From an uncultured Lachnospiraceae bacterium (GTDB lineage Bacteria; Bacillota; Clostridia; Lachnospirales; Lachnospiraceae), in NCBI GenBank assembly GCA_902793335.1, contig CADBCZ010000016.1, positions 1-64,000 of the forward strand: DNA of 64,000 nucleotides, given 5' to 3'. This document shows positions 1 through 64,000 of this stretch, piece after piece (the first letter of the stretch is position 1; every line of letters begins with the position of its first letter). The notes beneath the pieces are model-generated. The model saw only the letters and a list, made by a program, of their open reading frames with translations. It ran no database searches and was not told where the DNA came from. The position numbers and the translations under genes were made by a program.

Positions 1-75
1 AACGAACGGATGCTTGTATTCGTGAGTTTAGTACTGTTACAATGAGCAACGCGAGCGAGAGCGGGTCCCGAAGCA
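1..75. repeat. Right half of a dispersed palindromic repeat
   Basis: The first bases contain AACGAAC, then TTCGTGAGTTTAGTACTGTT, then a purine/GC-rich GCGAGCGAGAGCGGG tract. The same arrangement (AACGAAC, GTGAGTTTAGTACTGTT, then a GAGCGAAAGCGCG tract) sits at the centre of the long palindrome at 57731-57942. The left half of this copy would lie outside the window. No coding frame is visible. The remaining bases to 191, downstream of panB, hold nothing else that I recognise. Confidence 0.5.
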
Positions 76-191
76 ATTATGGCTGTCACTGGAGCCGTAC
101 ACAATATCAATATCTATAAAAGTTTCGACCACAACTTATAATCAATCATAATTGTGCGTCCGTCATTCAAACAGCTTAAACAAACCCTAAT

Positions 192-1019
192 TTAATATAG
201 TTTTGCTAACACATCATCATCAATATTATATTCATGCTTCTTTTCCGGGAAAGTTCCCGCTTTGACTTCTTTATCGTAGTTCATAAATGCTTCTTTCATG
301 ACACTGCCGATATCAGCAAATTTCTTGACAAACTTAGGCATGAAATCAGAGAACATTCCAAGCATATCCTGATATACAAGGACCTGACCATCACATACAT
401 TTCCGGCCCCTATTCCGATTGTAGGAATATTGATTTCTTTTGTCACTATTTCGGCAATCTTAGAAGGTACACACTCAAGCACTACAGCAAATGCTCCTGC
501 CTCCTCAAGAAGTTTTGCATCATTAATCAATTTCTTTGCTGCTGCTTCCGTCTTAGCCTGAACCTTAAATCCGCCAAATGCATTGATTGACTGTGGAGTA
601 AGTCCAAGATGTCCGCAAACCGGAATTCCGCAATTAACAATTGCTCTCACCTGCTCTATAATTTCCTCTCCGCCTTCTAACTTAACAGCACCGGCACGAC
701 CTTCTTTCATAAGACGTCCCGCATTTACAACGGCATCATATACGTTTGTCTGGTAGCTCATAAAAGGCATATCACAAACAACAAGTGCATTTTTAGCTCC
801 ACGCGCAACCGCTGCGCTGTGGTGAATCATATCCTCCATGGTTACCGAAATTGTGTCTTCATAGCCAAGGATAACATTACCAAGTGAATCCCCCACAAGA
901 ATCGAGTTAATACCCGCCTCGTCAATGAGTTTGGCTGTTGAATAATCATATGCTGTAAGCATTGTTAATTTCTCGCCCTTTTCCTTAGCCTGTTTAAATG
1001 TCATAACTGTGTTTTTCAT
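192..1019 (-). CDS. panB: 3-methyl-2-oxobutanoate hydroxymethyltransferase
   Basis: This enzyme transfers a hydroxymethyl group from 5,10-methylene-THF to 2-oxoisovalerate to give ketopantoate, the first committed step to pantothenate and coenzyme A. At 275 residues it is of normal family length. The Mg-binding positions are visible as D44 (VGDSLGNV), D83 (VVCDMP) and E115 (VKLEGG). The general base is E182 (VLECVPSK). The start was set at 1019 because AAGGAGG lies nine bases upstream; an in-frame ATG at 1040 has no ribosome site. It follows the PanG-like gene by 70 bp on the same strand, so the two probably form an operon making pantoate. panC and panD are not in the window and may lie further downstream. 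Confidence 0.96.
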
Positions 1020-1089
1020 ATATGCATACCTCCTTAACATATTATGTATTTTCGATTAACAATTAAAATCCGAAAGATAATAAATCTTA

Positions 1090-1929
1090 TCATTTCAGAA
1101 TCGACTCAATTTCTTTATAATCTCTTTTCGCATTCTTCTCTTTGGATATACCAACCAATATATTGCCGCACATTTTATATAATTGCTTTGCATCATCATC
1201 TAAGACATCAAGATGTTTCCTTACTGTTCCGATATCATTACGTTCAATCGGTCCCGTAAGCGCATTAACAGTTCCACCTTCAATGACATGCATAACATTT
1301 TTCATAACAAGAGATTCCGTATAACGCCTTGCCTGTTCCTCACTAAAACCACAGTTTTCCAACATCCTGTAGCCTGTATCTAAAACTGCGATAACATGAT
1401 TACTCAAAACACTCGCTGCAGCGTGATATAGAGGTTTCTTTTCTTTATCGATAGTAACTACTTCATTACCACAGGAATTAAGAACCTGTTTCCATTCAGA
1501 AACGGCATGCGGATGACCCTCTAACGTAAAGCACACATTATTAAGTTGTTTAAATGCGGATTCTTTGTCGCTGAATGCGAACAACGGATGAATCGACACC
1601 TGATAACCACCAAGTTCCTCGATTCCTGAAAATACATCAGATGATAAGGAGCCACTTAAATGACAGATAATTCTGTTATTGATCAGTTCTTTGTCAAGGC
1701 TGTCCCACACACTCTTTACCGCTCCATCGGGAGTCGATATGATAATGGAATCATTAGCTGCTATTACCTCATTCACAGTGCTAAACATCTGTGTTTTTGT
1801 AAATGCCGCCGCCCATCTGGCTTCTTCTTCAATTAAACTGTAATAACCGGTAACTTCAACGCCCTTATCCAAAAAATATCTTCCAAGACTACAGCCCGCT
1901 TTACCGGCACCTATAAAACCTAGTTTCAT
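1090..1929 (-). CDS. Rossmann-like/DUF2520 oxidoreductase, candidate ketopantoate reductase (PanG type)
   Basis: The 279-residue protein opens with a dinucleotide-binding Rossmann motif (GFIGAGKAGCSLG, residues about 4-16). Its C-terminal half is helical and of DUF2520 type, with a conserved-looking YHAAASVLSNH segment near residue 170. The family resembles 6-phosphogluconate/ketopantoate-type reductases. Its position immediately upstream of panB suggests that it reduces ketopantoate to pantoate, as described for the PanG family. That function is inferred from context and recalled family membership, not shown by the sequence. A GAGGTGA ribosome site supports the start. An alternative is an unrelated NAD(P)-dependent reductase. 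Confidence 0.75.
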   Translation of the reverse strand: MKLGFIGAGKAGCSLGRYFLDKGVEVTGYYSLIEEEARWAAAFTKTQMFSTVNEVIAANDSIIISTPDGAVKSVWDSLDKELINNRIICHLSGSLSSDVFSGIEELGGYQVSIHPLFAFSDKESAFKQLNNVCFTLEGHPHAVSEWKQVLNSCGNEVVTIDKEKKPLYHAAASVLSNHVIAVLDTGYRMLENCGFSEEQARRYTESLVMKNVMHVIEGGTVNALTGPIERNDIGTVRKHLDVLDDDAKQLYKMCGNILVGISKEKNAKRDYKEIESILK

Positions 1930-1983
1930 GCTATCACCTCACTTTATGAGTGACAACACTTATCATCGATGCAGTTTCATATA

Positions 1984-1999
1984 ATGAATAATTATTCAT
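1984..1999. promoter_or_regulatory. 16-bp perfect palindrome upstream of the pantoate operon
   Basis: ATGAATAATTATTCAT is an uninterrupted 8+8 palindrome, 55 bp upstream of the PanG-like start codon and about 20-30 bp downstream of the predicted transcription start. Its position would suit an operator. AT-rich palindromes also arise by chance. Confidence 0.35.
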
Positions 2000-2023
2000 C
2001 TAAAATGAATACCGCTCGACTGT

Positions 2024-2052
2024 AATGTATCATTTATCTACTAATATTTCAA
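2024..2052 (-). promoter_or_regulatory. Candidate sigma-A promoter for the PanG-like/panB operon
   Basis: Reading on the minus strand, TTGAAA and TACATT are separated by 17 bases. A TG one base ahead of the -10 box gives an extended -10. Other TATAAT-like strings occur nearby, so the choice is tentative. Confidence 0.4.
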
Positions 2053-2118
2053 GTTCTTTTTTTTGAACATTATATATCCACAATCACATATTATACACTT
2101 TTTTAGAAGAAATTCTTA

Positions 2119-2685
2119 CTATACCCACTCAACTTTTCCCGTCTCAATATCATAGACAGCGCCAATAATATCAAGTTCACCATCTTCTATCTCAGGATGA
2201 TCGTGAAATCCATTTTTTATAATATTAACCCCATGCTTAACATTAAGAACCGTAGCCTTATGATCATTTGTTTCAGAACCGATAGCCTCATGAATATCTT
2301 CGATTATATATTTGATATATCTATCAGAATTTCCGTGACTGTTAAGAGCAGCATAAACAGCTCCACACTTGGTATGACCAAGCATAACTATAAGATTTGC
2401 ATCAAGATGAGAAAATGCATACTCAATACTTCCCAATTGGTGATTATCAAGTACATTACCCGCAACCCTGATAACAAACAGCTCTCCTATTCCGGTTGAA
2501 AAGATTGCCTCGGGTATTACTCTTGAATCAGCGCAGGTTATTACAATAGCATAAGGGTGTTGTCCCTCTACCGAAGTTTTCTTTCGAATTTGTGCCGAAA
2601 CATCACCCTCATAACAATTATTCTCAATATATAATTCATTTCCTCGTTTTAAACGTTCTAATACCTTTTCATTTTCCTTATTCAT
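2119..2685 (-). CDS. Beta-class carbonic anhydrase
   Basis: Interconverts CO2 and bicarbonate in the cytoplasm. The beta-class zinc site is complete: C51-A-D53-S-R55 (CADSR) and H104-T-K-C107 (HTKCGAV), with the D53/R55 dyad intact. At 188 residues the length is normal. I placed the start at 2685, two bases after the stop of the upstream membrane-protein gene, preceded by GGGA. An in-frame ATG at 2706 lies inside the neighbour and has no ribosome site. The tight spacing suggests translational coupling with that neighbour. Confidence 0.93.
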   Translation of the reverse strand: MNKENEKVLERLKRGNELYIENNCYEGDVSAQIRKKTSVEGQHPYAIVITCADSRVIPEAIFSTGIGELFVIRVAGNVLDNHQLGSIEYAFSHLDANLIVMLGHTKCGAVYAALNSHGNSDRYIKYIIEDIHEAIGSETNDHKATVLNVKHGVNIIKNGFHDHPEIEDGELDIIGAVYDIETGKVEWV

Positions 2686-2687
2686 AA

Positions 2688-3437
2688 TCAATCCCACATC
2701 TTCCACTTAACACTGTTCATAAACGCTGCTGCACATACAGCAACAGCCGAAAGTATAATATAAACAATTACAAGAGCAAATCCACGGTCAAAAACCTCAA
2801 GCATATCACTAGTTGAAAAAGCTATAATGAATCCCGGCAGAAATGCCACCAACGTCTGACATACCACCTTGATAACTATTCCCCATATTGTCATTTTCTC
2901 TTCAATAAAATACGTCAGACACACAATCAGTCCAACTCCGGTTATGCTAAGCAGTATACGCTCAAACTCTGAAAGAAACAAAGCCTCAGCAGTCGAGTTA
3001 ATATTATAGTTATTTTCTTTTATACAATTTACCAGTAACATTATACCCTGATAACCAATCAGAAACATCGACTCGGCAGTGATATATCCCAGTCCTAATG
3101 ATATTGCCTGCTTAAATGTCACCTTCTTTTTAAATACAAAAATAATGATAATAAGCTCAGGAATTATAGCAAGAATTGCACCAGCCAATGCTACCAAAAA
3201 AAGATATGAAACATAGTGTTCATTCATAAACTTCTGAAGATTAGTATTGTTAAACAGATATTCAAGACCCAACTGCTTAATTCCAAACTGCATACCTGAG
3301 TAAAACAGTACACCAAGTACAAATAAAACTATAATTCCTTTTCGTTCTTCCTTATTCCTTTTGGTAAGAATCGCCCAGATAATTAAAGGAATAACCAGGC
3401 TAACTAATATACTGCACACCAATGCGGCAACTATCAT
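2688..3437 (-). CDS. Multi-pass membrane protein, possibly YhfC-like
   Basis: A 249-residue protein with about seven hydrophobic segments, beginning with a membrane helix and ending in VYIILSAVAVCAAAF. A glycine-rich helix, LGLGYITAESMFLIGY near residue 115, holds a conserved-looking glutamate. The layout recalls YhfC-type putative intramembrane glutamic proteases, but the full glycine/histidine signature of that family is not evident, so the assignment is weak. It starts 14 bp after the BMP-type gene, with AGGAGG upstream, and is followed within two bases by the carbonic anhydrase. The four genes from 8217 down to 2119 could form one transcript. Confidence 0.55.
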   Translation of the reverse strand: MIVAALVCSILVSLVIPLIIWAILTKRNKEERKGIIVLFVLGVLFYSGMQFGIKQLGLEYLFNNTNLQKFMNEHYVSYLFLVALAGAILAIIPELIIIIFVFKKKVTFKQAISLGLGYITAESMFLIGYQGIMLLVNCIKENNYNINSTAEALFLSEFERILLSITGVGLIVCLTYFIEEKMTIWGIVIKVVCQTLVAFLPGFIIAFSTSDMLEVFDRGFALVIVYIILSAVAVCAAAFMNSVKWKMWD

Positions 3438-3451
3438 CTCATTTAAGCCTC

Positions 3452-4654
3452 CTACTCAATAATGTTTACTACTCCATCTAAAATATAATGGAATGACGGA
3501 GCAGACGCATTCTCATTCTCCACATAACCTTTTTTTAGATCTATGGTATCCGAAGGATCTACCGGATCAACTCCGGTATAATCACCCTTAAATACCATTA
3601 TCTGATTTTTTTTGAATTTTTTTACAGCATCTTTTACAGCATTTTCTGTCCCATCTGCAGCAATAAGACTGTTAATATCAAGTATCTGTACCCAGCCCTG
3701 TTCAAAACCGGCACCCGCATCATTACCATTTATATTCGCCTTCATATTTTTCTCAATCGGTTCATCATTTAACACAGCCTTAACCGCAGTCAAAATATAG
3801 TTAGACCAATCGATTCTTGAGCTTACAAGAGTCGTTGTCGGAGCCACATCAATCATACTCTGGTTATATCCGACATGATATACAACTTTACCCTTCTCTG
3901 CTGCCTCCTCACATGCAACAGCAGGACCGATCGTATCAGAATGCTGTGAAATAATAACACAACCATCTTCAATGAACTGCTCGGCGCATGCTTTTTCTAT
4001 CGTGTAACTGGTCCAGGTATCAGTATAGCGAACATCCATAGTTGCAGTTGGAACTATACTTCTTACACCAAGTATAAATGCTGTATAACCCGAAATTACC
4101 TCCGCATATGGAAATGCTGCAACATAACCTATCTTCGCCTGTTCTTTCTCAATCACACCATCGCCGATAAGCTCTTTCAACTTCATACCGGCTACTATAC
4201 CCGACACATATCTTCCCTGATATATCTCTCCCATAAATGTATGGTAATTGGAAACAGTATCATCATTGGCATTATCACCTGTAGCCTCACAAAACTGAAC
4301 CTTAGGAAAATTTTTCGCGAATCGTTTGGCAGATTCCTGATAACCATAACTATTAGTTATTATAATGTCACAGCCTTCATTTATCAACTCCGTTATAGCA
4401 TAGTCACTTTTTTCTTCCGAAATGTTGGACTTTGCAACAACCGTCACCTTTCCATCAAAATCATATTCCTCAACCTTATGCTGAGCTTTAATAAAATTAT
4501 TGGTATAAGGTGCGCTTTCATCACCGTCGTATACAAATCCTACTTTAATAGTCCTGTCCTTATCCTCGTTTCTTACAATGATAAGTTTAATAGAAAAACA
4601 AACACCAATCATAACAAGCGCAGTGAGTACAGCCAATATTCTCATTCTTCTCAT
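3452..4654 (-). CDS. BMP-family substrate-binding protein (Med/PnrA-like)
   Basis: A 400-residue periplasmic-binding-fold protein. It has one N-terminal membrane segment (residues about 7-27) and then a BMP-type start (IKVGFVYDGDESAPYTNNF) with the two-lobe pattern of the family, including IIITNSYGYQES and VVYHVGYNQSMIDVAP. Known relatives (PnrA, BmpD, TmpC) bind purine nucleosides for ABC import. I see no good lipobox: the cysteine in MIGVCFS lacks a small residue before it, so it may be anchored by the helix. No ABC permease or ATPase is nearby. Its start overlaps the stop of the HD-GYP gene by four bases (ATGA), so it more likely supplies a sensing partner than a transporter part. Confidence 0.85.
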   Translation of the reverse strand: MRRMRILAVLTALVMIGVCFSIKLIIVRNEDKDRTIKVGFVYDGDESAPYTNNFIKAQHKVEEYDFDGKVTVVAKSNISEEKSDYAITELINEGCDIIITNSYGYQESAKRFAKNFPKVQFCEATGDNANDDTVSNYHTFMGEIYQGRYVSGIVAGMKLKELIGDGVIEKEQAKIGYVAAFPYAEVISGYTAFILGVRSIVPTATMDVRYTDTWTSYTIEKACAEQFIEDGCVIISQHSDTIGPAVACEEAAEKGKVVYHVGYNQSMIDVAPTTTLVSSRIDWSNYILTAVKAVLNDEPIEKNMKANINGNDAGAGFEQGWVQILDINSLIAADGTENAVKDAVKKFKKNQIMVFKGDYTGVDPVDPSDTIDLKKGYVENENASAPSFHYILDGVVNIIE

Positions 4655-7600
4655 TTATCGTCACTCTCCTTGTTGTCATCATTTGTCTTTGCGCCATCTT
4701 TGGAAATATCTTCTTTTCCTTCGTATAATGCATGAACGTCTATTTTTCCTTCATCTATCAGCTTTAACATTATATCAACCATTTTAGGGTCAAACTGGGT
4801 TCCTTTACAACGTTTAAGTTCCGAAATGACAGTGTCAAAATCAAGTTTCTTTCGATACACACGATTATCCGTCATTGCATCAAATGCATCTGCAACACCT
4901 ATAATCCTTCCGTATAGTGGTATATCTTCGCCGGAAAGTCCCTGCGGATAACCTGTCCCATCGTATCTTTCATGGTGAAATAAAGTACCATCAATTACAT
5001 GGTCAATTAGAGTAAAATCTTTAAGAATCTCAGCACCTCTTGTAACATGAGTTTTCATAATCTCATACTCACTGTCATTCAAACGTCCTGGCTTATTAAG
5101 CACTCTGTCAGGAACACCAATCTTGCCTATATCATGCAATAATGCCGCTTTTCTTATATTTTCACACTCTTCATCTGAAAACCCAAGTTCTCTTGCAATC
5201 AGTACACTGTAATCAGAAACTCTCTGTGAATGCTGGTTAGTATACTCATCCTTTGCATCCACAGTTTTAGCAATAGTAAGAATTGTTTCATTTCCCATGC
5301 TAAGCTGTTTTCTGGCAAATTCCAACTCTTTTCTCTGAAAATTTATGGTTCTCTGTATCTGGGTTCTTACAATAAACCAAGTTAACCACGCTACTGCCAG
5401 CATTGCAACAATCAACATATAGATATGAAACGTTCTTGTATCATATATCTCATTTTCTTTTACAAACTCAAATACACTCTCCTCGATAACCTTCATATTT
5501 TTGTTATCAAGCACAGCTAGGTGGAATTTGTATTTTCCGGACGGCAGATTAGTATAAACAATACTGGACAATTCACTTTGCATAACATCTGTTGGATTGG
5601 ATTCAAAGCCTTCAAGATAGTACCTTACAGTAGGATCATCTGTAGTATAATTAATGACCTCCGGTATTATCTCTATCTTATACACGTCCCTGCTTATGTT
5701 AAATGGTTCTCCACGTTCTAATTCATTCGACTCACCATCTAATTTTATTGAAGATATCATCATACGGTAGGAATGTCTGCTCTCACCAAAATCATTTGTA
5801 TTCAAACGATAAACACCGTTATCACATGCAAGATACAAATTTCCTTCCAAATCCATATAATTCCATGAATTGGCAGTAAGTGCTTCGTTAAGACCTCGCT
5901 TTGAATCAAGCAGTTCATAATCAGGCTTTTTACTTGCATTTATTATCTGATTACGATCGACGACATATATTCCGGCACTGCTTAGAACAAACAGTTCTCC
6001 ATTTTTACATGCCCAAACATCATAGTTATTAAAATACGGGAAAAACTCCAGTAGAGATATTTTACCATCTCCATCCATATAGCAAAGCCCGTTACTTGTA
6101 ACTATATACGCTCCTTTTTCAACAGGATCTTCGACAATCCTTAATATGACATTAGAACTTAGTCCATTGTTGGTATTATAACGCCCCGTAACCTCTCCAT
6201 TTTCGACTATCGCAATTCCGTCTCCATCAGTACCGCAAAGTATTCGTCCGTCAGACAACTCAATCAGGCATAAAATCATATCTCTGCCCAGACCTTCATC
6301 ATTGGAAATGGTCTTCTTAACCTTATTTTTTGTAAAAAAGCCCAGTCCATAATCCGAAGATGCCAATATAGTTCCATCTCTTAACTCTGTTACAACTCTT
6401 GTCCAATCTCCAAAGGTCTTCTCAGTACTGTCGAATATATTTATCTCACCATCCTTTGTAACACAAAACAGACCTTTTCCATAAGTACATATCCAAAGAT
6501 TATTCTTTGAATCCACCTTAATACACCTTATACGTATATCTTTTAGTTGTTCGGTAAGTTCATCCTCAATCTCTTTTCCCGCTTTCGGGTTAATTATATC
6601 AAGACCATTGTCTGTGCCTACGTACAGTTTATCCTGCCACATCGTAACAGTATTAACAACTTTTCCCTTCATGCCTGCCAGGCGATAAATGTCTGCAAAT
6701 GGCGAGTGGGAAAGTTTGAGCAGCCCAAGTCTTGATGATGAAAACCATAGATTTCCCTGATAATCAACAGTCATATTATCAATCGAATTATTAAAACTGC
6801 CTGTATTAATCATGTGAAATGCTCTTATAGAATCTATATATCCCACACCGTTATCGGAACATACATACATAATTTTATCACCGGTGCAATATACCCTGTT
6901 AATCTTATTAATTCCACGACACTTAATTATGTTTTTTTCGTCAAAAGCACCTTTACTGACATCATAGCAATATATATTATTGGATGAAGTACCGACATAC
7001 AGCATACCCTCATCATCAAATTTTGCACATGTGAATATTTCCTGCTCCTCTTCAAGCTGGATATTTGCCTTAACCTCTTTTCCGTTTATGAGAAATAAAT
7101 CACCATCATTTGTAACCGCTACCACATTATTATTTTCATCAGCGGTCATGCTATGAGCATAGATTACCTCAGGAATATCACCCACCATATTAAGACCGCC
7201 ATCAAGCGTCATTATCTGAAGGCTTGAAGATGTTCCTATATAGTAATTACCATCAGATGATTTAGTAATACTCCTTACTGAATTAGCAGGTAATCCTTTG
7301 CTATCATCAACAACATTTACAATATTTTCATTAATGGCAATAGAAAGTCCGTTATCATTGGTTCCAATCCAAAGTCTGCCTTCCTCATCAAGATATAGAC
7401 AATTTACATTTCTGACAGAATCGTATTCGTTCATCCATTTGAACTCACTGCCATTATATCGATATAGTCCGGCATAGGTTCCTACCCACAATATACCATC
7501 ATTGGTCTGTATAACATCATTAGCTTCCCCGCATGGAAGACCGTTATCACTACTGTATACCGTCTGTATATTGTTATTGTAAATGTTACCTGTTTCAGCA

Positions 7601-8217
7601 TTTACATTATCACTTACAGTAATCATACCAAATGTTAAAACAATAAAAGATGTAAGAAGTAAAGCGTTCATTTTTCGCCTTCTGAACCGAACAAGCTTTA
7701 TAGTCAAATATAAAATTATCATGGCAGTAACTTTATCCAGGAAATCCATATAAAATTCACCTATAAGTGATGCCGGTATCTGACTTACATCATTTTCCAA
7801 AAGATAACTTACGACACCATCTCCCCAGACATTACCTGTCATTCCATTATTGGTGATCAAATTGATTGGAGTAGAAATTGCAACAGAAAATAACGTTACC
7901 AAAACGCTTGCAGAAAGTGTTCCAAACAGAGATTCAAACATCTTTTTTCTTGCACAATATCCAACGCTTATACCTATAATAATATTAGTAATACCGTAAA
8001 AAATTGAAACCGGCTCCCAGATACCATACATAAGATTTCCGGCAAGCCCGACAACAGCACCACAAAAAGGATCACATACGTATGCAGCAAAAACCGTACC
8101 TACCGAATCCATCCAAACAGGCAATGAATACGCATGCGCTATGATCTTCCCCCAGAAATTAATCATTATCATTATAAAGATAAAACTTATTATCTTATAA
8201 CTTTTCCTCGTGCTCAT
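4651..8217 (-). CDS. Membrane HD-GYP phosphodiesterase with ECF-S-like N-terminus and extracellular beta-propeller
   Basis: A 1188-residue signalling protein. Residues about 1-180 are multi-pass and look like the ECF-type S-component fold (DSVGTVFAAYVCDPFCG, then YGITNIIIG). After another helix (about 185-205) comes a long run of propeller repeats of reg_prop type (for example GILWVGTYAGLYRYNG, GRLWIGTNDNGLS, NNLWICTYGKGLF) to about residue 790. A Y_Y_Y-type beta domain, a helix near 930, a coiled coil and a C-terminal HD-GYP domain follow. The HD-GYP signature is complete: LLHDIGKIGVPD, then HHERYDGTGYP. It should hydrolyse cyclic di-GMP in response to an outside ligand. The stop overlaps the start of the BMP-type binding protein. 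HD-GYP activity is well supported; the ligand is unknown. Confidence 0.9.
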   Translation of the reverse strand: MSTRKSYKIISFIFIMIMINFWGKIIAHAYSLPVWMDSVGTVFAAYVCDPFCGAVVGLAGNLMYGIWEPVSIFYGITNIIIGISVGYCARKKMFESLFGTLSASVLVTLFSVAISTPINLITNNGMTGNVWGDGVVSYLLENDVSQIPASLIGEFYMDFLDKVTAMIILYLTIKLVRFRRRKMNALLLTSFIVLTFGMITVSDNVNAETGNIYNNNIQTVYSSDNGLPCGEANDVIQTNDGILWVGTYAGLYRYNGSEFKWMNEYDSVRNVNCLYLDEEGRLWIGTNDNGLSIAINENIVNVVDDSKGLPANSVRSITKSSDGNYYIGTSSSLQIMTLDGGLNMVGDIPEVIYAHSMTADENNNVVAVTNDGDLFLINGKEVKANIQLEEEQEIFTCAKFDDEGMLYVGTSSNNIYCYDVSKGAFDEKNIIKCRGINKINRVYCTGDKIMYVCSDNGVGYIDSIRAFHMINTGSFNNSIDNMTVDYQGNLWFSSSRLGLLKLSHSPFADIYRLAGMKGKVVNTVTMWQDKLYVGTDNGLDIINPKAGKEIEDELTEQLKDIRIRCIKVDSKNNLWICTYGKGLFCVTKDGEINIFDSTEKTFGDWTRVVTELRDGTILASSDYGLGFFTKNKVKKTISNDEGLGRDMILCLIELSDGRILCGTDGDGIAIVENGEVTGRYNTNNGLSSNVILRIVEDPVEKGAYIVTSNGLCYMDGDGKISLLEFFPYFNNYDVWACKNGELFVLSSAGIYVVDRNQIINASKKPDYELLDSKRGLNEALTANSWNYMDLEGNLYLACDNGVYRLNTNDFGESRHSYRMMISSIKLDGESNELERGEPFNISRDVYKIEIIPEVINYTTDDPTVRYYLEGFESNPTDVMQSELSSIVYTNLPSGKYKFHLAVLDNKNMKVIEESVFEFVKENEIYDTRTFHIYMLIVAMLAVAWLTWFIVRTQIQRTINFQRKELEFARKQLSMGNETILTIAKTVDAKDEYTNQHSQRVSDYSVLIARELGFSDEECENIRKAALLHDIGKIGVPDRVLNKPGRLNDSEYEIMKTHVTRGAEILKDFTLIDHVIDGTLFHHERYDGTGYPQGLSGEDIPLYGRIIGVADAFDAMTDNRVYRKKLDFDTVISELKRCKGTQFDPKMVDIMLKLIDEGKIDVHALYEGKEDISKDGAKTNDDNKESDDK

Positions 8218-8265
8218 ATCTAATCTCCAATTTTATGTATAAACTTTTGTGTAAAATACGCAGTA

Positions 8266-8300
8266 ATTATACTATGGTTTCATTTATTAATCAATGAAAC
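8266..8300 (-). promoter_or_regulatory. Promoter of the HD-GYP/BMP operon with an inverted repeat
   Basis: TTGATT (8289-8294) and TATAAT (8266-8271) are 17 bases apart on the minus strand. A perfect inverted repeat, GTTTCATT/AATGAAAC with an eight-base loop (8277-8300), covers the spacer and -35 box and could be an operator. The region 8218-8394 separates divergent genes. Confidence 0.5.
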
Positions 8301-8319
8301 TTTAAACCATTAAAGTAAC

Positions 8320-8348
8320 CTGACAATATATTCATCATATTATATAAA
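8320..8348 (+). promoter_or_regulatory. Candidate promoter for the subtilase gene
   Basis: CTGACA and TATAAA are separated by 17 bases, about 45 bp upstream of the start codon at 8395. A GAGG ribosome site precedes that ATG. Confidence 0.5.
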
Positions 8349-8394
8349 TATAACCATACTTTTTGTATTTATTGTCAGAACGAGGTATTAAACA

Positions 8395-9246
8395 ATGTCT
8401 GCTGTATCAAAAATTCCGGCAATCGTCTCAGGTGTTATACCTTTCCACGAGCAGGGGATTACAGGAAAAAAAGTAACAATTGCAGTTATGGATTCAGGGC
8501 TTACCCCGCACAGGGATATAAACAGTAAAAGAATATTGACATTTAAAGACTTTGTATACGAAAAAAACAGAATTTACGATGATTATTCTCACGGAACTCA
8601 TGTGACAGGCATAGCAGCGGCCAACAGAATAGGAATAGCTCCTGACTGTGACTTAGTTATCTTAAAAGTATTAGACAATCACGGAAACAGTGACACTGAT
8701 TTGTTCATACATGCTATCAAATGGATACTTGACTACCACATCATCTACAATATCAGAATTGTAAATATATCGATAGGCGGTAACAGTAAAGAACTCAAGT
8801 CTGAAAATAACCGTTTGAATATATGGATTAAAAAGCTATGGGAAAGAGGGATCATAGTGTGTTGTTCAGCAGGGAATAACGGTCCTGATGCAGACTCTAT
8901 CTCTGCACCCGGCAATTGTAGGGAAGTCATAACCGTAGGTTCCTATGATGGCAGTCATTTCTCCTCGGCCGGTCCATTAAGCCCCTTTATAACCAAACCG
9001 GAGCTTGTAGCTCCGGGTTATCATGTCTTAAGTCTTAAAGCGGGAGGAGGCTACACCATCAAAAGCGGCACTTCCATGTCTGTACCGTTTATCAGCGGTT
9101 ACTGTGCTCTGCTTTTGCAGATTCGCCCTAATTATTCAAATGACGAAGTGAAATCAAGGCTCATGGACAGTGCATATAATGTACCCTATCTACCTTACAA
9201 CATGCAGGGTGCAGGAATAGTCAGCCTCAACAGACTTCTTTCTTAA
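8395..9246 (+). CDS. Subtilisin-like serine protease (S8), no signal peptide
   Basis: A 283-residue subtilase with a complete catalytic triad: D33 (VMDSGL), H66 (SHGTHV) and S227 (SGTSMS), plus the oxyanion asparagine in SAGNNGP near residue 161. There is no signal peptide and little prodomain before the catalytic core, which fits the intracellular or short ISP-like type rather than a secreted degradative protease. It is one of the few plus-strand genes. It is divergent from the HD-GYP gene, and its last 20 bases overlap convergently with the 3' end of the helicase gene. Its substrate cannot be told from sequence. Confidence 0.93.
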   Translation: MSAVSKIPAIVSGVIPFHEQGITGKKVTIAVMDSGLTPHRDINSKRILTFKDFVYEKNRIYDDYSHGTHVTGIAAANRIGIAPDCDLVILKVLDNHGNSDTDLFIHAIKWILDYHIIYNIRIVNISIGGNSKELKSENNRLNIWIKKLWERGIIVCCSAGNNGPDADSISAPGNCREVITVGSYDGSHFSSAGPLSPFITKPELVAPGYHVLSLKAGGGYTIKSGTSMSVPFISGYCALLLQIRPNYSNDEVKSRLMDSAYNVPYLPYNMQGAGIVSLNRLLS

Positions 9247-11068
9247 GTTCCTCAAGAAACCTGGACGTTTCAAGCTCCCTGTTAAAATACTTCTTCACAT
9301 CATAGATGTGTAAATGATGCCTTGCCCTTGTCATTGCAACATAGAACATCCTACGTTCTTCTTCTATATCCTCAGGCAGAATTGCTTTTTTATAAGGTGC
9401 AAGGCCTTCATTTACCTCAGGAATAAAGACCACATCATATTCTAATCCTTTGGCACTGTGCATGGTGGTCACGGCAACACCATCTCTTTGCTGCTCCACA
9501 TTACTCCTGCTGTGCGCAATAAGTTCTTCGCGATATGCAGCAATTCCAATAAACCATTCCTCATGTGTATTATACTGTTTTGCCGATTCAGCAAGCTCGT
9601 CCAACAGCTCATAAAGATCCTCCACACTTAAATGTCGGTATTTTGCATACTCATCCAGATATGCATCATAACCAATAGATTTTCTGATAAAATTAACAGC
9701 TGCATATGGCTTTAGTCTCGAGAGCAGTTCAAGATCATATGAAAGCTGCTCTATCCTGTCTGCTATCCAATCCTTATCGGTATACTTTCCAATCAGCTTA
9801 TCAAAAGAAACCGTATCTTCATTAAGAATCTCTCTTGAAATATAACGGTTAGGCTTATTTATTATTCTTAAAAAAAGCGACCTTTCTCGGTTGCCAAGCG
9901 CAGCCTCAATATAGTCCATAACCGTTCTGACAACAAAATGATCATATATACACGGAACCTTATCTCTGATATAAAAAGGGATATTGTATTCCGAAAAACG
10001 ATGCACCAGACTTCCAGCCTGAGCATTGGTTCGATAAATTATACTCATTTCATTATATGGGATTCCCATATTTTTATATTCTATAATCTTTTGCAATATA
10101 TGAGTATTTTCTTCAGTACGGCTGTTTAAACGATGTATATGCACCGGTTCTTCATAATCATATGCACTTACAAGCTTTTTGTCATACCTTGTGGTGTTGT
10201 TACCGATAAGCCTGGCAGCACTCTCGACAATATTTCTATTACACCTGTAATTAATATCGAGTAAAGTCATATTAACATCCGGATAGTCTTCCCTAAACTT
10301 AAGCATTATCTCCGGTTTCGCACCTCGAAAACCGTAGATACTTTGGTCATCATCGCCTACCGCAAAAAGGTTGTTTTCCGGTGCCGCAAGCATTTTGGTA
10401 ATCTCGTATTGAATGCGGTTAATATCCTGAAACTCATCAACGAGAATGTATTTATACCTTGTTTGCAGACTTTTGAGAATGTCTTTCCTGGCAGATAAAA
10501 GTTCATAACAATAGACCATCATATCATCAAAGTCAATCTTACCACGGCTTACAACGGTATTGTGATATTCTCTGTAAATATCTCGAAAAACCTCTTCCCC
10601 CACAGATGATGAATAGTAATTATCTACATTTATCATCTCGCCTTTGATAAGGCTTATCTCACCGATTATATCTGAGATTACATCATCCTCATCATCATAT
10701 TCCAGCTCTTTATTGCGTATAAGTTCACGTATTAAATTATACTTTTCTTCTTCAGTAAAAATATTGCCGGAATTATATCCATAGGCAACCTTGAGAATAT
10801 AAAAGAACACCGAATGAAAAGTACCAAATGTAGGTCTGTGGGTTATGGTTGACATAAGCGAAATAAACCGGCCTTCCATCTCTCGTGCCGCTGCTCTTGT
10901 GAATGTAATAACAAGAATACTATTCGGAGAAATGCCTGCCTCTTCAATCAGATACTTGATCCTGTGAACCATCGCAGTAGTTTTGCCCGAACCCGGTCCT
11001 GCAAGAGCAAGCATAGGACCATTTATATGATGAATTGCTTTTAATTGTCCTTCGTTGAAATGTGGCAT
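9227..11068 (-). CDS. UvrD/PcrA-type superfamily 1A DNA helicase
   Basis: An ATP-dependent 3'-5' DNA helicase of 613 residues. Motifs in order: Q motif (FNEGQLKAI), Walker A (GPGSGKTT), Ia (TFTRAAAREM), II (DEFQDINR), III (DQSIYGFRGA), IV (NYRCNRNI), V (TMHSAKGLEYDVVF) and VI (VAMTRARH). It is shorter than typical PcrA (about 720-750), with a reduced 2B region and no C-terminal extension, so it is a second, compact UvrD paralogue rather than a clear PcrA. The start at 11068 has AAGGAG five bases upstream; the in-frame ATG at 11092 has none. A 217-bp repeat element begins 15 bp upstream of the start codon. Confidence 0.92.
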   Translation of the reverse strand: MPHFNEGQLKAIHHINGPMLALAGPGSGKTTAMVHRIKYLIEEAGISPNSILVITFTRAAAREMEGRFISLMSTITHRPTFGTFHSVFFYILKVAYGYNSGNIFTEEEKYNLIRELIRNKELEYDDEDDVISDIIGEISLIKGEMINVDNYYSSSVGEEVFRDIYREYHNTVVSRGKIDFDDMMVYCYELLSARKDILKSLQTRYKYILVDEFQDINRIQYEITKMLAAPENNLFAVGDDDQSIYGFRGAKPEIMLKFREDYPDVNMTLLDINYRCNRNIVESAARLIGNNTTRYDKKLVSAYDYEEPVHIHRLNSRTEENTHILQKIIEYKNMGIPYNEMSIIYRTNAQAGSLVHRFSEYNIPFYIRDKVPCIYDHFVVRTVMDYIEAALGNRERSLFLRIINKPNRYISREILNEDTVSFDKLIGKYTDKDWIADRIEQLSYDLELLSRLKPYAAVNFIRKSIGYDAYLDEYAKYRHLSVEDLYELLDELAESAKQYNTHEEWFIGIAAYREELIAHSRSNVEQQRDGVAVTTMHSAKGLEYDVVFIPEVNEGLAPYKKAILPEDIEEERRMFYVAMTRARHHLHIYDVKKYFNRELETSRFLEELKKEVC

Positions 11069-11082
11069 TTTGTCTCCTTTTT

Positions 11083-11299
11083 CTATAAACAAAACATAGG
11101 CGTTTGCGAAACTCTATGAATTGTGAATTGCGTTGTGCATGTTATACAAATTCCATAAGCACGGTGCTTTCGAGCCGCCGGTACTTGACGAATGCTAGAG
11201 ACAGGGCATGCCTTGTGCTGCGTGCCTGCGTTGGATTGTATAACATGCACAAAAGCAAAACAAAGAAATAGCGTTTCGCAATTGCCTATAAACAAAACA
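11083..11299. repeat. MITE-like palindromic element with 14-bp flanking direct repeats
   Basis: The exact direct repeat CTATAAACAAAACA occurs at 11083-11096 and 11286-11299. The 189 bp between are an imperfect palindrome. The ends match in inverted orientation (GCGTTTGCGAAAC against GCAATTGCGAAAC), and an internal 17-bp perfect inverted repeat, TTGTGCATGTTATACAA, lies at 11133-11149 and 11236-11252. The centre contains GGTACTTGACGAA, close to the AGTACTTAACGAA of the 57.8-kb element. No protein is convincing here. Direct repeats around inverted ends suggest a small non-autonomous transposon inserted between the helicase gene and gltX. Confidence 0.65.
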
Positions 11300-11306
11300 C
11301 ATCAAA

Positions 11307-11337
11307 ATCGCCACCCGAAATAGCATCAGATGGCGAT
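11307..11337 (-). terminator. Probable rho-independent terminator of gltX
   Basis: On the minus strand ATCGCCA and TGGCGAT form a stem 19 bp downstream of the gltX stop, followed by a T-rich TTTGATGTGTTTT tract. Confidence 0.6.
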
Positions 11338-11355
11338 CTTATAGTATTACATTAT

Positions 11356-12825
11356 CTATGCATTCTGTAATTTTTCAATTCCGATCTCGATACGTCTTAA
11401 CGACTCGTCCTTACCAAGAATATCCATGATTTCAAATGCACCACCCGGTGTCATCTGCTTACCTGAAACAGCTGTACGTACAGGCCAGAGTCCTGTTCCG
11501 TTCTTGATGCCTTTGTTTGCAATATACTCCATCAATGTATCGTGAAGATTATCAAGTGACCAGTCTTCAACACCCTTTAATATCTCATATTCTTCTTTGA
11601 GAATTTCTAAGGAATTCTCTGAATTAGTCTTCATCTTCTTATGGGTATATAATGCGATATCATAATCAGGAAGTTCCTCAAAGAAATCAATGTGATCTTT
11701 GATATCAGGGAATACCTCTATACGGGTCTTAACAAGCTCTAAAATCTCATCGATCTTAACATCCTTAGTGATAACCTCTTTCACATAAGGAAGAGCCTTC
11801 TCTTTGAACTTGTCAAAGTCCATGTTTTTAATATACTCACCGTTCATCCAGCGAAGTTTGACCATGTCAAACACAGCAGGCGACTTAGAGATATGCTTAT
11901 AATTAAATGCTTTGGTTAACTCTTCAAGAGAGAATATCTCCTGATTGTCCTCAGGACTCCAACCAAGAAGTGCAACGAAATTGACAATCGCCTCTGTTAA
12001 GAATCCCTGCTCTAATAGATCCTCGTATGATGAGTGTCCGCTTCTTTTAGAAAGCTTCTCATGATTCTCATTTGTAATTGTTGGGCAGTGAATATATACA
12101 GGAACCTCCCAACCGAATGCCTGATATAATCTGTTGTACTTTGGCGAAGATGAAAGATACTCCTGACCTCTTACAACATGTGTGATTCCCATCAAATGAT
12201 CATCCACAACGTTAGCAAAATTATATGTAGGATATCCGTCTGACTTGATAAGAATCATATCATCAAGCTCATTATTAGGAACGGTTATAGTACCGTATAA
12301 TTCATCCTCAAAGCTTGTCTCACCCTCAAGCGGTACATTCTGTCTAATTACATAAGGCTTTCCTGCAGCAAGGTTAGCCTCAATCTCCTCCTTAGATAAA
12401 TGAAGACAATGCTTGTCATATCTTCTGATAGTCTTACCATCAACAACCTCTTCCTTAAGGTTATCGAGTCTCTCTTTATCACAGAAACAGTAATATGCCT
12501 CACCCTTTTCAATAAGCTGCTTTGCGTACTCAAGATATATTCCACTCTTCTGACGCTCACTCTGAACATAAGGACCTACTCCGCCATCTTTGTCCGGTCC
12601 CTCGTCATGGATAAGACCTGTTCCTTCCATAGTACGATAAATGATATCAACCGCACCTTCAACATATCTCTCCTGATCTGTATCCTCTATTCTAAGTATG
12701 AAATCTCCATCCTCATGCTTTGCAACCAAATATGCATAAAGCGCTGTTCTTAAATTACCTACATGCATACGTCCTGTAGGACTTGGTGCAAATCTTGTTC
12801 TAATCTTACTCATAATGTTACTCAT
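11356..12825 (-). CDS. gltX: Glutamyl-tRNA synthetase
   Basis: Class I aminoacyl-tRNA synthetase charging tRNA-Glu. It opens with [20 protein letters not shown], where HVGN is the HIGH-type motif, and carries EKLSKRSG as the KMSKS motif. Length is about 489 residues, as usual. The start is not fully settled: the ATG at 12825 lies only two bases after AAAGGAG, and the ATG at 12813 gives the more usual N-terminus MSKIRTRF but sits 14 bases from the same site. The in-frame ATG at 12861 has no ribosome site. It is transcribed as a single gene ending in a hairpin terminator. Confidence 0.96.
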
Positions 12826-12981
12826 GTCTCCTTTCAAAAACCCTTCGTACCATTCTATCATGTTAATTATTTAATTACAATTATTGTTTGAAAATCTTTT
12901 ATATTCTTTTACAGTCTTTGTTTTTGTTGAAATAATATAATTTTGTTTATTTTTTTAGTGGTTTTTCACAAAAAGAGGTGG

Positions 12982-12987
12982 TATAAT
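12982..12987 (+). promoter_or_regulatory. Extended -10 promoter of the GH16 gene
   Basis: TGGTATAAT forms an extended -10 box 41 bp upstream of the ATG at 13028. No good -35 box is seen 17 bp upstream. AAGGGAG precedes the ATG. Confidence 0.5.
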
Positions 12988-13027
12988 AGTTCCGGCAACA
13001 TTTCAAGTATGCACGAAGGGAGAATAT

Positions 13028-14326
13028 ATGAAGAAAATGAAAATGAGGTTTCTTTCTTCATTAGCAATTACGTTATTTATACTAATCTTCCTACCTCTTA
13101 CAAGCGTAAATGTTACTGGAAAAGTACGAATCTCAAAAAACACCATCCAACTTGAACAGGGTGAAAAGACAATTCTTAAAATCAAAGGCGTAGACAATAA
13201 AGCAAAAATCAAATGGTCCGCAAGCAAAAAACGAATAGTTACGTTTAAACACACCAAAAAGAAAAAATGCATAATTATCGCAAAAAAAATCGGAACTACT
13301 ACTGTCAAAGCAAAATATAAAGGTAAAACTTATAAGTGCAAGATTAAAGTAGTTAAACCGAAAGTGGAAACCACACCTACGGATGATACTAAACCGGCTG
13401 ATGATACTAAACCGGCAGACAATACCAAACCAGTAGACAATACCAAACCGGCAGATAATACTAAACCGGCTGATGATAACAAACCAACTGACGAGATCAA
13501 ACCGGCTGATGATAACAAGACAACTGATGAGGATAAACCGGCCGACGAAAATCAGCCGACTGATGAGGATAAACCTTCCGACGAAGACACAACCACAATC
13601 ACAATTGAGGGAAAAGAATACGAACTTTCATTCTCAGACGATTTTGATTCCGACACTCTAGATTTAACAAAATGGGGATACTGCCCAGAAATGAATAGAC
13701 AAGATTTCGGGGGCAAATGGCGAAACTCTTGTAGTAGTATTGAAGATGGTCATTATGTAATAACCTGCAGCGTAGACGAAGACGGAACTCCACTTAGTGG
13801 TGGAATACGCTCAAAGAAAGCATATGAACAGACCTATGGTCTATATCACTTCCGTTTCAAAATGGAGAAAGCAGATGGTCTATGGTATGCATTCTGGTTA
13901 TATACAGACAACATGGAAAATGGTTCTGTCGGCAACGGTGCAACCGATGGTGCCGAACTTGATATAATTGAATTGGTTCCATACGAAAACCATTATTACA
14001 TGAGCGTACATTGGGATGGGTATGAAGAAGGCGAACTTCAAACTCACTGCGAAGGTCATGAAGTAGATGACAGTTTCTATGAATCATATCATGATATCTG
14101 GTATGTTTGGGATGAAGACGGATATCGCATGTATATGGACGGAACTGATGAAAATGCACTTATATTTAACTTCTCAGGTGATGAATATGGAGATGGTTCC
14201 TGTGCTGTACCGTGTGACATAGTTATTTCCTCAGAATTTGGACGCTGGGGCGGTGGAATTAATGAATCTCAACTCCCCTCTCATTTCTACGTAGATTATG
14301 TAAGAGCCTATCAGGCAAAAGAATAA
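13028..14326 (+). CDS. Secreted family 16 glycoside hydrolase with Ig-like domain and acidic repeat linker
   Basis: A 432-residue secreted enzyme. It has a signal peptide (residues 1-30) and a lysine-rich bacterial Ig-like (BIG2-type) domain (about 33-110). A low-complexity linker of six-residue TKPADD-type repeats (about 117-190) leads to a GH16 catalytic domain (about 195-432). The catalytic motif is E310-L-D312-I-I-E315, nucleophile and acid/base of the retaining mechanism. GH16 enzymes cut beta-1,3-1,4-glucans, laminarin or related polymers; the exact substrate is not readable here. The basic Ig-like domain may hold the protein to the cell wall. It stands alone with its own promoter and a shared bidirectional terminator. 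Confidence 0.9.
   Translation: MKKMKMRFLSSLAITLFILIFLPLTSVNVTGKVRISKNTIQLEQGEKTILKIKGVDNKAKIKWSASKKRIVTFKHTKKKKCIIIAKKIGTTTVKAKYKGKTYKCKIKVVKPKVETTPTDDTKPADDTKPADNTKPVDNTKPADNTKPADDNKPTDEIKPADDNKTTDEDKPADENQPTDEDKPSDEDTTTITIEGKEYELSFSDDFDSDTLDLTKWGYCPEMNRQDFGGKWRNSCSSIEDGHYVITCSVDEDGTPLSGGIRSKKAYEQTYGLYHFRFKMEKADGLWYAFWLYTDNMENGSVGNGATDGAELDIIELVPYENHYYMSVHWDGYEEGELQTHCEGHEVDDSFYESYHDIWYVWDEDGYRMYMDGTDENALIFNFSGDEYGDGSCAVPCDIVISSEFGRWGGGINESQLPSHFYVDYVRAYQAKE
13381..13590 (+). repeat. 18-bp tandem repeats encoding the GH16 linker
   Basis: About eleven degenerate copies of an 18-bp unit (ACTAAACCGGCTGATGAT type) encode TKPADD/NKPTDE hexapeptides. The repeats stay in frame. Such tracts vary in copy number between strains. 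Confidence 0.8.
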
Positions 14327-14334
14327 TACTCATC

Positions 14335-14376
14335 AAAAAAATATGACCACTACTCAAAGTAGTGGTTATATTTTTG
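14335..14376. terminator. Bidirectional rho-independent terminator
   Basis: ACCACTAC/GTAGTGGT (14346-14353 and 14359-14366) forms an eight-bp stem. It is flanked by A-rich DNA on the left and T-rich DNA on the right, so it can end both the GH16 gene and the convergent response-regulator gene. Confidence 0.8.
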
Positions 14377-14395
14377 TATCATAGGATAATTTAAA

Positions 14396-14770
14396 CTATA
14401 ATTCTATCAACTTCCGGAACTCTTCCCACAGATCCGTATTTCTGGAATAATGAACGCACCCCATCACTTCAGGAATATTGAGTCTAAATGAAGAACAAAT
14501 GATAATCGGAATATCAATATTCTGCTCTTTAAGTTCCGCAATAAATGTCATACCTGCATCGTCATCTGGTCTTCCATTTGTAAATAATGGAAACTGCATA
14601 TCGGATATTATCAAGTCAAATGGATTATGATTTTCAATGCTTTCCAAAACAGAAATGACAGCACCATTTACCGACTCTTCAAGTGTTATATCTGTAATTC
14701 CCATTCTATTTAATGCCCTTTTAATATCTTGGTGCTTATATGGATCATCTTCTACATTTAATATTTTCAT
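14396..14770 (-). CDS. Single-domain response regulator, atypical
   Basis: A 124-residue receiver domain with no output domain. The acidic pair (VEDDPY, residues 7-8), the phospho-acceptor aspartate (LIISDMQFP, near 57) and the hydroxyl residue (ICSS, near 98) are visible. The usual lysine-proline after beta-5 is absent; the matching stretch reads CVHYSRNTDLWEEF. There is also a loop (FTNGRPDDDAGMTF) just after the phosphorylation site. No histidine kinase lies nearby. Ribosome site is weak (GAGATT). It may act through protein contacts or be an orphan adaptor. Confidence 0.8.
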   Translation of the reverse strand: MKILNVEDDPYKHQDIKRALNRMGITDITLEESVNGAVISVLESIENHNPFDLIISDMQFPLFTNGRPDDDAGMTFIAELKEQNIDIPIIICSSFRLNIPEVMGCVHYSRNTDLWEEFRKLIEL

Positions 14771-14802
14771 TGCAATCTCATTTCTATTAAATTAAATTCA
14801 AA

Positions 14803-14840
14803 AAGGGATAAACCCACCAACTAAACAAAGTTCATCCCTT
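14803..14840 (-). terminator. Terminator of the Rpn-family gene
   Basis: On the minus strand AAGGGATGAA pairs with TTTATCCCTT, followed at once by a TTT-rich tail, 18 bp after the stop at 14858. Confidence 0.7.
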
Positions 14841-14857
14841 CTATTTACAATATTTCC

Positions 14858-15964
14858 TTATTCCAATATTGCCCTTGCCATCTCCATAGCTTTATCTTCT
14901 GTCAATAGCGGATTATTATCCATGTATGAAGCAGCAAGTTTTTTAATATTGTTCTCTTTTTCTCTTGTTAACTCTTTCTGTAAATCATTGATTTCTTCTT
15001 GCAAGTCATCATTATTTTTCTGCAAATTTTCATTATTTTTCTGCAAGTCATCAATTTCTTCCTGCATCTCATCAACCATCAACTTCATCGTATTCCTATC
15101 AAGCTCGTATAATTCCTCCGAAAACATATTCATCACTCTCCCTGTATCAACACAAAGCTTATATACATCTTCATACATAGGCTTGAACTCCGGATATGTT
15201 TCTATCAGCTCGATTATATCCTCTGGTCTGTCTGATGAAAAGAACCTAAGCCATGCCTCTAACTTGTTGTCTACAGTGTTATTCTGCATCCTTGCATCAT
15301 AAATGTCAAGTGATATAAAATAGAAATTATATAACAGGTTAAGCTCGATACCAGTGTCAGATAATGGTCTTACATAATGAAAGTACGTTTCATTATCAAA
15401 ATTCTTGAAATCCTTTGGACTATTCTCAAATATTACTATTAGATATACCGGTTTTACATCCCTGTAATCCGCTTCCTTGTTGTTACCTCTGACTCTTTTA
15501 TATTGTCTTAATAAAAGATCAGCAATATAGCAGGCTGCACGCTCTCCCGGGAATTTATAACCTAACTTCTGCATTTCGAGGTTTATTATTCTGCCATCTT
15601 CAAGCTCTACAACAATGTCCGTTATAAGTAACGTATTCTCTAGAGTTATACGCACAGAATCGTTAGGCAGTGTCTTTAACACCTTGACCTTTTGGCCTAG
15701 CACATTAGAAAGAAAATCACCCAATCTTTCCGGAGCATACTCAGGATTCACCGATTCCTTAAAGAATACATCATAAGTCATTCTCGGTCCTTTTAGTCCG
15801 GTACAAATATCAAGAAACTCGTTCTGTTGTTCTCTTGTCCATTTAATAAATGTACTCTGATATTCCCATGTATTGTTAATCTCATGTAATAATTCTTTTC
15901 GCTCATGCAACATAGGAAAATAATCTTTCAAATGTTTTTGTTTATTCGTACTAATGTCCTCCAA
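14858..15964 (-). CDS. Rpn/PD-(D/E)XK family nuclease (putative transposase fold) with coiled-coil tail
   Basis: A 368-residue member of the Rpn (PDDEXK_2) family. Residues about 80-135 hold the nuclease core: MTYDVFFKESVNPE, then ITDIVVELEDGRIINLEMQ with the D-(E)-x-Q catalytic pattern, and RAACYIADLLLRQY. The C-terminal third is a heptad-type coiled coil built from LQKNNENLQKNNDDLQ repeats, then a short helical end (DNNPLLTEDKAMEMARAILE). Rpn proteins are DNA endonucleases linked to recombination and, in newer work, phage defence. The start is odd: GGAGG lies just before ACATTAGTACG, with no ATG. A TTG at 15964, ATT or ACG would have to serve; ACG at 15949 has ideal spacing. Confidence 0.85.
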   Translation of the reverse strand: MEDISTNKQKHLKDYFPMLHERKELLHEINNTWEYQSTFIKWTREQQNEFLDICTGLKGPRMTYDVFFKESVNPEYAPERLGDFLSNVLGQKVKVLKTLPNDSVRITLENTLLITDIVVELEDGRIINLEMQKLGYKFPGERAACYIADLLLRQYKRVRGNNKEADYRDVKPVYLIVIFENSPKDFKNFDNETYFHYVRPLSDTGIELNLLYNFYFISLDIYDARMQNNTVDNKLEAWLRFFSSDRPEDIIELIETYPEFKPMYEDVYKLCVDTGRVMNMFSEELYELDRNTMKLMVDEMQEEIDDLQKNNENLQKNNDDLQEEINDLQKELTREKENNIKKLAASYMDNNPLLTEDKAMEMARAILE

Positions 15965-16202
15965 AATATTATTTCACAAGCGCTTCTGATGCCAATATTC
16001 TATCGGACAAAATTATGAATTTCAATGGATAAAGAATATAAAATTATATAAATTTTATTTTAAAATATATCAAAAGTACTAATAAATATATACAGATTTA
16101 TATATTTTAGAAACATTGTTATCGTGTTCCCTTAAGACATGACTCTGTATCCCAAATTAAGATTAATAATAATCTCATATAATATTCAACTCCATTAAAA
16201 AA
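15965..16202. other. AT-rich intergenic stretch
   Basis: The 309 bases between the Rpn gene and the SEC-C gene are very AT-rich. Apart from the terminator at 16203-16252 I see no gene, RNA or clear promoter. The Rpn promoter must lie in its left part. Confidence 0.6.
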
Positions 16203-16252
16203 TATCCGCTCTACTTGCCGATATAACAATTTCTATCGTCAGTAGAACGGAT
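16203..16252 (-). terminator. Terminator of the SEC-C gene
   Basis: On the minus strand ATCCGTTCTACT pairs with AGTAGAGCGGAT (11 of 12), followed by ATTTTTTAA. Confidence 0.75.
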
Positions 16253-16273
16253 TCTTTCATATAATCCCATCAA

Positions 16274-16777
16274 TTAGTTACGTCCACAACACTGCTTGTA
16301 CTTACGACCACTTCCACAAGGACATGGATCATTTCTACCTATCTTCTTAGGCTTAACAACAGTTCTTGAAGACTTCTGAATCTTGTAAAGCTCTTTTCTT
16401 CTCTCTTTAGTAAGAAGTGGCTCCCACTCCTCTAAGTTATATAGCCACTCTGCTTCACAATCAACCATGTTCATATAAAGCTTCTCAAGGTCGATATCAA
16501 GTTTTATTGTAGAATTCTCATCAACCTCTTCAAGATTGTTTGACTCCTTCAAACTTTCATCAATACCATCAAGGAATCCTGTAATCAACTCAATAGTTGT
16601 ATCATATTTCTCAGCTAGCTCTTTGACAGTACACTCTATAATCTCATCAGGATTAGAAAGTATCTGCTTATAAATCCCCTGCTCTACTCCAAAATAATTG
16701 AGCCAGAACTGCTTTCCTTCAGGTGTTCTGTCATCAAGAGAATATGCGTGTTCACGCCAATCTTTAAGTAATCCCAT
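16274..16777 (-). CDS. SEC-C zinc-binding motif protein
   Basis: A 167-residue cytoplasmic protein ending in the SEC-C zinc motif ([18 protein letters not shown]), the same motif found at the C-terminus of SecA, where it binds zinc and SecB or ribosomes. The N-terminal part is an acidic helical domain with no name that I know. The start at 16777 (MGLLKDW) is preferred because AAAAGGA is about eleven bases upstream; the ATG at 16789 touches that site. Function unknown; perhaps a ribosome- or chaperone-associated adaptor. It is monocistronic with its own terminator. Confidence 0.85.
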
Positions 16778-16913
16778 TTGTAATACCATCCTTTTTGTAA
16801 ATATTTTAAATATTTTTATTGTACCAGATATATTCTATCTGACTATTTCCACACTGTTATTTCGACAGCCTTGTTGATTATATCAAAATCAAAAGAATAT
16901 TGCAACTTCCAAA

Positions 16914-17129
16914 TCATTCATCAACATCAGTTTCATCAGTGGAACTTTCTCCACTCAAAAGCCTTGCAAACCACATAAATACCCACAGTACAACCGGAAC
17001 AACGAACATAAGGAACAACATTCCAAAGAAATACTCACTCCCTGTAACCGCACATACAATCGTACCAATTATAAGTCCAATAATAACAGCAACTGTCAGT
17101 AACGCAGTAATTCTCCTTATCTTTTCCAT
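16914..17129 (-). CDS. Small two-helix membrane protein
   Basis: A 71-residue protein with two hydrophobic helices (residues about 6-27 and 33-56) and an acidic tail (SGESSTDETDVDE). An AGAGGT ribosome site precedes the start. It follows rarA by 21 bp on the same strand, so it is probably cotranscribed. I do not recognise a family. Confidence 0.65.
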   Translation of the reverse strand: MEKIRRITALLTVAVIIGLIIGTIVCAVTGSEYFFGMLFLMFVVPVVLWVFMWFARLLSGESSTDETDVDE

Positions 17130-17150
17130 ATCTTAATTACCTCTTATATC

Positions 17151-18464
17151 TCAATCATACAACTTCTTAAGTCTATCCTTAATCTCTGCCTCATAGCCCT
17201 CATCACTTGGCTCATAGAACACACTATCCTTAATCTCATCAGGAAGATACTGCTGTTTCACAAAATGTCCCGGATAGTCATGCGGATACATATAACCTAC
17301 ATGACCAAGTTCCTTAGAGCCCTCATAATGTGCGTCTCTAAGATATGGAGGAACCAGACCTGTTCTCTTATCCCTAACAAGCGCCTGCGCGGCAAATATC
17401 GCATTAGTCACAGAATTGGACTTAGGAGCAGTTGCAACATAAGTTGCTGCATGGGCAAGGATTAAGTTTGCCTCCGGCATACCTACACGCTCAACCGCCT
17501 GTGCACACGAGGTCGCAACAACTATTGCATTCGGATCAGCCATGCCAACATCCTCACAAGCACATATCATTATACGTCTGGCTATGAACGTAACGCTCTC
17601 TCCCGCCTCTAACATCTTAGCGAGGTAAAATGTTGCCGCCTGCGGATCAGAGCCCCTCATACTCTTGATAAATGCTGATATGGTATCATAATGGTCATCA
17701 CCATCTTTATCATACTGATATGCCCGTCTCTGAATACATTCCTCGGCAACAGATAGTGTTATATGTATCTTTGAATCCTCGGACGGCTCAGTTGTTAAAA
17801 CTCCAAGTTCAACAGCATTTAATGCACTTCTGGCATCACCGTTACTCATATCCGCAAGAAAACTAAGCGCATCATCCGATATATCAGCATTATATGCACC
17901 CATTCCCTTTTCCTTATCATATACGGCACGCTTAAGAAGTTCTACAATATCATCTTTTGACAGAGGTTCCAATTTGAATATATGTGATCTCGAAAGCAAA
18001 GCCTTGTTGACTTCAAAATACGGATTTTCGGTTGTCGCACCTATAAGAACTACCGTTCCATCCTCGACAAACGGTAGTAGATAATCCTGCTGTGCCTTGT
18101 TGAAACGATGTATCTCGTCTATAAACAAAATCGTTCTCTTCTGATACATTCCATAATTTTCTTTGGCTTCCTTTACAACCTCCTCCATATCCTTCTTGCC
18201 GGAAGTTGTTGCATTCAGACTCTTAAACACTGCACTTGTTGTACCTGCAATTACCATCGCAAGCGTAGTCTTGCCGGTTCCCGGAGGACCATAAAAAATG
18301 AGCGAACTTAATTTGTCCGCTTCTATCATACGATATAACAGCTTATCTTTCCCCATAATATGCTTTTGACCAACAACCTCTGATAGCGTTGTTGGTCTTA
18401 ATCTCTTTGCAAGTGGGGATTCATTCTTCATGCTATTCTCTCTCATGTAATCAAATAAATCCAT
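17151..18464 (-). CDS. rarA: Replication-associated recombination protein A (MgsA)
   Basis: A AAA+ ATPase of 437 residues, related to clamp-loader subunits and RuvB, acting at stalled replication forks. Walker A is GPPGTGKTT, Walker B is ILFIDEIHRFNKAQQD, sensor 1 is IGATTENPYFEVN. The C-terminal MgsA tetramerisation domain is visible (AYQYDKDGDDHYDTISAFIK, then HEYEGSK-like motif AHYEGSKELGH). The ATG at 18464 has GAGG six bases upstream; a GTG directly before it is less likely. TATAAT at 18481-18486 may be its -10 box. Confidence 0.95.
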   Translation of the reverse strand: MDLFDYMRENSMKNESPLAKRLRPTTLSEVVGQKHIMGKDKLLYRMIEADKLSSLIFYGPPGTGKTTLAMVIAGTTSAVFKSLNATTSGKKDMEEVVKEAKENYGMYQKRTILFIDEIHRFNKAQQDYLLPFVEDGTVVLIGATTENPYFEVNKALLSRSHIFKLEPLSKDDIVELLKRAVYDKEKGMGAYNADISDDALSFLADMSNGDARSALNAVELGVLTTEPSEDSKIHITLSVAEECIQRRAYQYDKDGDDHYDTISAFIKSMRGSDPQAATFYLAKMLEAGESVTFIARRIMICACEDVGMADPNAIVVATSCAQAVERVGMPEANLILAHAATYVATAPKSNSVTNAIFAAQALVRDKRTGLVPPYLRDAHYEGSKELGHVGYMYPHDYPGHFVKQQYLPDEIKDSVFYEPSDEGYEAEIKDRLKKLYD

Positions 18465-18509
18465 CACATACCTCTATATTATTATACACTATAAAACATG
18501 GTTAATAAT

Positions 18510-18905
18510 CTATTTCTCGAATCCAAGCTTAGACATAAGCTTCTCGAATTTCTCTATTATGATAGGCTTACAGATATATGCATCATAATCGTTACATACC
18601 TGTGTACTGTCAACAGTAACTTCGTCAAGAGCACTTATCATTATGACTTTGGCCTTATTATCAGAAGAAACATTGTATTTCGCCTCTGCCGAACGAATAG
18701 CTTCAAGAGTTTTATATCCATCTAAACGTGTCATCATTATATCAAGACATATCAAATCATAATAATTCTCACCGTCAATTGCTGCTACGGCTTCGTCAAC
18801 AGCTGTCATACCATTATCAACAACATTCACCTCGCCGTATCCTTCAAATATCTTCTCCAAAAATCTTCTATTGACAAAATCATCATCAGCAACCAGTATC
18901 CTCAT
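18510..18905 (-). CDS. CheY-like single-domain response regulator
   Basis: A 131-residue receiver domain. It carries the acidic triple (VADDD, near residues 6-8), the phospho-acceptor D (LICLDIMMTRLDG, near 58), the hydroxyl residue (MISA) and the conserved lysine (ICKPI). The start at 18905 has GGAGG five bases upstream; an upstream in-frame ATG at 18944 lacks one. There is no output domain and no kinase close by. It lies 45 bp upstream of rarA on the same strand, but a -10-like box between them suggests separate transcription. Confidence 0.85.
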   Translation of the reverse strand: MRILVADDDFVNRRFLEKIFEGYGEVNVVDNGMTAVDEAVAAIDGENYYDLICLDIMMTRLDGYKTLEAIRSAEAKYNVSSDNKAKVIMISALDEVTVDSTQVCNDYDAYICKPIIIEKFEKLMSKLGFEK

Positions 18906-19045
18906 AGAAACCTCCAAACATCTTAAAACACATACATCCTCCATCTATAATTATGACTTATATCATACTCCTGTATGTGTTTTCAAGAGAATTAATTTAC
19001 ATTTTTTGATTACATTTTTAGTAACATTTATATATACTATATATT

Positions 19046-19636
19046 TTAACTTAATTTTAGTAAACCCGAAAGTTTATTAAACAAGTCCGAAGCCATTCTT
19101 TCATGTGACCTGACATCATTCTTCAATCTTCTGTTCAATAAATCTCTGTCAATTGTACCAAATGCAATATCAGTTAATTCTTCAGCAGTCAAACAATCCA
19201 TTATCTCCTTCTCTTCAATAGCCATCTGAAACTCACCAAGAACAAAATCTCTTCTTCTGACAAGACACTCTGCCATCATATCTCTCGTATTAACATTGTG
19301 CAAAAAAACCTCATAGTTGAGAGTTATCGCAGCAAGTTCCGGATAACCGGTATAATTAATTGCAAAAGTCTTAATAAATTCTATCGCTTTATCAAAGTGA
19401 GAAATATCTTTACCTTCGATTGTTGCAATAATACTCTTGTCATATTTGGTAAACAACTCTATAACCTCAACAAGTACATCGTCTATTCCGCCAAAGTATC
19501 GGTATAACATTGCCTCCGGCATATTCTCTCTCATCGCCAGATTCTTTACTGTCAAGGAAGCTACTCCTGCATCACTGATAATTTCAATAGCAGAACCGAT
19601 TATTCTATCTTTTTTGTTAATAAAACTTTCAATCAT
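19046..19636 (-). CDS. TetR/AcrR family transcriptional regulator
   Basis: A 196-residue regulator with an N-terminal helix-turn-helix (residues about 10-55: VASLTVKNLAMRENMPEAML, then YRYFGGIDDVL, where YRYF is the TetR-type recognition helix end). The C-terminal half is a helical ligand domain without a recognisable family. GGGGG lies just upstream of the start. No obvious target gene is adjacent: its neighbours are the response regulator and a DUF5688 gene on the same strand. The 156 bp upstream are AT-rich with no clear operator. Confidence 0.9.
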   Translation of the reverse strand: MIESFINKKDRIIGSAIEIISDAGVASLTVKNLAMRENMPEAMLYRYFGGIDDVLVEVIELFTKYDKSIIATIEGKDISHFDKAIEFIKTFAINYTGYPELAAITLNYEVFLHNVNTRDMMAECLVRRRDFVLGEFQMAIEEKEIMDCLTAEELTDIAFGTIDRDLLNRRLKNDVRSHERMASDLFNKLSGLLKLS

Positions 19637-19792
19637 TTGTAACCCCCATATGTGTGAAACAAATATCGTAAATATAAGTTATATAATATGTTAAAGTACA
19701 GAATTTGTCAATAATCAGATAAATTTTTACCATTTTTTTGAATAAATCTTTACCATTTTTATAGTAAATATATAGGCATAATACATACTACT

Positions 19793-20839
19793 TCATATTG
19801 TATATATAGTAATAATATCCTTATCCCTGTCATAGTAATATACATTATCAGACAACAAATCGATAAGTCCCACAGAAGATTTGTTAGCATCAAGAAGCAA
19901 TTCCATAAGGAATTCCGGATCCGTATCATCATCCTCTGGAACTAACATTACCTCATGAACACTTGATGGCAATATATATATATTTGCACACTGTACTTTT
20001 GCAAAATTACGAATTACATTATCATATAATATGCATCCTGCTCCAAATACCTTATCTCTGTTAGTCAGTATATAAATATTGACTCCCAACTCACAATTTC
20101 TAATGTTGTTAAGTTCTGAAAGAATATCATCTGACAACTTATCCATCATTTTCTCATCAAATGTATTAAATACCAATTTTGACAGTGGTTCCATACACCA
20201 AGGATATCTTTTCATAGTATTGAAAAGCGCTGCATTATAAACCTCTTCAAATTCAACGCCCCATTCAACAAATTCCTTATTGGATATTGCGATAGATGCA
20301 ATTCCGAAAGAACTCTCATCCACTACATACCTTAATGTAATTGCAAGATCAAGATATTTCTTATGCGGACAGTCTTTCAGCATTTCTTTGTTAAGCTCAT
20401 AATTGACCATTCTGACAACAATATTGTCTTTTATCTTACTATAGTCTGTAAGCTCAACCGGACCGAAGTCAGACTCATTTTTCTCATTTCTATATTGAAA
20501 AACAATTTCACTTAATATAAAGTCTAACGGTTTTCCCAGTAGATATTTTTCGTAAAACGGTCTTACATAAATGTTAGGACTTACATGTTCTCCCTCCAAG
20601 TAGATCGAAACAGCATCTAATACAATACCATTGTTCTTCACTACTTTACGAAGAAACACTTCACATCCCTCGTATTTTTTCTCGACCTCTCTCCTTGAAT
20701 TAAAATAAAGTTTATCAACTTCTTCGTCGTCACTTAACGCGTCAGTTTTAACTTTATCAACTTCTTCTGAAACCATTATTCCCTTATAACAATCAGCAAG
20801 ATTGTCTTTGATGTAATCCAAAAATTCCTCATAACTCAT
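19793..20839 (-). CDS. DUF5688 family protein
   Basis: A 348-residue cytoplasmic protein of the DUF5688 type that is common in Lachnospiraceae. It opens with MSYEEFLDYIKDNL. The body is mixed alpha/beta and acidic, and the C-terminus contains the typical CILYDNVIRNFA and IYILPSSVHEVMLVP segments. No catalytic motif is evident to me. These genes are often found in several copies per genome; the function is unknown. An AAGGAGA ribosome site supports the start. It stands alone. Confidence 0.75.
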   Translation of the reverse strand: MSYEEFLDYIKDNLADCYKGIMVSEEVDKVKTDALSDDEEVDKLYFNSRREVEKKYEGCEVFLRKVVKNNGIVLDAVSIYLEGEHVSPNIYVRPFYEKYLLGKPLDFILSEIVFQYRNEKNESDFGPVELTDYSKIKDNIVVRMVNYELNKEMLKDCPHKKYLDLAITLRYVVDESSFGIASIAISNKEFVEWGVEFEEVYNAALFNTMKRYPWCMEPLSKLVFNTFDEKMMDKLSDDILSELNNIRNCELGVNIYILTNRDKVFGAGCILYDNVIRNFAKVQCANIYILPSSVHEVMLVPEDDDTDPEFLMELLLDANKSSVGLIDLLSDNVYYYDRDKDIITIYTI

Positions 20840-20958
20840 AAATCATATCTCCTTAAATGAATAATATTTTGGAGTTATGAAGTAATTATTTATAGAATTA
20901 ATAAGAAAATGCAGGAATTCTGCATTGATGCGCTAAATAAAAATATAGAATTAAAAAT

Positions 20959-20999
20959 AAGAAATCCTATGAAAGTAGTTATACTATATAGGATTTCTT
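20959..20999 (-). terminator. Terminator of hisC
   Basis: A perfect 12-bp stem, AAGAAATCCTAT/ATAGGATTTCTT, followed on the minus strand by ATTTTTAAT, 20 bp after the hisC stop. Confidence 0.85.
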
Positions 21000-21019
21000 A
21001 TAATTAGTCAAGAATTTTT

Positions 21020-22066
21020 TTAACAATATTTTTCAAAGAACTCTACAACTTTCTTCATTTCCTCATCTGTACCTATAGTAATTCTCAAATAATTATCTAT
21101 ACGAGGCTTATCAAAATATCGTACATAAATATTCTCTTTCTTTGCTGCCTCAAACAATTCCTTTGCAGGCACTGATTTGTGAGTAGCGAATACAAAGTTT
21201 GTAGAACTTTCAGGATAAGAAAATCCCAATCTTGTAAGCTCTTTACAGAACCATTCTCTGGTATCAACAACCTTTTTAATCATTGATTTAAAATACTCAT
21301 CATCTCTGATACTCTCAACACCCAATAATATCTGTGTATAATTCATTGTATATGAATTAAATGAAAACTTAACATTGTTAAGTGCACTGATAAGAGCCGA
21401 ATTACCCATTGCATATCCGATACGAAGTCCCGCCATGGATCTCGATTTTGAAAATGTTCTTACAACCAGGAGATTATCATACTCATTAATAAGTGACAAA
21501 GCACTCTCTCCCGCATAATCAACATATGCCTCATCAACAATCACAACAACATCTCTGTTATTATCAAGGATTTTTCTGACACTTTCAAGCGGCAAATAAA
21601 CACAAGTCGGTGCATTAGGATTAGGGAAAATGATACCACCATTTTCACAGTTATAATCCTCCGGAACAATCTCAAACTTATCATTTAACGGCTTAGTCTC
21701 AAACGGGATTCTAAAAAGATTAGCCCAAACATCATAGAAACTGTATGTTATGTCCGGAAAGATAATTGGCTTATCAGAATTAAAAAATGTCATGAATGAC
21801 ATGGCAATCACATCATCTGAACCAACACCGACAAATACATTATCCTCAGAAATACCATGGTATTCTGCAATCGCACTTACAAGCGGTCCAACCGAAGAAT
21901 CCGGATATACCCGTAATTTATTAAGATCCATACTTAAATTTACCACCTTAGGTGAAGGCGGATATGGATTTTCATTAGTATTTAATTTGATTATATTATC
22001 TATCCTTGGCTGTTCACCCGGAACATACGGTTCAACCTGTCTAACGTTTTTCATCCATGTTGTCAT
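21020..22066 (-). CDS. hisC: Histidinol-phosphate aminotransferase
   Basis: PLP-dependent class I/II aminotransferase converting imidazole acetol phosphate to histidinol phosphate in histidine synthesis. The N-terminus carries IKLNTNENPYPPSP, typical of HisC. The PLP lysine lies in RTFSKSRSMAGLRIGY, and the phosphate-binding arginine in NYLRITIG. Length is 348 residues. The start at 22066 has GGAAGG six bases upstream; the in-frame ATG at 22108 has none. It follows prfA by 53 bp on the same strand, away from other his genes. HisC homologues may also act on tyrosine or phenylalanine. Confidence 0.92.
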   Translation of the reverse strand: MTTWMKNVRQVEPYVPGEQPRIDNIIKLNTNENPYPPSPKVVNLSMDLNKLRVYPDSSVGPLVSAIAEYHGISEDNVFVGVGSDDVIAMSFMTFFNSDKPIIFPDITYSFYDVWANLFRIPFETKPLNDKFEIVPEDYNCENGGIIFPNPNAPTCVYLPLESVRKILDNNRDVVVIVDEAYVDYAGESALSLINEYDNLLVVRTFSKSRSMAGLRIGYAMGNSALISALNNVKFSFNSYTMNYTQILLGVESIRDDEYFKSMIKKVVDTREWFCKELTRLGFSYPESSTNFVFATHKSVPAKELFEAAKKENIYVRYFDKPRIDNYLRITIGTDEEMKKVVEFFEKYC

Positions 22067-22119
22067 ATGATGCCTTCCTTTCTGACAAAAAAATATATTG
22101 TCATCCAAAAAAAATAGTA

Positions 22120-23196
22120 TTATGACGCCTCATTCATCTTGGCAAGTTTAGCTGCCTGATCTGCTGCTGTGAGACTGTCAATAATCTCGTCAAGATCTCC
22201 ATCCAAAACCTGATCAAGACGATGAAGTGTAAGCTTTATTCTATGATCTGTCACCCTTCCCTGTGGGAAATTATATGTTCTGATCTTTTCTGATCTGTCA
22301 CCTGTTCCAACCTGACTTTTTCTAAGCTCAGCTTCTGCATCATGCGCTTTCTGAAGCTCCATATCATATAACTTTGCACGAAGTACTTTGAGCGCTTTAT
22401 CCTTATTTTTGAGCTGGCTCTTCTCATCCTGACATGAAATTACGATACCTGTTGGAATATGCGTAAGTCTTACAGCCGAATCGGTAGTATTGACACACTG
22501 ACCACCGTTTCCTGATGCTCTGAAGACATCAAATTTACAATCATTAAGATCAAGTTCAAAATCCACTTCTTCGGCCTCCGGCATTATAGCAACCGTCATT
22601 GTAGATGTATGGATTCTTCCGCCTGATTCAGTCTCCGGCACACGCTGTACTCTGTGAACTCCACTCTCATATTTCAGTCGGGAGAATGCACCCTTACCAT
22701 TTATCATAAATGAACACTCTTTAAATCCACCGATACCATTCTCATTAAGACTTATAAGTTCGGTTTTCCAATGCATCTTATCAGCATATTTCTGATACAT
22801 TCGAAATACCTCTGCGGCAAAAAGTGCTGACTCATCTCCACCGGCTCCTGCTCTAAGCTCAACCACAACATTTTTATCATCATTAGGGTCCTTAGGAAGA
22901 AGAAGGATCTTAAGCTCCTGTTCTATTGTAGACACTTTCTCCTTAGAATCGTTAAGCTCCTCTTTTGCAAGCTCTCTCATCTCTTCATCTTTCTCTTCCT
23001 CAAGCATAGCAAGACTATCCTCAATTGCCTGCTTAGCAGCAAGATATTCTCTGTACTTCTCTGCAATCGGAGCAAGCTCACTCTGCTCTTTCATGAGAGA
23101 TGTATATCTTTCCTGATCATTTAATACATCCTGATCTGAAAGCTGCTCTAACACAGACTCATAACGCGCCAATATATCCTCTAATTTATCAAACAT
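22120..23196 (-). CDS. prfA: Peptide chain release factor 1
   Basis: Recognises UAA and UAG and triggers peptidyl-tRNA hydrolysis. The 358-residue protein has the GGQ catalytic loop ([18 protein letters not shown]) and the RF1-type tripeptide position in VQRVPETES, where PxT rather than SPF identifies RF1. The residue after GGQ is C instead of the more common H. It is preceded by prmC, the enzyme that methylates this glutamine, in the usual order prmC-prfA. AGGAG precedes the start. Confidence 0.97.
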
Positions 23197-23271
23197 AATT
23201 ATCTCCTATCTCTACGTCACTATCACATGACATCTGCTCGTTATCCTGTACCATTAGTCTCTATATGAACA

Positions 23272-24135
23272 CTACAAATGTCCATATACTACTCGATCTA
23301 ACCCTGCATAGTCTTTTACCAACTTTACATCTGAAAATCCCCGATTCTCCATCAGATCACTTACAGCTTTCCCCTGATTATAACCTATCTCAAAAAAGAT
23401 ATATCCATTATCTTCTAAATGAGCTATCGACTCATCTATAATCCTCTTGTAATAATCAAGTCCGTCTTCACCGCCATCAAGTGCGATATGAGGTTCGTAA
23501 TCCTTAACCTCGGGCATCAGTGTTTCCACAACTGCACTTTCTATATACGGAGGATTGCATAATATGATATCATAACTGTCTGTATTATTTTCAAAAAGAT
23601 CTCCACAATTAATGTCTGCGTCCTCTATTCCATGTCTTTCAAGATTCTTTCGGGCAACAGCCAAAGCATCTTTGGATATATCACTTAGCGTAAGCTTTGT
23701 ATCTCTGTGATAAAGCTTAACAGAAATACCTATACAACCCGAACCACAACAAAGATCGAGCACTTTAAGTCCACCGTTTCTGTTTTCCGATAAAATCTGC
23801 GGATTATCCAATAATTCATTAACCGTCTCAACCAAAACCTCTGTATCATTTCGCGGAATAAGAACATTCTCATTAACGAAAAATGTATAATCCATAAAAT
23901 GAGCCTCTCCGATAATATATTGTAACGGATAATGACCGCATCTAAGCTCAATCAGCCTTTTATACTCATTGATACGATCTTCGGGGACAGTTTCATCCCC
24001 ATTCATAAGCATATACATGTAGTTAACTTTAAGAACATGTTCAAGCAATACTTTACGTTCATACTTAGCATACTCATTGCCGCTTAACTCCAACTGCTTT
24101 TTACCGTAATCCAGAAGATCATTTATAGTTGACAT
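23272..24135 (-). CDS. prmC: Release factor glutamine methyltransferase
   Basis: SAM-dependent N5-glutamine methyltransferase acting on the GGQ glutamine of RF1 and RF2. The 287-residue protein has an N-terminal helical domain, SAM motif I (VLDLCCGSGCIGIS), and the substrate-glutamine motif NPPY (ILCNPPYIES). The ATG at 24135 is four bases after the stop of the DUF1385 gene with AAGGA ten bases upstream; a TTG further up would overlap the neighbour. It sits in the rpmE/DUF1385/prmC/prfA cluster. Confidence 0.96.
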   Translation of the reverse strand: MSTINDLLDYGKKQLELSGNEYAKYERKVLLEHVLKVNYMYMLMNGDETVPEDRINEYKRLIELRCGHYPLQYIIGEAHFMDYTFFVNENVLIPRNDTEVLVETVNELLDNPQILSENRNGGLKVLDLCCGSGCIGISVKLYHRDTKLTLSDISKDALAVARKNLERHGIEDADINCGDLFENNTDSYDIILCNPPYIESAVVETLMPEVKDYEPHIALDGGEDGLDYYKRIIDESIAHLEDNGYIFFEIGYNQGKAVSDLMENRGFSDVKLVKDYAGLDRVVYGHL

Positions 24136-24139
24136 AATA

Positions 24140-25132
24140 TCAGAATCCTTCGAGATCATCAATCTCTAACTCCTCATCTGAAATCTTAATTCCCTGAGCC
24201 TCGTTAACCGCGTCAGCATACGCCTGACCATATATTACAGTCTCAACTGCAACTATTGCAACCTGAATCATCTCCTCATCAGGTTCTCTGGTAGTAAGTT
24301 TCTGAATCAACATACCGGGTCTGCTTAAAACATCCCAAACCGGACTATCACTTCTTCCTGCAATTCTAATAAACTCATAAGATATACCCGCAATTACCGG
24401 AACAAGCAATAATCTAAGCAGAAATCTCAGCCACATCTCTTTTGCAGTGATAAACATAAATACTATGATACTTACTATCATTACGACAAAAATAAAACTG
24501 GTTCCACAGCGCTTGTGATATCTTGTGTAGTTTTTAACATTCTCCGGTCTCAACTCCGCTCCAGCTTCATAACAGTTAATAGTCTTATGTTCTGCGCCAT
24601 GATACATAAAAAGCCTGTTGATGTCTTCCATCTGTGCAATCAACCATACATACAACAAAAATATCGTAAGTCTTATTATTCCCTCGATGATTGATAGTAC
24701 ATAGTGGTTAGTGACCCATTTGCCAAGCAGTTCAGCAAGTCCCGCAGGAAGGAACATAAACAAAGCGAGCGCTATCACAATAGATATACAAACAGTAAGA
24801 CCCAAAACTACATCTTCTGCCTTGTCCTTAAATATATCTTTGAACAGATTGTCCTCTTTACTCTCCTCCTCTTCATCATCAAAGAACGCTGATGAGTAGG
24901 AAAGTGTCTTCATTCCAAGCACCAATGACTCGATGAAATTAGCAATACCTCGAATAAATGGTATTCTAAATACCGGATGTTTCTCACCATATGACTTATA
25001 TCTATGAAACTTAACACATATATTCTTATCAGGAAGCCTTACCGCCGTAGAATAACCGCCGGGGCCTTTCATCATTATACCCTCTAAAATCGCCTGTCCA
25101 CCAAGCGATCCTTTAGGAATATGTTTTTCCAT
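24140..25132 (-). CDS. DUF1385 (YqhQ-like) membrane protein
   Basis: A 330-residue protein of the DUF1385 family. The signature GGQAILEGIMMKGP is at residues about 11-24. Four or five membrane helices follow (VVLGLTVCISIVIALALFMF and later), and the conserved YHGAEHKTINCYEAG and RYHKRCGTSFIF segments contain His and Cys residues that look like a metal or catalytic site. The function of the family is not firmly known. In Clostridia it is regularly placed between rpmE and prmC, as here. GGAGG precedes the start. Confidence 0.9.
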   Translation of the reverse strand: MEKHIPKGSLGGQAILEGIMMKGPGGYSTAVRLPDKNICVKFHRYKSYGEKHPVFRIPFIRGIANFIESLVLGMKTLSYSSAFFDDEEEESKEDNLFKDIFKDKAEDVVLGLTVCISIVIALALFMFLPAGLAELLGKWVTNHYVLSIIEGIIRLTIFLLYVWLIAQMEDINRLFMYHGAEHKTINCYEAGAELRPENVKNYTRYHKRCGTSFIFVVMIVSIIVFMFITAKEMWLRFLLRLLLVPVIAGISYEFIRIAGRSDSPVWDVLSRPGMLIQKLTTREPDEEMIQVAIVAVETVIYGQAYADAVNEAQGIKISDEELEIDDLEGF

Positions 25133-25157
25133 ACTACTTATTCCTCCATAAGAAAAA

Positions 25158-25183
25158 GGTTGGGATTACATCCAATCCCAACC
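25158..25183 (-). terminator. Terminator after rpmE
   Basis: A perfect 10-bp stem, GGTTGGGATT/AATCCCAACC, followed by TTTTTC on the minus strand, 12 bp after the rpmE stop. DUF1385-prmC-prfA would depend on read-through or an unseen promoter. Confidence 0.85.
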
Positions 25184-25194
25184 CCTGATCATTA

Positions 25195-25404
25195 CTATTT
25201 TGCCTCATTAACTCCATACTTACGATTGAACTTCTCAATACGTCCGCGTGCCTGAGCTGACTTCTGCTGACCTGTGTAGAACGAATGACATTTTGAGCAA
25301 ATCTCAACGTGAATCTCTTCCTTTGTAGATCCTGTCACAAACTCATTACCGCAGTTACAAACTACCTTAGCCTGATAGTAATTAGGATGAATTCCTTCTT
25401 TCAT
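25195..25404 (-). CDS. rpmE: 50S ribosomal protein L31, zinc form
   Basis: A 69-residue ribosomal protein of the large-subunit central protuberance. It is the cysteine-containing (C+) form: CNCGN near residue 16 and [12 protein letters not shown] near 37 supply the zinc ligands. It ends in a basic [10 protein letters not shown] tail. AGAGGTG precedes the start, and a strong promoter lies about 95-120 bp upstream. The DNA between, with a short hairpin-forming stretch, could be a leader. Confidence 0.97.
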
Positions 25405-25497
25405 TATATTACACCTCTCTAATTATATTGGCAGATTCCAACCCGCCTGTTAATACTTATTAATCTGTAGGACTATGTTTGTCCAAACAGCTTTTGT

Positions 25498-25526
25498 ATT
25501 CTACCACATAATCGTAATTATTGCAA
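25498..25526 (-). promoter_or_regulatory. rpmE promoter
   Basis: TTGCAA and TAGAAT are 17 bases apart on the minus strand, with a TG one base before the -10 box. About 85 bases of leader follow before the rpmE ATG. Confidence 0.65.
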
Positions 25527-25539
25527 GCATTTTTTAATA

Positions 25540-26205
25540 TTAATCTTTTTTGATCCAACCCCAGAAATCATTGTTGGAAAAATTCTTTCCGGATTTATTG
25601 GATATCAGATAATACTGTATCTTCTTTCCCTTATAAGGACCTGATGTAAATTCATTAGTACCACTGAGAATATCGCTTTTATTATCTTTTCTGGGATTGT
25701 TATCAGACCAGTCACCGTTGTAATAATAAATGTGTGGTGAATCCTCCTTGTCTATGTATAGAGCATAAAATACAGTATACTTGTCTTTATCAGTCACTTT
25801 TGCTGTAGGTGAGTAATTACTACCCACTGCTATCATATAACAATACGGTTCATTATCACCTGTAAGATCAGCTGTTTTGAGTATCTTTTTTGCAAAAGCT
25901 GTGTTAGTCGCATCACAATCACCATTATTCCCCGGCATCTTTGAACCGGGAATAATACTTGCGTTAGCTGCAATACCGCCACTCGTTCCTGCATACAATT
26001 CAACAAGAGCAGCCTGTGTTGCCGTCATAGCACTTCTGGCATTCAATATATACTGCTGCTTTTTTGACCTGTCGATATATCCCATCAGTGCAGGTATCAG
26101 CAATGCCGCTAAGACAGCTAAAATAACCAACACAACAATGAGTTCCACCAATGTGAAACCCTTGTTATTTCTATTATTGTTTTGTGAAGATTTACTGTAT
26201 CTCAT
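25540..26205 (-). CDS. Type IV prepilin-like protein, last gene of the pilus operon
   Basis: A 221-residue prepilin with a class III signal: a basic leader, then KG|FTLVELIVVLVILAVLAALLIPALMG (cleavage after glycine, glutamate at +5). The long hydrophobic helix is followed by YIDRSKKQQYILNARSAMTATQAALVEL, matching the probable major pilin at 33304. The globular part ends in aromatic, glycine-rich DFWGWIKKD. The start at 26205 is chosen because GGGAAG lies upstream; an ATG at 26229 abuts the pilB stop without a ribosome site. It may be a second major or a minor pilin. Confidence 0.9.
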   Translation of the reverse strand: MRYSKSSQNNNRNNKGFTLVELIVVLVILAVLAALLIPALMGYIDRSKKQQYILNARSAMTATQAALVELYAGTSGGIAANASIIPGSKMPGNNGDCDATNTAFAKKILKTADLTGDNEPYCYMIAVGSNYSPTAKVTDKDKYTVFYALYIDKEDSPHIYYYNGDWSDNNPRKDNKSDILSGTNEFTSGPYKGKKIQYYLISNKSGKNFSNNDFWGWIKKD

Positions 26206-26229
26206 CACATTCACTTCCCGTTTAAACAT

Positions 26230-28074
26230 TTAATCAAATGATGCTACTCTTCTGAACTCTTCAACAGTGGTAACACCCTGCTCCATAAGATCAATACAAC
26301 TCTCACGAAGAGTCTGCATACCCTGATGTTCGATCGCATAGTCCTTAATCTCTTCAGTAGTTGCACCGGCTGATATCATCTTTCTTAGCGGTTTATCAAC
26401 AACCAAAATCTCATGTATGGAAATACGTCCACTGTAACCCGAATTATTACAGTGATTGCATCCATGCGCCACCTTAACTAAAGGAATATCCCTTCCGACA
26501 AACTGTCTGTCATCTTCTGACATAGGCGCTTCAGTGCAACAGTACGTACATACTTTTCTTACAAGTCTCTGTGCAATAATTCCATCAAGAGCAGAAGATA
26601 CCATATAAGGTTCAATGCCCATATCAACAAGTCGGATAACTGATGATGCGGCATCATTGGTATGGAGTGTAGACAAAACCAGATGTCCTGTGATAGCTGC
26701 TCTTACTGAAATATTAGCAGTCTCGGCATCACGAGTCTCTCCAACCATTATAATATCAGGGTCCTGACGAAGTAATGCACGAAGACCTACTTCAAACGTA
26801 AGCCCCGCAACAGGATGAACCTGCATCTGGTTAAGTTTCGGAAGGTTCTTCTCAACCGGATCCTCTATAGTCGATATATTAACCGGTCTGCTGGAAAGTT
26901 CAGCTAGCATCATGTAAAGAGTTGTTGATTTACCGGAACCTGTAGGACCCGTAAGATAAATAATACCATTAAGCGACCCCAGCATTTTCTGGACTTTCTT
27001 ATAGTTTTCCTCATTCATACCAAACGTTCCGGGATGATCGATTGCCGAATTATTAGCAAGCATTCTGAGTACAGCTTTTTCTCCAAAAGTTGTAGGAATC
27101 AGTGAAACACGTACGTTTACGATCTGATTTCTTATACGAACTCTGAAATGTCCATCCTGTGGAACACGACGTTCTGCAATATCCAACTCACCCATAATCT
27201 TAATACGCGCAATAAGGGAAGCATGAATATTCTTCTGCAATGTGACATATTCAACCATTGCACCATCTATACGCATTCTGACCATGGTATTTTTTTCAAA
27301 CGGTTCAATATGAATATCTGAAACATTATCGGCATACGCCTTATCCAACAGACTGTTGACAAGGTTGATAATAGGTGTGTCGTCTGTAGCATCAGAGGTG
27401 TCAATAAGCATCTCGTCGACTCCACCGTCATCCATCTCTTTGTTAGCAGCCGTTACCGCCTGCTTTGCAGAAATTTCTGCATAATAGTAATTGATGGCGT
27501 TCATCAAAGGATCTTTCTCAGAAATCATAAGTTCAATAGTTTTACCTGTCGTCTGTCTTATATCCTCAATACCATACAAATCAAGCGGGTCATTCACCAC
27601 CAGTTGTAGCCTGTCGTTTTCAAGTCCTATCGGAAGCATAACGTAATTGGTTGCAAGCTGTTCAGGAATGAGATCAACGGCTTCAATATCAACCTTTGTA
27701 CTCGATATATCTATCATTTGAACATTAAGCTTCTCGGCCAACGCACCTAGCATCTGTTTCTCCGTAACAAACCCAAGTGTAATAAGAATCGCTCCTATAC
27801 GTTCGCCCTTGTGCTCTTTCTGATACGCGAGTGCTTCACCTAACTGAGCATCTGTAATATAGCCCATCTCAATAAGAGTATCACCCAGACGAAGTTTACG
27901 AATAGCCGTATTATCCACTGTAACACCATGTGAAGGCGCACTTCCCGGTGTTTGCGTAAATGCCATAGCCGGCGGCGTAGAAGCAGAAGCCTGAGCCGGT
28001 GCTGTCTGTGCAGGAGCCGGTGCTGATGTTGTATTATTTGATTTATTATCGAAATCTCCAAGTCTTAGTTTCAT
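26230..28074 (-). CDS. pilB: Type IV pilus extension ATPase with MshEN domain
   Basis: Cytoplasmic hexameric ATPase powering pilus assembly, 614 residues. Residues 1-55 form a proline/alanine-rich tether. Residues about 58-110 hold two tandem motifs of MshEN type (KLRLGDTLIEMGYITDAQL, then ERIGAILITLGFVTEKQM), a known cyclic di-GMP binding module. The ATPase part has Walker A (GPTGSGKSTT), the Asp box, Walker B (DPDIIMVGETRD), the His box and a tetracysteine zinc site (CTYCC and CNHCNNSG). Placed between pilO and the last pilin in the assembly operon. No PilT-type retraction ATPase is in the window. Confidence 0.95.
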   Translation of the reverse strand: MKLRLGDFDNKSNNTTSAPAPAQTAPAQASASTPPAMAFTQTPGSAPSHGVTVDNTAIRKLRLGDTLIEMGYITDAQLGEALAYQKEHKGERIGAILITLGFVTEKQMLGALAEKLNVQMIDISSTKVDIEAVDLIPEQLATNYVMLPIGLENDRLQLVVNDPLDLYGIEDIRQTTGKTIELMISEKDPLMNAINYYYAEISAKQAVTAANKEMDDGGVDEMLIDTSDATDDTPIINLVNSLLDKAYADNVSDIHIEPFEKNTMVRMRIDGAMVEYVTLQKNIHASLIARIKIMGELDIAERRVPQDGHFRVRIRNQIVNVRVSLIPTTFGEKAVLRMLANNSAIDHPGTFGMNEENYKKVQKMLGSLNGIIYLTGPTGSGKSTTLYMMLAELSSRPVNISTIEDPVEKNLPKLNQMQVHPVAGLTFEVGLRALLRQDPDIIMVGETRDAETANISVRAAITGHLVLSTLHTNDAASSVIRLVDMGIEPYMVSSALDGIIAQRLVRKVCTYCCTEAPMSEDDRQFVGRDIPLVKVAHGCNHCNNSGYSGRISIHEILVVDKPLRKMISAGATTEEIKDYAIEHQGMQTLRESCIDLMEQGVTTVEEFRRVASFD

Positions 28075-28137
28075 ATGTTATCTTCACCCTCTATATATTA
28101 TATTAATTGCTAACCCTGATTCTCCAAGCAATCTATA

Positions 28138-29091
28138 TTATTCAGCAGATGTTTCAGGAACTTCATCAACGGACTCTTCCGTTTCCGAAGCTTCATCACC
28201 TTCAACAAGACCTTCTTTAAGTGCCTTAAATGCTGAACCGTCATACATATACATTTCAAAATTAACAACAAGTCTGTTGCCACTCTCTTCTGCTACCTGC
28301 ACAAGTTCCCCATCAACATATTCAAAAGGTGATGAAGTAAGATCACTCCATTCATAGGAAGTCACTCTAAATGCTTTATTATTAATAATTTCATCTAAAA
28401 GCGCCTGAACCTTATCATGATTACCATATACATCTAACATAAGAGATGCACTGTACACGTCTGCCTTTGTTGTATCCTCAATGTTATATATACCCTCATC
28501 ATTATTGATTGATGCAAGCGTTTCTATATTGACCATTCCATCTAATTCTGATGCATCTTTCTTGTCATCCGAAGTCTTTTTGGAATCTTTGTTTTTCTTT
28601 TTTGATTTTTTACCGATCTCTTCTTCAACAGCATTAACATTTTCCTCAGTCGCTGATGCTTCCAAAAGGTAATCAGCCGCCTCAATCGCCCTCTGTTTAG
28701 CTTTCCAGGCTTCTGAATTCTGATACGCAACTAACGCCACCGGTTCTTTTGGTGATTGTATACCGAAATTATTAACTTTAAGACCATAACTTAATGCTTT
28801 ATTGGTTATGAGTTTGTCAACATCCGCAGCGACCTTTCTCTCATAATATCTTGAAGACAACTCATCTGTCATCTTTTCAGCATTTTGCTTGAACTCTTCA
28901 ATCATATCCAATTGATAAATCTTCATCTTAATGGTATCATGAAGCACCTGCTCATCATCGAGTTTTTCATCAATTGCTTTGATCTTTCTGTTGAGCGGTC
29001 TTATACCGACTATAAAAAATAGTGCCGCAATGACAATCAGACCTAACATGTATAATAACTTTTTATCCCTAGCTGTAATTCCCGTTGTCAT
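28138..29091 (-). CDS. pilO: PilO-like pilus inner-membrane assembly protein
   Basis: A 317-residue protein with a short cytoplasmic N-terminus, one membrane helix (residues about 13-30) and a coiled coil (about 30-80), followed by a periplasm-type alpha/beta domain. This is the PilO/GspM layout. A lysine/serine-rich low-complexity insert lies near 165-185 (KKSKKKNKDSKKTSDDKK) and an acidic tail at the end. It begins four bases after the PilM/PilN gene, with GGGAGG upstream, and precedes pilB. It would form the alignment complex that links PilM to the pilin platform. Confidence 0.8.
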   Translation of the reverse strand: MTTGITARDKKLLYMLGLIVIAALFFIVGIRPLNRKIKAIDEKLDDEQVLHDTIKMKIYQLDMIEEFKQNAEKMTDELSSRYYERKVAADVDKLITNKALSYGLKVNNFGIQSPKEPVALVAYQNSEAWKAKQRAIEAADYLLEASATEENVNAVEEEIGKKSKKKNKDSKKTSDDKKDASELDGMVNIETLASINNDEGIYNIEDTTKADVYSASLMLDVYGNHDKVQALLDEIINNKAFRVTSYEWSDLTSSPFEYVDGELVQVAEESGNRLVVNFEMYMYDGSAFKALKEGLVEGDEASETEESVDEVPETSAE

Positions 29092-29095
29092 TCAC

Positions 29096-30565
29096 TCACC
29101 TCCCAGCACTTTCAGAAAGAATACATTCCAGATTGGCCACCCACTGACCTGAACTGTTGATTTCGGAATATCCTGTATAATTGACTTCGTAGAAACAATC
29201 CTCTGCATCTAGTCTGTCAATAAATGTATTAACCATATCAACCTCTTTGAACTTGGCTGTAATTCCTATCTTTCCCTGTCCGGCATCATAACTGTCCGTT
29301 GTTACCTCACCCAGTCCAACAGCCGCACGATCAATTATCTTTCCAATTTCAGATGTTGGTAGCGGATAACTGTCTATATTCTTTTCCAAAAGTCTCAAAG
29401 CATTCACATGACCACTGTACACTTCTACATTGGACGCTGCTATATCATATTCTGATGCCATCAAAACATTGGACGGATTCGTGTTATAATCCTGAAGCTC
29501 CTTAAGTTCGCTCTTTTTCTTAGAATATGTAACACCTCTCGATACAGTTATCATCAACATAAGCAAAAATACCGCTATATAAGGAATTGCAAGTTTGATT
29601 ATCTTATTACGCTTCTCCTGATCAACTACCTCACCTTTACCATACATCTTAAGAAGATTCTGATGTTCGGTAAGCTTCATGAGACCGGCAGTCGGATAAA
29701 ATGATTTATCAAGTGAATAATTAGAAGCTGAATACTTAGCTCCTTTCATTACACTAATATTATATACAACCATATCTTCAGACAAATTCATTGATATAGC
29801 TCTTTCAACATTAGACACATCATCATCTGTCATACCCGCAAGAAACACCTGTGCTATAGGATCTTCCACCTTTTCTGATTTTGAAAACTGCACAATCTGA
29901 CTTACCGTATTGGAAATCTCACCGGCAAATTCCAAAGTACCAGGCCTGTTAAATGTACGAGCAGTTGTTGAGTAGAAATATTCGCCTTTAACAAGATAAA
30001 TAGCTGTAACCGTCATTGCATCTCTAAGCATTACAACACTACTCTTATCCGGTGCAAAGTTAATCTTTTTAAGGAAATTGACAGACACTCCGATTCCGCT
30101 GTTAATTTCTTTTATCGCAATTCCCGCACCGGCAAATACATTAACGTAATTGGCTATGAAATCAACATCTGCCAATTCCGTACATACCTTCATCGTCTTA
30201 TTCTTTTTATTCTTGGTTATCACATAGAAACCAAGCAGTCTTTTTCTCTCACCCGAACGCTCCTCAAACTCACGCTGAAGATATATATCAGCTTTGTTCT
30301 GAGACATTATCGGCATATCAATCACTCTGACTGAAATCTGCGATGTATTGATTACAAGTCTTATTCCTTTCTTAGGAAGCTTGTATTGATTCCATAGCCC
30401 TGTAAGTGCATACTGAATTCCATCAGGGTCTGTTATTACACCATTTAAGAAACTACCCTCCGGCATAGGTGTAGAATACACATTACTAACGGATACCCCC
30501 TTACCGTTACTATGTCCTGAAAGAACCTCTATATCTGTATTGGATAAATAAACAGTTAGACTCAT
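29096..30565 (-). CDS. PilM-PilN-like fusion protein of the pilus alignment complex
   Basis: A 489-residue protein. Residues 1-about 320 resemble the actin-like PilM (short beta strands MSLTVYLSNTDIEVLSG, then IRLVINTSQISVRVIDMP and EINSGIGVSV). A basic stretch and one membrane helix (about 330-350, IPYIAVFLLMLMITVS) lead to a coiled coil and a PilN-like ferredoxin-fold domain to the end. The two proteins are usually separate genes; here one chain joins cytoplasmic and outside parts. The actin-like ATP site is degenerate. AAGGAGG precedes the start. Confidence 0.75.
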   Translation of the reverse strand: MSLTVYLSNTDIEVLSGHSNGKGVSVSNVYSTPMPEGSFLNGVITDPDGIQYALTGLWNQYKLPKKGIRLVINTSQISVRVIDMPIMSQNKADIYLQREFEERSGERKRLLGFYVITKNKKNKTMKVCTELADVDFIANYVNVFAGAGIAIKEINSGIGVSVNFLKKINFAPDKSSVVMLRDAMTVTAIYLVKGEYFYSTTARTFNRPGTLEFAGEISNTVSQIVQFSKSEKVEDPIAQVFLAGMTDDDVSNVERAISMNLSEDMVVYNISVMKGAKYSASNYSLDKSFYPTAGLMKLTEHQNLLKMYGKGEVVDQEKRNKIIKLAIPYIAVFLLMLMITVSRGVTYSKKKSELKELQDYNTNPSNVLMASEYDIAASNVEVYSGHVNALRLLEKNIDSYPLPTSEIGKIIDRAAVGLGEVTTDSYDAGQGKIGITAKFKEVDMVNTFIDRLDAEDCFYEVNYTGYSEINSSGQWVANLECILSESAGR

Positions 30566-30576
30566 ATCTGTCCTCC

Positions 30577-31773
30577 TTATTTTGCACCGATTGATTGATA
30601 TGACTGGTAAATCGGTACAATAACTGAAATCATAATAAATCCTACTATTGCTGCCATTACAACGATCATTACCGGCTCAAGATACGCAACCATCTGACTG
30701 ATTGCACGCTCAGATTCAAATTCCATATCATCCGCAATCGAGTCAAGCATTGTATCAAGCGAACCCGCTTCCTCACCTACCCTTATAGATGATTCCAGCT
30801 TCTTAATAAAACCGTCAACCTTACCTATCGCAGAACTTAAAGACTCTCCTGCAGTAGTATCAGCGATAACTTTTTTGAATTGTTTTTCAATATATAGATT
30901 ACCGATAGTTTTGCTTGCTATATCCAGGCAGGAAATGATAGGTATTCCTGAAGAATATAATGAACTTAAAGTCCTTGCAAATCTCGCTGTATATATAACT
31001 TTAAATAACTTTCCAACCTTTGGAAGATGTATCTGCATTCTGTCAAGCATATAACACACGGCAGGTATCTTCTTAAGAAAATAAAAAAGCAAGAATACCA
31101 CTACTCCACCGATAAGTAATGCATACCAATATGCAACAACAAAATCACTTATCGCAAGCATAACCCGTGTAGGCAACGGTAACACCGGCATTGATGCAAA
31201 CAAAGAATCAAACTGTGGCATTACAAATCCAAATATTACAGCAACTACCAAAACAATAAGTCCTGACAATATCTTAGGATATGTCATAGCGCTCTTAACT
31301 TTTGAATTAAGTCTGTCTTCCTTGGTATATTGAGCTGCAATTCTCATTGCTGTGTCATCAAGACCACCACTCGATTCAGAAGCCCTAAACATATTGATAA
31401 TAAGTTGCGGGAATACTCCCCTCATTGATTCCATAGCAACTGACAAAGGAACACCCTGCATGACTTCTTTGGTGACGTCATTGTAAATCTTGCGCTCATA
31501 TGGTGTAACAGCTTCATCCTCCGAAAGCATCTGCAGACACCTTACAAGAGGAATACCCGAACGCATCAGTGTACCAATCTGTCTTGCAAACTCAGCAAGC
31601 GCTTTCGCCTTAAGAGGTTTATAATTGGCAGTCTTTGTCAAATCCTTTGCATCTATAAGCATCAATTTCTTCTGTTTAAGGCGATCATGAAGATCCTGTT
31701 CATCATTGGCAATCAAAACGCCAACAACTGTACCGCCCTCCGCATCCTGAGCTTTGTATCTGAAATTAGGCAT
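30577..31773 (-). CDS. pilC: Type IV pilus platform protein (GspF/PilC family)
   Basis: Integral membrane platform protein, 398 residues, with the two repeated T2SSF domains. The first starts near EFARQIGTLMRSGIPLVRCL, the second near RFARTLSSLYSSGIPIISCL. Three long helices are visible (about 168-188, 215-235 and the C-terminal VMIVVMAAIVGFIMISVIVP). It couples the PilB motor to pilin addition. AAGGAGG precedes the ATG; it is 11 bp from the next gene. Confidence 0.95.
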   Translation of the reverse strand: MPNFRYKAQDAEGGTVVGVLIANDEQDLHDRLKQKKLMLIDAKDLTKTANYKPLKAKALAEFARQIGTLMRSGIPLVRCLQMLSEDEAVTPYERKIYNDVTKEVMQGVPLSVAMESMRGVFPQLIINMFRASESSGGLDDTAMRIAAQYTKEDRLNSKVKSAMTYPKILSGLIVLVVAVIFGFVMPQFDSLFASMPVLPLPTRVMLAISDFVVAYWYALLIGGVVVFLLFYFLKKIPAVCYMLDRMQIHLPKVGKLFKVIYTARFARTLSSLYSSGIPIISCLDIASKTIGNLYIEKQFKKVIADTTAGESLSSAIGKVDGFIKKLESSIRVGEEAGSLDTMLDSIADDMEFESERAISQMVAYLEPVMIVVMAAIVGFIMISVIVPIYQSYQSIGAK

Positions 31774-31788
31774 TATCTCCTACCTCCT

Positions 31789-32640
31789 TCAGCCGTGAAT
31801 AATGGCTGCAAGTTTCATATATGCATCAATAAGCTCCATACCGCATATGGTCGCTATCATATATCCTGTACATAAAAAAGGTCCAAAAGCAAAATGATCC
31901 TTCCTATCCTTCTTCTTACTAATCAATAATACAATTCCATATATACCACCCGCCAAAAGACCAATGAAAAATCCGATTATAACCAACTGCCATCCGATTA
32001 TAAGTCCTACAGCAGCAGACAGCTTCATATCTCCGCCTCCGAAAGCTCCGGGAATTGCAAACATAATAAGTAACATAGGAACGCTAATACATACTGCCCC
32101 TATAAGATGATCAATAATATTAATTCCGGGAAGAACCAACAATGCTACAACCGCTACATATAGTAGAACGATTACAAATCTGTTAGGTATCTCCATTGTA
32201 TCGAAATCTACCAAAAATACTAAATCTAGTATACAAAAAAATACAAAAATCGTCAATAAAATAAGCAATTTCCAAATGTCAAAATGAACCACTATATCTA
32301 GAGGTGAAGACATAACAAACGGTCCCGTAATTTCATCTGCATCACCAAACCGAAAAAACACCAGCAGCGCCGTCAATCCACCTATAATTTCATTAATGAA
32401 ATCCCTCTTAGGTATCTTCTCACCGCAATACCTGCATTTCCCCCTTAAGAAGATATAAGATAATACAGGAATTGTCTCATATGGTTTAAGCTGTGTCTCG
32501 CAGCTGTCACATGTAAAATGCTCTTTGAGTATCTTCTTTTCTTTTGGATAACGATATGCAATCACATTAACAAACGAAAAAGATACAGTTCCAATCATCC
32601 ATGTAAGTAAAATTGCAAGTATATATAAAAAAACTATCAT
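31789..32640 (-). CDS. pilD: Prepilin leader peptidase/N-methyltransferase
   Basis: A 283-residue A24-family aspartic membrane peptidase that cleaves the pilin leaders in this locus and methylates the new N-terminus. The N-terminal methyltransferase/zinc part has two CxxC pairs (CDSCETQ and CRYCGEKI). The two catalytic aspartates are in LVDFDTMEIPNRF and GGGDMKLSAAVG. Eight or so membrane helices. The final residues match an ending after IDAYMKLAAIIHG. It sits between the small unknown and pilC. Confidence 0.95.
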   Translation of the reverse strand: MIVFLYILAILLTWMIGTVSFSFVNVIAYRYPKEKKILKEHFTCDSCETQLKPYETIPVLSYIFLRGKCRYCGEKIPKRDFINEIIGGLTALLVFFRFGDADEITGPFVMSSPLDIVVHFDIWKLLILLTIFVFFCILDLVFLVDFDTMEIPNRFVIVLLYVAVVALLVLPGINIIDHLIGAVCISVPMLLIMFAIPGAFGGGDMKLSAAVGLIIGWQLVIIGFFIGLLAGGIYGIVLLISKKKDRKDHFAFGPFLCTGYMIATICGMELIDAYMKLAAIIHG

Positions 32641-32656
32641 TTTATTTCATTCCCTT

Positions 32657-33115
32657 TTATTCATATTCGAGTAATTTAAGTGAGTAATATCCACTCCAGA
32701 CAGGTGAGCCATCATCACTCTGCCTGAATGTAACTATATATCTGTCTTTATAAAACGTAAATGAAGCCGGTTCATTATTCTCAGTATCCCACGCATGAAG
32801 AATAATTTCACCATCAGCCTCAGCCATATCAAGTATCTCTTTCTCTAACCCCTTTGCCATTCCATTTTTAGACATAGGTTGATACATTGTTCCACCAAGT
32901 CCATATTGTTCAATTGCTTTCATCTTCATAGCAATACGAACATCCTTTGCCTCACGCATCGCCTGGCGAACACCCGAATTAATCCCTAACCCAAAAAAGA
33001 CAATACCTAATATAACTGCAACTATAACTATTGCAGCAATCAGCATTGTTATTATATTCTCATTATACCTTCTGGTGGTACCGATAACATGTGTTTGTTT
33101 GTTATTTTCTGCCAT
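32657..33115 (-). CDS. Unknown single-pass protein of the pilus assembly operon
   Basis: A 152-residue protein with a cytoplasmic leader (about 1-22), one strong membrane helix (ITMLIAAIVIVAVILGIVFFGLG, about 22-44) and a C-terminal beta-rich domain (SFTFYKDRYIVTFRQ, then SGYYSLKLLEYE). The helix is followed by an amphipathic stretch (GVRQAMREAKDVRIAMKMKA) as in pilins, but there is no class III cleavage motif before it. It is the first gene after the pilA terminator. It could be a pilin-like or alignment subunit; I do not recognise a family. Confidence 0.6.
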   Translation of the reverse strand: MAENNKQTHVIGTTRRYNENIITMLIAAIVIVAVILGIVFFGLGINSGVRQAMREAKDVRIAMKMKAIEQYGLGGTMYQPMSKNGMAKGLEKEILDMAEADGEIILHAWDTENNEPASFTFYKDRYIVTFRQSDDGSPVWSGYYSLKLLEYE

Positions 33116-33204
33116 CTATATACCCCCATTATATTATATAGTATTCATTCTCTTTGCTTAATATAAAACTAATTGAAAATTATATGTCTGTTTAATTATA
33201 AAAC

Positions 33205-33234
33205 ACCCCTCCTCCAACATATTGGAGGAGGGGT
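33205..33234 (-). terminator. Strong hairpin between the major pilin and the assembly genes
   Basis: A perfect 12-bp stem, ACCCCTCCTCCA/TGGAGGAGGGGT with a six-base loop, 70 bp after the pilin stop. On the minus strand a GTTTTATAATT tract follows. It would end most pilin transcripts and let a minority read into the assembly genes. Confidence 0.8.
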
Positions 33235-33303
33235 ACAAATCTTAATAGTTTCTTATAAATCTGTCGGTATAATCAATATATAACTCTTGATTATACATCA
33301 TTA

Positions 33304-33789
33304 TTACTCTACTGTCATATTGTCTGTATCCCAACTTCCATCTGAATCCATTGAGATAGTAACTTTTTTACCATCCTGAGATTTAAATATCATCTTTGTC
33401 AATTTATCAACAGTATATTTCTTATGACCAGATGTACCCTTGTATGAAACAGGGTTACTTGCAGAATTCAAAGCAGTTGCAGAGGTACCCGTTCCTTCTA
33501 AGAGAGTTGTCGGAGTAACCAACTTGTCAATCGCTTCACAATCAGCTTTATCAGATAAATTAACCTGATTTCCGCTCTTAGCATATCTCTCATCACTAAC
33601 AGCCTGAACTGCTGTATAGATCGAACGTGCTTCCTCTAAGTACTTAGAATTTCTTGCTCTGTCAATGTAACCGAGTAATGCCGGTACAAGTAATGCTGCC
33701 AGAATTGCAAGAATAACCAATACAACAATCAATTCAACGAGTGTAAAACCTTTCTGGTCTTTCTTAAGTGATTCAAGTCTCTTCTTCAT
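33304..33789 (-). CDS. pilA: Probable major type IV pilin
   Basis: A 161-residue prepilin. The leader MKKRLESLKKDQKG is cut before FTLVELIVVLVILAILAALL (E at +5). The helix runs on into YIDRARNSKYLEEARSIYTAVQAV, and the globular part is small and rich in T/S. The start at 33789 has AAGGAGG eight bases upstream; in-frame ATGs further up have none. Its own strong promoter, a perfect terminator just downstream and the small size point to the major subunit, while the other pilins lack a private promoter/terminator pair. Cleaved by the prepilin peptidase at 31789. Confidence 0.88.
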   Translation of the reverse strand: MKKRLESLKKDQKGFTLVELIVVLVILAILAALLVPALLGYIDRARNSKYLEEARSIYTAVQAVSDERYAKSGNQVNLSDKADCEAIDKLVTPTTLLEGTGTSATALNSASNPVSYKGTSGHKKYTVDKLTKMIFKSQDGKKVTISMDSDGSWDTDNMTVE

Positions 33790-33846
33790 AATCAATTCCT
33801 CCTTATACATATAAATTTCTTTTAATTCACACACTATTGTGTGCAC

Positions 33847-33868
33847 GTATAATATGTGCATATTATAC
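33847..33868. promoter_or_regulatory. 22-bp palindromic operator candidate at pilA
   Basis: GTATAATATG-TG-CATATTATAC is a perfect 10-2-10 inverted repeat. It covers the -10 box and the expected start of transcription of the pilin promoter. The position suits a dimeric repressor. Part of the symmetry comes from the TATAAT box itself, so chance is possible. Confidence 0.5.
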
Positions 33869-33890
33869 CATCTTTTGCTAGATTTGTAAA
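33862..33890 (-). promoter_or_regulatory. Strong sigma-A promoter of pilA
   Basis: TTTACA and TATAAT are separated by 17 bases on the minus strand, with TGG before the -10 box (extended type). The expected start is near 33855, giving a leader of about 65 bases. The rest of 33891-34076 is AT-rich spacer downstream of the minor-pilin gene. Confidence 0.85.
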
Positions 33891-34076
33891 GCGTTTTGTG
33901 GATATTGCACAGATATCATTGTTAACAATCACAAAGGATTATGTTTGTTTATATTGTCTTAATCCGTACAATATATATATCGGTATCCAACTAATATCCC
34001 TTAACCCAATATTCAATTTTTTTTGCATAATTTTTACATTTTTTTCATACCAGCTACACTTCGTAAACTCTAAATC

Positions 34077-34919
34077 TCAAGGAGCAATATCACTGTATAA
34101 AGTTGCCTCGTCTGTCGGTATATATTTCACTGTATTTTGCAAATCCACCCTTCGTTCCTTCTGATACACTGTCTCAGCACCATTTTCATCCTTGACATAT
34201 ACAATAACATCAACATAATCTACGATTTTATTGCCACTGCCATCATCATGTGGAGCAACTTTGAATTCAAGTTCTATCTTATGTTGCTGATAAAAGCTTT
34301 CAGGTAGCTTTTCCTGAGCATGCCATACAACCTTCTGTCCTATATATGAATTGAGCGCTGCGGCATTACCTGCTTCTGTGCCAACAACAATCTTATCCTC
34401 AAATAACTTCTTGTATTGAGGATTAATCTCTGCCGATCTTCCATAATATCTCATAGTAAGATATCCACTCTTTAAATCAGCCTTGTTAGTAGTTGTTCCA
34501 TTCACAGTCACTTCTCTTAAAATATTATCGCCACCATTTATCAGTAAATCATTACATCCTTTTGCATCAATCAGAACAGCATTCTCGTTATCATTAATAT
34601 TCGAGGTAATAAATTCAAGTGTTTTTCCGGTATATGCATCACTTGTATCACGGAGTTTAACATATCCGTTCAAGCCCTCCGAACTTCCCTGCATGGTTCT
34701 GATCTCTTCCTTTAACTCCGAAATCACACCATCAGCAACTGTATAAGCACTCATCCTCTGTTGTTCATCAAAAAAGAAAATGATAGCATGAGAAATACAC
34801 ATAGTCGCTGCACCCATAAAAATTGCAAGCAAAGCAAATGTCACAATAAGCTCCACCATTGTAACACCTTTGTTTTTACGCATTATTACGTTATGTCTGT
34901 TATTATGCGAACGTCTCAT
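34077..34919 (-). CDS. Minor prepilin (PilW/GspJ-like)
   Basis: A 280-residue prepilin. The leader ends in RKNKG and the mature start is VTMVELIVTFALLAIFMGAA (valine at +1, E at +5). The hydrophobic helix is followed by a region with DEQQRMSAYTVADGVISELKEEI, typical of larger minor pilins. AGGAGAG lies three bases before the ATG at 34919. Last gene of the upstream pilin operon. Likely part of the tip-initiating complex with the genes at 35004, 35417 and 35980. Confidence 0.85.
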   Translation of the reverse strand: MRRSHNNRHNVIMRKNKGVTMVELIVTFALLAIFMGAATMCISHAIIFFFDEQQRMSAYTVADGVISELKEEIRTMQGSSEGLNGYVKLRDTSDAYTGKTLEFITSNINDNENAVLIDAKGCNDLLINGGDNILREVTVNGTTTNKADLKSGYLTMRYYGRSAEINPQYKKLFEDKIVVGTEAGNAAALNSYIGQKVVWHAQEKLPESFYQQHKIELEFKVAPHDDGSGNKIVDYVDVIVYVKDENGAETVYQKERRVDLQNTVKYIPTDEATLYSDIAP

Positions 34920-35003
34920 ACTCTCTCCTGCTTTCCATTCATATAATATTTCATCAGTAATTTCATTTAACTAAGATACCGTGTAATCATCCTCAACACG
35001 CAG

Positions 35004-35396
35004 TCAGTCTCCTGTCGAAAACAAATACAATTTCCTTACATTATCATCAGTGTCATCATTCGTGACAACATACTCATCATCATTTCTCTTGAAACTGACA
35101 TTTGCAGTGTATAACTTATAATCAAACTCATCAACGACTTCTCCGGACTCTCCTTTCACTTTAAATGTATAAGTGATTTCATCCCCACTTCCAAGCTTAT
35201 ATCCATCTTCGTCTTTAAATTTTTCAGCAACCGCTCTTTCAAAGTAAGAGTTTTTTCTGTCAACATCAGTTGCTTCCCTAAGAAGATTAGATGCAAACTT
35301 TATACTGCTGTATAATATAACCATTACCAGAGTAAGCATTACAAACGCAACCAATATCTCTATCATGGTCATACCTTTATTACATCTTTTATTCAT
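35004..35396 (-). CDS. Minor prepilin (PilV/GspI-like)
   Basis: A 130-residue prepilin with leader MNKRCNKG and mature start MTMIEILVAFVMLTLVMVIL (E at +5). Short globular part of beta strands. The start at 35396 has AAAGGAG eight bases upstream; the ATG at 35426 overlaps the neighbour and has none. It is 20 bp downstream of the PilX-like gene. Size and order (X, V, W) fit a minor-pilin initiation complex. Confidence 0.85.
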   Translation of the reverse strand: MNKRCNKGMTMIEILVAFVMLTLVMVILYSSIKFASNLLREATDVDRKNSYFERAVAEKFKDEDGYKLGSGDEITYTFKVKGESGEVVDEFDYKLYTANVSFKRNDDEYVVTNDDTDDNVRKLYLFSTGD

Positions 35397-35416
35397 TTTG
35401 CTCACTCCTTTCAACT

Positions 35417-35950
35417 TTACTCCCAATGGTTATAATATCCCAGGAATTTATAAGTTGTGTAACCTTCCTTATTATCAATTTCATATTTGCATACGCATGA
35501 AGACATAACCTTATCTTCATCTGAAACAGAAATCGTTATAACAAGATTTCCCTGAAACATAGCGCTTCTGTCAAGATCCAGTGTTATTTTGCCATACACC
35601 CCTTTTGCATCCGCAACAAGTTTTTCCTTTTGCGGTGCACCTTCGTTATCATTTTCCATAAATGCATCAATATGATTAACCAATGCATCAGTAGATGAAC
35701 CGCTTACACTCTTCTCCTCCAACCTGTCTTTTAACACTTCAGAAAACGACATAGCCTGCTGGTAATACAGTTCATCTCTTCCTTCATCATTTACTGTGGC
35801 AAGCATCTGATATGCAGACATAAGCAACGTAAGAGAAAGGATCATAATGACCGCCATAACACACACCACAACTATCATGGCAGCGCCACGGTTACGTTGT
35901 TTCCGCATATTATTCTGTTTTTGTAATTGTCTATTGAATACTATGCTCAT
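35417..35950 (-). CDS. PilX/GspK-like pilus protein
   Basis: A 177-residue protein with a basic leader (RKQRNRG) and a hydrophobic helix AAMIVVVCVMAVIMILSLTLLM. The helix has no glutamate at +5, as in PilX/GspK, the pilin that caps the tip complex. The body is acidic and helical, then beta-rich (GKITLDLDRSAMFQGNLVITISV). It follows the giant prepilin by 29 bp. Lack of E5 fits the tip position, since no pilin sits above it. Confidence 0.78.
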   Translation of the reverse strand: MSIVFNRQLQKQNNMRKQRNRGAAMIVVVCVMAVIMILSLTLLMSAYQMLATVNDEGRDELYYQQAMSFSEVLKDRLEEKSVSGSSTDALVNHIDAFMENDNEGAPQKEKLVADAKGVYGKITLDLDRSAMFQGNLVITISVSDEDKVMSSCVCKYEIDNKEGYTTYKFLGYYNHWE

Positions 35951-35979
35951 TTTTAATCCTTTCTCATATACATCGTTGC

Positions 35980-38900
35980 TTATGGCAATGTTATCGGCTG
36001 CACCATTTTCACCACAACAGGCTTACAATATGCCTCATCATATTTTGCATCCTTGTCTCTAACTCTGACCAAAGCATAATAATAATATTTATCCCAATCA
36101 TATGTCTTTTTATTAGTCGGGGTAATAGCACATTTTTCTTTTGCCACTATATCATCACCTGTGTCAAATGGTACTAAGTCCTCAAAATCTTTAACAGTCG
36201 GCGCTACAGGTTCTTCCACCTCAGCTTCTTCTGATTCTGTTTCTTCTGGCTCTGGTTTTGCAACCTGATATATTCTTACATCAACATCACATAGAATGTC
36301 TTTTCCATCAGGATCACCATAATATGTTGGACTCATCTTCCATGTAACAATATTACCCTCAGCAGATATTGCTTCATTACCGCTTTCATCTGTTTGAACT
36401 GATGATATGGTTTCTTCACATTCTCTGTACAGAATCTTACTACTATCTGAAGAATTTTTACCATATCTATCATCTGCAATCGGAGCTACATAATAATATT
36501 TGTAGTTACCTTCACCGCCACTGACATCAATGAGTAGTCCATCATCTCTAGCGCCCTCAAAACTCTGCTTGATTTCATTAAAGTAACCTAATGCAGCTGT
36601 CTTGGCCTGTTCCTCTGTAAGCTCTATGTACTGAGCAAAACCTCTATGTTCCTGTTTTTCTTCAGAATCATTAAGATTACCATCACAATACCATACTGCA
36701 ACATGGAAATCATGATATTCATTAAGATGAATATTAGCATTCTCATCACCTTTGATTGAGAATGAAATAACAGCATTTCCAGAACCCTTATTCATCTTCT
36801 GATCATCACTAAGTAAAAGAGTAACCGCCTCATTCTTATCGTTATAAGCATATAATTCGTATCTGTAGTATTCATGCAAAGTACTCGGTGCGTTATAGGT
36901 TAATTTACCACTAAAGCTAATATCCTTAACCTTACCATTATCAGTATCTCTTTCAGTAATTCCAAATGAAGTTTCAGAAAGTTTATAATTGACTTTAAGC
37001 GCACCATACAGATTATCCTGTAGATTAACACTCTTTCCTTGCGGACTATACGTAAATACAGGAGAATCGTAGTATCCTTCCTTCTTTGCTACAAATGTTT
37101 TCTTTCCATTACCCGGTGTCATCTTTCCTGCATATCCTAACAGAACACCCAGCTTATCACTAAGTTTATTAGACGTATCAATTTTACAAGCGGCATCCTC
37201 ATCAACACTTATCTCTGCACCTATACCCTCATAGGCCTCCGGATTAAGGAGTTTTGCATACCAACTTGGATCGCGATCAACACATACAATCTCAATCTCC
37301 GGCTTAGGTAACTGAACAGAATGGAAATAATATTTAGTTTTGGTATCAGAGCTGCCCGCAGAAATATCTGTGATAAATCCGCTACCCCTTTCTTTATCGG
37401 CAGCAAGAGCCGAAGGAGTCTCAAAGTAATTATATGCGCCCTGTCCTGTACCCGAATACCAGTAATCTATCTTGTATTCATCGTAATCAAACTTAACATC
37501 GGATGCAGCATCAAAGTAACCAATCTTGATATCCTCAGATTCACCTTCAGACAGATATATCTCTTTCTTAGCTAAGGTCTTATGTACTACTTTTCCTTCC
37601 TCATCCGTCTTAACACCATACAATTCAACAGTAAATACCTGTGGAACTGTAGGATGAAGCTTGCTGTCATACTTATTATAAGTCAAGGTTCCGGCATAAT
37701 AAGGTTTCGCATCAGTTAAATGATCTCCTTCTTCATCAGGTGTAAGTGTAAAGTCTATTTCTTTCGGATGACAAGACGTCGGTACAAAAGCAGTAATCAT
37801 TGTTTTCTCTGAATCAATACAATTATCTGATTTTGCTATAGCGAATATCTCCTGTCCTGCCGCATCCTTCTTAAATGCCATCGCAGATACTGCATTGCTA
37901 ATAACTTGTGTCTGATATGCAGCATCAGATGTAAATGTTATATCCGATGGAAGAATATCAACACTATTAGCTTCATTCTTACCACTCATGGTATAAGCAT
38001 GAATCTTGAAATTAGCATCACCTGTATATTCTTTGTATGCATCTGCGTTCTTAAGATGAAGCATCCACTGCTCTCCGTATGCTACAATCTCAATCTCAGG
38101 AGTTGCAAGCTTTGGTACTAGTTTGATATAGCTTCTTGCAGTATCCTCATCTGTCAGATCACTATAATTACTATCTGTACCTCTTGCATCCTTAACATCA
38201 ACTACTGCATAATAATCTTTATTGGTATCCATCATCATATCTTCAGGCTGAATAAATGTGGTTGTTGTACCATAAGCTTTCTTAGGATCTGTGTTATATT
38301 CATTCAGCAAATAATCTTTGTCTTCATCTAAATATTCATCCTTTTTATCAAAGCTGAATGTTCCCTTATCTACTGCAATATAACGTATTCTCACATCAAA
38401 TTCCGTTGCAGATACCACCGTATTACCGGAACCCGGTGTAACATCCCATTTCACCTCATAGTTACCCATTGTTTCACTCTTAGAAACATTAACATTCTTA
38501 ATTATATCCGGATTATTATTTTTGTTATTCTCTATAAAGTCGACAAAACTATTATCAAGTTCAGAATAATCCATATCATACTCATCAGCAGACGGAAGAC
38601 GACTTCCGCTTACCTTAGCTTCAAGATTTACTCCACTATTATTTGAAGCTTCACTATCTCTATAATCCTTTGATTTTTTCAATCTGTCAAAATAGAAGTG
38701 ATCAACCAATTTGTAATTATAAGGTTCCTGGCTGCCTTTTTCACTAAACGTGTACAACACCGGAACTTCTACAGAAGTAGTATAGTTAGTATTTTTACGA
38801 ATATATACTTTTTCGCCGTCAGTATATGTATTATATTCATCATAGTCATTAGGCTGGTATCCTTGAGGTTCTTTAAACAGAATATATCTGGTAACATTCT

Positions 38901-41900
38901 TATCATCTTTGTATTGTGCAGATATAATTCTCTCTGAAGCCAATATTTTTGCACTTTGTTCGTTATAATACAAACTTACCGGATTACAGTAATTAATATT
39001 TGAGTTACCTATCCTACTTAACGGCAATAATCCTGACGCATAATCATTATATGAAATCAAAGCATTAATACGATTTGCGTGAATATTACCACTGCCTAAA
39101 CCAAAGAAGTCCAATATCGAACCAAATATACGACCCAAAAGACTCTTATCATCATTATATTGGAATGATATTTCGTCTAAATAATAATTGTTACCACAAT
39201 ATTTGTATGTTTTATAATTATTATCAGGTGTCCCTGATTTATAATATGAAACAGCTCCTCTTTTTGCATCATTATTACTATATGTATCTTTTCCGTTACT
39301 GGTATTATAACCAAACATTCTTACACCAAAACAGTTTCTCACGGTTGTATAACCTGTTTGAGGAGCACCATCTGCATACGGATCTCTTCCGGAATTAATC
39401 GCTCCTGCGTTACGTGTAAACTCAGTTCCTATAGCATTAGTCTGTCCACTGTATAACTGTGATGTATAACTACGACACATATCTATGTTTACAAAGATAC
39501 TGTTAACAGTTTTAGGTTCATTATTTCCGTCCTTTGCAAAACATCCAATTGTACCAAGTATTCCGGCTGCTTTAGAATTAGCATATACTCTTGAATCCAC
39601 ACCATTGACACAATCTTTGATATTAACAGTATATAAATCTATACTTTGTGGAGCTGATATCTCACCAACGATACCACCCACATCATTCGATGTCATTTTA
39701 CCGTATCTGTTCTTAATGATACATGTATCATAATCTGTTCCACGCATAGGAAAAGCGATAATTCCATGATTCTGGCAGTGAAGAACATTATTAACCTGAT
39801 CAGGTCTAAGATCAGTATAATGAGCAACTATACCACCTGATGTACCACTATATCCTTTAGTACCTGTAAAACTACATGTAAAACCATCAATTAAGAATCC
39901 GTAATTATATGAGTACTGGACTGTTCCTCCATTACCCTTAAGTTGTGCGATTACTCCTCCTGTGTTATTACCGAAATAATTAAGTACAGTTCCAACATTT
40001 ACGCATTTCTCAACTACCCAATTAGGATTATCAACATTATTCTGCGTTCCAATAACTCCACCTACATAGTAAAAATTGTGGTTATAATTCATGTTAGTAA
40101 CCTGATTATCAGAATTAAGCGCTGAATCAGGAATAGTAGGCAATTCCGTTCTTACATATGCAAAATTAACATTGTATTCAACAGATGCACCCAATCCATT
40201 TTTGCTGTCAGCCACCTTATCGTCTGCCGAATTCATACCGATAACACCACCGACAGCATTATACTTAACTTTCGGCAAATAGTTCTCAACAACCCATTTA
40301 CCTGAGGCACATTTCTTAACTTTACCGGAAGTAGTATTATAACCTGCTATTCCTCCAATATAACCTCTTCCTTTATTGAGTGAGATTATATAATCATTAG
40401 CACTGACATCATATTTCAAAGTTGTTCCATCTGTATCATACTTAGGGAAAGCGTATACATAATTATCAGGATCCGCAGGTATTGTACCAAGTAATTTTGA
40501 TGCACGTGCAGATATTTCTTCAGTCTCTTCATTCTTGAATAATTGATTAAGACTCTTAACAGCCGGTCTTGACACAGCTTTATCATCAGAAGATACTTTT
40601 TCAAGTTGAGCAACAGCATCATCAACCAGGCTCATATCAGCCTTCTTCTCACCATCAACTTTCAATCGGCCATCCTTCAATACAAATGCATTATCTGTAT
40701 ATCCGCAACCATTTAACTCACCCATATTAATGGCACATATTCCGCCAACCATTCCATTATCAGTATTAATCTTGCTTTGATTCATTGTATCATCAGCATT
40801 CTTAAGACTTGTAACGTAGCAATTTTTTATACTTGAATACTGATAGTTAATTCCACAGACACCACCCACTGCTGAACTTGTTGATATCTTCTGTTTCTCG
40901 TTTGAACTGTCTGTAAAGTTTGCGGTTCCCTTAACATCAATTTCCGCACCAATAACGTAGCTATTCTTTACAACCGCATTAACAACAGAATCAGAATCTG
41001 CCTTCTTCTCTGAACCATTCTTACCAACCACGCCACCGATAGTCAGACCTGCAGAACTTCTCTTCTTTTTTATACTTCCACCGAATTTACAATTATTAAC
41101 ATCGCCGCAATTATAACCTACAACACCACCGATACAATTAGCCTGACCTTCATCAACAAAGTCAAATGTAACATCAATATTCTTAACAACGGCATCTTTT
41201 GAGTTAGTTCCGACAGCTCCACCAATTATAAGTTTTGTCTTATTAGATTTGTATCCAAGATACTTACCTAATCTGCCATTATTAACAACACCATCATTTC
41301 TACCTACAAGATAGCCAAATGTATCCATATCATTTCCGATTATGATGATCTTATCATCAACACCTGTTACTTTCGCAATTGAACAATCACAATCAGATAC
41401 GATACAATCCTTATGATTGACAGATGTTATAGCACCTGCAACAATCATATTACCCTTTATCTGCGGAACATAAGGCTTATTATCATGATCTTCTTCTGCT
41501 GCCGCCCTATCAACAAGACAATCCTTCATAAAACCAAAGTTTTCTGATGCAATTCCTGCCGACACGCCTTTAGTAGCACTTGGACTACCATAAGACTCAC
41601 ACGCTTTAATATATCCGCCCTCGCCGTTAACTCCAAGCACACCACCAACGAAATCATTACCAGAAGTATCACCGTAGTTAAAGCAGTTAAGCATATGAGG
41701 ATGTGCTGAATCTGATATCCTGACATAACCGTCATCATCATTTTCAGTCACCTTATTATCTTTAAGACCGGCAATATATAAGTTACCGACAATGCCTCCG
41801 ATAAATGATACATCATCACCCAATACATTTGCCTTATTAACAATCGATTTTGTCTCATTTGCCGCAAACAGGCTTATGTCGGATTTTTCATAACTTGTTA

Positions 41901-44298
41901 CATTCTTCTTTCCACCGTCAGGGCTAAGTACCTTAGTTGTGACTGCACCGTTTCTCTTCTTCATCACAATATATCCATTTTCATTATCTGAAGAAAGAGC
42001 ATTATAAGAAGCAATCGTATCTTTATCTACACCGATTCCGAATCTGGTAGAATCCTTATCATATTTTCCGTAAACATATCCAAATACACCGCCTACTCCG
42101 TAAGAATAATACTGTGCATTAGAAACAGTCTCACCTACAGATGTATCCGGTGTCTCATTATATATTTCTTTTCTGGCGTCTTCATCCGACACATCAGGTG
42201 CCTCTTTAAAATCTGTATCTTTTCCTGTAACTTTTCCTTTAACATTTCCTGATGTCAATATTCTGTCGATAGACGCATTCTTCTTAAGAGCCACAGTTCC
42301 TGCAGCCATTCCGACACCCGAACCATATCTCTGATTCAGATTCTTTCTGTTTTCAGCATTACTTATATCAATACCGTTATCCTTAGCTTCATTAGTATCA
42401 TTAAGATTTGCAAAAACCGCTGCTTCAATCTTACAATCTTTATCGAAATATATCTCTCTTATATCACCTTCATTACGACCACACAAAACTCCGGCTGCCT
42501 GAAGACTATCTGAATAAATAGCTTTTCTTGTCGCCTCATCTCCTGTTGCTCCATCTGATTTATCATAGTCTTCCTTAGATATTACCTTTGCGTCTGCTTT
42601 AGATACGATAATTCGTTTGAGCATACCCTTATTAATTCCGAACAATCCAAGTGTTGTAGACTTGTTAACAGGTAGTACTCCGGCACTTGCTGTAATGACC
42701 TTGCCATCATCACCATGTTCATAAGCTACTGAGCTCTTATTACTTAATTTATAATTGGCAAGCTGATTACCATTACCATCAAAAACACTTTTTGAATTAA
42801 GCTTTGATATCGTTGGAAATACAAAATTATTATCATCTTTGGGAATTGAATAATAAGAGAAATCAGCATTTACCTCTCTGTCAAGTCCGTCATATATAAC
42901 TGCATCATTAAAATCCAGATCTTTTGTAAGCAGGTATTTGTGTTCTTCCTCTTCACTCTTAGCATAATCCTCATTATATCTGATGTTTGATAAATGACGA
43001 TTTCTTGAAATCAGATATGCAGACGCAACGTCATAGTAACTTGCAAAATCCCCCGTCTCTTCCTTAGTAGCATACAAAGAATTCTCCGTATTTGATTCCA
43101 TAGGTCTGCTCGATGAATATGTTGTGGGATCTAACGGCTCAACGGTTACGCTGGCTAAGATATTCTTAGGTGTGGTTCCGATAAGTCTTGTAATACTGTA
43201 CCCTGCATTATCTGTTCTACCGGTCACAGTATCAGCCTCATCAAGAACAGCCATGGATTGTTCCGTAGAAAGCGCATCAAGTATTACAGAAAGATAAAAG
43301 CCATCTTCTTCATCTTCATGTTCGTTAAATGAAACAACAAACTGAAAATCATCTATCTTCTTACCTTCTGAATCATAAGCAGGAATATTATCAATGAGAA
43401 CAGGTTTATTCTTATCATTCGTACCATACATGCTAACTAGCATATTTCTGGAAATTGAAAAATTACACAATACAGGCTTGGCATCTGTATCTTCAAGCAA
43501 TGTAATATTAAACACCGTATCGGCTTCCGCATTTTCAGAAGAGCTCTTAAGAGTTAAAAACAGGGTTTCTTCATTATGCAGCTCACATTCAACCATCTTG
43601 AGCTGTGGAAGATTGTCAAGTTTGACAACATTTACCTGATCAGCACTGTAATAACCCACCTGATAATTCTCTCTAAACTCAGGTGTTCTTCTGTCAGCAG
43701 TAATAAAGAAATCCCCTCTCTCCACACATGAAGATGAATCGTTATATCTAATAGACGTAGACCAATTGCTGTAAAATGCAGAATAAACCTTCTTAGCAGT
43801 AAGATCAAACTCTACGACGATAGATGCATTCAGCTGTTCTGAATCAGAGACATAGGTCTCTAACATTTTAAACAACGGTTTTTCCGGATGAGCAACATAA
43901 TCACCCTGATTGACTACAAGATATCCGTAATCATGAGTTTCGCCCTCATTGTCAGTATCCCTTGGTATACCATATGTGGCTTTATCAAGGCCGGGATCAC
44001 CTGTGTTCTTTGCAAACTTTACAATGCCGTCGCTGCCACCTTCAAAACTCTTCATATATTCGTCTAGAGTACCTCTACTCTCCGCAGCAGAAAGAGCAGA
44101 CTGAGCTGCCATATAAATAGTCTTTGCCTTTTCCTCACTGCTCACGTACTCATAATGAGAGATCCAAGCCGTAACACCCCATACGGCTGAACCCATCATG
44201 ATAGCCATTATCGTAAGAACCACTATCATTTCAACCAGCGTAAAGCCTGCATTAACCTTTCGCAATATTCTCTTATCTTTCATGATTTGATGATTCAT
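35980..44298 (-). CDS. Giant prepilin-anchored adhesin with GLUG-like repeats
   Basis: A single frame of 2772 residues (about 300 kDa). Residues 1-18 are a prepilin leader, with cleavage before F19-T-L-V-E23 and a pilin helix (MIVVLTIMAIMMGSAVWG). Residues about 25-250 look like a pilin head. From about 400 to 1650 there are many glycine-rich repeats of GLUG type (IGGVVGYNCGDVNNC, VGGVCGINYQYSSIKNC, IGGIAGYNTTSGKV), expected to build a long beta-helix. From about 1850 to the end are several Fn3-like or beta-sandwich units with repeated KPEIEIV or TPEIEIV starts, then an acidic ETESEEAEVEEP stretch. It probably forms an adhesive pilus tip. Ribosome site GGCGGTGA. Confidence 0.88.
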   Translation of the reverse strand: MNHQIMKDKRILRKVNAGFTLVEMIVVLTIMAIMMGSAVWGVTAWISHYEYVSSEEKAKTIYMAAQSALSAAESRGTLDEYMKSFEGGSDGIVKFAKNTGDPGLDKATYGIPRDTDNEGETHDYGYLVVNQGDYVAHPEKPLFKMLETYVSDSEQLNASIVVEFDLTAKKVYSAFYSNWSTSIRYNDSSSCVERGDFFITADRRTPEFRENYQVGYYSADQVNVVKLDNLPQLKMVECELHNEETLFLTLKSSSENAEADTVFNITLLEDTDAKPVLCNFSISRNMLVSMYGTNDKNKPVLIDNIPAYDSEGKKIDDFQFVVSFNEHEDEEDGFYLSVILDALSTEQSMAVLDEADTVTGRTDNAGYSITRLIGTTPKNILASVTVEPLDPTTYSSSRPMESNTENSLYATKEETGDFASYYDVASAYLISRNRHLSNIRYNEDYAKSEEEEHKYLLTKDLDFNDAVIYDGLDREVNADFSYYSIPKDDNNFVFPTISKLNSKSVFDGNGNQLANYKLSNKSSVAYEHGDDGKVITASAGVLPVNKSTTLGLFGINKGMLKRIIVSKADAKVISKEDYDKSDGATGDEATRKAIYSDSLQAAGVLCGRNEGDIREIYFDKDCKIEAAVFANLNDTNEAKDNGIDISNAENRKNLNQRYGSGVGMAAGTVALKKNASIDRILTSGNVKGKVTGKDTDFKEAPDVSDEDARKEIYNETPDTSVGETVSNAQYYSYGVGGVFGYVYGKYDKDSTRFGIGVDKDTIASYNALSSDNENGYIVMKKRNGAVTTKVLSPDGGKKNVTSYEKSDISLFAANETKSIVNKANVLGDDVSFIGGIVGNLYIAGLKDNKVTENDDDGYVRISDSAHPHMLNCFNYGDTSGNDFVGGVLGVNGEGGYIKACESYGSPSATKGVSAGIASENFGFMKDCLVDRAAAEEDHDNKPYVPQIKGNMIVAGAITSVNHKDCIVSDCDCSIAKVTGVDDKIIIIGNDMDTFGYLVGRNDGVVNNGRLGKYLGYKSNKTKLIIGGAVGTNSKDAVVKNIDVTFDFVDEGQANCIGGVVGYNCGDVNNCKFGGSIKKKRSSAGLTIGGVVGKNGSEKKADSDSVVNAVVKNSYVIGAEIDVKGTANFTDSSNEKQKISTSSAVGGVCGINYQYSSIKNCYVTSLKNADDTMNQSKINTDNGMVGGICAINMGELNGCGYTDNAFVLKDGRLKVDGEKKADMSLVDDAVAQLEKVSSDDKAVSRPAVKSLNQLFKNEETEEISARASKLLGTIPADPDNYVYAFPKYDTDGTTLKYDVSANDYIISLNKGRGYIGGIAGYNTTSGKVKKCASGKWVVENYLPKVKYNAVGGVIGMNSADDKVADSKNGLGASVEYNVNFAYVRTELPTIPDSALNSDNQVTNMNYNHNFYYVGGVIGTQNNVDNPNWVVEKCVNVGTVLNYFGNNTGGVIAQLKGNGGTVQYSYNYGFLIDGFTCSFTGTKGYSGTSGGIVAHYTDLRPDQVNNVLHCQNHGIIAFPMRGTDYDTCIIKNRYGKMTSNDVGGIVGEISAPQSIDLYTVNIKDCVNGVDSRVYANSKAAGILGTIGCFAKDGNNEPKTVNSIFVNIDMCRSYTSQLYSGQTNAIGTEFTRNAGAINSGRDPYADGAPQTGYTTVRNCFGVRMFGYNTSNGKDTYSNNDAKRGAVSYYKSGTPDNNYKTYKYCGNNYYLDEISFQYNDDKSLLGRIFGSILDFFGLGSGNIHANRINALISYNDYASGLLPLSRIGNSNINYCNPVSLYYNEQSAKILASERIISAQYKDDKNVTRYILFKEPQGYQPNDYDEYNTYTDGEKVYIRKNTNYTTSVEVPVLYTFSEKGSQEPYNYKLVDHFYFDRLKKSKDYRDSEASNNSGVNLEAKVSGSRLPSADEYDMDYSELDNSFVDFIENNKNNNPDIIKNVNVSKSETMGNYEVKWDVTPGSGNTVVSATEFDVRIRYIAVDKGTFSFDKKDEYLDEDKDYLLNEYNTDPKKAYGTTTTFIQPEDMMMDTNKDYYAVVDVKDARGTDSNYSDLTDEDTARSYIKLVPKLATPEIEIVAYGEQWMLHLKNADAYKEYTGDANFKIHAYTMSGKNEANSVDILPSDITFTSDAAYQTQVISNAVSAMAFKKDAAGQEIFAIAKSDNCIDSEKTMITAFVPTSCHPKEIDFTLTPDEEGDHLTDAKPYYAGTLTYNKYDSKLHPTVPQVFTVELYGVKTDEEGKVVHKTLAKKEIYLSEGESEDIKIGYFDAASDVKFDYDEYKIDYWYSGTGQGAYNYFETPSALAADKERGSGFITDISAGSSDTKTKYYFHSVQLPKPEIEIVCVDRDPSWYAKLLNPEAYEGIGAEISVDEDAACKIDTSNKLSDKLGVLLGYAGKMTPGNGKKTFVAKKEGYYDSPVFTYSPQGKSVNLQDNLYGALKVNYKLSETSFGITERDTDNGKVKDISFSGKLTYNAPSTLHEYYRYELYAYNDKNEAVTLLLSDDQKMNKGSGNAVISFSIKGDENANIHLNEYHDFHVAVWYCDGNLNDSEEKQEHRGFAQYIELTEEQAKTAALGYFNEIKQSFEGARDDGLLIDVSGGEGNYKYYYVAPIADDRYGKNSSDSSKILYRECEETISSVQTDESGNEAISAEGNIVTWKMSPTYYGDPDGKDILCDVDVRIYQVAKPEPEETESEEAEVEEPVAPTVKDFEDLVPFDTGDDIVAKEKCAITPTNKKTYDWDKYYYYALVRVRDKDAKYDEAYCKPVVVKMVQPITLP

Positions 44299-44354
44299 AG
44301 AGTCACCGCCTTAATACATTAATTCTTAATACCTTTATACTTATCCCTGTATAT

Positions 44355-44828
44355 TTAATTCTCCGTTACCGTCCATATTTCCTTGTCTGCCCCTGTACCG
44401 TTCTTATAATACTTGGCAGTAAATGTTCCGTCATTATATGTCATATTTGATATTATATACATCTTATTTTCAGGATTAGAACTGTTAAATGCCTTCTCAT
44501 ACACTATCTGATATGGTGGTGTGCCTGCTTCAAACTCTATACCCGTCAATTCACTCATTCTATCCATAGTAATTCGTAAATCCGGATCAACCAGATCATT
44601 ATGTGCATCTTCCACCATAGACTGGGCTGCAAGATAAATCTTCTTTGCATCATTTAGTGTTGAATTCATTCTTGCCTTATCTATATAACCAAGAAATGCA
44701 GGACCAACCGCCGCGGCTAACAATGCTATTATTACGAGCACAACAACAAGCTCGACAAGAGTAAATCCGTTCTCATCAGCAATAACCGTGTCTAAAATAT
44801 TCTGTTTGCAATTATTATGATCACGCAT
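44355..44828 (-). CDS. Type IV prepilin, first gene of the pilin operon
   Basis: A 157-residue prepilin. The leader is long (about 20 residues, ending in ADENG) and cut before FTLVELVVVLVIIALLAAAV (E at +5). The helix continues into YIDKARMNSTLNDAKKIYLAAQSM, close to the major pilin pattern. The ATG at 44828 with GGGTGA upstream is preferred over a TTG two codons earlier. A strong promoter lies 55-90 bp upstream. It may be a minor pilin (GspH-like) that pairs with the giant tip protein. Confidence 0.87.
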   Translation of the reverse strand: MRDHNNCKQNILDTVIADENGFTLVELVVVLVIIALLAAAVGPAFLGYIDKARMNSTLNDAKKIYLAAQSMVEDAHNDLVDPDLRITMDRMSELTGIEFEAGTPPYQIVYEKAFNSSNPENKMYIISNMTYNDGTFTAKYYKNGTGADKEIWTVTEN

Positions 44829-44886
44829 AAACAATCACCCAAATCCCAGTATTATATATAATTTATCGACAATTATAGCCTTTTAA

Positions 44887-44915
44887 ATTATAGCATTTTT
44901 ATAACACAATGTAAA
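44887..44915 (-). promoter_or_regulatory. Promoter of the pilin/giant-adhesin operon
   Basis: TTTACA and TATAAT are 17 bases apart on the minus strand. The spacing and boxes match the pilA promoter, but no palindrome overlaps it. It starts directly after the rho terminator. Confidence 0.8.
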
Positions 44916-44920
44916 CAAAA

Positions 44921-44942
44921 AACCCGGGTGTCCACCCGGGTT
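44921..44942 (-). terminator. Rho-independent terminator of the rho gene
   Basis: AACCCGGGTG/CACCCGGGTT, GC-rich and perfect, followed on the minus strand by TTTTTTG, 26 bp after the rho stop. Confidence 0.93.
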
Positions 44943-44967
44943 TTGCTATATATTTACAATATTCTTT

Positions 44968-46470
44968 TTATCGTCTGTATAACGACCTCTTGACCAGTTC
45001 CAAGAACTCTTTGTTATCCTTGGTTCTTACAAACATTTTCAGTATTTCTTCCACTCGTTCCTCGCCTCTGTTGCTTGAGAACTCCCTTGTCATTGAATTT
45101 ACCACTTCTTTTTCCACCGGAGTAAGAAGAAGATCATCGCGTCTTGTTCCTGATTTTGCTATATCTATAGCCGGGAATATTCTTCTCTCAGAAAGCTTCC
45201 TGTCAAGTACAAGTTCCATGTTACCTGTTCCTTTAAATTCCTCAAATACCACATCATCCATCTTTGAACCCGTTTCAACAAGAGCTGTTGCCAAAACCGT
45301 AAGTGATCCTCCCTCTCTCATATTTCTGGCAGCGCCAAAAAATTTCTTGGGCATATGTAGAGCTGCAGGATCAAGACCACCCGTAAGTGTTCTTCCACTT
45401 GGCGGTACTGTAAGATTATATGCTCTTGCCAGTCTGGTTATAGAGTCAAGAAGAATAACAACATCTTCCTTGTGCTCTACAAGACGTTTTGCACGTTCTA
45501 AAACCATTTCAGCAACTCTTTTATGATGTTCAGGTAATTCGTCAAATGTAGAATATATCACCTCAACATTTGGCCCTTCAATAGATTCTCTTATATCTGT
45601 AACTTCTTCAGGTCGCTCATCTATCAAAAGTACAATAAGATGCATATCTGTATATTGTCTACTTATACTTACCGCAATCTGTTTTAACAGAGTTGTCTTA
45701 CCAGCTTTAGGCGGAGCAACAATCATACCACGCTGTCCCTTGCCTATCGGTGCTAAAAGATCCATAATTCGCATTGATATTGTATGTGAATGCTCATTTT
45801 CAAGTTTGATTCTCTCATCAGGAAAAATCGGAGTAAGATCTTCAAAACTCTTTCTCTTTATAGCCTCTTCAACACTATATCCGTTAATAGACTTGATATA
45901 TAACAAAGCAGCGAATTTTTCACGTTCAGTCTTGATCTTTTTATTACCAATTATAATATCTCCGGTCTTTAAATTAAACCTCTTAATCTGTGCCGGTGAA
46001 ACATATATATCATCATCACCCGGAAGATAATTCTCGCATCTGATAAATCCGTATCCATCTGCCATTACCTCTAATATACCATTAGCTTCCTGTCCACTAT
46101 CAAGCGAAGATTCCGGCATTGGGGATCTTTCTATTTCAGATTTTCTTTCAGGTTCTGTTTTTCTTTCTACTTCCTGTTCAATTCTTCTTTCCGCGACAGG
46201 CCTTTTATCAGTTTCCGTTTTCCTGGTTCTATTAACTTTTTTATTCTTCTCTGTTTTTCCTGTGTCTTCAGAATTACTTTCGCTTGCTGCCTTTTGTGCA
46301 ACCTTTTCTTCCTTATTTGAATCAGCCTGTTTTTTTCCTTCATTACGGCGCTCTTTAACTGCAGTCAAAAACTGAGCCAGCTCACCTTTTTTCATGCCCG
46401 AAACACCTTTTATTCCCAGCTCTTTAGCTTCTTTTTTGAGTTCTGCCAACGACATTTCTGCATAATTCAT
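44968..46470 (-). CDS. rho: Transcription termination factor Rho
   Basis: Hexameric RNA-dependent ATPase that ends transcription. The N-terminal domain (residues 1-50) is the helical Rho-N fold ([19 protein letters not shown]). A highly charged K/E/R insert follows (about 50-125), typical of Firmicute and high-GC Rho. The RNA-binding cold-shock-like domain reads [20 protein letters not shown]. Walker A is APPKAGKTT, Walker [17 protein letters not shown], and the Q/R loop region [20 protein letters not shown]. Length 500. AAGGAG precedes the start. Confidence 0.97.
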
Positions 46471-46634
46471 ATATATTTCTCCTTTTTAATTACATTTGTC
46501 TACACGAAAACAAAGACAAATCCTATGGAAACTGTCATTATCGATATTCATTATCAGCAACTTATTAATATTAACTTTTATAAAAAATAGGGAATTTTTT
46601 AACGATTATAGATTAATAAAATCAATTAAGAACA

Positions 46635-46664
46635 GGCAGCATATGTGTAAACACAAATGCTGCC
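46635..46664 (-). terminator. Terminator of rpsO
   Basis: GGCAGCAT...ATGCTGCC hairpin with paired interior, eight bases after the rpsO stop, followed on the minus strand by TGTTCTTAATTGATTTT. The tail is only moderately T-rich. Confidence 0.65.
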
Positions 46665-46671
46665 TCACATT

Positions 46672-46938
46672 CTAGTGTCTTAATCCTAAGCTCTCAACTA
46701 AAGCTCTGTAACGATTGATATCAACTTTCTTCAAGTAAGCCAAAAGATTTCTTCTCTGACCTACAAGCTTAAGAAGACCTCTCTTAGAATGATGATCCTT
46801 AGGATGTGCCTTAAAATGCTCCTGAAGATCAAGGATTCTTGCTGTAAGAAGTGCAATCTGTACTTCCGGAGAACCGGTATCATTAGTACCACGACCATAC
46901 TTCTCAATGATCTCTTTCTTCTGCTCTGTAGTTACCAT
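46672..46938 (-). CDS. rpsO: 30S ribosomal protein S15
   Basis: An 88-residue primary 16S rRNA binding protein. The family pattern is clear ([21 protein letters not shown], then [20 protein letters not shown]). AGGAGG precedes the start. A separate promoter and structured leader lie upstream. The gene is monocistronic between pgeF and rho on the same strand. Confidence 0.97.
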
Positions 46939-47024
46939 AGCATTCTACCTCCTATAATAATTATAATCGCCTTTCACCCGGTCATAGGTCGGAGTGTCCT
47001 ATGGCTGAGTTGAGGTTTAATACG
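46939..47024 (-). promoter_or_regulatory. rpsO leader with stem-loops, probable S15 autoregulation site
   Basis: The leader carries a CATAGG/CCTATG hairpin (near 46983-47003) followed by ACCGGGTGAAAGGCG before the ribosome site. S15 represses its own synthesis through leader RNA in many bacteria, with different structures. The role here is inferred from position and hairpins only. Confidence 0.45.
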
Positions 47025-47029
47025 TTGGT

Positions 47030-47058
47030 ATATTAACATAACATACCGGATTTGTAAA
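47030..47058 (-). promoter_or_regulatory. rpsO promoter
   Basis: TTTACA and TAATAT are separated by 17 bases on the minus strand, with TG near the -10 box. Confidence 0.65.
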
Positions 47059-47076
47059 CAACTTTTTTAAACTATA

Positions 47077-48024
47077 TCATTTGAGCATCATGACAGCTGC
47101 ATTATTTCCACGTTTCCCATGACTTGCCCTATGTGAAAAAAGCAGCTCACTGTTACAGCATGTACAAATATCAGTTATGTCTATATTCTCTTTTAAAACT
47201 CCTGCATCTAACAATATCAGTTCACAGGCTTTATGAAGATTTAGCTGATATTTGCCGTTATCCTTTTTGTATATCAACTCTTTCATAGCATCTTCTGTTT
47301 CATTTTCAGCGCCACTTTTATCCTCGGCACTCTCATCAATACACACGTCATCATCCGCCTTGTCGTAATGACCACGAAATGCTTCTATGAACTGTACCGC
47401 AACATCTTCACTGACCTCATAACACTTCTGACAAATAGATGGTGCTATAACACATATAATATCCTCAGGTTTAGAGCCATACTCTTCTCCCATAAAAGCA
47501 ACCATCTTAGCACCTATTCGTCCTATTGTTCCTTTCCATCCCGAATGTGCCATAGCAATTACCTTTTGAATCGGATCATAGAACATCAACGGTACACAGT
47601 CTGCATAAAAGGTTATCATAGGCACATTTTTAATATTTGTTACTAGTCCATCAATCTCTTTTATATCACTTTCTTTGATAATTCCTTTACCACAATCATC
47701 TTCTGTTACTTTGTGAAAATCTGTCTTATGAACCTGATCTGAAAATACGAGTCTTTTCTCATCATATCCAAGGCAAGTGGCAAAACGTCTATGGTTTTCC
47801 ATAACATTTTCCGGATCGTCACCTCTTGTAAAGCTTAGATTCATAGCGGATAAATGTTCCTTTGACACGCCACCAAGTCTTGTTGAAAATGCGTGAATAA
47901 GTTCTTCTTTGTGAGCTTCAAGTTTTGGGAAGGTGATATATGTGACTCCGTCCTTTTCGTTTATGGTGCAACACTTTTCATGGTTGTTAATATACTTGAA
48001 TCTGTTAATATATTTGTTTTCCAT
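47077..48024 (-). CDS. pgeF: Peptidoglycan editing factor (YfiH/laccase-domain family)
   Basis: A 315-residue DUF152 protein. The metal-site motifs are present: HAFSTRLGGVS, VFSDQVHKT, FYADCVPLMFYD and MAHSGWKGTIGRIG, with CTCCNSELLFSHRASHGKRGNN at the end. In E. coli the homologue removes wrongly incorporated L-Ser from peptidoglycan precursors; older annotations call it polyphenol oxidase or purine nucleoside phosphorylase-like. A 40-residue acidic insert (about 215-260) is unusual in length. Its first 20 bases overlap the end of the nucleotidyltransferase gene, with GGAGG inside that gene. Confidence 0.92.
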   Translation of the reverse strand: MENKYINRFKYINNHEKCCTINEKDGVTYITFPKLEAHKEELIHAFSTRLGGVSKEHLSAMNLSFTRGDDPENVMENHRRFATCLGYDEKRLVFSDQVHKTDFHKVTEDDCGKGIIKESDIKEIDGLVTNIKNVPMITFYADCVPLMFYDPIQKVIAMAHSGWKGTIGRIGAKMVAFMGEEYGSKPEDIICVIAPSICQKCYEVSEDVAVQFIEAFRGHYDKADDDVCIDESAEDKSGAENETEDAMKELIYKKDNGKYQLNLHKACELILLDAGVLKENIDITDICTCCNSELLFSHRASHGKRGNNAAVMMLK

Positions 48025-48286
48025 ATAATTTTATATCCTCCAGTAACAACTCATTTTCAATATTATCATAATCAAAAATATCTATTTTTCTTAATGTATC
48101 AATGCCTTCTAAATCTTCTTCTAGTTTCATCAAATTCTTACACCCATAAACAACAAAATCGATATCACTATACGGCGTAGCCTTTCCTGTTGCAAACGAT
48201 CCGAAAAGACTTAAATGTTCTACCGAATTATCCTTACATATATCAGTTACTCTATCAATCAATTCTTCAATCGGCATTACATTCAT
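48005..48286 (-). CDS. MNT-type minimal nucleotidyltransferase
   Basis: A 93-residue pol-beta-fold nucleotidyltransferase. The motif GSFATGKATPYSDIDFVVYG carries GS and the two catalytic aspartates. Such proteins often act as antitoxins with HEPN partners (MntA/HepT), adding AMP to the toxin. No HEPN gene is adjacent, so this is an orphan. The start at 48286 has GAGGTG six bases upstream; the ATG at 48304 overlaps yraN without one. It lies between yraN and pgeF, both on the same strand with overlaps or tiny gaps. Confidence 0.85.
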   Translation of the reverse strand: MNVMPIEELIDRVTDICKDNSVEHLSLFGSFATGKATPYSDIDFVVYGCKNLMKLEEDLEGIDTLRKIDIFDYDNIENELLLEDIKLYGKQIY

Positions 48287-48291
48287 ATCCG

Positions 48292-48645
48292 TCACCTCAC
48301 CCACTCAAATGCATTTTCTGTATATCTTATCTCGTCATTTAATATTCCAGCAACATCAAATCTTACAGGAGTATATTCATTCATTCCATGAGAATACATA
48401 TAATATCCGGCCGCCTTACATATTCTTCTCTGTTTTCTGATATCCACTGCCTCTTCCGGAAAACCATGCGATGTATCATGACGATACTTAACTTCAACAA
48501 AGCACAGATAACTATCATTATCAGCAATAATATCTATCTCACCCTGCCTGCATCGGTAATTCATTTCAAGAATACGATAACCGTTATTCTCCATGTAGTT
48601 TCTGATAAGCATCTCCATCTCACCGCCTATCAATCGTTTGTTCAT
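48292..48645 (-). CDS. yraN: YraN family (UPF0102) nuclease-fold protein
   Basis: A 117-residue PD-(D/E)XK-like protein. The pattern is typical: GYRILEMNYRCRQGEIDIIA, then YLCFVEVKYR with the E-x-K pair, and VDIRKQRRICKAAGYY. The family is linked to recombination or DNA repair by fold, and its role remains unproven. It follows ylqH and rnhB, its usual position in Firmicutes. Confidence 0.93.
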   Translation of the reverse strand: MNKRLIGGEMEMLIRNYMENNGYRILEMNYRCRQGEIDIIADNDSYLCFVEVKYRHDTSHGFPEEAVDIRKQRRICKAAGYYMYSHGMNEYTPVRFDVAGILNDEIRYTENAFEWVR

Positions 48646-48733
48646 ATTATATCATTCTCCCATACTATATTATTTATATCGCCTAGTGGCTCCATGTATG
48701 CATCTTTGTTACACTTCGAACATTTCAGTAAAC

Positions 48734-49018
48734 TTAACGATTCAGCTTACTCTTAATCTTATCCATCTTGTCAACATACACAAGCACTTCTGCTACCACC
48801 CCGTAAAGTTCAGGGGGTATCATATCTCCAACCTCAAGCTTTAAGAGCGTATCCGCAAGACCTTCATCCTTATATGTTGCAACATCTGCTTCTTTCGCCT
48901 TTTCTATTATCCTGTCTGCAACAGCCCCCTGACCTGCAGCAACAACCTGCGGTGCAGAATTCGTAGGGTCATAGCTTAAGGCTACCGCTTTTCTTTTTTT
49001 ATTTTTATCTTCCTGCAT
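48734..49018 (-). CDS. ylqH: FlhB C-terminal domain-like protein (YlqH type)
   Basis: A 94-residue stand-alone copy of the cytoplasmic domain of FlhB/YscU, the type III export switch. It reads AVALSYDPTNSAPQVVAAGQG near residues 11-31, and ends in AEVLVYVDKMDKIK. The autocleavage motif NPTH is replaced by DPTN, so it probably does not self-cleave. The start at 49018 has AAAGGA upstream. It is 77 bp downstream of the FliK-like gene, as ylqH follows ylqG in Bacillus. No flagellar operon is present in the window. Confidence 0.85.
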   Translation of the reverse strand: MQEDKNKKRKAVALSYDPTNSAPQVVAAGQGAVADRIIEKAKEADVATYKDEGLADTLLKLEVGDMIPPELYGVVAEVLVYVDKMDKIKSKLNR

Positions 49019-49095
49019 GTTCAATTCCTTTCCATACCAGATTTCAGGGTTGTCGAGGCGAGAATAATTATAGTTTGCTGATGTATTCCCAATTA

Positions 49096-50889
49096 TTACG
49101 TTCTTGCGTCAAATGTAAACCTCTTTATACTCTTCTCTGCATTACTGTCAACTATCTCATCAACAACTTTATTAGATGAGTCTTTGGGATCTCTAAGTAC
49201 AACTTCATTAGTCAATGAAAAGCCTCTTTCCGTAAGCTGTTTTGCTAACATATCCATATTATCCGCAACAATATTGACACTCTCTTTGTCATTCAGATAG
49301 AACCTTGCATTAACATTGGTTCCGGTAAGTGTGATCTTAACATCCGTAGCACCTAAATGATCCATATCTAAATGCAACATAACACTAATATCATCCTTCT
49401 TGCCTGCAAGCTTCCTTTTATCAGCATACACAAAAAGTTCTGAATTAGCATTCTGATTAGAAAGCTTAAGCGGCATCTGCGCATATACCATATGATTATT
49501 AAGCTCCTGCATAAATTGCATATTCTGTTGCATATTCTGTGAATTCTGATGCATACTTCCACTATCTCCGCCTTTTGCAGAAATAGTGTTTTCAAAACCT
49601 TCTGTCTGCTTGATTATCTTATTGTATAACTCATCTATTTCCTTTGGATCATTCATCTCGTTTGGATTCAACGAAAACTCTTTCTTCACCATATCCGTGA
49701 ATAATTTCTTGAATTCGTTAGACTTAAGAAGATTATTAATCTCTGCATCATTTTTCCCTGATGCACGAACATTTTCCAGAATACTTTTAAGCATATCACC
49801 AGAATCATTCGATTGATTCATAATCTGTTTTATCTGTTCATTAGGAACATCTGCTTTTTTCAATTGATCAGCAAGTTTTGTGACTTCTTCTTTTGAGAGT
49901 TCTGTCTTTTCGGCAACTTCGTCTACAATTTCTTTTGAAAGAGCTGTCTGTTCTGATATCTCTTCCTGATTACCATTGACACCCACGTTTTCCATAGTCT
50001 TTGCACTTATGTTTTCCACGTTGGAATCCGCAAATTCTTTTCCGGCATCTGACATCTGTGCAAGTTCACTGATTTCACCTGACGATTGTCCACTTATATT
50101 CCCTGTATTTTCCGCATTTGCCTCCTGTGATAATTTTGCATTAAGGACTTCATTTTCAATATCTCCTCCCTCAGGACTGAAGATATTAATAAGCTCCTTT
50201 GCAACCGATAGAAGTTTCGCCCCTTCCATATCCTTTGGAAACGCACTTGCAAAGTCTGCCATCCCCTCTGCAGTCTTTCCTATATCTACCGACAATTGAT
50301 GATTCAAGCTCTCATATCTCTCGTATTGAGCAATATTCTCAGCATTCACAGGAATATTCATCTTATTTAATGCTGCTAACGTATGCATCGATGTCCCCTC
50401 AAATTTCATACTCTGTGAAAGCAGCTTCACCATATTTGCTTTATCAAGCGGCATTCCTGCCTCCATAAGTTCCTTTGCTGCTGAGAAATTCTTTTCTGTA
50501 GGAGATAATCCTGTTCCTTCAAGAGCTCTTTCAAGAACCTGCGTCTGAGCGCTGTACAGAGAATCAAATAAAGGCTTAATTAATATCTGCGCAGTATTAT
50601 TGTTCATGCTGTTTTCTTTTACCGAAAAAAGCATCTTGTCACCGATAGTAAGCTCCATATCGGCCTGAAGCCTGGCTGTTATCTGCCCCTTATTATCCGT
50701 AGCAATAGTCACACGTTCCCCATTAATATCAGTTATTTCCCCACGAAAAACAGAGCCTTCAGAAAGTCCTGACAAGTCTGCCTGATTTCTCACCTGACCT
50801 GTCTGTTCCGAACCTTTCGTCTGCTCTGCATTTCTTGAAGATTGAATATTTTGATCATAACTCCTAATCAACGGATTTCCAATCTGCAT
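49096..50889 (-). CDS. ylqG: FliK-like hook-length control family protein (YlqG type)
   Basis: A 597-residue protein. The N-terminal part has an OB-like beta segment (GSVFRGEITDINGERVTIATD, about 45-65). The middle is long, acidic and helical with repeated SKEEVTKLADQLKK-type units. The C-terminus (about 480-580) matches the FliK hook-length domain: HLDMDHLGATDVKITLTGTN, then LTERGFSLTNEVVL. In Bacillus ylqG lies between rnhB and ylqH, as here. Whether it acts in flagellar assembly is not known. AGGGGG precedes the ATG. Confidence 0.8.
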   Translation of the reverse strand: MQIGNPLIRSYDQNIQSSRNAEQTKGSEQTGQVRNQADLSGLSEGSVFRGEITDINGERVTIATDNKGQITARLQADMELTIGDKMLFSVKENSMNNNTAQILIKPLFDSLYSAQTQVLERALEGTGLSPTEKNFSAAKELMEAGMPLDKANMVKLLSQSMKFEGTSMHTLAALNKMNIPVNAENIAQYERYESLNHQLSVDIGKTAEGMADFASAFPKDMEGAKLLSVAKELINIFSPEGGDIENEVLNAKLSQEANAENTGNISGQSSGEISELAQMSDAGKEFADSNVENISAKTMENVGVNGNQEEISEQTALSKEIVDEVAEKTELSKEEVTKLADQLKKADVPNEQIKQIMNQSNDSGDMLKSILENVRASGKNDAEINNLLKSNEFKKLFTDMVKKEFSLNPNEMNDPKEIDELYNKIIKQTEGFENTISAKGGDSGSMHQNSQNMQQNMQFMQELNNHMVYAQMPLKLSNQNANSELFVYADKRKLAGKKDDISVMLHLDMDHLGATDVKITLTGTNVNARFYLNDKESVNIVADNMDMLAKQLTERGFSLTNEVVLRDPKDSSNKVVDEIVDSNAEKSIKRFTFDART

Positions 50890-50923
50890 GTATTCTACCC
50901 CCTATCTGCAATCAGTTAAATGA

Positions 50924-51676
50924 TCACAAAAAGTTCCCTATAAACGATCTCCTGTGTATCTTACAAGGTCCCATCTCTTTGATAGCACTAATATGAGCCG
51001 CACTTCCGTATCCTTTGTTGCTTGCAAAACCGTATCCGGGATATTTCTTATCCATCTCCACCATAAAACGGTCTCTGGTCACCTTTGCAACAATACTTGC
51101 AGCTGCTATTGAAACACTTTTCGCATCACCTTTGATTATCGGCACCTGTTTTATCGATACCTCTGGAATAGTCACTGCATCATTTAACAAAATGTCAGGC
51201 TCAACACTAAGACAACTCAAAGCCTTACGCATCGCAACATAATCAGCCTGCAAAATGTTAATCTCATCTATCACATCTTCATCAGCAAATCCAATTCCAT
51301 AGGCAACAGCCTTAGAAATTATCTCCTCATATAGCTCCTCACGCTTCTTTTCCGAGAACTGTTTTGAATCATTAAGATATAATATGTCCGTATCCTTTGG
51401 TAAAATAACCGCAGCCGCCACAACAGGCCCCGCAAGCGGGCCACGTCCAACTTCATCTATTCCACATATATATCGGCAGTTTTCGTATTTTCTTTCATAC
51501 TCCTTCATACGATATATACGCTCAACTTCTTTTTCATAAGCAACAATCTTCTTAGCCGCAGACTCAACAATCTTTTTAACTCCCGCTCTTTCATCACTGC
51601 CATATTCATCTATAAGTGCCTTTAGTTCATCTATTCCCGCAGAATTAAACTGCTTTTTTATATCCTGTATCCCCAT
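50924..51676 (-). CDS. rnhB: Ribonuclease HII
   Basis: Cuts the RNA strand of RNA/DNA hybrids and single ribonucleotides in DNA. The 250-residue protein has an N-terminal helical extension (1-60), then the catalytic core: D-E pair in CGIDEVGRGPLAGPV, an aspartate in LNDSKQFSEKKRE, and IVAKVTRDRFM. The start at 51676 has GAGG eight bases upstream. It ends 35 bp before ylqG. An unpaired hairpin (51741-51763) lies upstream after the third lepB gene. Confidence 0.95.
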   Translation of the reverse strand: MGIQDIKKQFNSAGIDELKALIDEYGSDERAGVKKIVESAAKKIVAYEKEVERIYRMKEYERKYENCRYICGIDEVGRGPLAGPVVAAAVILPKDTDILYLNDSKQFSEKKREELYEEIISKAVAYGIGFADEDVIDEINILQADYVAMRKALSCLSVEPDILLNDAVTIPEVSIKQVPIIKGDAKSVSIAAASIVAKVTRDRFMVEMDKKYPGYGFASNKGYGSAAHISAIKEMGPCKIHRRSFIGNFL

Positions 51677-51777
51677 AAACATTTCCTCTATTATATCTTT
51701 TAGCTTTAGACATTTGCAAAACTCATATTTGTTGTGTTAAGCTCTGTATATATTGTACAGAGCGATATAAGAAAAAC

Positions 51778-52446
51778 TTAATTCTTCTTAATCGGTCCAA
51801 ACTTGCTAAGCGGCCATAATCTGAATACCGCCTTACCAACTAATTTCTCTCTCTTCAGATTTCCCACAACGTAGAATCTTGAATCTTCACTTGCATTACG
51901 GTTATCTCCCATAACAAAGTATTCGTCATCGCCAAGTTTAACTTCCTCATTGCATCGTCCAATACTACTTGTGTTTATTACTTCCTTGCCATAATTCTCT
52001 TCAAGCAGTGTCCCGTTAACATATATTGAACCATCATCATCAATCCTTACCGTTTCACCAGGAAGAGCTATTATACGCTTAATAAAAAGCTCTTTCTCAT
52101 CTTCCTCAAGATCCATGTCATCTTCATCTATATCTTCACCCGCTTCCAGATAGCTTGCTCTGTAATAATCTGAATCATATACAGGAAATACCACCACATC
52201 AAAACGTTTAGGATCGCTGAATCTGTAAGATATCTTATCCACCCATAAGCTCTCACCATCATGGAAATTATTTTCCATAGACTCACCATCAACAACTGTT
52301 CTCTGGCCTACAAATGTGATTATCACCCATACCATAAAGATCAGAAACAAAACATACAATACAAAACCGATTATCTCCTTTACAGGATCAGTCTCTTTCT
52401 GTGTGTTTCCCTGCTCATTTTCAATAGGTTTATTCTTATCCGCCAT
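51778..52446 (-). CDS. lepB: Signal peptidase I, third copy
   Basis: A type I signal peptidase of 222 residues. One N-terminal membrane helix (about 25-45) is followed by the serine region VVDGESMENNFHDGESLWVD and the lysine region LFIKRIIALPGETV, which form the Ser/Lys dyad. The box MGDNRNASEDSR is intact. Compared with the two other copies here it carries an acidic insert (YLEAGEDIDEDDMDLEEDEK) just before the lysine box. It begins four bases after the second copy. GGAGG precedes the start. Confidence 0.95.
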   Translation of the reverse strand: MADKNKPIENEQGNTQKETDPVKEIIGFVLYVLFLIFMVWVIITFVGQRTVVDGESMENNFHDGESLWVDKISYRFSDPKRFDVVVFPVYDSDYYRASYLEAGEDIDEDDMDLEEDEKELFIKRIIALPGETVRIDDDGSIYVNGTLLEENYGKEVINTSSIGRCNEEVKLGDDEYFVMGDNRNASEDSRFYVVGNLKREKLVGKAVFRLWPLSKFGPIKKN

Positions 52447-52450
52447 TAGT

Positions 52451-53050
52451 TTAATCCTCCGATGTCTTATCTATTTTCCCTATCTTAGAAAGCGGCCACA
52501 TTCTAAATGCTGCCTTTCCAACAAGTTCTTCTCTTTTTATATTACCAACCTCAATAAACCTTGAATCCATACTGTTATTGCGGTTATCTCCCATAACAAA
52601 ATATTCATCATCACCTATGACTATATTTTCCGACGCCCGTCGTATATTTTCAGGCATAATCACCTCATAGCCATAATCCTCATTAAGCACCTCGTCATTT
52701 ATATAAATCTTTCCCTCTTCATCTATCCTTACCTTCTCACCCGGAAGACCAATTACTCTCTTAATGAAATACTCTCCGCTATCTCTGTAAGGAAATACGA
52801 CTATATCAAATCTTTCCGGATCTTTGAATCTGTATGACAATTTATCCACCCACAGACTATCACCATCATCTAACGTATTATACATGGACAAGCCACTTAC
52901 TTCCGTCCTCTGTCCGACAAAATGAATGATGAACCACACTATCACAATAACCGAAAGCAGGTATATTGCCATTCCTATCAACTCTTTGACAATATTAATT
53001 TCTTCAACCTTTTCTTCTTTTTGATTCTCTGCATTATCTTTCTTTAACAT
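52451..53050 (-). CDS. lepB: Signal peptidase I, second copy
   Basis: A 199-residue signal peptidase: membrane helix (about 25-43), serine box EVSGLSMYNTLDDGDSLWVD, lysine box EYFIKRVIGLPGEKVRID, and VMGDNRNNSMDSRF. It is closest in sequence to the copy directly downstream, so that pair probably arose by tandem duplication. AGGAG precedes the start. It follows rbgA by 42 bp. Confidence 0.95.
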   Translation of the reverse strand: MLKKDNAENQKEEKVEEINIVKELIGMAIYLLSVIVIVWFIIHFVGQRTEVSGLSMYNTLDDGDSLWVDKLSYRFKDPERFDIVVFPYRDSGEYFIKRVIGLPGEKVRIDEEGKIYINDEVLNEDYGYEVIMPENIRRASENIVIGDDEYFVMGDNRNNSMDSRFIEVGNIKREELVGKAAFRMWPLSKIGKIDKTSED

Positions 53051-53092
53051 ATTTTACCTCTCCTTGAAAATAAACTAGTAACCGATTACTCC

Positions 53093-53932
53093 TTAAGGCC
53101 TTTCCAAAGTGATTCTTCCCAAAACTCCATTTCTATACTCATCTAACAATATTGAAGCAGCCTTTTCGTAATCAATCTCGCTGCCTTTCATTATACACCC
53201 TCTGTTAGTTGCAATTTCATGAAGAATTTCTGAAGACTCATTATCCTCATTAACATTATACCTATTACTTAGTATTCCAAGATAATTATTTTTCAAAAAA
53301 TCAATCAGTTCACAAGAAAGTTCAACCTTAGGTAGGATATCATCATTTATTGAACCGATAAATGCCAAACGCTTACCAACCTCTTCATCATCGAATTTGG
53401 GCCACAAAATCCCCGGAGTATCTAACAGTTCGACATTCTTATTGATCTTAATCCACTGTTTTCCCTTAGTTACACCCGGCTTATTACCAACCTTGGTGCA
53501 AGCCTTCTTAGCATACGAATTAATAAATGTCGACTTTCCAACATTAGGTATTCCAACTATCATTGCACGAATCGGTCTGTTAATTATGCCTCTTTTTCTG
53601 TCTCTTTCTATCTTTTCCTTACACGATTCCTGAACTAATGCAGTTATATTCTTCATGCCATCACCGCTCTTGGCATTAATCGTTACAACATTTATACCCT
53701 GCTTGTTAAAATATTCCTTCCACTCATCATTAGCTTTCGCATCAGCCAAATCGCTCTTATTAAGGATAACAAGGCGGAATTTGTTGTTAGCAAGGGTATC
53801 AATATCCGGATTACGGCTTGATATCGGAGTTCTTGCATCTAATAATTCTATAACTATATCTATTAACTTAATATTTTCCTGCATCATACGGCGGGCCTTC
53901 GTCATATGACCGGGATACCATTGTATATTCAT
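53093..53932 (-). CDS. rbgA: Ribosome biogenesis GTPase A
   Basis: A circularly permuted GTPase (YlqF/RbgA) needed for late 50S assembly. The motif order is G4 (LVILNKSDLAD), G5 (VVTINAKSG), G1 (VGIPNVGKSTFIN), G2 (KPGVTKGKQ) and G3 (LLDTPGILWPK). The opening IQWYPGHMTKARRMM is typical. Length 279. The ribosome site is weak, and the start was taken at the ATG 53932 rather than the TTG at 53938. In the order lepB-rbgA-lepB-lepB-rnhB. Confidence 0.96.
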   Translation of the reverse strand: MNIQWYPGHMTKARRMMQENIKLIDIVIELLDARTPISSRNPDIDTLANNKFRLVILNKSDLADAKANDEWKEYFNKQGINVVTINAKSGDGMKNITALVQESCKEKIERDRKRGIINRPIRAMIVGIPNVGKSTFINSYAKKACTKVGNKPGVTKGKQWIKINKNVELLDTPGILWPKFDDEEVGKRLAFIGSINDDILPKVELSCELIDFLKNNYLGILSNRYNVNEDNESSEILHEIATNRGCIMKGSEIDYEKAASILLDEYRNGVLGRITLERP

Positions 53933-53952
53933 ATTCAAACTCTACTCTTTCT

Positions 53953-54543
53953 TTATTTTTTATCTACTTTTCCCATTTCGTTTCGAGGACTTATTCTCAC
54001 TCTCACCCTGCCTGATATTTCCTTTTTTGAGACATTTCCTATATTGACATATCTCGAATCCTCACTATTGTTACAATTATCTCCCAAAACAAAGTATTCA
54101 CTATCAGATAGAGTTATCGGATCATACGCAAGTCCTTCTGTCATTATCAGACTGTCAAAAGGAAGATCCTTTAGTGCGTCACCGTTAATGAATATTCTTC
54201 CATTACGAATTTGCACCGTTTCTCCCGGAAGTCCGACTATTCTCTTAATATTATAGTACGAGTCGGGACTCTCTTTTAATTTAAATGCTATTATATCATA
54301 CCTTTGTGGATCTTTAACCGAATATGCTCTTTTATTCAAAATCAAAACATCCTTGTCATTAAGAGCCGGACTCATACTTTGCCCAACCATTGTTACCGTC
54401 TGGACTCCAAACGTGACTATACTGTATCCAAATATCACAACAACCAATATAGCTATAACCCATCTACCAATCTCGGCGATAAACTCTTTCAGATCAAAAG
54501 GGTCCCTATCAAAACTGCTTTTATATCTTCTACGTCTGCCCAT
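53953..54543 (-). CDS. lepB: Signal peptidase I, first copy
   Basis: A 196-residue signal peptidase with a basic N-terminus (MGRRRRYKSSF), one membrane helix (about 25-45), serine box MVGQSMSPALNDKDVLIL, lysine box YNIKRIVGLPGETVQIRNG, and LGDNCNNSEDSRY. It is the most diverged of the three copies and occupies the conserved position after rplS. The start at 54543 has AAAGGGG eight bases upstream, and that site can pair with upstream RNA (see 54552-54597). It ends 20 bp before rbgA. Confidence 0.95.
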   Translation of the reverse strand: MGRRRRYKSSFDRDPFDLKEFIAEIGRWVIAILVVVIFGYSIVTFGVQTVTMVGQSMSPALNDKDVLILNKRAYSVKDPQRYDIIAFKLKESPDSYYNIKRIVGLPGETVQIRNGRIFINGDALKDLPFDSLIMTEGLAYDPITLSDSEYFVLGDNCNNSEDSRYVNIGNVSKKEISGRVRVRISPRNEMGKVDKK

Positions 54544-54551
54544 AATATAAT

Positions 54552-54597
54552 CCCCTTTGCATAAAGGGGCCAGAGTCAATTAACTCCAGCCCCTTTT
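54552..54597 (-). promoter_or_regulatory. Alternative hairpins over the lepB ribosome site
   Basis: On the minus strand three segments follow one another: AAAAGGGGCTGGAGTT, then ACTCTGGCCCCTTT, then the lepB ribosome site AAAGGGG. The middle segment can pair with the first, leaving the ribosome site free, or with the ribosome site itself, hiding it. No T-tract follows, so this is not a standard terminator. A translational switch or processing hairpin is inferred. Confidence 0.5.
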
Positions 54598-54625
54598 GCC
54601 ATTCAATGATATATGAGTTTCCTCA

Positions 54626-54973
54626 TTATTTCATAAGTTCTTTAACCTTAGCTGCTTTACCAACACGGTCACGTAAATAATAAAGTTTTGCACGTCTTAC
54701 TTTACCACGTCTTACTACTTCGATCTTCTCAACGATTGGAGAATGAAGAGGCCATGTCTTTTCAACACCTACACCGTTAGAATTCTTACGAACAGTAAAT
54801 GTCTCACGGTTGCTTCCACCCTGACGCTTAATAACTGTTCCCTCGAAAACCTGAATTCTCTCACGGTTTCCCTCTTTAACCTTAGCAGATACTTTAATTG
54901 TATCTCCAACGTTAAACTCTGTAATTTCACTCTTTAACTGAGCAGCTTCAATGTTCTTAATAATATCGTTCAT
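54626..54973 (-). CDS. rplS: 50S ribosomal protein L19
   Basis: A 115-residue protein at the 30S-50S interface. Family signature: [54 protein letters not shown], and [26 protein letters not shown] precedes the start. It follows the unknown membrane protein and trmD, and leads into lepB-rbgA. Confidence 0.98.
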
Positions 54974-55110
54974 AACGAACCTCCTTAAAATATAAGATGT
55001 TCTTACAAGGATTATTCACGCCCTTGGCAACTTGCAGAGGACCATCAAAATTAATGCAAAATCACATAATGAAATTGCAACTTAAATAATGTAACATAAA
55101 AGAATAGATT
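54974..55110 (-). promoter_or_regulatory. rplS promoter and probable L19 leader
   Basis: TTGCAA and TACATT lie 17 bases apart on the minus strand near 55085-55115. The RNA before the ATG contains CAAGG/CCTTG and GCAAG/CTTGT pairings. A leader motif for L19 autocontrol is known in low-GC Gram-positive bacteria. The match here is judged by eye. Confidence 0.4.
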
Positions 55111-55147
55111 TTGCAAGTGTTTTTTAACTTTAAGTATATAATATAAT

Positions 55148-56281
55148 TTACAAAGCTCTTTTCTTGCGTTTAATATCCTCTAATGCTTCCTCCTGCTGTT
55201 TCATAAGAAGCTGTAACTCCTTCTTTTTCTGCTTGAGAGGTACAACATCATTTCTGAAACAATACTCAGCAACAAGCTCACTCTCTTTTTCAACAAGATA
55301 ACGTATTACAGGACCTCTACAGGCACGCTCTATGGCAAATACTGCATATAAACTAACTATCAGACACGTAAGTCCATAGATATATCCAACAAACCCTGGA
55401 ATGAAAGCTTGAACAAAAGCAGCACATATAAATGCAACAGCAAAAATGGATATTCTCTTTTTGGCCATCTGCATTTCCACATCAATATTAGCTATATCTT
55501 TCTCAATCGTAGTCAACTTGAAATCAAGATCTTTCATTATCATCAAAATATAGTTCTGCTCTTTTGTATAATACTCATCAAGCTCTCTTATATCTGTTAT
55601 GAAGTCATCTTCCTCTTTTAAGGAAAGAGATACACCTCCTGACTTAGCAGCCATCTTCTCATTTTCTGTCTCGCTACTATCTGCTTCTTTGGTAACATTT
55701 TGCTTCTTAAGTGTCTCTTCCTGTTTTATCTTTTCATCGATAATTTCCTGTTGTCTCAGCTCAAGATTATGAATCTCATTATCATATACAAGTATTTGTT
55801 CCTTAAGATTATCCAGCTTCGCTTTGGTTCTTATCCTGTCATCCTGAAATGTTTTAATATCATATTTCTCTGCCAAACGCATAGCCTTATCGGGATTTCT
55901 GCTGTATATGAAACGTATCGCCATTTCAGATTCTTCTTTACCCAATTTATATAAGTATTTAATTGATAATATAATAAATAAGCCACTTCCGAGCAACAAA
56001 ACACCATAGAAACCATCTTGCCTATTTGTACTATAATCCATAAAGAATTCAACCCACAAAACTACACAGAAGACAAATACCAAAAACAATCCAATAATCA
56101 ACGGAAGATTGGCTCTTATCCTTGCTTTGATCATATTCTCACGCTTTGGAATATATTTCTGATGAAACTCCTCACTTGACAACTGCAGTTCTAACTGTTG
56201 CTTCTTACTCTTAAGTTCATATATCTGTTCTGATACCTGTAACAATTCTGATTTCTGATATCCGTACTGTCCTATCTCCAC
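55148..56281 (-). CDS. Coiled-coil membrane protein, unknown
   Basis: A 377-residue protein with an N-terminal coiled coil (about 8-50), two helices (about 58-78 and 90-108), a long charged central coiled coil (about 130-255), two more helices (about 280-320) and a C-terminal coiled coil (about 335-375). The ends are rich in K, E and Q. The start is a GTG at 56281 with AGGAG seven bases upstream. It is inserted between trmD and rplS, which are usually neighbours. I do not recognise a family. Confidence 0.65.
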   Translation of the reverse strand: MEIGQYGYQKSELLQVSEQIYELKSKKQQLELQLSSEEFHQKYIPKRENMIKARIRANLPLIIGLFLVFVFCVVLWVEFFMDYSTNRQDGFYGVLLLGSGLFIILSIKYLYKLGKEESEMAIRFIYSRNPDKAMRLAEKYDIKTFQDDRIRTKAKLDNLKEQILVYDNEIHNLELRQQEIIDEKIKQEETLKKQNVTKEADSSETENEKMAAKSGGVSLSLKEEDDFITDIRELDEYYTKEQNYILMIMKDLDFKLTTIEKDIANIDVEMQMAKKRISIFAVAFICAAFVQAFIPGFVGYIYGLTCLIVSLYAVFAIERACRGPVIRYLVEKESELVAEYCFRNDVVPLKQKKKELQLLMKQQEEALEDIKRKKRAL

Positions 56282-56329
56282 AACTATTCTCCTGAAATCT
56301 TTTTATCAACTAACTATTGTCATCTCGAC

Positions 56330-57154
56330 TCATTTTTTCAAATTGCCTGACAACTTGCTATTATCCTTCACATATTTCTCCCAGAGATCGGGACGTCTCT
56401 CCTTAGTTCTCTCAACAGACTGCTCATGACGCCATTTATCAATATTTTTGTGATGTCCGGAAAGAAGGACATCCGGCACCTTTCTGCCCATATATTCATA
56501 AGGTCTGGTATATTGCGGATATTCTAACAGATTTTCACTAAATGATTCAAATTCGGAACTGATGTCATTTCCAAGCACTCCCGGAACAAGTCTTGATATT
56601 GCATCTATCATCACCATAGCAGGAAGTTCTCCGCCGGTAAGCACATAATCCCCGATAGACATATTGTCGGTAACGATCATTTCCAATACTCTCTCATCTA
56701 TTCCTTCATAATGTCCACACAAGAATATAAGGTCTTCTTCCTTTGACAATTCCCTTGCTATATTCTGATTGAACACCTTGCCCTGTGGTGTCATATATAC
56801 AACACGCGGTTTCTTCGTATTACCAATTTCACTATTATTCGTAATACTATCACAACTTGTTATATATTCATCAATCCCTGTACTTTCTACGCTTGTTATA
56901 CCATCTCTCTGTCTTGAATTAATCGACTCAACAACATACTCATACGCCCTGTAAACCGGATCAGGCTGCATAACCATACCTGCACCACCACCATATGGAT
57001 AATCATCTACATGTCCATGTTTTTCCGTAGTAAAATCTCTTATATTAACAGCATTTACTGTGATAGCACCCTTTTCCATCGCTCTTCCGGTAATCGAAGT
57101 CGATAATCCATCTACTATCATTTCCGGAAACAATGTCAATATATGAAAATTCAT
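56330..57154 (-). CDS. trmD: tRNA (guanine-37-N1)-methyltransferase
   Basis: SAM-dependent knotted (SPOUT) methyltransferase making m1G37, which prevents frameshifting. The opening is [13 protein letters not shown]. The SAM-binding knot reads [35 protein letters not shown]. Length is 274 residues, about 30 more than usual, because of a serine/asparagine-rich insert (about 88-118) before [12 protein letters not shown] at 57154 has GGAGAG four bases upstream. Follows rimM by 24 bp. Confidence 0.96.
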
Positions 57155-57178
57155 AATTCTCTCCAATTCTATTCAATA

Positions 57179-57688
57179 TCACTCATCAAGTACTTTTAAT
57201 AAATGAACCTTCATAACACGTTCATTCATATTTACGTCAAGAATACAATCCCTGATTGCCGGAATAAGCAGTTCATCTCCCTGTTCATTCTTAACGACAT
57301 ATACATCGTTAGCTCCTGTTTCTATTACATCAACAAGTTCTCCCAATGTTTTACCATCCTCATCAACTACTGACATACCCAAAAGATCAGCAACAAAATA
57401 TTCATCTTTTTCCAAGGTTACAGCATGCTCCCTGTCAACTAATATCTTGCACTGTCTTAATTTTTCAACACTATTCATATCATTAAAATCCTCAAAACCG
57501 AGAATTACCATATTCTTAAAAAACTTGCAACTTCTAACCTTTGCAGGCATAAGCTCATTCTTATACTCTATAAAACAATCCTTTAATATCTTGAATCTTT
57601 TATTATCATCTGTTGTCGGAAACACCTTTACCTCACCTTTAACTCCATGTGGTGACGTAATTATTCCAACCTGAAACATATCTTCCAT
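57179..57688 (-). CDS. rimM: Ribosome maturation factor RimM
   Basis: A 169-residue protein assisting 30S head assembly by binding S19. The N-terminal RimM domain begins FQVGIITSPHGVKGEVKVFP, and the PRC-barrel domain reads DEYFVADLLGMSVVDEDGK. The ATG at 57688 has GAGAGG eight bases upstream; a TTG directly before it is less likely. It is separated from khpA by the 212-bp palindrome. Confidence 0.95.
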   Translation of the reverse strand: MEDMFQVGIITSPHGVKGEVKVFPTTDDNKRFKILKDCFIEYKNELMPAKVRSCKFFKNMVILGFEDFNDMNSVEKLRQCKILVDREHAVTLEKDEYFVADLLGMSVVDEDGKTLGELVDVIETGANDVYVVKNEQGDELLIPAIRDCILDVNMNERVMKVHLLKVLDE

Positions 57689-57730
57689 CAATCTATCCTC
57701 TCCCTCTCATCTATATCTCTTATTCCTTAG

Positions 57731-57942
57731 TGGACATTAAACAGTTTGCTATAAAAAACAACCCCAGAATATGATCTCCTGATTTTTGAATAGACCCTTT
57801 GCAACCGCCAGTACTTAACGAACAAACATGTTTGTGAGTTTAGTACTGTTGCGCTTGCGACGGAGCGAAAGCGCGTCTTTTCAAAAAACAGGAAACCATA
57901 TTCTGGGGATTAAGACATCAAAAGCAAACTATTTAATGTCCA
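57731..57942. repeat. 212-bp imperfect palindrome between khpA and rimM
   Basis: The outer arms TGGACATTAAACAGTTTGCT (57731-57750) and its inverted match near 57923-57942 agree at 19 of 20 positions. The right arm includes the last codons and stop of khpA. Further in, CCCCAGAATATG pairs perfectly with CATATTCTGGGG, and TCCTGATTTTTGAA with a close match. The centre is GTACTTAACGAACAAACATG and its near mirror. The operon RNA would fold into a hairpin of over 200 bases. The core matches bases 1-40 and in part 11181-11193. Confidence 0.75.
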
Positions 57943-58156
57943 CAATTACCTTCTTATCACCTTTCGAGGCAGCAGCCTTAACAACTGTTCGAATTGACTT
58001 GGCAATTCTTCCCTGCTTACCGATTACCTTGCCCATGTCCTCTTGGGCAACTTTGAGTTCTACATAAACGGTGTCATCTTTCGTAGTCTCGATGACCTCC
58101 ACAGCCTCAGGATGATCAACTAGGGATTTTGCAATAACTTCAACTAATTCCTTCAT
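57929..58156 (-). CDS. khpA: KH-domain RNA-binding protein
   Basis: A 75-residue KH protein (YlqC/KhpA). The KH core has VIGKQGRIAKSIRTVVKAAA with the GxxG loop as GKQG. KhpA works with KhpB/EloR in Gram-positive bacteria to control RNAs for cell elongation. It follows rpsP by 20 bp, the usual order. The 3' end is part of the long palindrome. Confidence 0.95.
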   Translation of the reverse strand: MKELVEVIAKSLVDHPEAVEVIETTKDDTVYVELKVAQEDMGKVIGKQGRIAKSIRTVVKAAASKGDKKVIVDIK

Positions 58157-58176
58157 CTACGAATTCCTCCCAAGTC

Positions 58177-58419
58177 TTACTTCTCGATTCCTGCCTGCTT
58201 TAAAAGCTTAGCTACAGTCTCGGTAGGCTGTGCACCGTTAGCAAGCCACTTCTTAGCAGCCTCAGCGTCGATCTTGATTACGCTTGGCTCCTGATTAGGA
58301 TCATAAGTTCCAATCTCGTCGATGAATCTACCATCTCTAGGAGAACGTGCATCTGCGATTACTACTCTATAAAAAGGATGTCTCTTATATCCCATTCTCT
58401 TTAATCTCATCTTTACCAT
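58177..58419 (-). CDS. rpsP: 30S ribosomal protein S16
   Basis: An 80-residue protein with the family pattern [39 protein letters not shown] and [23 protein letters not shown] precedes the start. Located between ffh and khpA. Confidence 0.98.
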
Positions 58420-58512
58420 TACAATTTCACCTCCTTCATAATCTGCACTAATGTGCTGCTAAATATATGTGTAACACCAAAAATCTTACGATATGGTTCT
58501 TACATCCTTTAC

Positions 58513-59853
58513 TCAAAAACCAAAAGGCATACGGAAACGACCCTTTCTCTTGCCGCCCATCAGTCCACCCATCTGCTTCATCATCTTACGCATCTGCTCA
58601 AACTGCTTAAGCAATCGGTTGACCTCACTGATATCAACTCCTGCACCGTTGGCAATTCTGCGTTTGCGACTCGGATTGATAATATCCGGGTTACTTCTCT
58701 CTTCCGGAGTCATTGACAAAATGATCGACTTAGGTCTGTTCATCTGTTTCTCATCTATCTCAACATTTCTTAACTGATTACCCATTCCGGGAAGCAAAGA
58801 CAACATATCCTGAATGCCGCCCATCTTCTCCATCTGCGCCATACTATCCAAGAAATCATTAAAGTCGAACGAAGCCTTCTTGAATTTCTGCTCCATCTCC
58901 TTGGCTTTCTCTTCATCTATCGCAGTCTGAGCCTTCTCTATAAGTGACTCAACATCACCCATGCCAAGTATTCGACTTGCCATTCTCGATGGATAGAACT
59001 GTTCAAGATCTGACAATTTCTCACCCATACCTGCATAGTAGATTGGCTTTCCGGTAACTGCACGTATCGAAAGCGCTGCACCACCTCTTGTATCACCATC
59101 TAACTTGGTAAGGATCACACCGTCAATTCCAACCTGTTCATTGAAGCTTGATGCAACATTTACCGCATCCTGACCGGTCATAGCATCTACTGTCAAAATG
59201 GTATATGTAACTGCAACATTTTCCTTGATGGCCTTAAGCTCATCCATCATTCCTTCGTCAACATGCAGACGACCTGCTGTATCGAGGAATACTATTCTTA
59301 TATTATTCTTAGCCGCATGCTCTATAGCTGCTTTGGCAATATCCACAGGTGAATTCTGATCACCCATCGTAAATACAGGAACTCCCTGTTTCTCACCATT
59401 AATCTGCAACTGCTTAATAGCAGCAGGTCTGTATACGTCACATGCAGTAAGTAAACAACTCTTACCTTTTTCTTTATATTTACCGGCAAGCTTTGCAACG
59501 GTTGTCGTCTTACCTGCACCCTGAAGTCCACACATCATAATAACGGTAACTTCATTAGAAGGAAGAAGCTTAATCTCCTCTGTCTCAGAGCCCATAAGCT
59601 TATCCATCTCTTCCTTAACGATCTTAATTACCATCTGACCGGGGTTAAGACCTTTAAGAACATCTTCACCGACAGCTCTCTCACTTACGGCATTGATGAA
59701 CTGCTTAACAACCTTAAAGTTAACATCTGCCTCAAGAAGTGCACGCTTGACATCCTTCATTGCCTCTTTAACATCTGCCTCTGTAAGTGTTCCCTTGCTT
59801 CTTAACTTTTTAAAAGTACCCTGTAATTTATCCGATATACTTTCAAATGCCAT
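58513..59853 (-). CDS. ffh: Signal recognition particle protein Ffh (SRP54)
   Basis: GTPase subunit of the signal recognition particle, 446 residues. The N domain is followed by the G domain: MCGLQGAGKTTTVAKLA, VFLDTAGRLHVDE, ILTKLDGDTRGGAALS. The C-terminal methionine-rich M domain (from about 330) carries the RNA-binding SRKRRIANGAGVDISEVN and ends with GGLMGGKRKGRFRMPFGF. GGAGG precedes the start. It follows the ylxM gene by 51 bp. Confidence 0.98.
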   Translation of the reverse strand: MAFESISDKLQGTFKKLRSKGTLTEADVKEAMKDVKRALLEADVNFKVVKQFINAVSERAVGEDVLKGLNPGQMVIKIVKEEMDKLMGSETEEIKLLPSNEVTVIMMCGLQGAGKTTTVAKLAGKYKEKGKSCLLTACDVYRPAAIKQLQINGEKQGVPVFTMGDQNSPVDIAKAAIEHAAKNNIRIVFLDTAGRLHVDEGMMDELKAIKENVAVTYTILTVDAMTGQDAVNVASSFNEQVGIDGVILTKLDGDTRGGAALSIRAVTGKPIYYAGMGEKLSDLEQFYPSRMASRILGMGDVESLIEKAQTAIDEEKAKEMEQKFKKASFDFNDFLDSMAQMEKMGGIQDMLSLLPGMGNQLRNVEIDEKQMNRPKSIILSMTPEERSNPDIINPSRKRRIANGAGVDISEVNRLLKQFEQMRKMMKQMGGLMGGKRKGRFRMPFGF

Positions 59854-59904
59854 ATGTTACCTCCAAGTAACTATCCAAACCAATCTAAAACCTACTAATC
59901 TATC

Positions 59905-60261
59905 TCAATAACTCTCATATATATCTTTCGATATCTTCTCTATCTCGCTAATCTTACTTCTTAACTTATCGTCATCAGTGCTTTTCATCAAATCTTCTGA
60001 AAGCTCGTGAATCCTGCTTATTCTCTCGTTAGTATCAAGGAATTTCTTAATCAACTTAAGCTTATTCTCATAATCTTCAAGAATACTATCGCACCTTTTC
60101 ACAAGATCAAATACCGCCTGTCTGCTTATTCCTGCATTAGCTCCTATCTCAGTATATGACAGATCGTCAATCACATGATCTGAATACACTTGTTTCTGGT
60201 GCTCTGTTAACAATTCTCCATAGAAATCATAAAGTAATGCGCGATAAACATTCTTTTCCAC
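59905..60261 (-). CDS. ylxM: YlxM/p13 family DNA-binding protein
   Basis: A 118-residue UPF0122 protein with a sigma-70 region 4-like helix-turn-helix (LTEHQKQVYSDHVIDDLSYT, EIGANAGISRQAVFDLVKRC). It is regularly paired with ffh and may modulate SRP in Firmicutes. I place the start at a GTG (60261; VEKNVYRALLYDFYG) with AAGGA about ten bases upstream, because the frame upstream to 60375 is cysteine-rich noise covering the promoter. First gene of the SRP-ribosome operon. Confidence 0.9.
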   Translation of the reverse strand: MEKNVYRALLYDFYGELLTEHQKQVYSDHVIDDLSYTEIGANAGISRQAVFDLVKRCDSILEDYENKLKLIKKFLDTNERISRIHELSEDLMKSTDDDKLRSKISEIEKISKDIYESY

Positions 60262-60309
60262 TAACAATCCATCCTTGTAAATATATTTTACTTTACAACA
60301 ACAAACGTA

Positions 60310-60338
60310 AGTATACATAAAAAAGGAACACCTGTCAA
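60310..60338 (-). promoter_or_regulatory. Promoter of the ylxM-ffh-rpsP operon
   Basis: A consensus TTGACA and TATACT lie 17 bases apart on the minus strand, about 50 bp upstream of the ylxM start. Confidence 0.85.
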
Positions 60339-60445
60339 GTAATTTTTTTTGACATAAGCAAAACACTCCCAACAAAATAATTTTGCTAAGAGTGCTTTGA
60401 TATCAGCTTATTAGTACTAAACTGAAGATTCATTATTCTGTTTTT

Positions 60446-60628
60446 CTAAAGTATTCCCAACTGGGGTTAAAAACGCTATTTCTTGCTCGTTACTACCGCA
60501 ACTCGCTGTCCCGCCCCTCACCCTCATCGACTGACATCAGCGTAGCTGAGAGGCGATTCGGGTTCGGGATGGTGGTAGGTTTTACTTTGGTTGACTTTGA
60601 TGAGAGGGGTTGTTGGTGCTAAAGTATT
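60446..60628. repeat. GC-rich element flanked by 10-bp direct repeats
   Basis: CTAAAGTATT occurs at 60446-60455 and 60619-60628. The 163 bp between are far richer in G+C than the flanks and contain partial inverted repeats (CTACC...GGTAG; GACTGACATCAG hairpin; ends CCCAAC and GTTGGTG). No frame or known RNA is recognised. It resembles the 11.1-kb element in layout but not in sequence. Confidence 0.5.
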
Positions 60629-60642
60629 GACAATCAATAAAA

Positions 60643-61218
60643 CTATTTTGTCAATCCTCTTTTTTGAAGTATCATTCTTTTTTCATCTAAAACATATAAA
60701 TAATCATAATCCTTATTTGTAGATACAACAATAAACAACTCATCCTGTACATAATACATATCATAAAAACATATAGCATTTGAATCCAAAGGAATAGTTA
60801 TACTTTTATTATCACCATGAATAAATATCTCATCAGAAAACATATAATATACATTATCGTTTAATTTTGATTTTAATACAATATCTGCCTTTTTTGATTC
60901 TTCATTATTGTTAATCACAATTGTTCCAGTATAAATCCCATCATCATATTTTTTTACAAAACCCTTTGATGGAAAATCGGGATATTTAATTTCCCATAAA
61001 CACCCACATACCATACACCTATACCATTTTGTTGCATAATATTCTTTATGTTCTTTATCATCTTCCCAAACATAATACGGTTTTAAAACTTGCTCTTCAA
61101 GATAAACACCAATTTTCACTTGCTCATCAAAAAAAAGTTTTATCTCATTAAATGAATTGACAGAATTAATATCTGTTTCATATCTATTACAACATTCACA
61201 TGTTAATGATGAAACCAT
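60643..61218 (-). CDS. Putative immunity protein with two cysteine clusters
   Basis: A 191-residue cytoplasmic protein. Cysteines occur as CECC near residue 7 and CMVCGC near residue 68, likely one zinc ribbon. The second half is beta-rich and acidic (DDGIYTGTIVINN, YYMFSDEIFIHGD, YYVQDELFIVVSTNKDYDYL). Its start overlaps the end of the toxin-domain fragment by 16 bases, the arrangement of a polymorphic-toxin C-terminal domain with its immunity gene. I do not know the immunity family. Base composition is more AT-rich than the housekeeping neighbours. Confidence 0.6.
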   Translation of the reverse strand: MVSSLTCECCNRYETDINSVNSFNEIKLFFDEQVKIGVYLEEQVLKPYYVWEDDKEHKEYYATKWYRCMVCGCLWEIKYPDFPSKGFVKKYDDGIYTGTIVINNNEESKKADIVLKSKLNDNVYYMFSDEIFIHGDNKSITIPLDSNAICFYDMYYVQDELFIVVSTNKDYDYLYVLDEKRMILQKRGLTK

Positions 61219-61598
61219 GATGCATCTAAGTCCTTTCTGTTTATAAAAATCTGATTTCCTCCACCTAATAGATTTCCTGCGCCACCATTTATTGTTTGTG
61301 GTGCAGCAACCCCTTCATAAATCGTTGTTCCTTTAGGTACAGTAACCAGTTCAACATTCGTGGCATTATTTCCCCAATCAGGATTAAGAGCCAAATCTAA
61401 TTGTGATTGCATAACTCCATTTTGAGGCGTTCTTGTCATATAAGGTCCAATTCTATTACTTTCTGATGAATATACTCTATAAAATGTTGTATCTTCAGTC
61501 AAAACCTTCCTTGTATATGTTGCACTTCTAAATGAATTTGCATCATTTATATCTAACGGTCCAGGATTTATTGGTGAAAACTTCGTCTCACTTCCACC
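61203..61598 (-). pseudogene. C-terminal toxin-domain fragment, 5' end lost at the IS110 junction
   Basis: An open frame without a proper start. It begins after an in-frame TAG at 61599-61601 and reads GGSETKFSPINPGPLDINDA, then FRSATYTRKVLTEDTTFYRV, IGPYMTRTP, LDLALNPDWGNNATNV, PKGTTIYEGVAAPQ and GGGNQIFINR. The PGPL...FRS.TYT..L..DTTFYRVY lead-in is what I recall from C-terminal domains of polymorphic toxins. The large N-terminal part is missing; the break coincides with the left edge of the IS element. A TTG at 61502 could start a 99-residue remnant. Catalytic type not determined. Confidence 0.65.
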
Positions 61599-61601
61599 CT
61601 A

Positions 61602-61887
61602 GTATGCTAAAGAGGTAGATCAGAATCATTCACATTGATTCATCTGCTGTCCTATTGGATAATCATTCTGTAATAGATAGAGGTGTACGTCTCCACCCTT
61701 GAAGCACTTCATTGACTTCGTCACAGTAAGACTGTTCCCTCTCTCTTTGCAGGATGTTACGTATTAGCTGGATGTTGGCAGTTTTTCTGTACTTCGTATA
61801 TCGAACTAGGTTGTAACCTCTAAGAGCAGCAGGATTCTATCTATTCAATTTTGTAACCCATCAACCTTACACGAAAGGCGGTACTAT
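61602..61887 (+). ncRNA. Candidate bridge-RNA region of the IS110 element
   Basis: These 286 bases upstream of the transposase have no gene. They hold several short self-complementary stretches. In IS110-group elements the left non-coding end encodes a structured bridge RNA whose loops pair with target and donor DNA. The position and length fit. I could not fold the RNA, so loops are not assigned. Confidence 0.45.
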
Positions 61888-63066
61888 ATGTATTATATCG
61901 GAATTGATATTGGCAAACAATACCACGAAGCATCTATCGTAGATTCTTCCGGAAATCTTATTTCCAAGTCTCTCAAGTTTTCTTCCAACCATAAAGGTGC
62001 TGACAAACTTATGGATTATATAAGTGAGCACATATCGGATGAAAACTATGTTGTTGGTATGGAAGCTACAGGTCATTACTGGTACACCATATATTCATAC
62101 CTTATTTCACGCGGAATAACTGTTTATGTCATTAATCCTTTACAGTCTGACAGTTTTAGAAATCTTTACATACGTCAAACAAAGAATGATTCCAAAGATT
62201 CATTTCTCATTGCTGAGGTAATACGTTTCGGTCAGTTTACTACAACAACACTTGCAAATGACAACTTATTGTCACTTCGACAACTGTGCAGATATAGAGC
62301 AAATGTGATTTCTGCGCGTACTGAAATAAAACTTCGCATCAATACAATCCTCGAGCAGATTTATCCTGAATACGAAAAGATATTCAATGATAAATACGGA
62401 AGCTCATCTCTTGCAATCCTCAAAAAATATCTCCTGCCAGAGAATATTGCCAAGGCTTCAATCGATGAGCTCCATGATATTTTGAAAGTAAACAGTCATA
62501 ACAGATTTTCAGCAGGCAAAGCCGGTGAACTGAAAGAATCTGCGATAAATACTTTCGGTATTAAAATAGCACAAAGCGCCTTCGCCTTTCAATTAAAACA
62601 GTTAATTGATCGATTAAAACTTCTTAATGATCAGATAACTGAGTTAGATAACGAAATATTATCCTACTACAACAAATTTGATTGTTATCTTCACACTATA
62701 CCAAGCTTAACACCTATATCTGCCGCATGTATACTAGCTGAGATTGGTGACATACACCGTTTCAAAAATTCATCAGCTCTTGTTGCCTATGCAGGCATTG
62801 ATCCGACAGTTCATCAATCCGGTGCATACTGCTCCACTCATAACCGTATGTCCAAACGTGGTTCATCCTATCTTAGGCATACACTCTTTCTTGCCGCCAG
62901 CTGTTGTGTTTTCCATGGTAGTGCCTTTAATGATTATTATCTGAAAAAGCGAGCCCGGGGAAAACATCATCTTGTAGCTATCGGTGCAGTTTCGAGAAAA
63001 CTGACAACTGTTGTATATGCAATACTTAAAAGCGGTAAGCCTTATGAGGATGTTAAGTTTGTGTAA
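61888..63066 (+). CDS. IS110-family transposase (DEDD recombinase)
   Basis: A 392-residue RNA-guided recombinase. The N-terminal RuvC-like domain shows the acidic tetrad D7 (YIGIDIGK), E59 (GMEATGHYWY), D101 and D104 (QTKNDSKDSF). The middle is a coiled coil. The C-terminal Transposase_20 domain contains IPSLTPISAACILAEIGD, AYAGIDP and the conserved serine region NRMSKRGSSYLRHTL. It appears full length and intact. AAAGGCGG precedes the ATG. It is on the plus strand, opposite to the toxin cassettes around it. Confidence 0.96.
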   Translation: MYYIGIDIGKQYHEASIVDSSGNLISKSLKFSSNHKGADKLMDYISEHISDENYVVGMEATGHYWYTIYSYLISRGITVYVINPLQSDSFRNLYIRQTKNDSKDSFLIAEVIRFGQFTTTTLANDNLLSLRQLCRYRANVISARTEIKLRINTILEQIYPEYEKIFNDKYGSSSLAILKKYLLPENIAKASIDELHDILKVNSHNRFSAGKAGELKESAINTFGIKIAQSAFAFQLKQLIDRLKLLNDQITELDNEILSYYNKFDCYLHTIPSLTPISAACILAEIGDIHRFKNSSALVAYAGIDPTVHQSGAYCSTHNRMSKRGSSYLRHTLFLAASCCVFHGSAFNDYYLKKRARGKHHLVAIGAVSRKLTTVVYAILKSGKPYEDVKFV

Positions 63067-63136
63067 TAATATTGTTAAAACCAAATGCCCATATGGCTCT
63101 TATTAAGCCTGCCTGTGGGAGGCTTAGTTATGTTGT

Positions 63137-63382
63137 CTAAGAATATTTTTTTACCACATCATCTATATCTTCTTTAGTAAAAAGATACTCTCCTGGTGCT
63201 AGCATTTCGTCTATGTTGGATATTTCCACTAGATAATGCCATGCTTCTACATCATCAATAATTATCCCTTCGTCATTCCTAATAAAATTAATTGCCCACG
63301 AACAGACATCTTCTCTATTCTTTTTACCATCTAAAAACAATTTTACATTTTGAGTTATTTCTTCCTTAGTTGGCTGTTTCAT
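63137..63382 (-). CDS. Small acidic protein, putative immunity partner
   Basis: An 81-residue acidic helical protein (MKQPTKEEITQNVKLFLDGK, CSWAINFIRNDEGIIIDDVE, FTKEDIDDVVKKYS). The pattern of a conserved tryptophan and an acidic end resembles small immunity proteins beside polymorphic toxins. The start at 63382 has AAAGGAG six bases upstream; the frame upstream overlaps the toxin gene. It directly follows the toxin-like gene at 63394, 11 bp away. Function inferred from context. Confidence 0.55.
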   Translation of the reverse strand: MKQPTKEEITQNVKLFLDGKKNREDVCSWAINFIRNDEGIIIDDVEAWHYLVEISNIDEMLAPGEYLFTKEDIDDVVKKYS

Positions 63383-63393
63383 GCTAATCTCCT

Positions 63394-63960
63394 TTATTCC
63401 GGACTCCATTTACCAATATATTTTCCTTCAGAATCAAACATATAGTGAACTTTTACTCCCCCAGTTATATTAGGATCCGGTCGAACTTGTCTTATATTTC
63501 CGTTATGGTCAATCGTCTCGTACCAGTCTCTTTTTAATCCTGAGTAAGGATCCCATTCTCTTACATGTCTTGCTCCAGCCATTTCCCCGTTCGTTCTAGC
63601 TGGTTTAATCTCTTCATAGAAACGAAATCTTCCATTTTCTAATTCTTTTATTGAACCTGTTCCATATTTCTCAGCCTGCTTATAATATTCTTTTAATCTA
63701 GCAGCATCTGCAATATTATCTGCACCTGAAATACTACTTGACTTTCCATAGCTGGTCTTGACAGTGAGTCTTTGACTAATGGTTATGCAAGCATCCGCCT
63801 CTTGTCTATAATAACCACTGCTTGCCGATACATCTATTGAAAAATTGAGTACCAGAATCAGACTGACAACCATCATCAGCAGACACTTCAATATTTTCTT
63901 ATTCTTGATGACAGCCACCTCCAGTCTCTGTAATACTTTCAGCCACTGCCATTCTATCAC
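63394..63960 (-). CDS. Secreted toxin-domain protein (polymorphic-toxin C-terminal type)
   Basis: Up to 188 residues. A hydrophobic signal (KCLLMMVVSLILVLNFSIDVSA) ends at a likely cleavage site before SSGYY. The last 85 residues form a domain I know from the ends of Rhs/WapA-type toxins: FRFYEEIKPARTNGEMAGAR, REWDPYSGLKRDWYETIDHN, GNIRQVRPDPN and KVHYMFDSEGKYIGKW, with conserved H, R and D. It is probably a nuclease-type toxin. The start is uncertain: GGAGGTG precedes ATC rather than ATG, and GTG codons at 63918 or 63960 are the only ordinary choices. In-frame stop TAA lies upstream. Confidence 0.6.
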   Translation of the reverse strand: MIEWQWLKVLQRLEVAVIKNKKILKCLLMMVVSLILVLNFSIDVSASSGYYRQEADACITISQRLTVKTSYGKSSSISGADNIADAARLKEYYKQAEKYGTGSIKELENGRFRFYEEIKPARTNGEMAGARHVREWDPYSGLKRDWYETIDHNGNIRQVRPDPNITGGVKVHYMFDSEGKYIGKWSPE

Positions 63961-64000
63961 AGCAAATTAGATACTGCTATACTTCTACGACAAATACTTC

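Follow-up and report, generated by a model that had tools for sequence, protein, structure and literature searches.

A giant prepilin with glycine-rich repeats in a type IV pilus gene cluster of an uncultured Lachnospiraceae bacterium, a candidate tip adhesin

Introduction

The grafting of an adhesive module onto a minor pilin is an established arrangement in type IV pili, including those of Gram-positive bacteria (PMC8179133, PMC9934059, PMC6916266). Modular pilins have been catalogued as 264 architectures in over 1200 proteins, with 860 residues for the extreme multi-domain case cited and 50.5 kDa for PilB (PMC8179133), and very large (>50 kDa) modular minor pilins have been noted in Gram-positive pili (PMC6916266). 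In the general model of pilus assembly, the H, I, J and K minor pilins form a tip complex at which assembly starts, with a cap subunit that lacks Glu5 (PMC10191384).

Here, we describe a prepilin of 2772 amino acids, about ten times the usual pilin size, that is encoded within a pilus gene cluster of an uncultured Lachnospiraceae bacterium. The window, i.e. the whole stretch of DNA analysed, comprises positions 1-64000 of a 64374-base contig in a draft genome of 3.6 Mb and 157 contigs.

A giant prepilin among pilus genes

The giant and its leader are located as follows.

35980..44298, minus strand: giant prepilin, a single open frame of 2772 codons with an ATG start and without an internal stop
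44245..44298, minus strand: class III leader, residues 1-18, with cleavage predicted from the motif between G18 and F19

A Shine-Dalgarno-like GGCGGTGA can be read by eye a few bases 5' of the ATG. The N-terminus of the giant, MNHQIMKDKRILRKVNAG followed across the predicted cleavage site by FTLVEMIVVLTIMAIMM, has the make-up of a class III prepilin signal: a leader ending in Gly, about 20 hydrophobic residues and Glu at mature position 5. Both the Pfam family N_methyl (28.9 bits vs the cut-off of 21.2, residues 13-38) and the NCBIfam family IV_pilin_GFxxxE (23.2 bits vs 16.3) match above the cut-off, and the predicted mature protein has 2754 residues, a mass of 303 kDa and a pI of 4.75, in agreement with the preliminary description, which had reported a prepilin signal on a chain of roughly 300 kDa. 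Among the 11 N_methyl matches in the same genome, ten fall in frames of 141-433 amino acids and one is the giant (2776 stop to stop). Pilin anchoring of the giant is supported by these signatures. At 2772 residues, the protein breaks the length rule of the prediction program PilFind (at most 350 amino acids, with a training-set maximum of 333; Gram-positive pilins, PMC3244431), so that such a predictor would miss the giants by design. The limit is a rule of the program, not a structural definition, and modular pilins break it too.

The pilus genes of the window lie on the minus strand, and genes for PilB, PilC, PilD, a PilM-like and a T2SSM-like protein lie in the same run as the giant.

44919..44944, minus strand: terminator-like hairpin between the unit and rho (5 such hairpins found in the window vs 5.2 expected)
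44887..44915, minus strand: strong promoter-like site TTTACA-17-TATAAT with an extended -10, 5' of the first pilin gene (a consensus match only; 72 such sites found in the window vs 57 expected)
44355..44834, minus strand: small prepilin of 159 aa that opens the presumed transcription unit (Pfam and NCBIfam)
35417..35950, minus strand: K-type (GspK/PilX-like) minor pilin, 177 aa, with a hydrophobic N-terminus without Glu5 and no Pfam or NCBIfam family above the curated cut-off
35004..35426, minus strand: I-type (GspI/PilV-like) minor prepilin, 140 aa (Pfam and profile comparison)
34077..34919, minus strand: J-type (GspJ/PilW-like) minor prepilin, 280 aa (Pfam and profile comparison)
33304..33861, minus strand: prepilin, 185 aa, likely major pilin (Pfam and NCBIfam)
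32657-33115, minus strand: small protein with a single hydrophobic segment, matched by no family above the cut-off
31789..32640, minus strand: prepilin peptidase PilD (A24_N_bact and Peptidase_A24; none from NCBIfam)
30577..31773, minus strand: platform protein PilC/GspF (family matches)
29096..30565, minus strand: PilM-like protein (PilM_2 and TIGR01175, both below the cut-off)
28138..29091, minus strand: PilN/O or GspM-like protein (T2SSM, 31 bits, cut-off 27.8)
26230..28074, minus strand: extension ATPase PilB/GspE, with an MshEN c-di-GMP-type domain
25540..26229, minus strand: prepilin, 229 aa (Pfam and NCBIfam)

The genes adjoining the giant are thus of the K (PilX), I (PilV) and J (PilW) types, as the preliminary description had read them. 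The 185-aa prepilin has its own extended -10 promoter-like site (33862-33890) and a 15-pair terminator-like hairpin (33203-33236), both of them consensus matches only, with terminator-like sites about as numerous as chance would give; on this basis it is the candidate major pilin, possibly with separate strong expression. The MshEN domain of the extension ATPase lies above the cut-off (64.6 bits vs 38; 55 vs 23.1 in a second scan), and therefore, pilus extension may be under c-di-GMP control. Elsewhere in the genome, there are two PilT/PilU-family ATPases above the cut-off and a second pilus cluster (contig C4).

The window also encodes a 1188-aa protein (4651-8217) with regulator-propeller, Y_Y_Y and HD domains; we take the HD domain to be HD-GYP-like, and a c-di-GMP link between this protein and the MshEN pilus ATPase is possible. 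Three signal peptidase I (S26) genes cluster at 51778-54579, with one other gene, GTPase-like by eye, before the third, and adjacent genes for FlhB C-terminal-domain-like and FliK-like proteins are found at 48734-50889. The scan of the window yielded no Rfam match above the gathering score and no tRNA.

Integrity and conservation of the frame

A frame of this size in a draft assembly of 157 contigs might be an artefact, i.e. the product of a frameshift, a chimeric join or a pseudogene. However, four orthologues from other genomes (L037, L038, L039 and L043) align through the last residue of the giant, the remaining ones ending earlier or stopping at contig ends, and in comparisons with each of the three orthologues tested, conservation is higher at codon positions 1 and 2 than at position 3 throughout the seven 400-residue bins. 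The frameshift or assembly join, which the preliminary description had named as the finding that would undo it, is rejected on both grounds; the giant is not a fusion artefact, and any artefactual origin of the frame appears extremely improbable.

The orthologues, with 45-57% identity, come from eight of the 98 relatives searched, all but G027 belonging to the genus, with three candidates scored per genome, a procedure that divergent giants could escape. Some match was obtained in 33 of the 98 relatives, in many merely over the helix of ordinary pilins. By eye, the TAG in the G001 orthologue precedes its ATG (match from 1910, open frame from 1919). The phages searched contained no match to the giant.

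When the giant is compared with nine orthologous sequences, the mean identity amounts to 0.68 at residues 12-161 and 0.675 at residues 912-1061, which equals the conservation of the pilin module, and 0.32-0.42 beyond residue 1662 (0.34-0.42 beyond residue 1962). Gaps grow toward the C-terminus, in part because contig ends cut some of the orthologues. This gradient is what would be expected of a conserved anchor with a fast-evolving binding end, and could reflect such an organization; relaxed constraint would look similar.

Distribution of the giants

The preliminary description had proposed that the protein may represent a little-described adhesin class of gut Clostridia and suggested looking for other giant prepilins in Lachnospiraceae. 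In family, order and class samples, drawn evenly from larger groups, genomes were counted by hand when the matched frame had at least 1000 amino acids stop to stop, with the genome of the window included. With a profile of the N-terminal module, such frames are found in 43 of the 397 family genomes (E <=1e-12), although G436 matches the later part of the module only and G553 the helix only; any match to the module at the same threshold is found in 67 of the 397. The order sample yields at least 22 of 295 genomes, and the class sample 8 of 391 (E <=1e-15), four of these outside the order. The N-terminal profiles were built from giants found with the window protein or with the first such profile.

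A scan of named genomes produced 37 loci, eight with a prepilin frame of more than 1000 amino acids and 29 others that are mostly ordinary pilins. The named giants come from an uncultured Dorea (3375 aa), from Lachnospiraceae metagenome genomes (2229-3367 aa for the complete ones) and from two Clostridia metagenome genomes (2947 and 1613 aa). The largest giant is a 7664-residue prepilin-signal frame in G485:C19 (L108:1-16566 minus; L109:12578-19201 minus), and the same genome encodes a 3515-residue giant on another contig. Large prepilins also occur in tandem, at L103:3003-19401 (3220 and at least 2098 aa) and at L058:6562-16783 (1129 and 2268 aa).

The set of giants was reduced from 65 entries to 63 by removal of L057 and L061, two loci on contigs already counted, and then to 62 by removal of L124_14825, a 5'-open fragment that is probably not a prepilin; L041, L054 and L109, which hold pieces of giants, were left out of the count. 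Several of the 62 run off the end of the locus, so that their lengths are minima. The giants are not confined to one locus but make up a class, with putative adhesin function, that occurs in some members of the family and in certain other Clostridia.

Modular architecture

The giant can be divided into the following parts.

43624..44244, minus strand: pilin module, residues 19-225, with a long hydrophobic helix and Glu5 (alignments)
43069..43626, minus strand: linker module, residues 225-410 (profile)
42382..43065, minus strand: entry module RHL..NIRY, residues 412-639, leading into the repeat region (profile)
39589..41799, minus strand: GLUG-type glycine-rich repeats, a putative beta-helix, residues ~834-1570 (Pfam and motif count)
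38137..38556, minus strand: C-terminal module, residues 1915-2054, resembling residues 2590-2772 (probability 85.8)
37348..38151, minus strand: C-terminal tandem repeat, copy 1, residues 2050-2317 (profile comparison)
36499..37344, minus strand: C-terminal tandem repeat, copy 2, residues 2319-2600 (profile comparison)

The pilin module contains the motifs A..AAQ.L and I.IEFD..G.VYS.FYS, and its profile matches pilin and pseudopilin chains among solved structures, for the most part along the N-terminal helix. Of the 62 giants, 42 contain a match to the linker profile and 57 a match to the RHL entry profile, the latter broken into short pieces in some of them. These counts lean toward the giants, many of which are included in the alignment from which the two profiles were built.

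In the repeat region, a single Pfam GLUG match exceeds the cut-off (residues 1141-1163, 22.6 bits vs 20.5), and the rung motif GG[IVAC][IVCLAY]G occurs ten times in residues 401-1700, whereas 1000 shuffles gave 0.12 occurrences on average and never more than 3; the GLUG-repeat region of the preliminary description is borne out by these matches at the level of sequence only. The glycine-repeat motif is present at least five times in 46 of the 51 giant frames checked; it is absent from L122, L131 and L058_6562 and occurs once each in L050 and L117. At E <=0.01, Pfam GLUG is detected in 5 of 14 and 5 of 15 giants in two sets. The combination of a pilin module with a module that is not pilus-specific, GLUG in the giant and CBM_2 in a giant from the same genus (L049), is that of modular pilins.

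The beta-sandwich of the preliminary description would be a putative fold; what can be seen in the C-terminus is a pair of tandem repeats. These two C-terminal tandem repeats of about 265 residues (profile-profile probability 98.8, E 1.3e-16) emerge by profile comparison alone: BLAST of the giant against itself finds no self-repeats, and Pfam does not detect them. Profiles of these repeats match 11 and 7 of the 62 giants, nearly all from the genus and G027, with 2-3 copies in complete proteins. Among solved structures, there is no match to the full-length orthologue profile at E <=0.1 or to the C-terminal profile at E <=10. The PilY1 beta-propeller domain PF05567 is not among the Pfam matches of the giant at E <=0.1.

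A second GLUG protein of the same genome (L035:1540-8847, contig C24, 2436 aa) starts with a Sec-like signal by eye; it was rejected as a paralogue of the giant given this N-terminus, the lack of a prepilin signal and the absence of a search match to it.

Conserved neighbourhood and the proposed place of the giant in a tip complex

The association of the giants with minor pilins extends beyond the window. Of the 63 giant frames, 52 have at least 2.5 kb of downstream sequence, and 50 of these 52 are accompanied by an E5-type prepilin, no more than 3 kb away on the downstream side or 2.5 kb on the upstream side, tandem giants counting each other; none of the 43 control ORFs taken from elsewhere in the window has such a neighbour. 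The giants without one are L123 and L124_14825. An uncharged N-terminal run without E5 characterises the ORF directly downstream in 43 of the 52 giants vs 4 of the 43 controls, under a loose rule that overstates the K-type genes, as at least four of the 43 downstream ORFs of giants (L105, L110, L114 and L125) turn out to be different proteins. The three ORFs that follow the giant can be read by eye as K, I and J in 28 of 41 loci inspected; minor pilins are found upstream of the giant in L051, L122 and L125, and the K-I-J set is missing downstream in L050 and L110. In G027, large size extends to the neighbouring I- and J-type minor pilins (L042:12665-15999), which have 579 and at least 529 aa.

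Among the 26 genomes of the genus, the giant co-occurs with the PilM of this system in eight, is present alone in one and is absent together with PilM in 17, with no genome containing PilM alone (Fisher p 5.8e-6; giant presence was scored on three candidates per genome, by which a divergent giant could be missed). The sole genome with a giant and without PilM is a fragmented assembly (430 contigs, 80% complete).

These observations bear on the possibility that the giant is a bitopic adhesin anchored in the membrane of the cell, with a borrowed class III signal, and is not built into pili. A class III signal alone guarantees only export and cleavage, which is compatible with such an anchor; the location of the giant among minor-pilin genes, its co-occurrence with PilM in the genus and the conservation of the pilin-like module past the signal all point the other way, and we regard this possibility as quite improbable.

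If the giant is a pilus subunit, its place can be sought among the minor pilins. The window contains a K-type gene without Glu5 along with I- and J-type genes, with similarity detected over the N-terminal helix only, and because these genes flank the giant, we infer that it fills the remaining H-type place and would be carried to the tip. When compared with the E. coli K-12 pseudopilins, the module of the giant scores 95.8 with GspG, slightly above 91.9 with GspH; the J profile matches GspJ best, the I profile fits GspI and GspJ equally, and the K profile reaches at most 4.2, with no Gsp protein matched well. Once the first 30 residues are left out, the giant, K, I and J proteins show no similarity to GspG-K. 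The comparison with GspG-K, with GspG and GspH about equal, is not decisive for the H-type identity, and given this near tie and the helix-only similarity, the assignment to the H slot follows from the neighbours and by elimination. Against solved structures, the K-type profile matches no pilin, and the J-type profile finds one pilin at E 0.0014, along with weak matches to others. All 62 giants carry Glu5, a residue contained in the motifs with which they were picked. A small pilin is encoded upstream of the giant in the window, as it is at certain other loci, and could rival the giant for the H place. If grafted onto H and not onto the cap, a module would project sideways from the tip.

Ligand clues and proposed role

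In the giant of the window, Pfam recognises no ligand-binding domain. Among the 37 other giants scanned (8 + 14 + 15), the cellulose-binding domain CBM_2 exceeds the cut-off in one, the 3866-aa protein of the same genus (L049:3293-14839; 44.6 bits vs 24), where it lies behind a Thr/Pro-rich stretch, inside a 600-residue gap in the glycine repeats. The gene upstream in this locus differs from rho, which lies beside the cluster of the window. A CBM_5_12 match in L053 is below the cut-off, Peptidase_M26_N is just above the cut-off in the giant of one relative, and single giants in the set of 15 show matches to F5_F8_type_C, Flg_new and Peptidase_M26_N (cut-offs not shown). Thin as they are, these domain matches point to polysaccharide binding, a hint that fits the reports that type IV pili of Ruminococcus take part in cellulose adhesion (PMC3672088).

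The most probable reading, in our view, and one that is likely to be correct, is that the giant is a modular minor pilin at the pilus tip that binds surfaces, a covalent analogue of the PilY1 tip adhesin. Under this scenario, the class III signal would direct the N-terminal helix into the membrane, PilD would cleave after Gly18, and the giant would join the K-, I- and J-type minor pilins in the complex that initiates assembly and, because it starts the pilus, would end up at the tip. The small pilin module would serve as the anchor, with about 2500 residues projecting from the pilus, namely the linker, a rod of GLUG-type repeats and a fast-evolving stalk of C-terminal repeats. The projecting part would attach to a ligand on a surface, in all likelihood a glycan or a plant or mucus polymer, and pilus retraction would then pull the cell toward the bound surface. 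The giant would thus do covalently what the separate PilY1/PilC tip protein does in Gram-negative pili.

The pilin-borne module might instead serve mainly in DNA uptake, in cell-cell recognition or aggregation, or in an enzyme-like role. The Peptidase_M26_N matches, in one relative (just over the cut-off) and in one further giant, would fit such a function, although this is the non-catalytic N-terminal region. The CBM_2 domain of L049, the below-cut-off CBM_5_12 of L053 and the one F5_F8_type_C match suggest glycan binding instead. Even with the precedent of the beta-solenoid of Thermus ComZ, which is thought to bind DNA (PMC8179133), a role other than adhesion seems unlikely.

A broader proposal, on which our judgement is evenly balanced, is that the giants define a distinct class of type IV pili in a part of the Lachnospiraceae and related Clostridia, with the tip adhesin covalently embedded in a minor pilin and encoded in a giant-K-I-J cassette. 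The pilin, linker and entry modules would be conserved, whereas the rod and stalk would be exchanged between lineages, in places via CBM inserts (e.g. CBM2) in the glycine-repeat rod, to yield a species-specific grappling tip for plant fibre or mucus. The subunits of up to ~7600 residues would possibly be the largest pilins known.

Comparison with known systems

If the adhesin reading is correct, about a tenth of the sampled family genomes (43/397) carry pilus-borne giant adhesins, for which searches of open-licence PMC papers yielded no earlier description. The giants would then give genetic access to the way in which Gram-positive bacteria of the gut and rumen may grip fibre or mucus by type IV pili, bear on the question of what replaces PilY1 in monoderm pili, and imply that pilus machines export and assemble subunits of at least 300 kDa.

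The giant is a far larger variant of the known modular pilins, organised as a class. No prepilin of its size turned up in searches of open-licence PMC papers, although the dataset of PMC8179133 may include longer modular pilins. The view, expressed in the preliminary description, that a pilin-anchored giant tip protein is an unusual solution for a Gram-positive pilus has to be qualified: grafting onto minor pilins is nothing new, and it is the size and the recurring, lineage-diversified architecture that are unusual.

GLUG-motif surface proteins resemble the giant in the GLUG match over the Pfam cut-off and the G-G-hydrophobic rungs, but the L035 protein of the same genome starts with a Sec-like signal, and the giant with a prepilin signal. 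Extra beta-rich domains on a minor pilin are also found in CofB/TcpB and in ComZ, the latter with a beta-solenoid (PMC8179133). They differ from the giant in that the solenoid of ComZ is inserted in the pilin beta-sheet and CofB serves a separate secreted adhesin, CofJ. CofB, TcpB and ComZ are far smaller than the giant.

PilB and PilC of the Gram-positive T4aP of Streptococcus sanguinis share with the giant the class III signal and the combination of a small pilin module with a C-terminal effector; they act in adhesion, and a tip complex has been proposed for them (PMC8179133, PMC9934059). Mature PilB, however, has 50.5 kDa and one vWA module, compared with the 303 kDa, repeat rod and stalk of the giant, and S. 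sanguinis employs PilABC instead of HIJK (PMC10191384), whereas the window has K-, I- and J-type genes. PilY1/PilC with FimU-PilVWX (PilHIJK) resembles the proposed arrangement in that a large modular adhesin is combined with a minor-pilin tip complex (PMC8179133, PMC10191384). The difference is that PilY1, with its beta-propeller domain, does not belong to the pilins, whereas in the giant, the putative adhesin part is covalently joined to the pilin.
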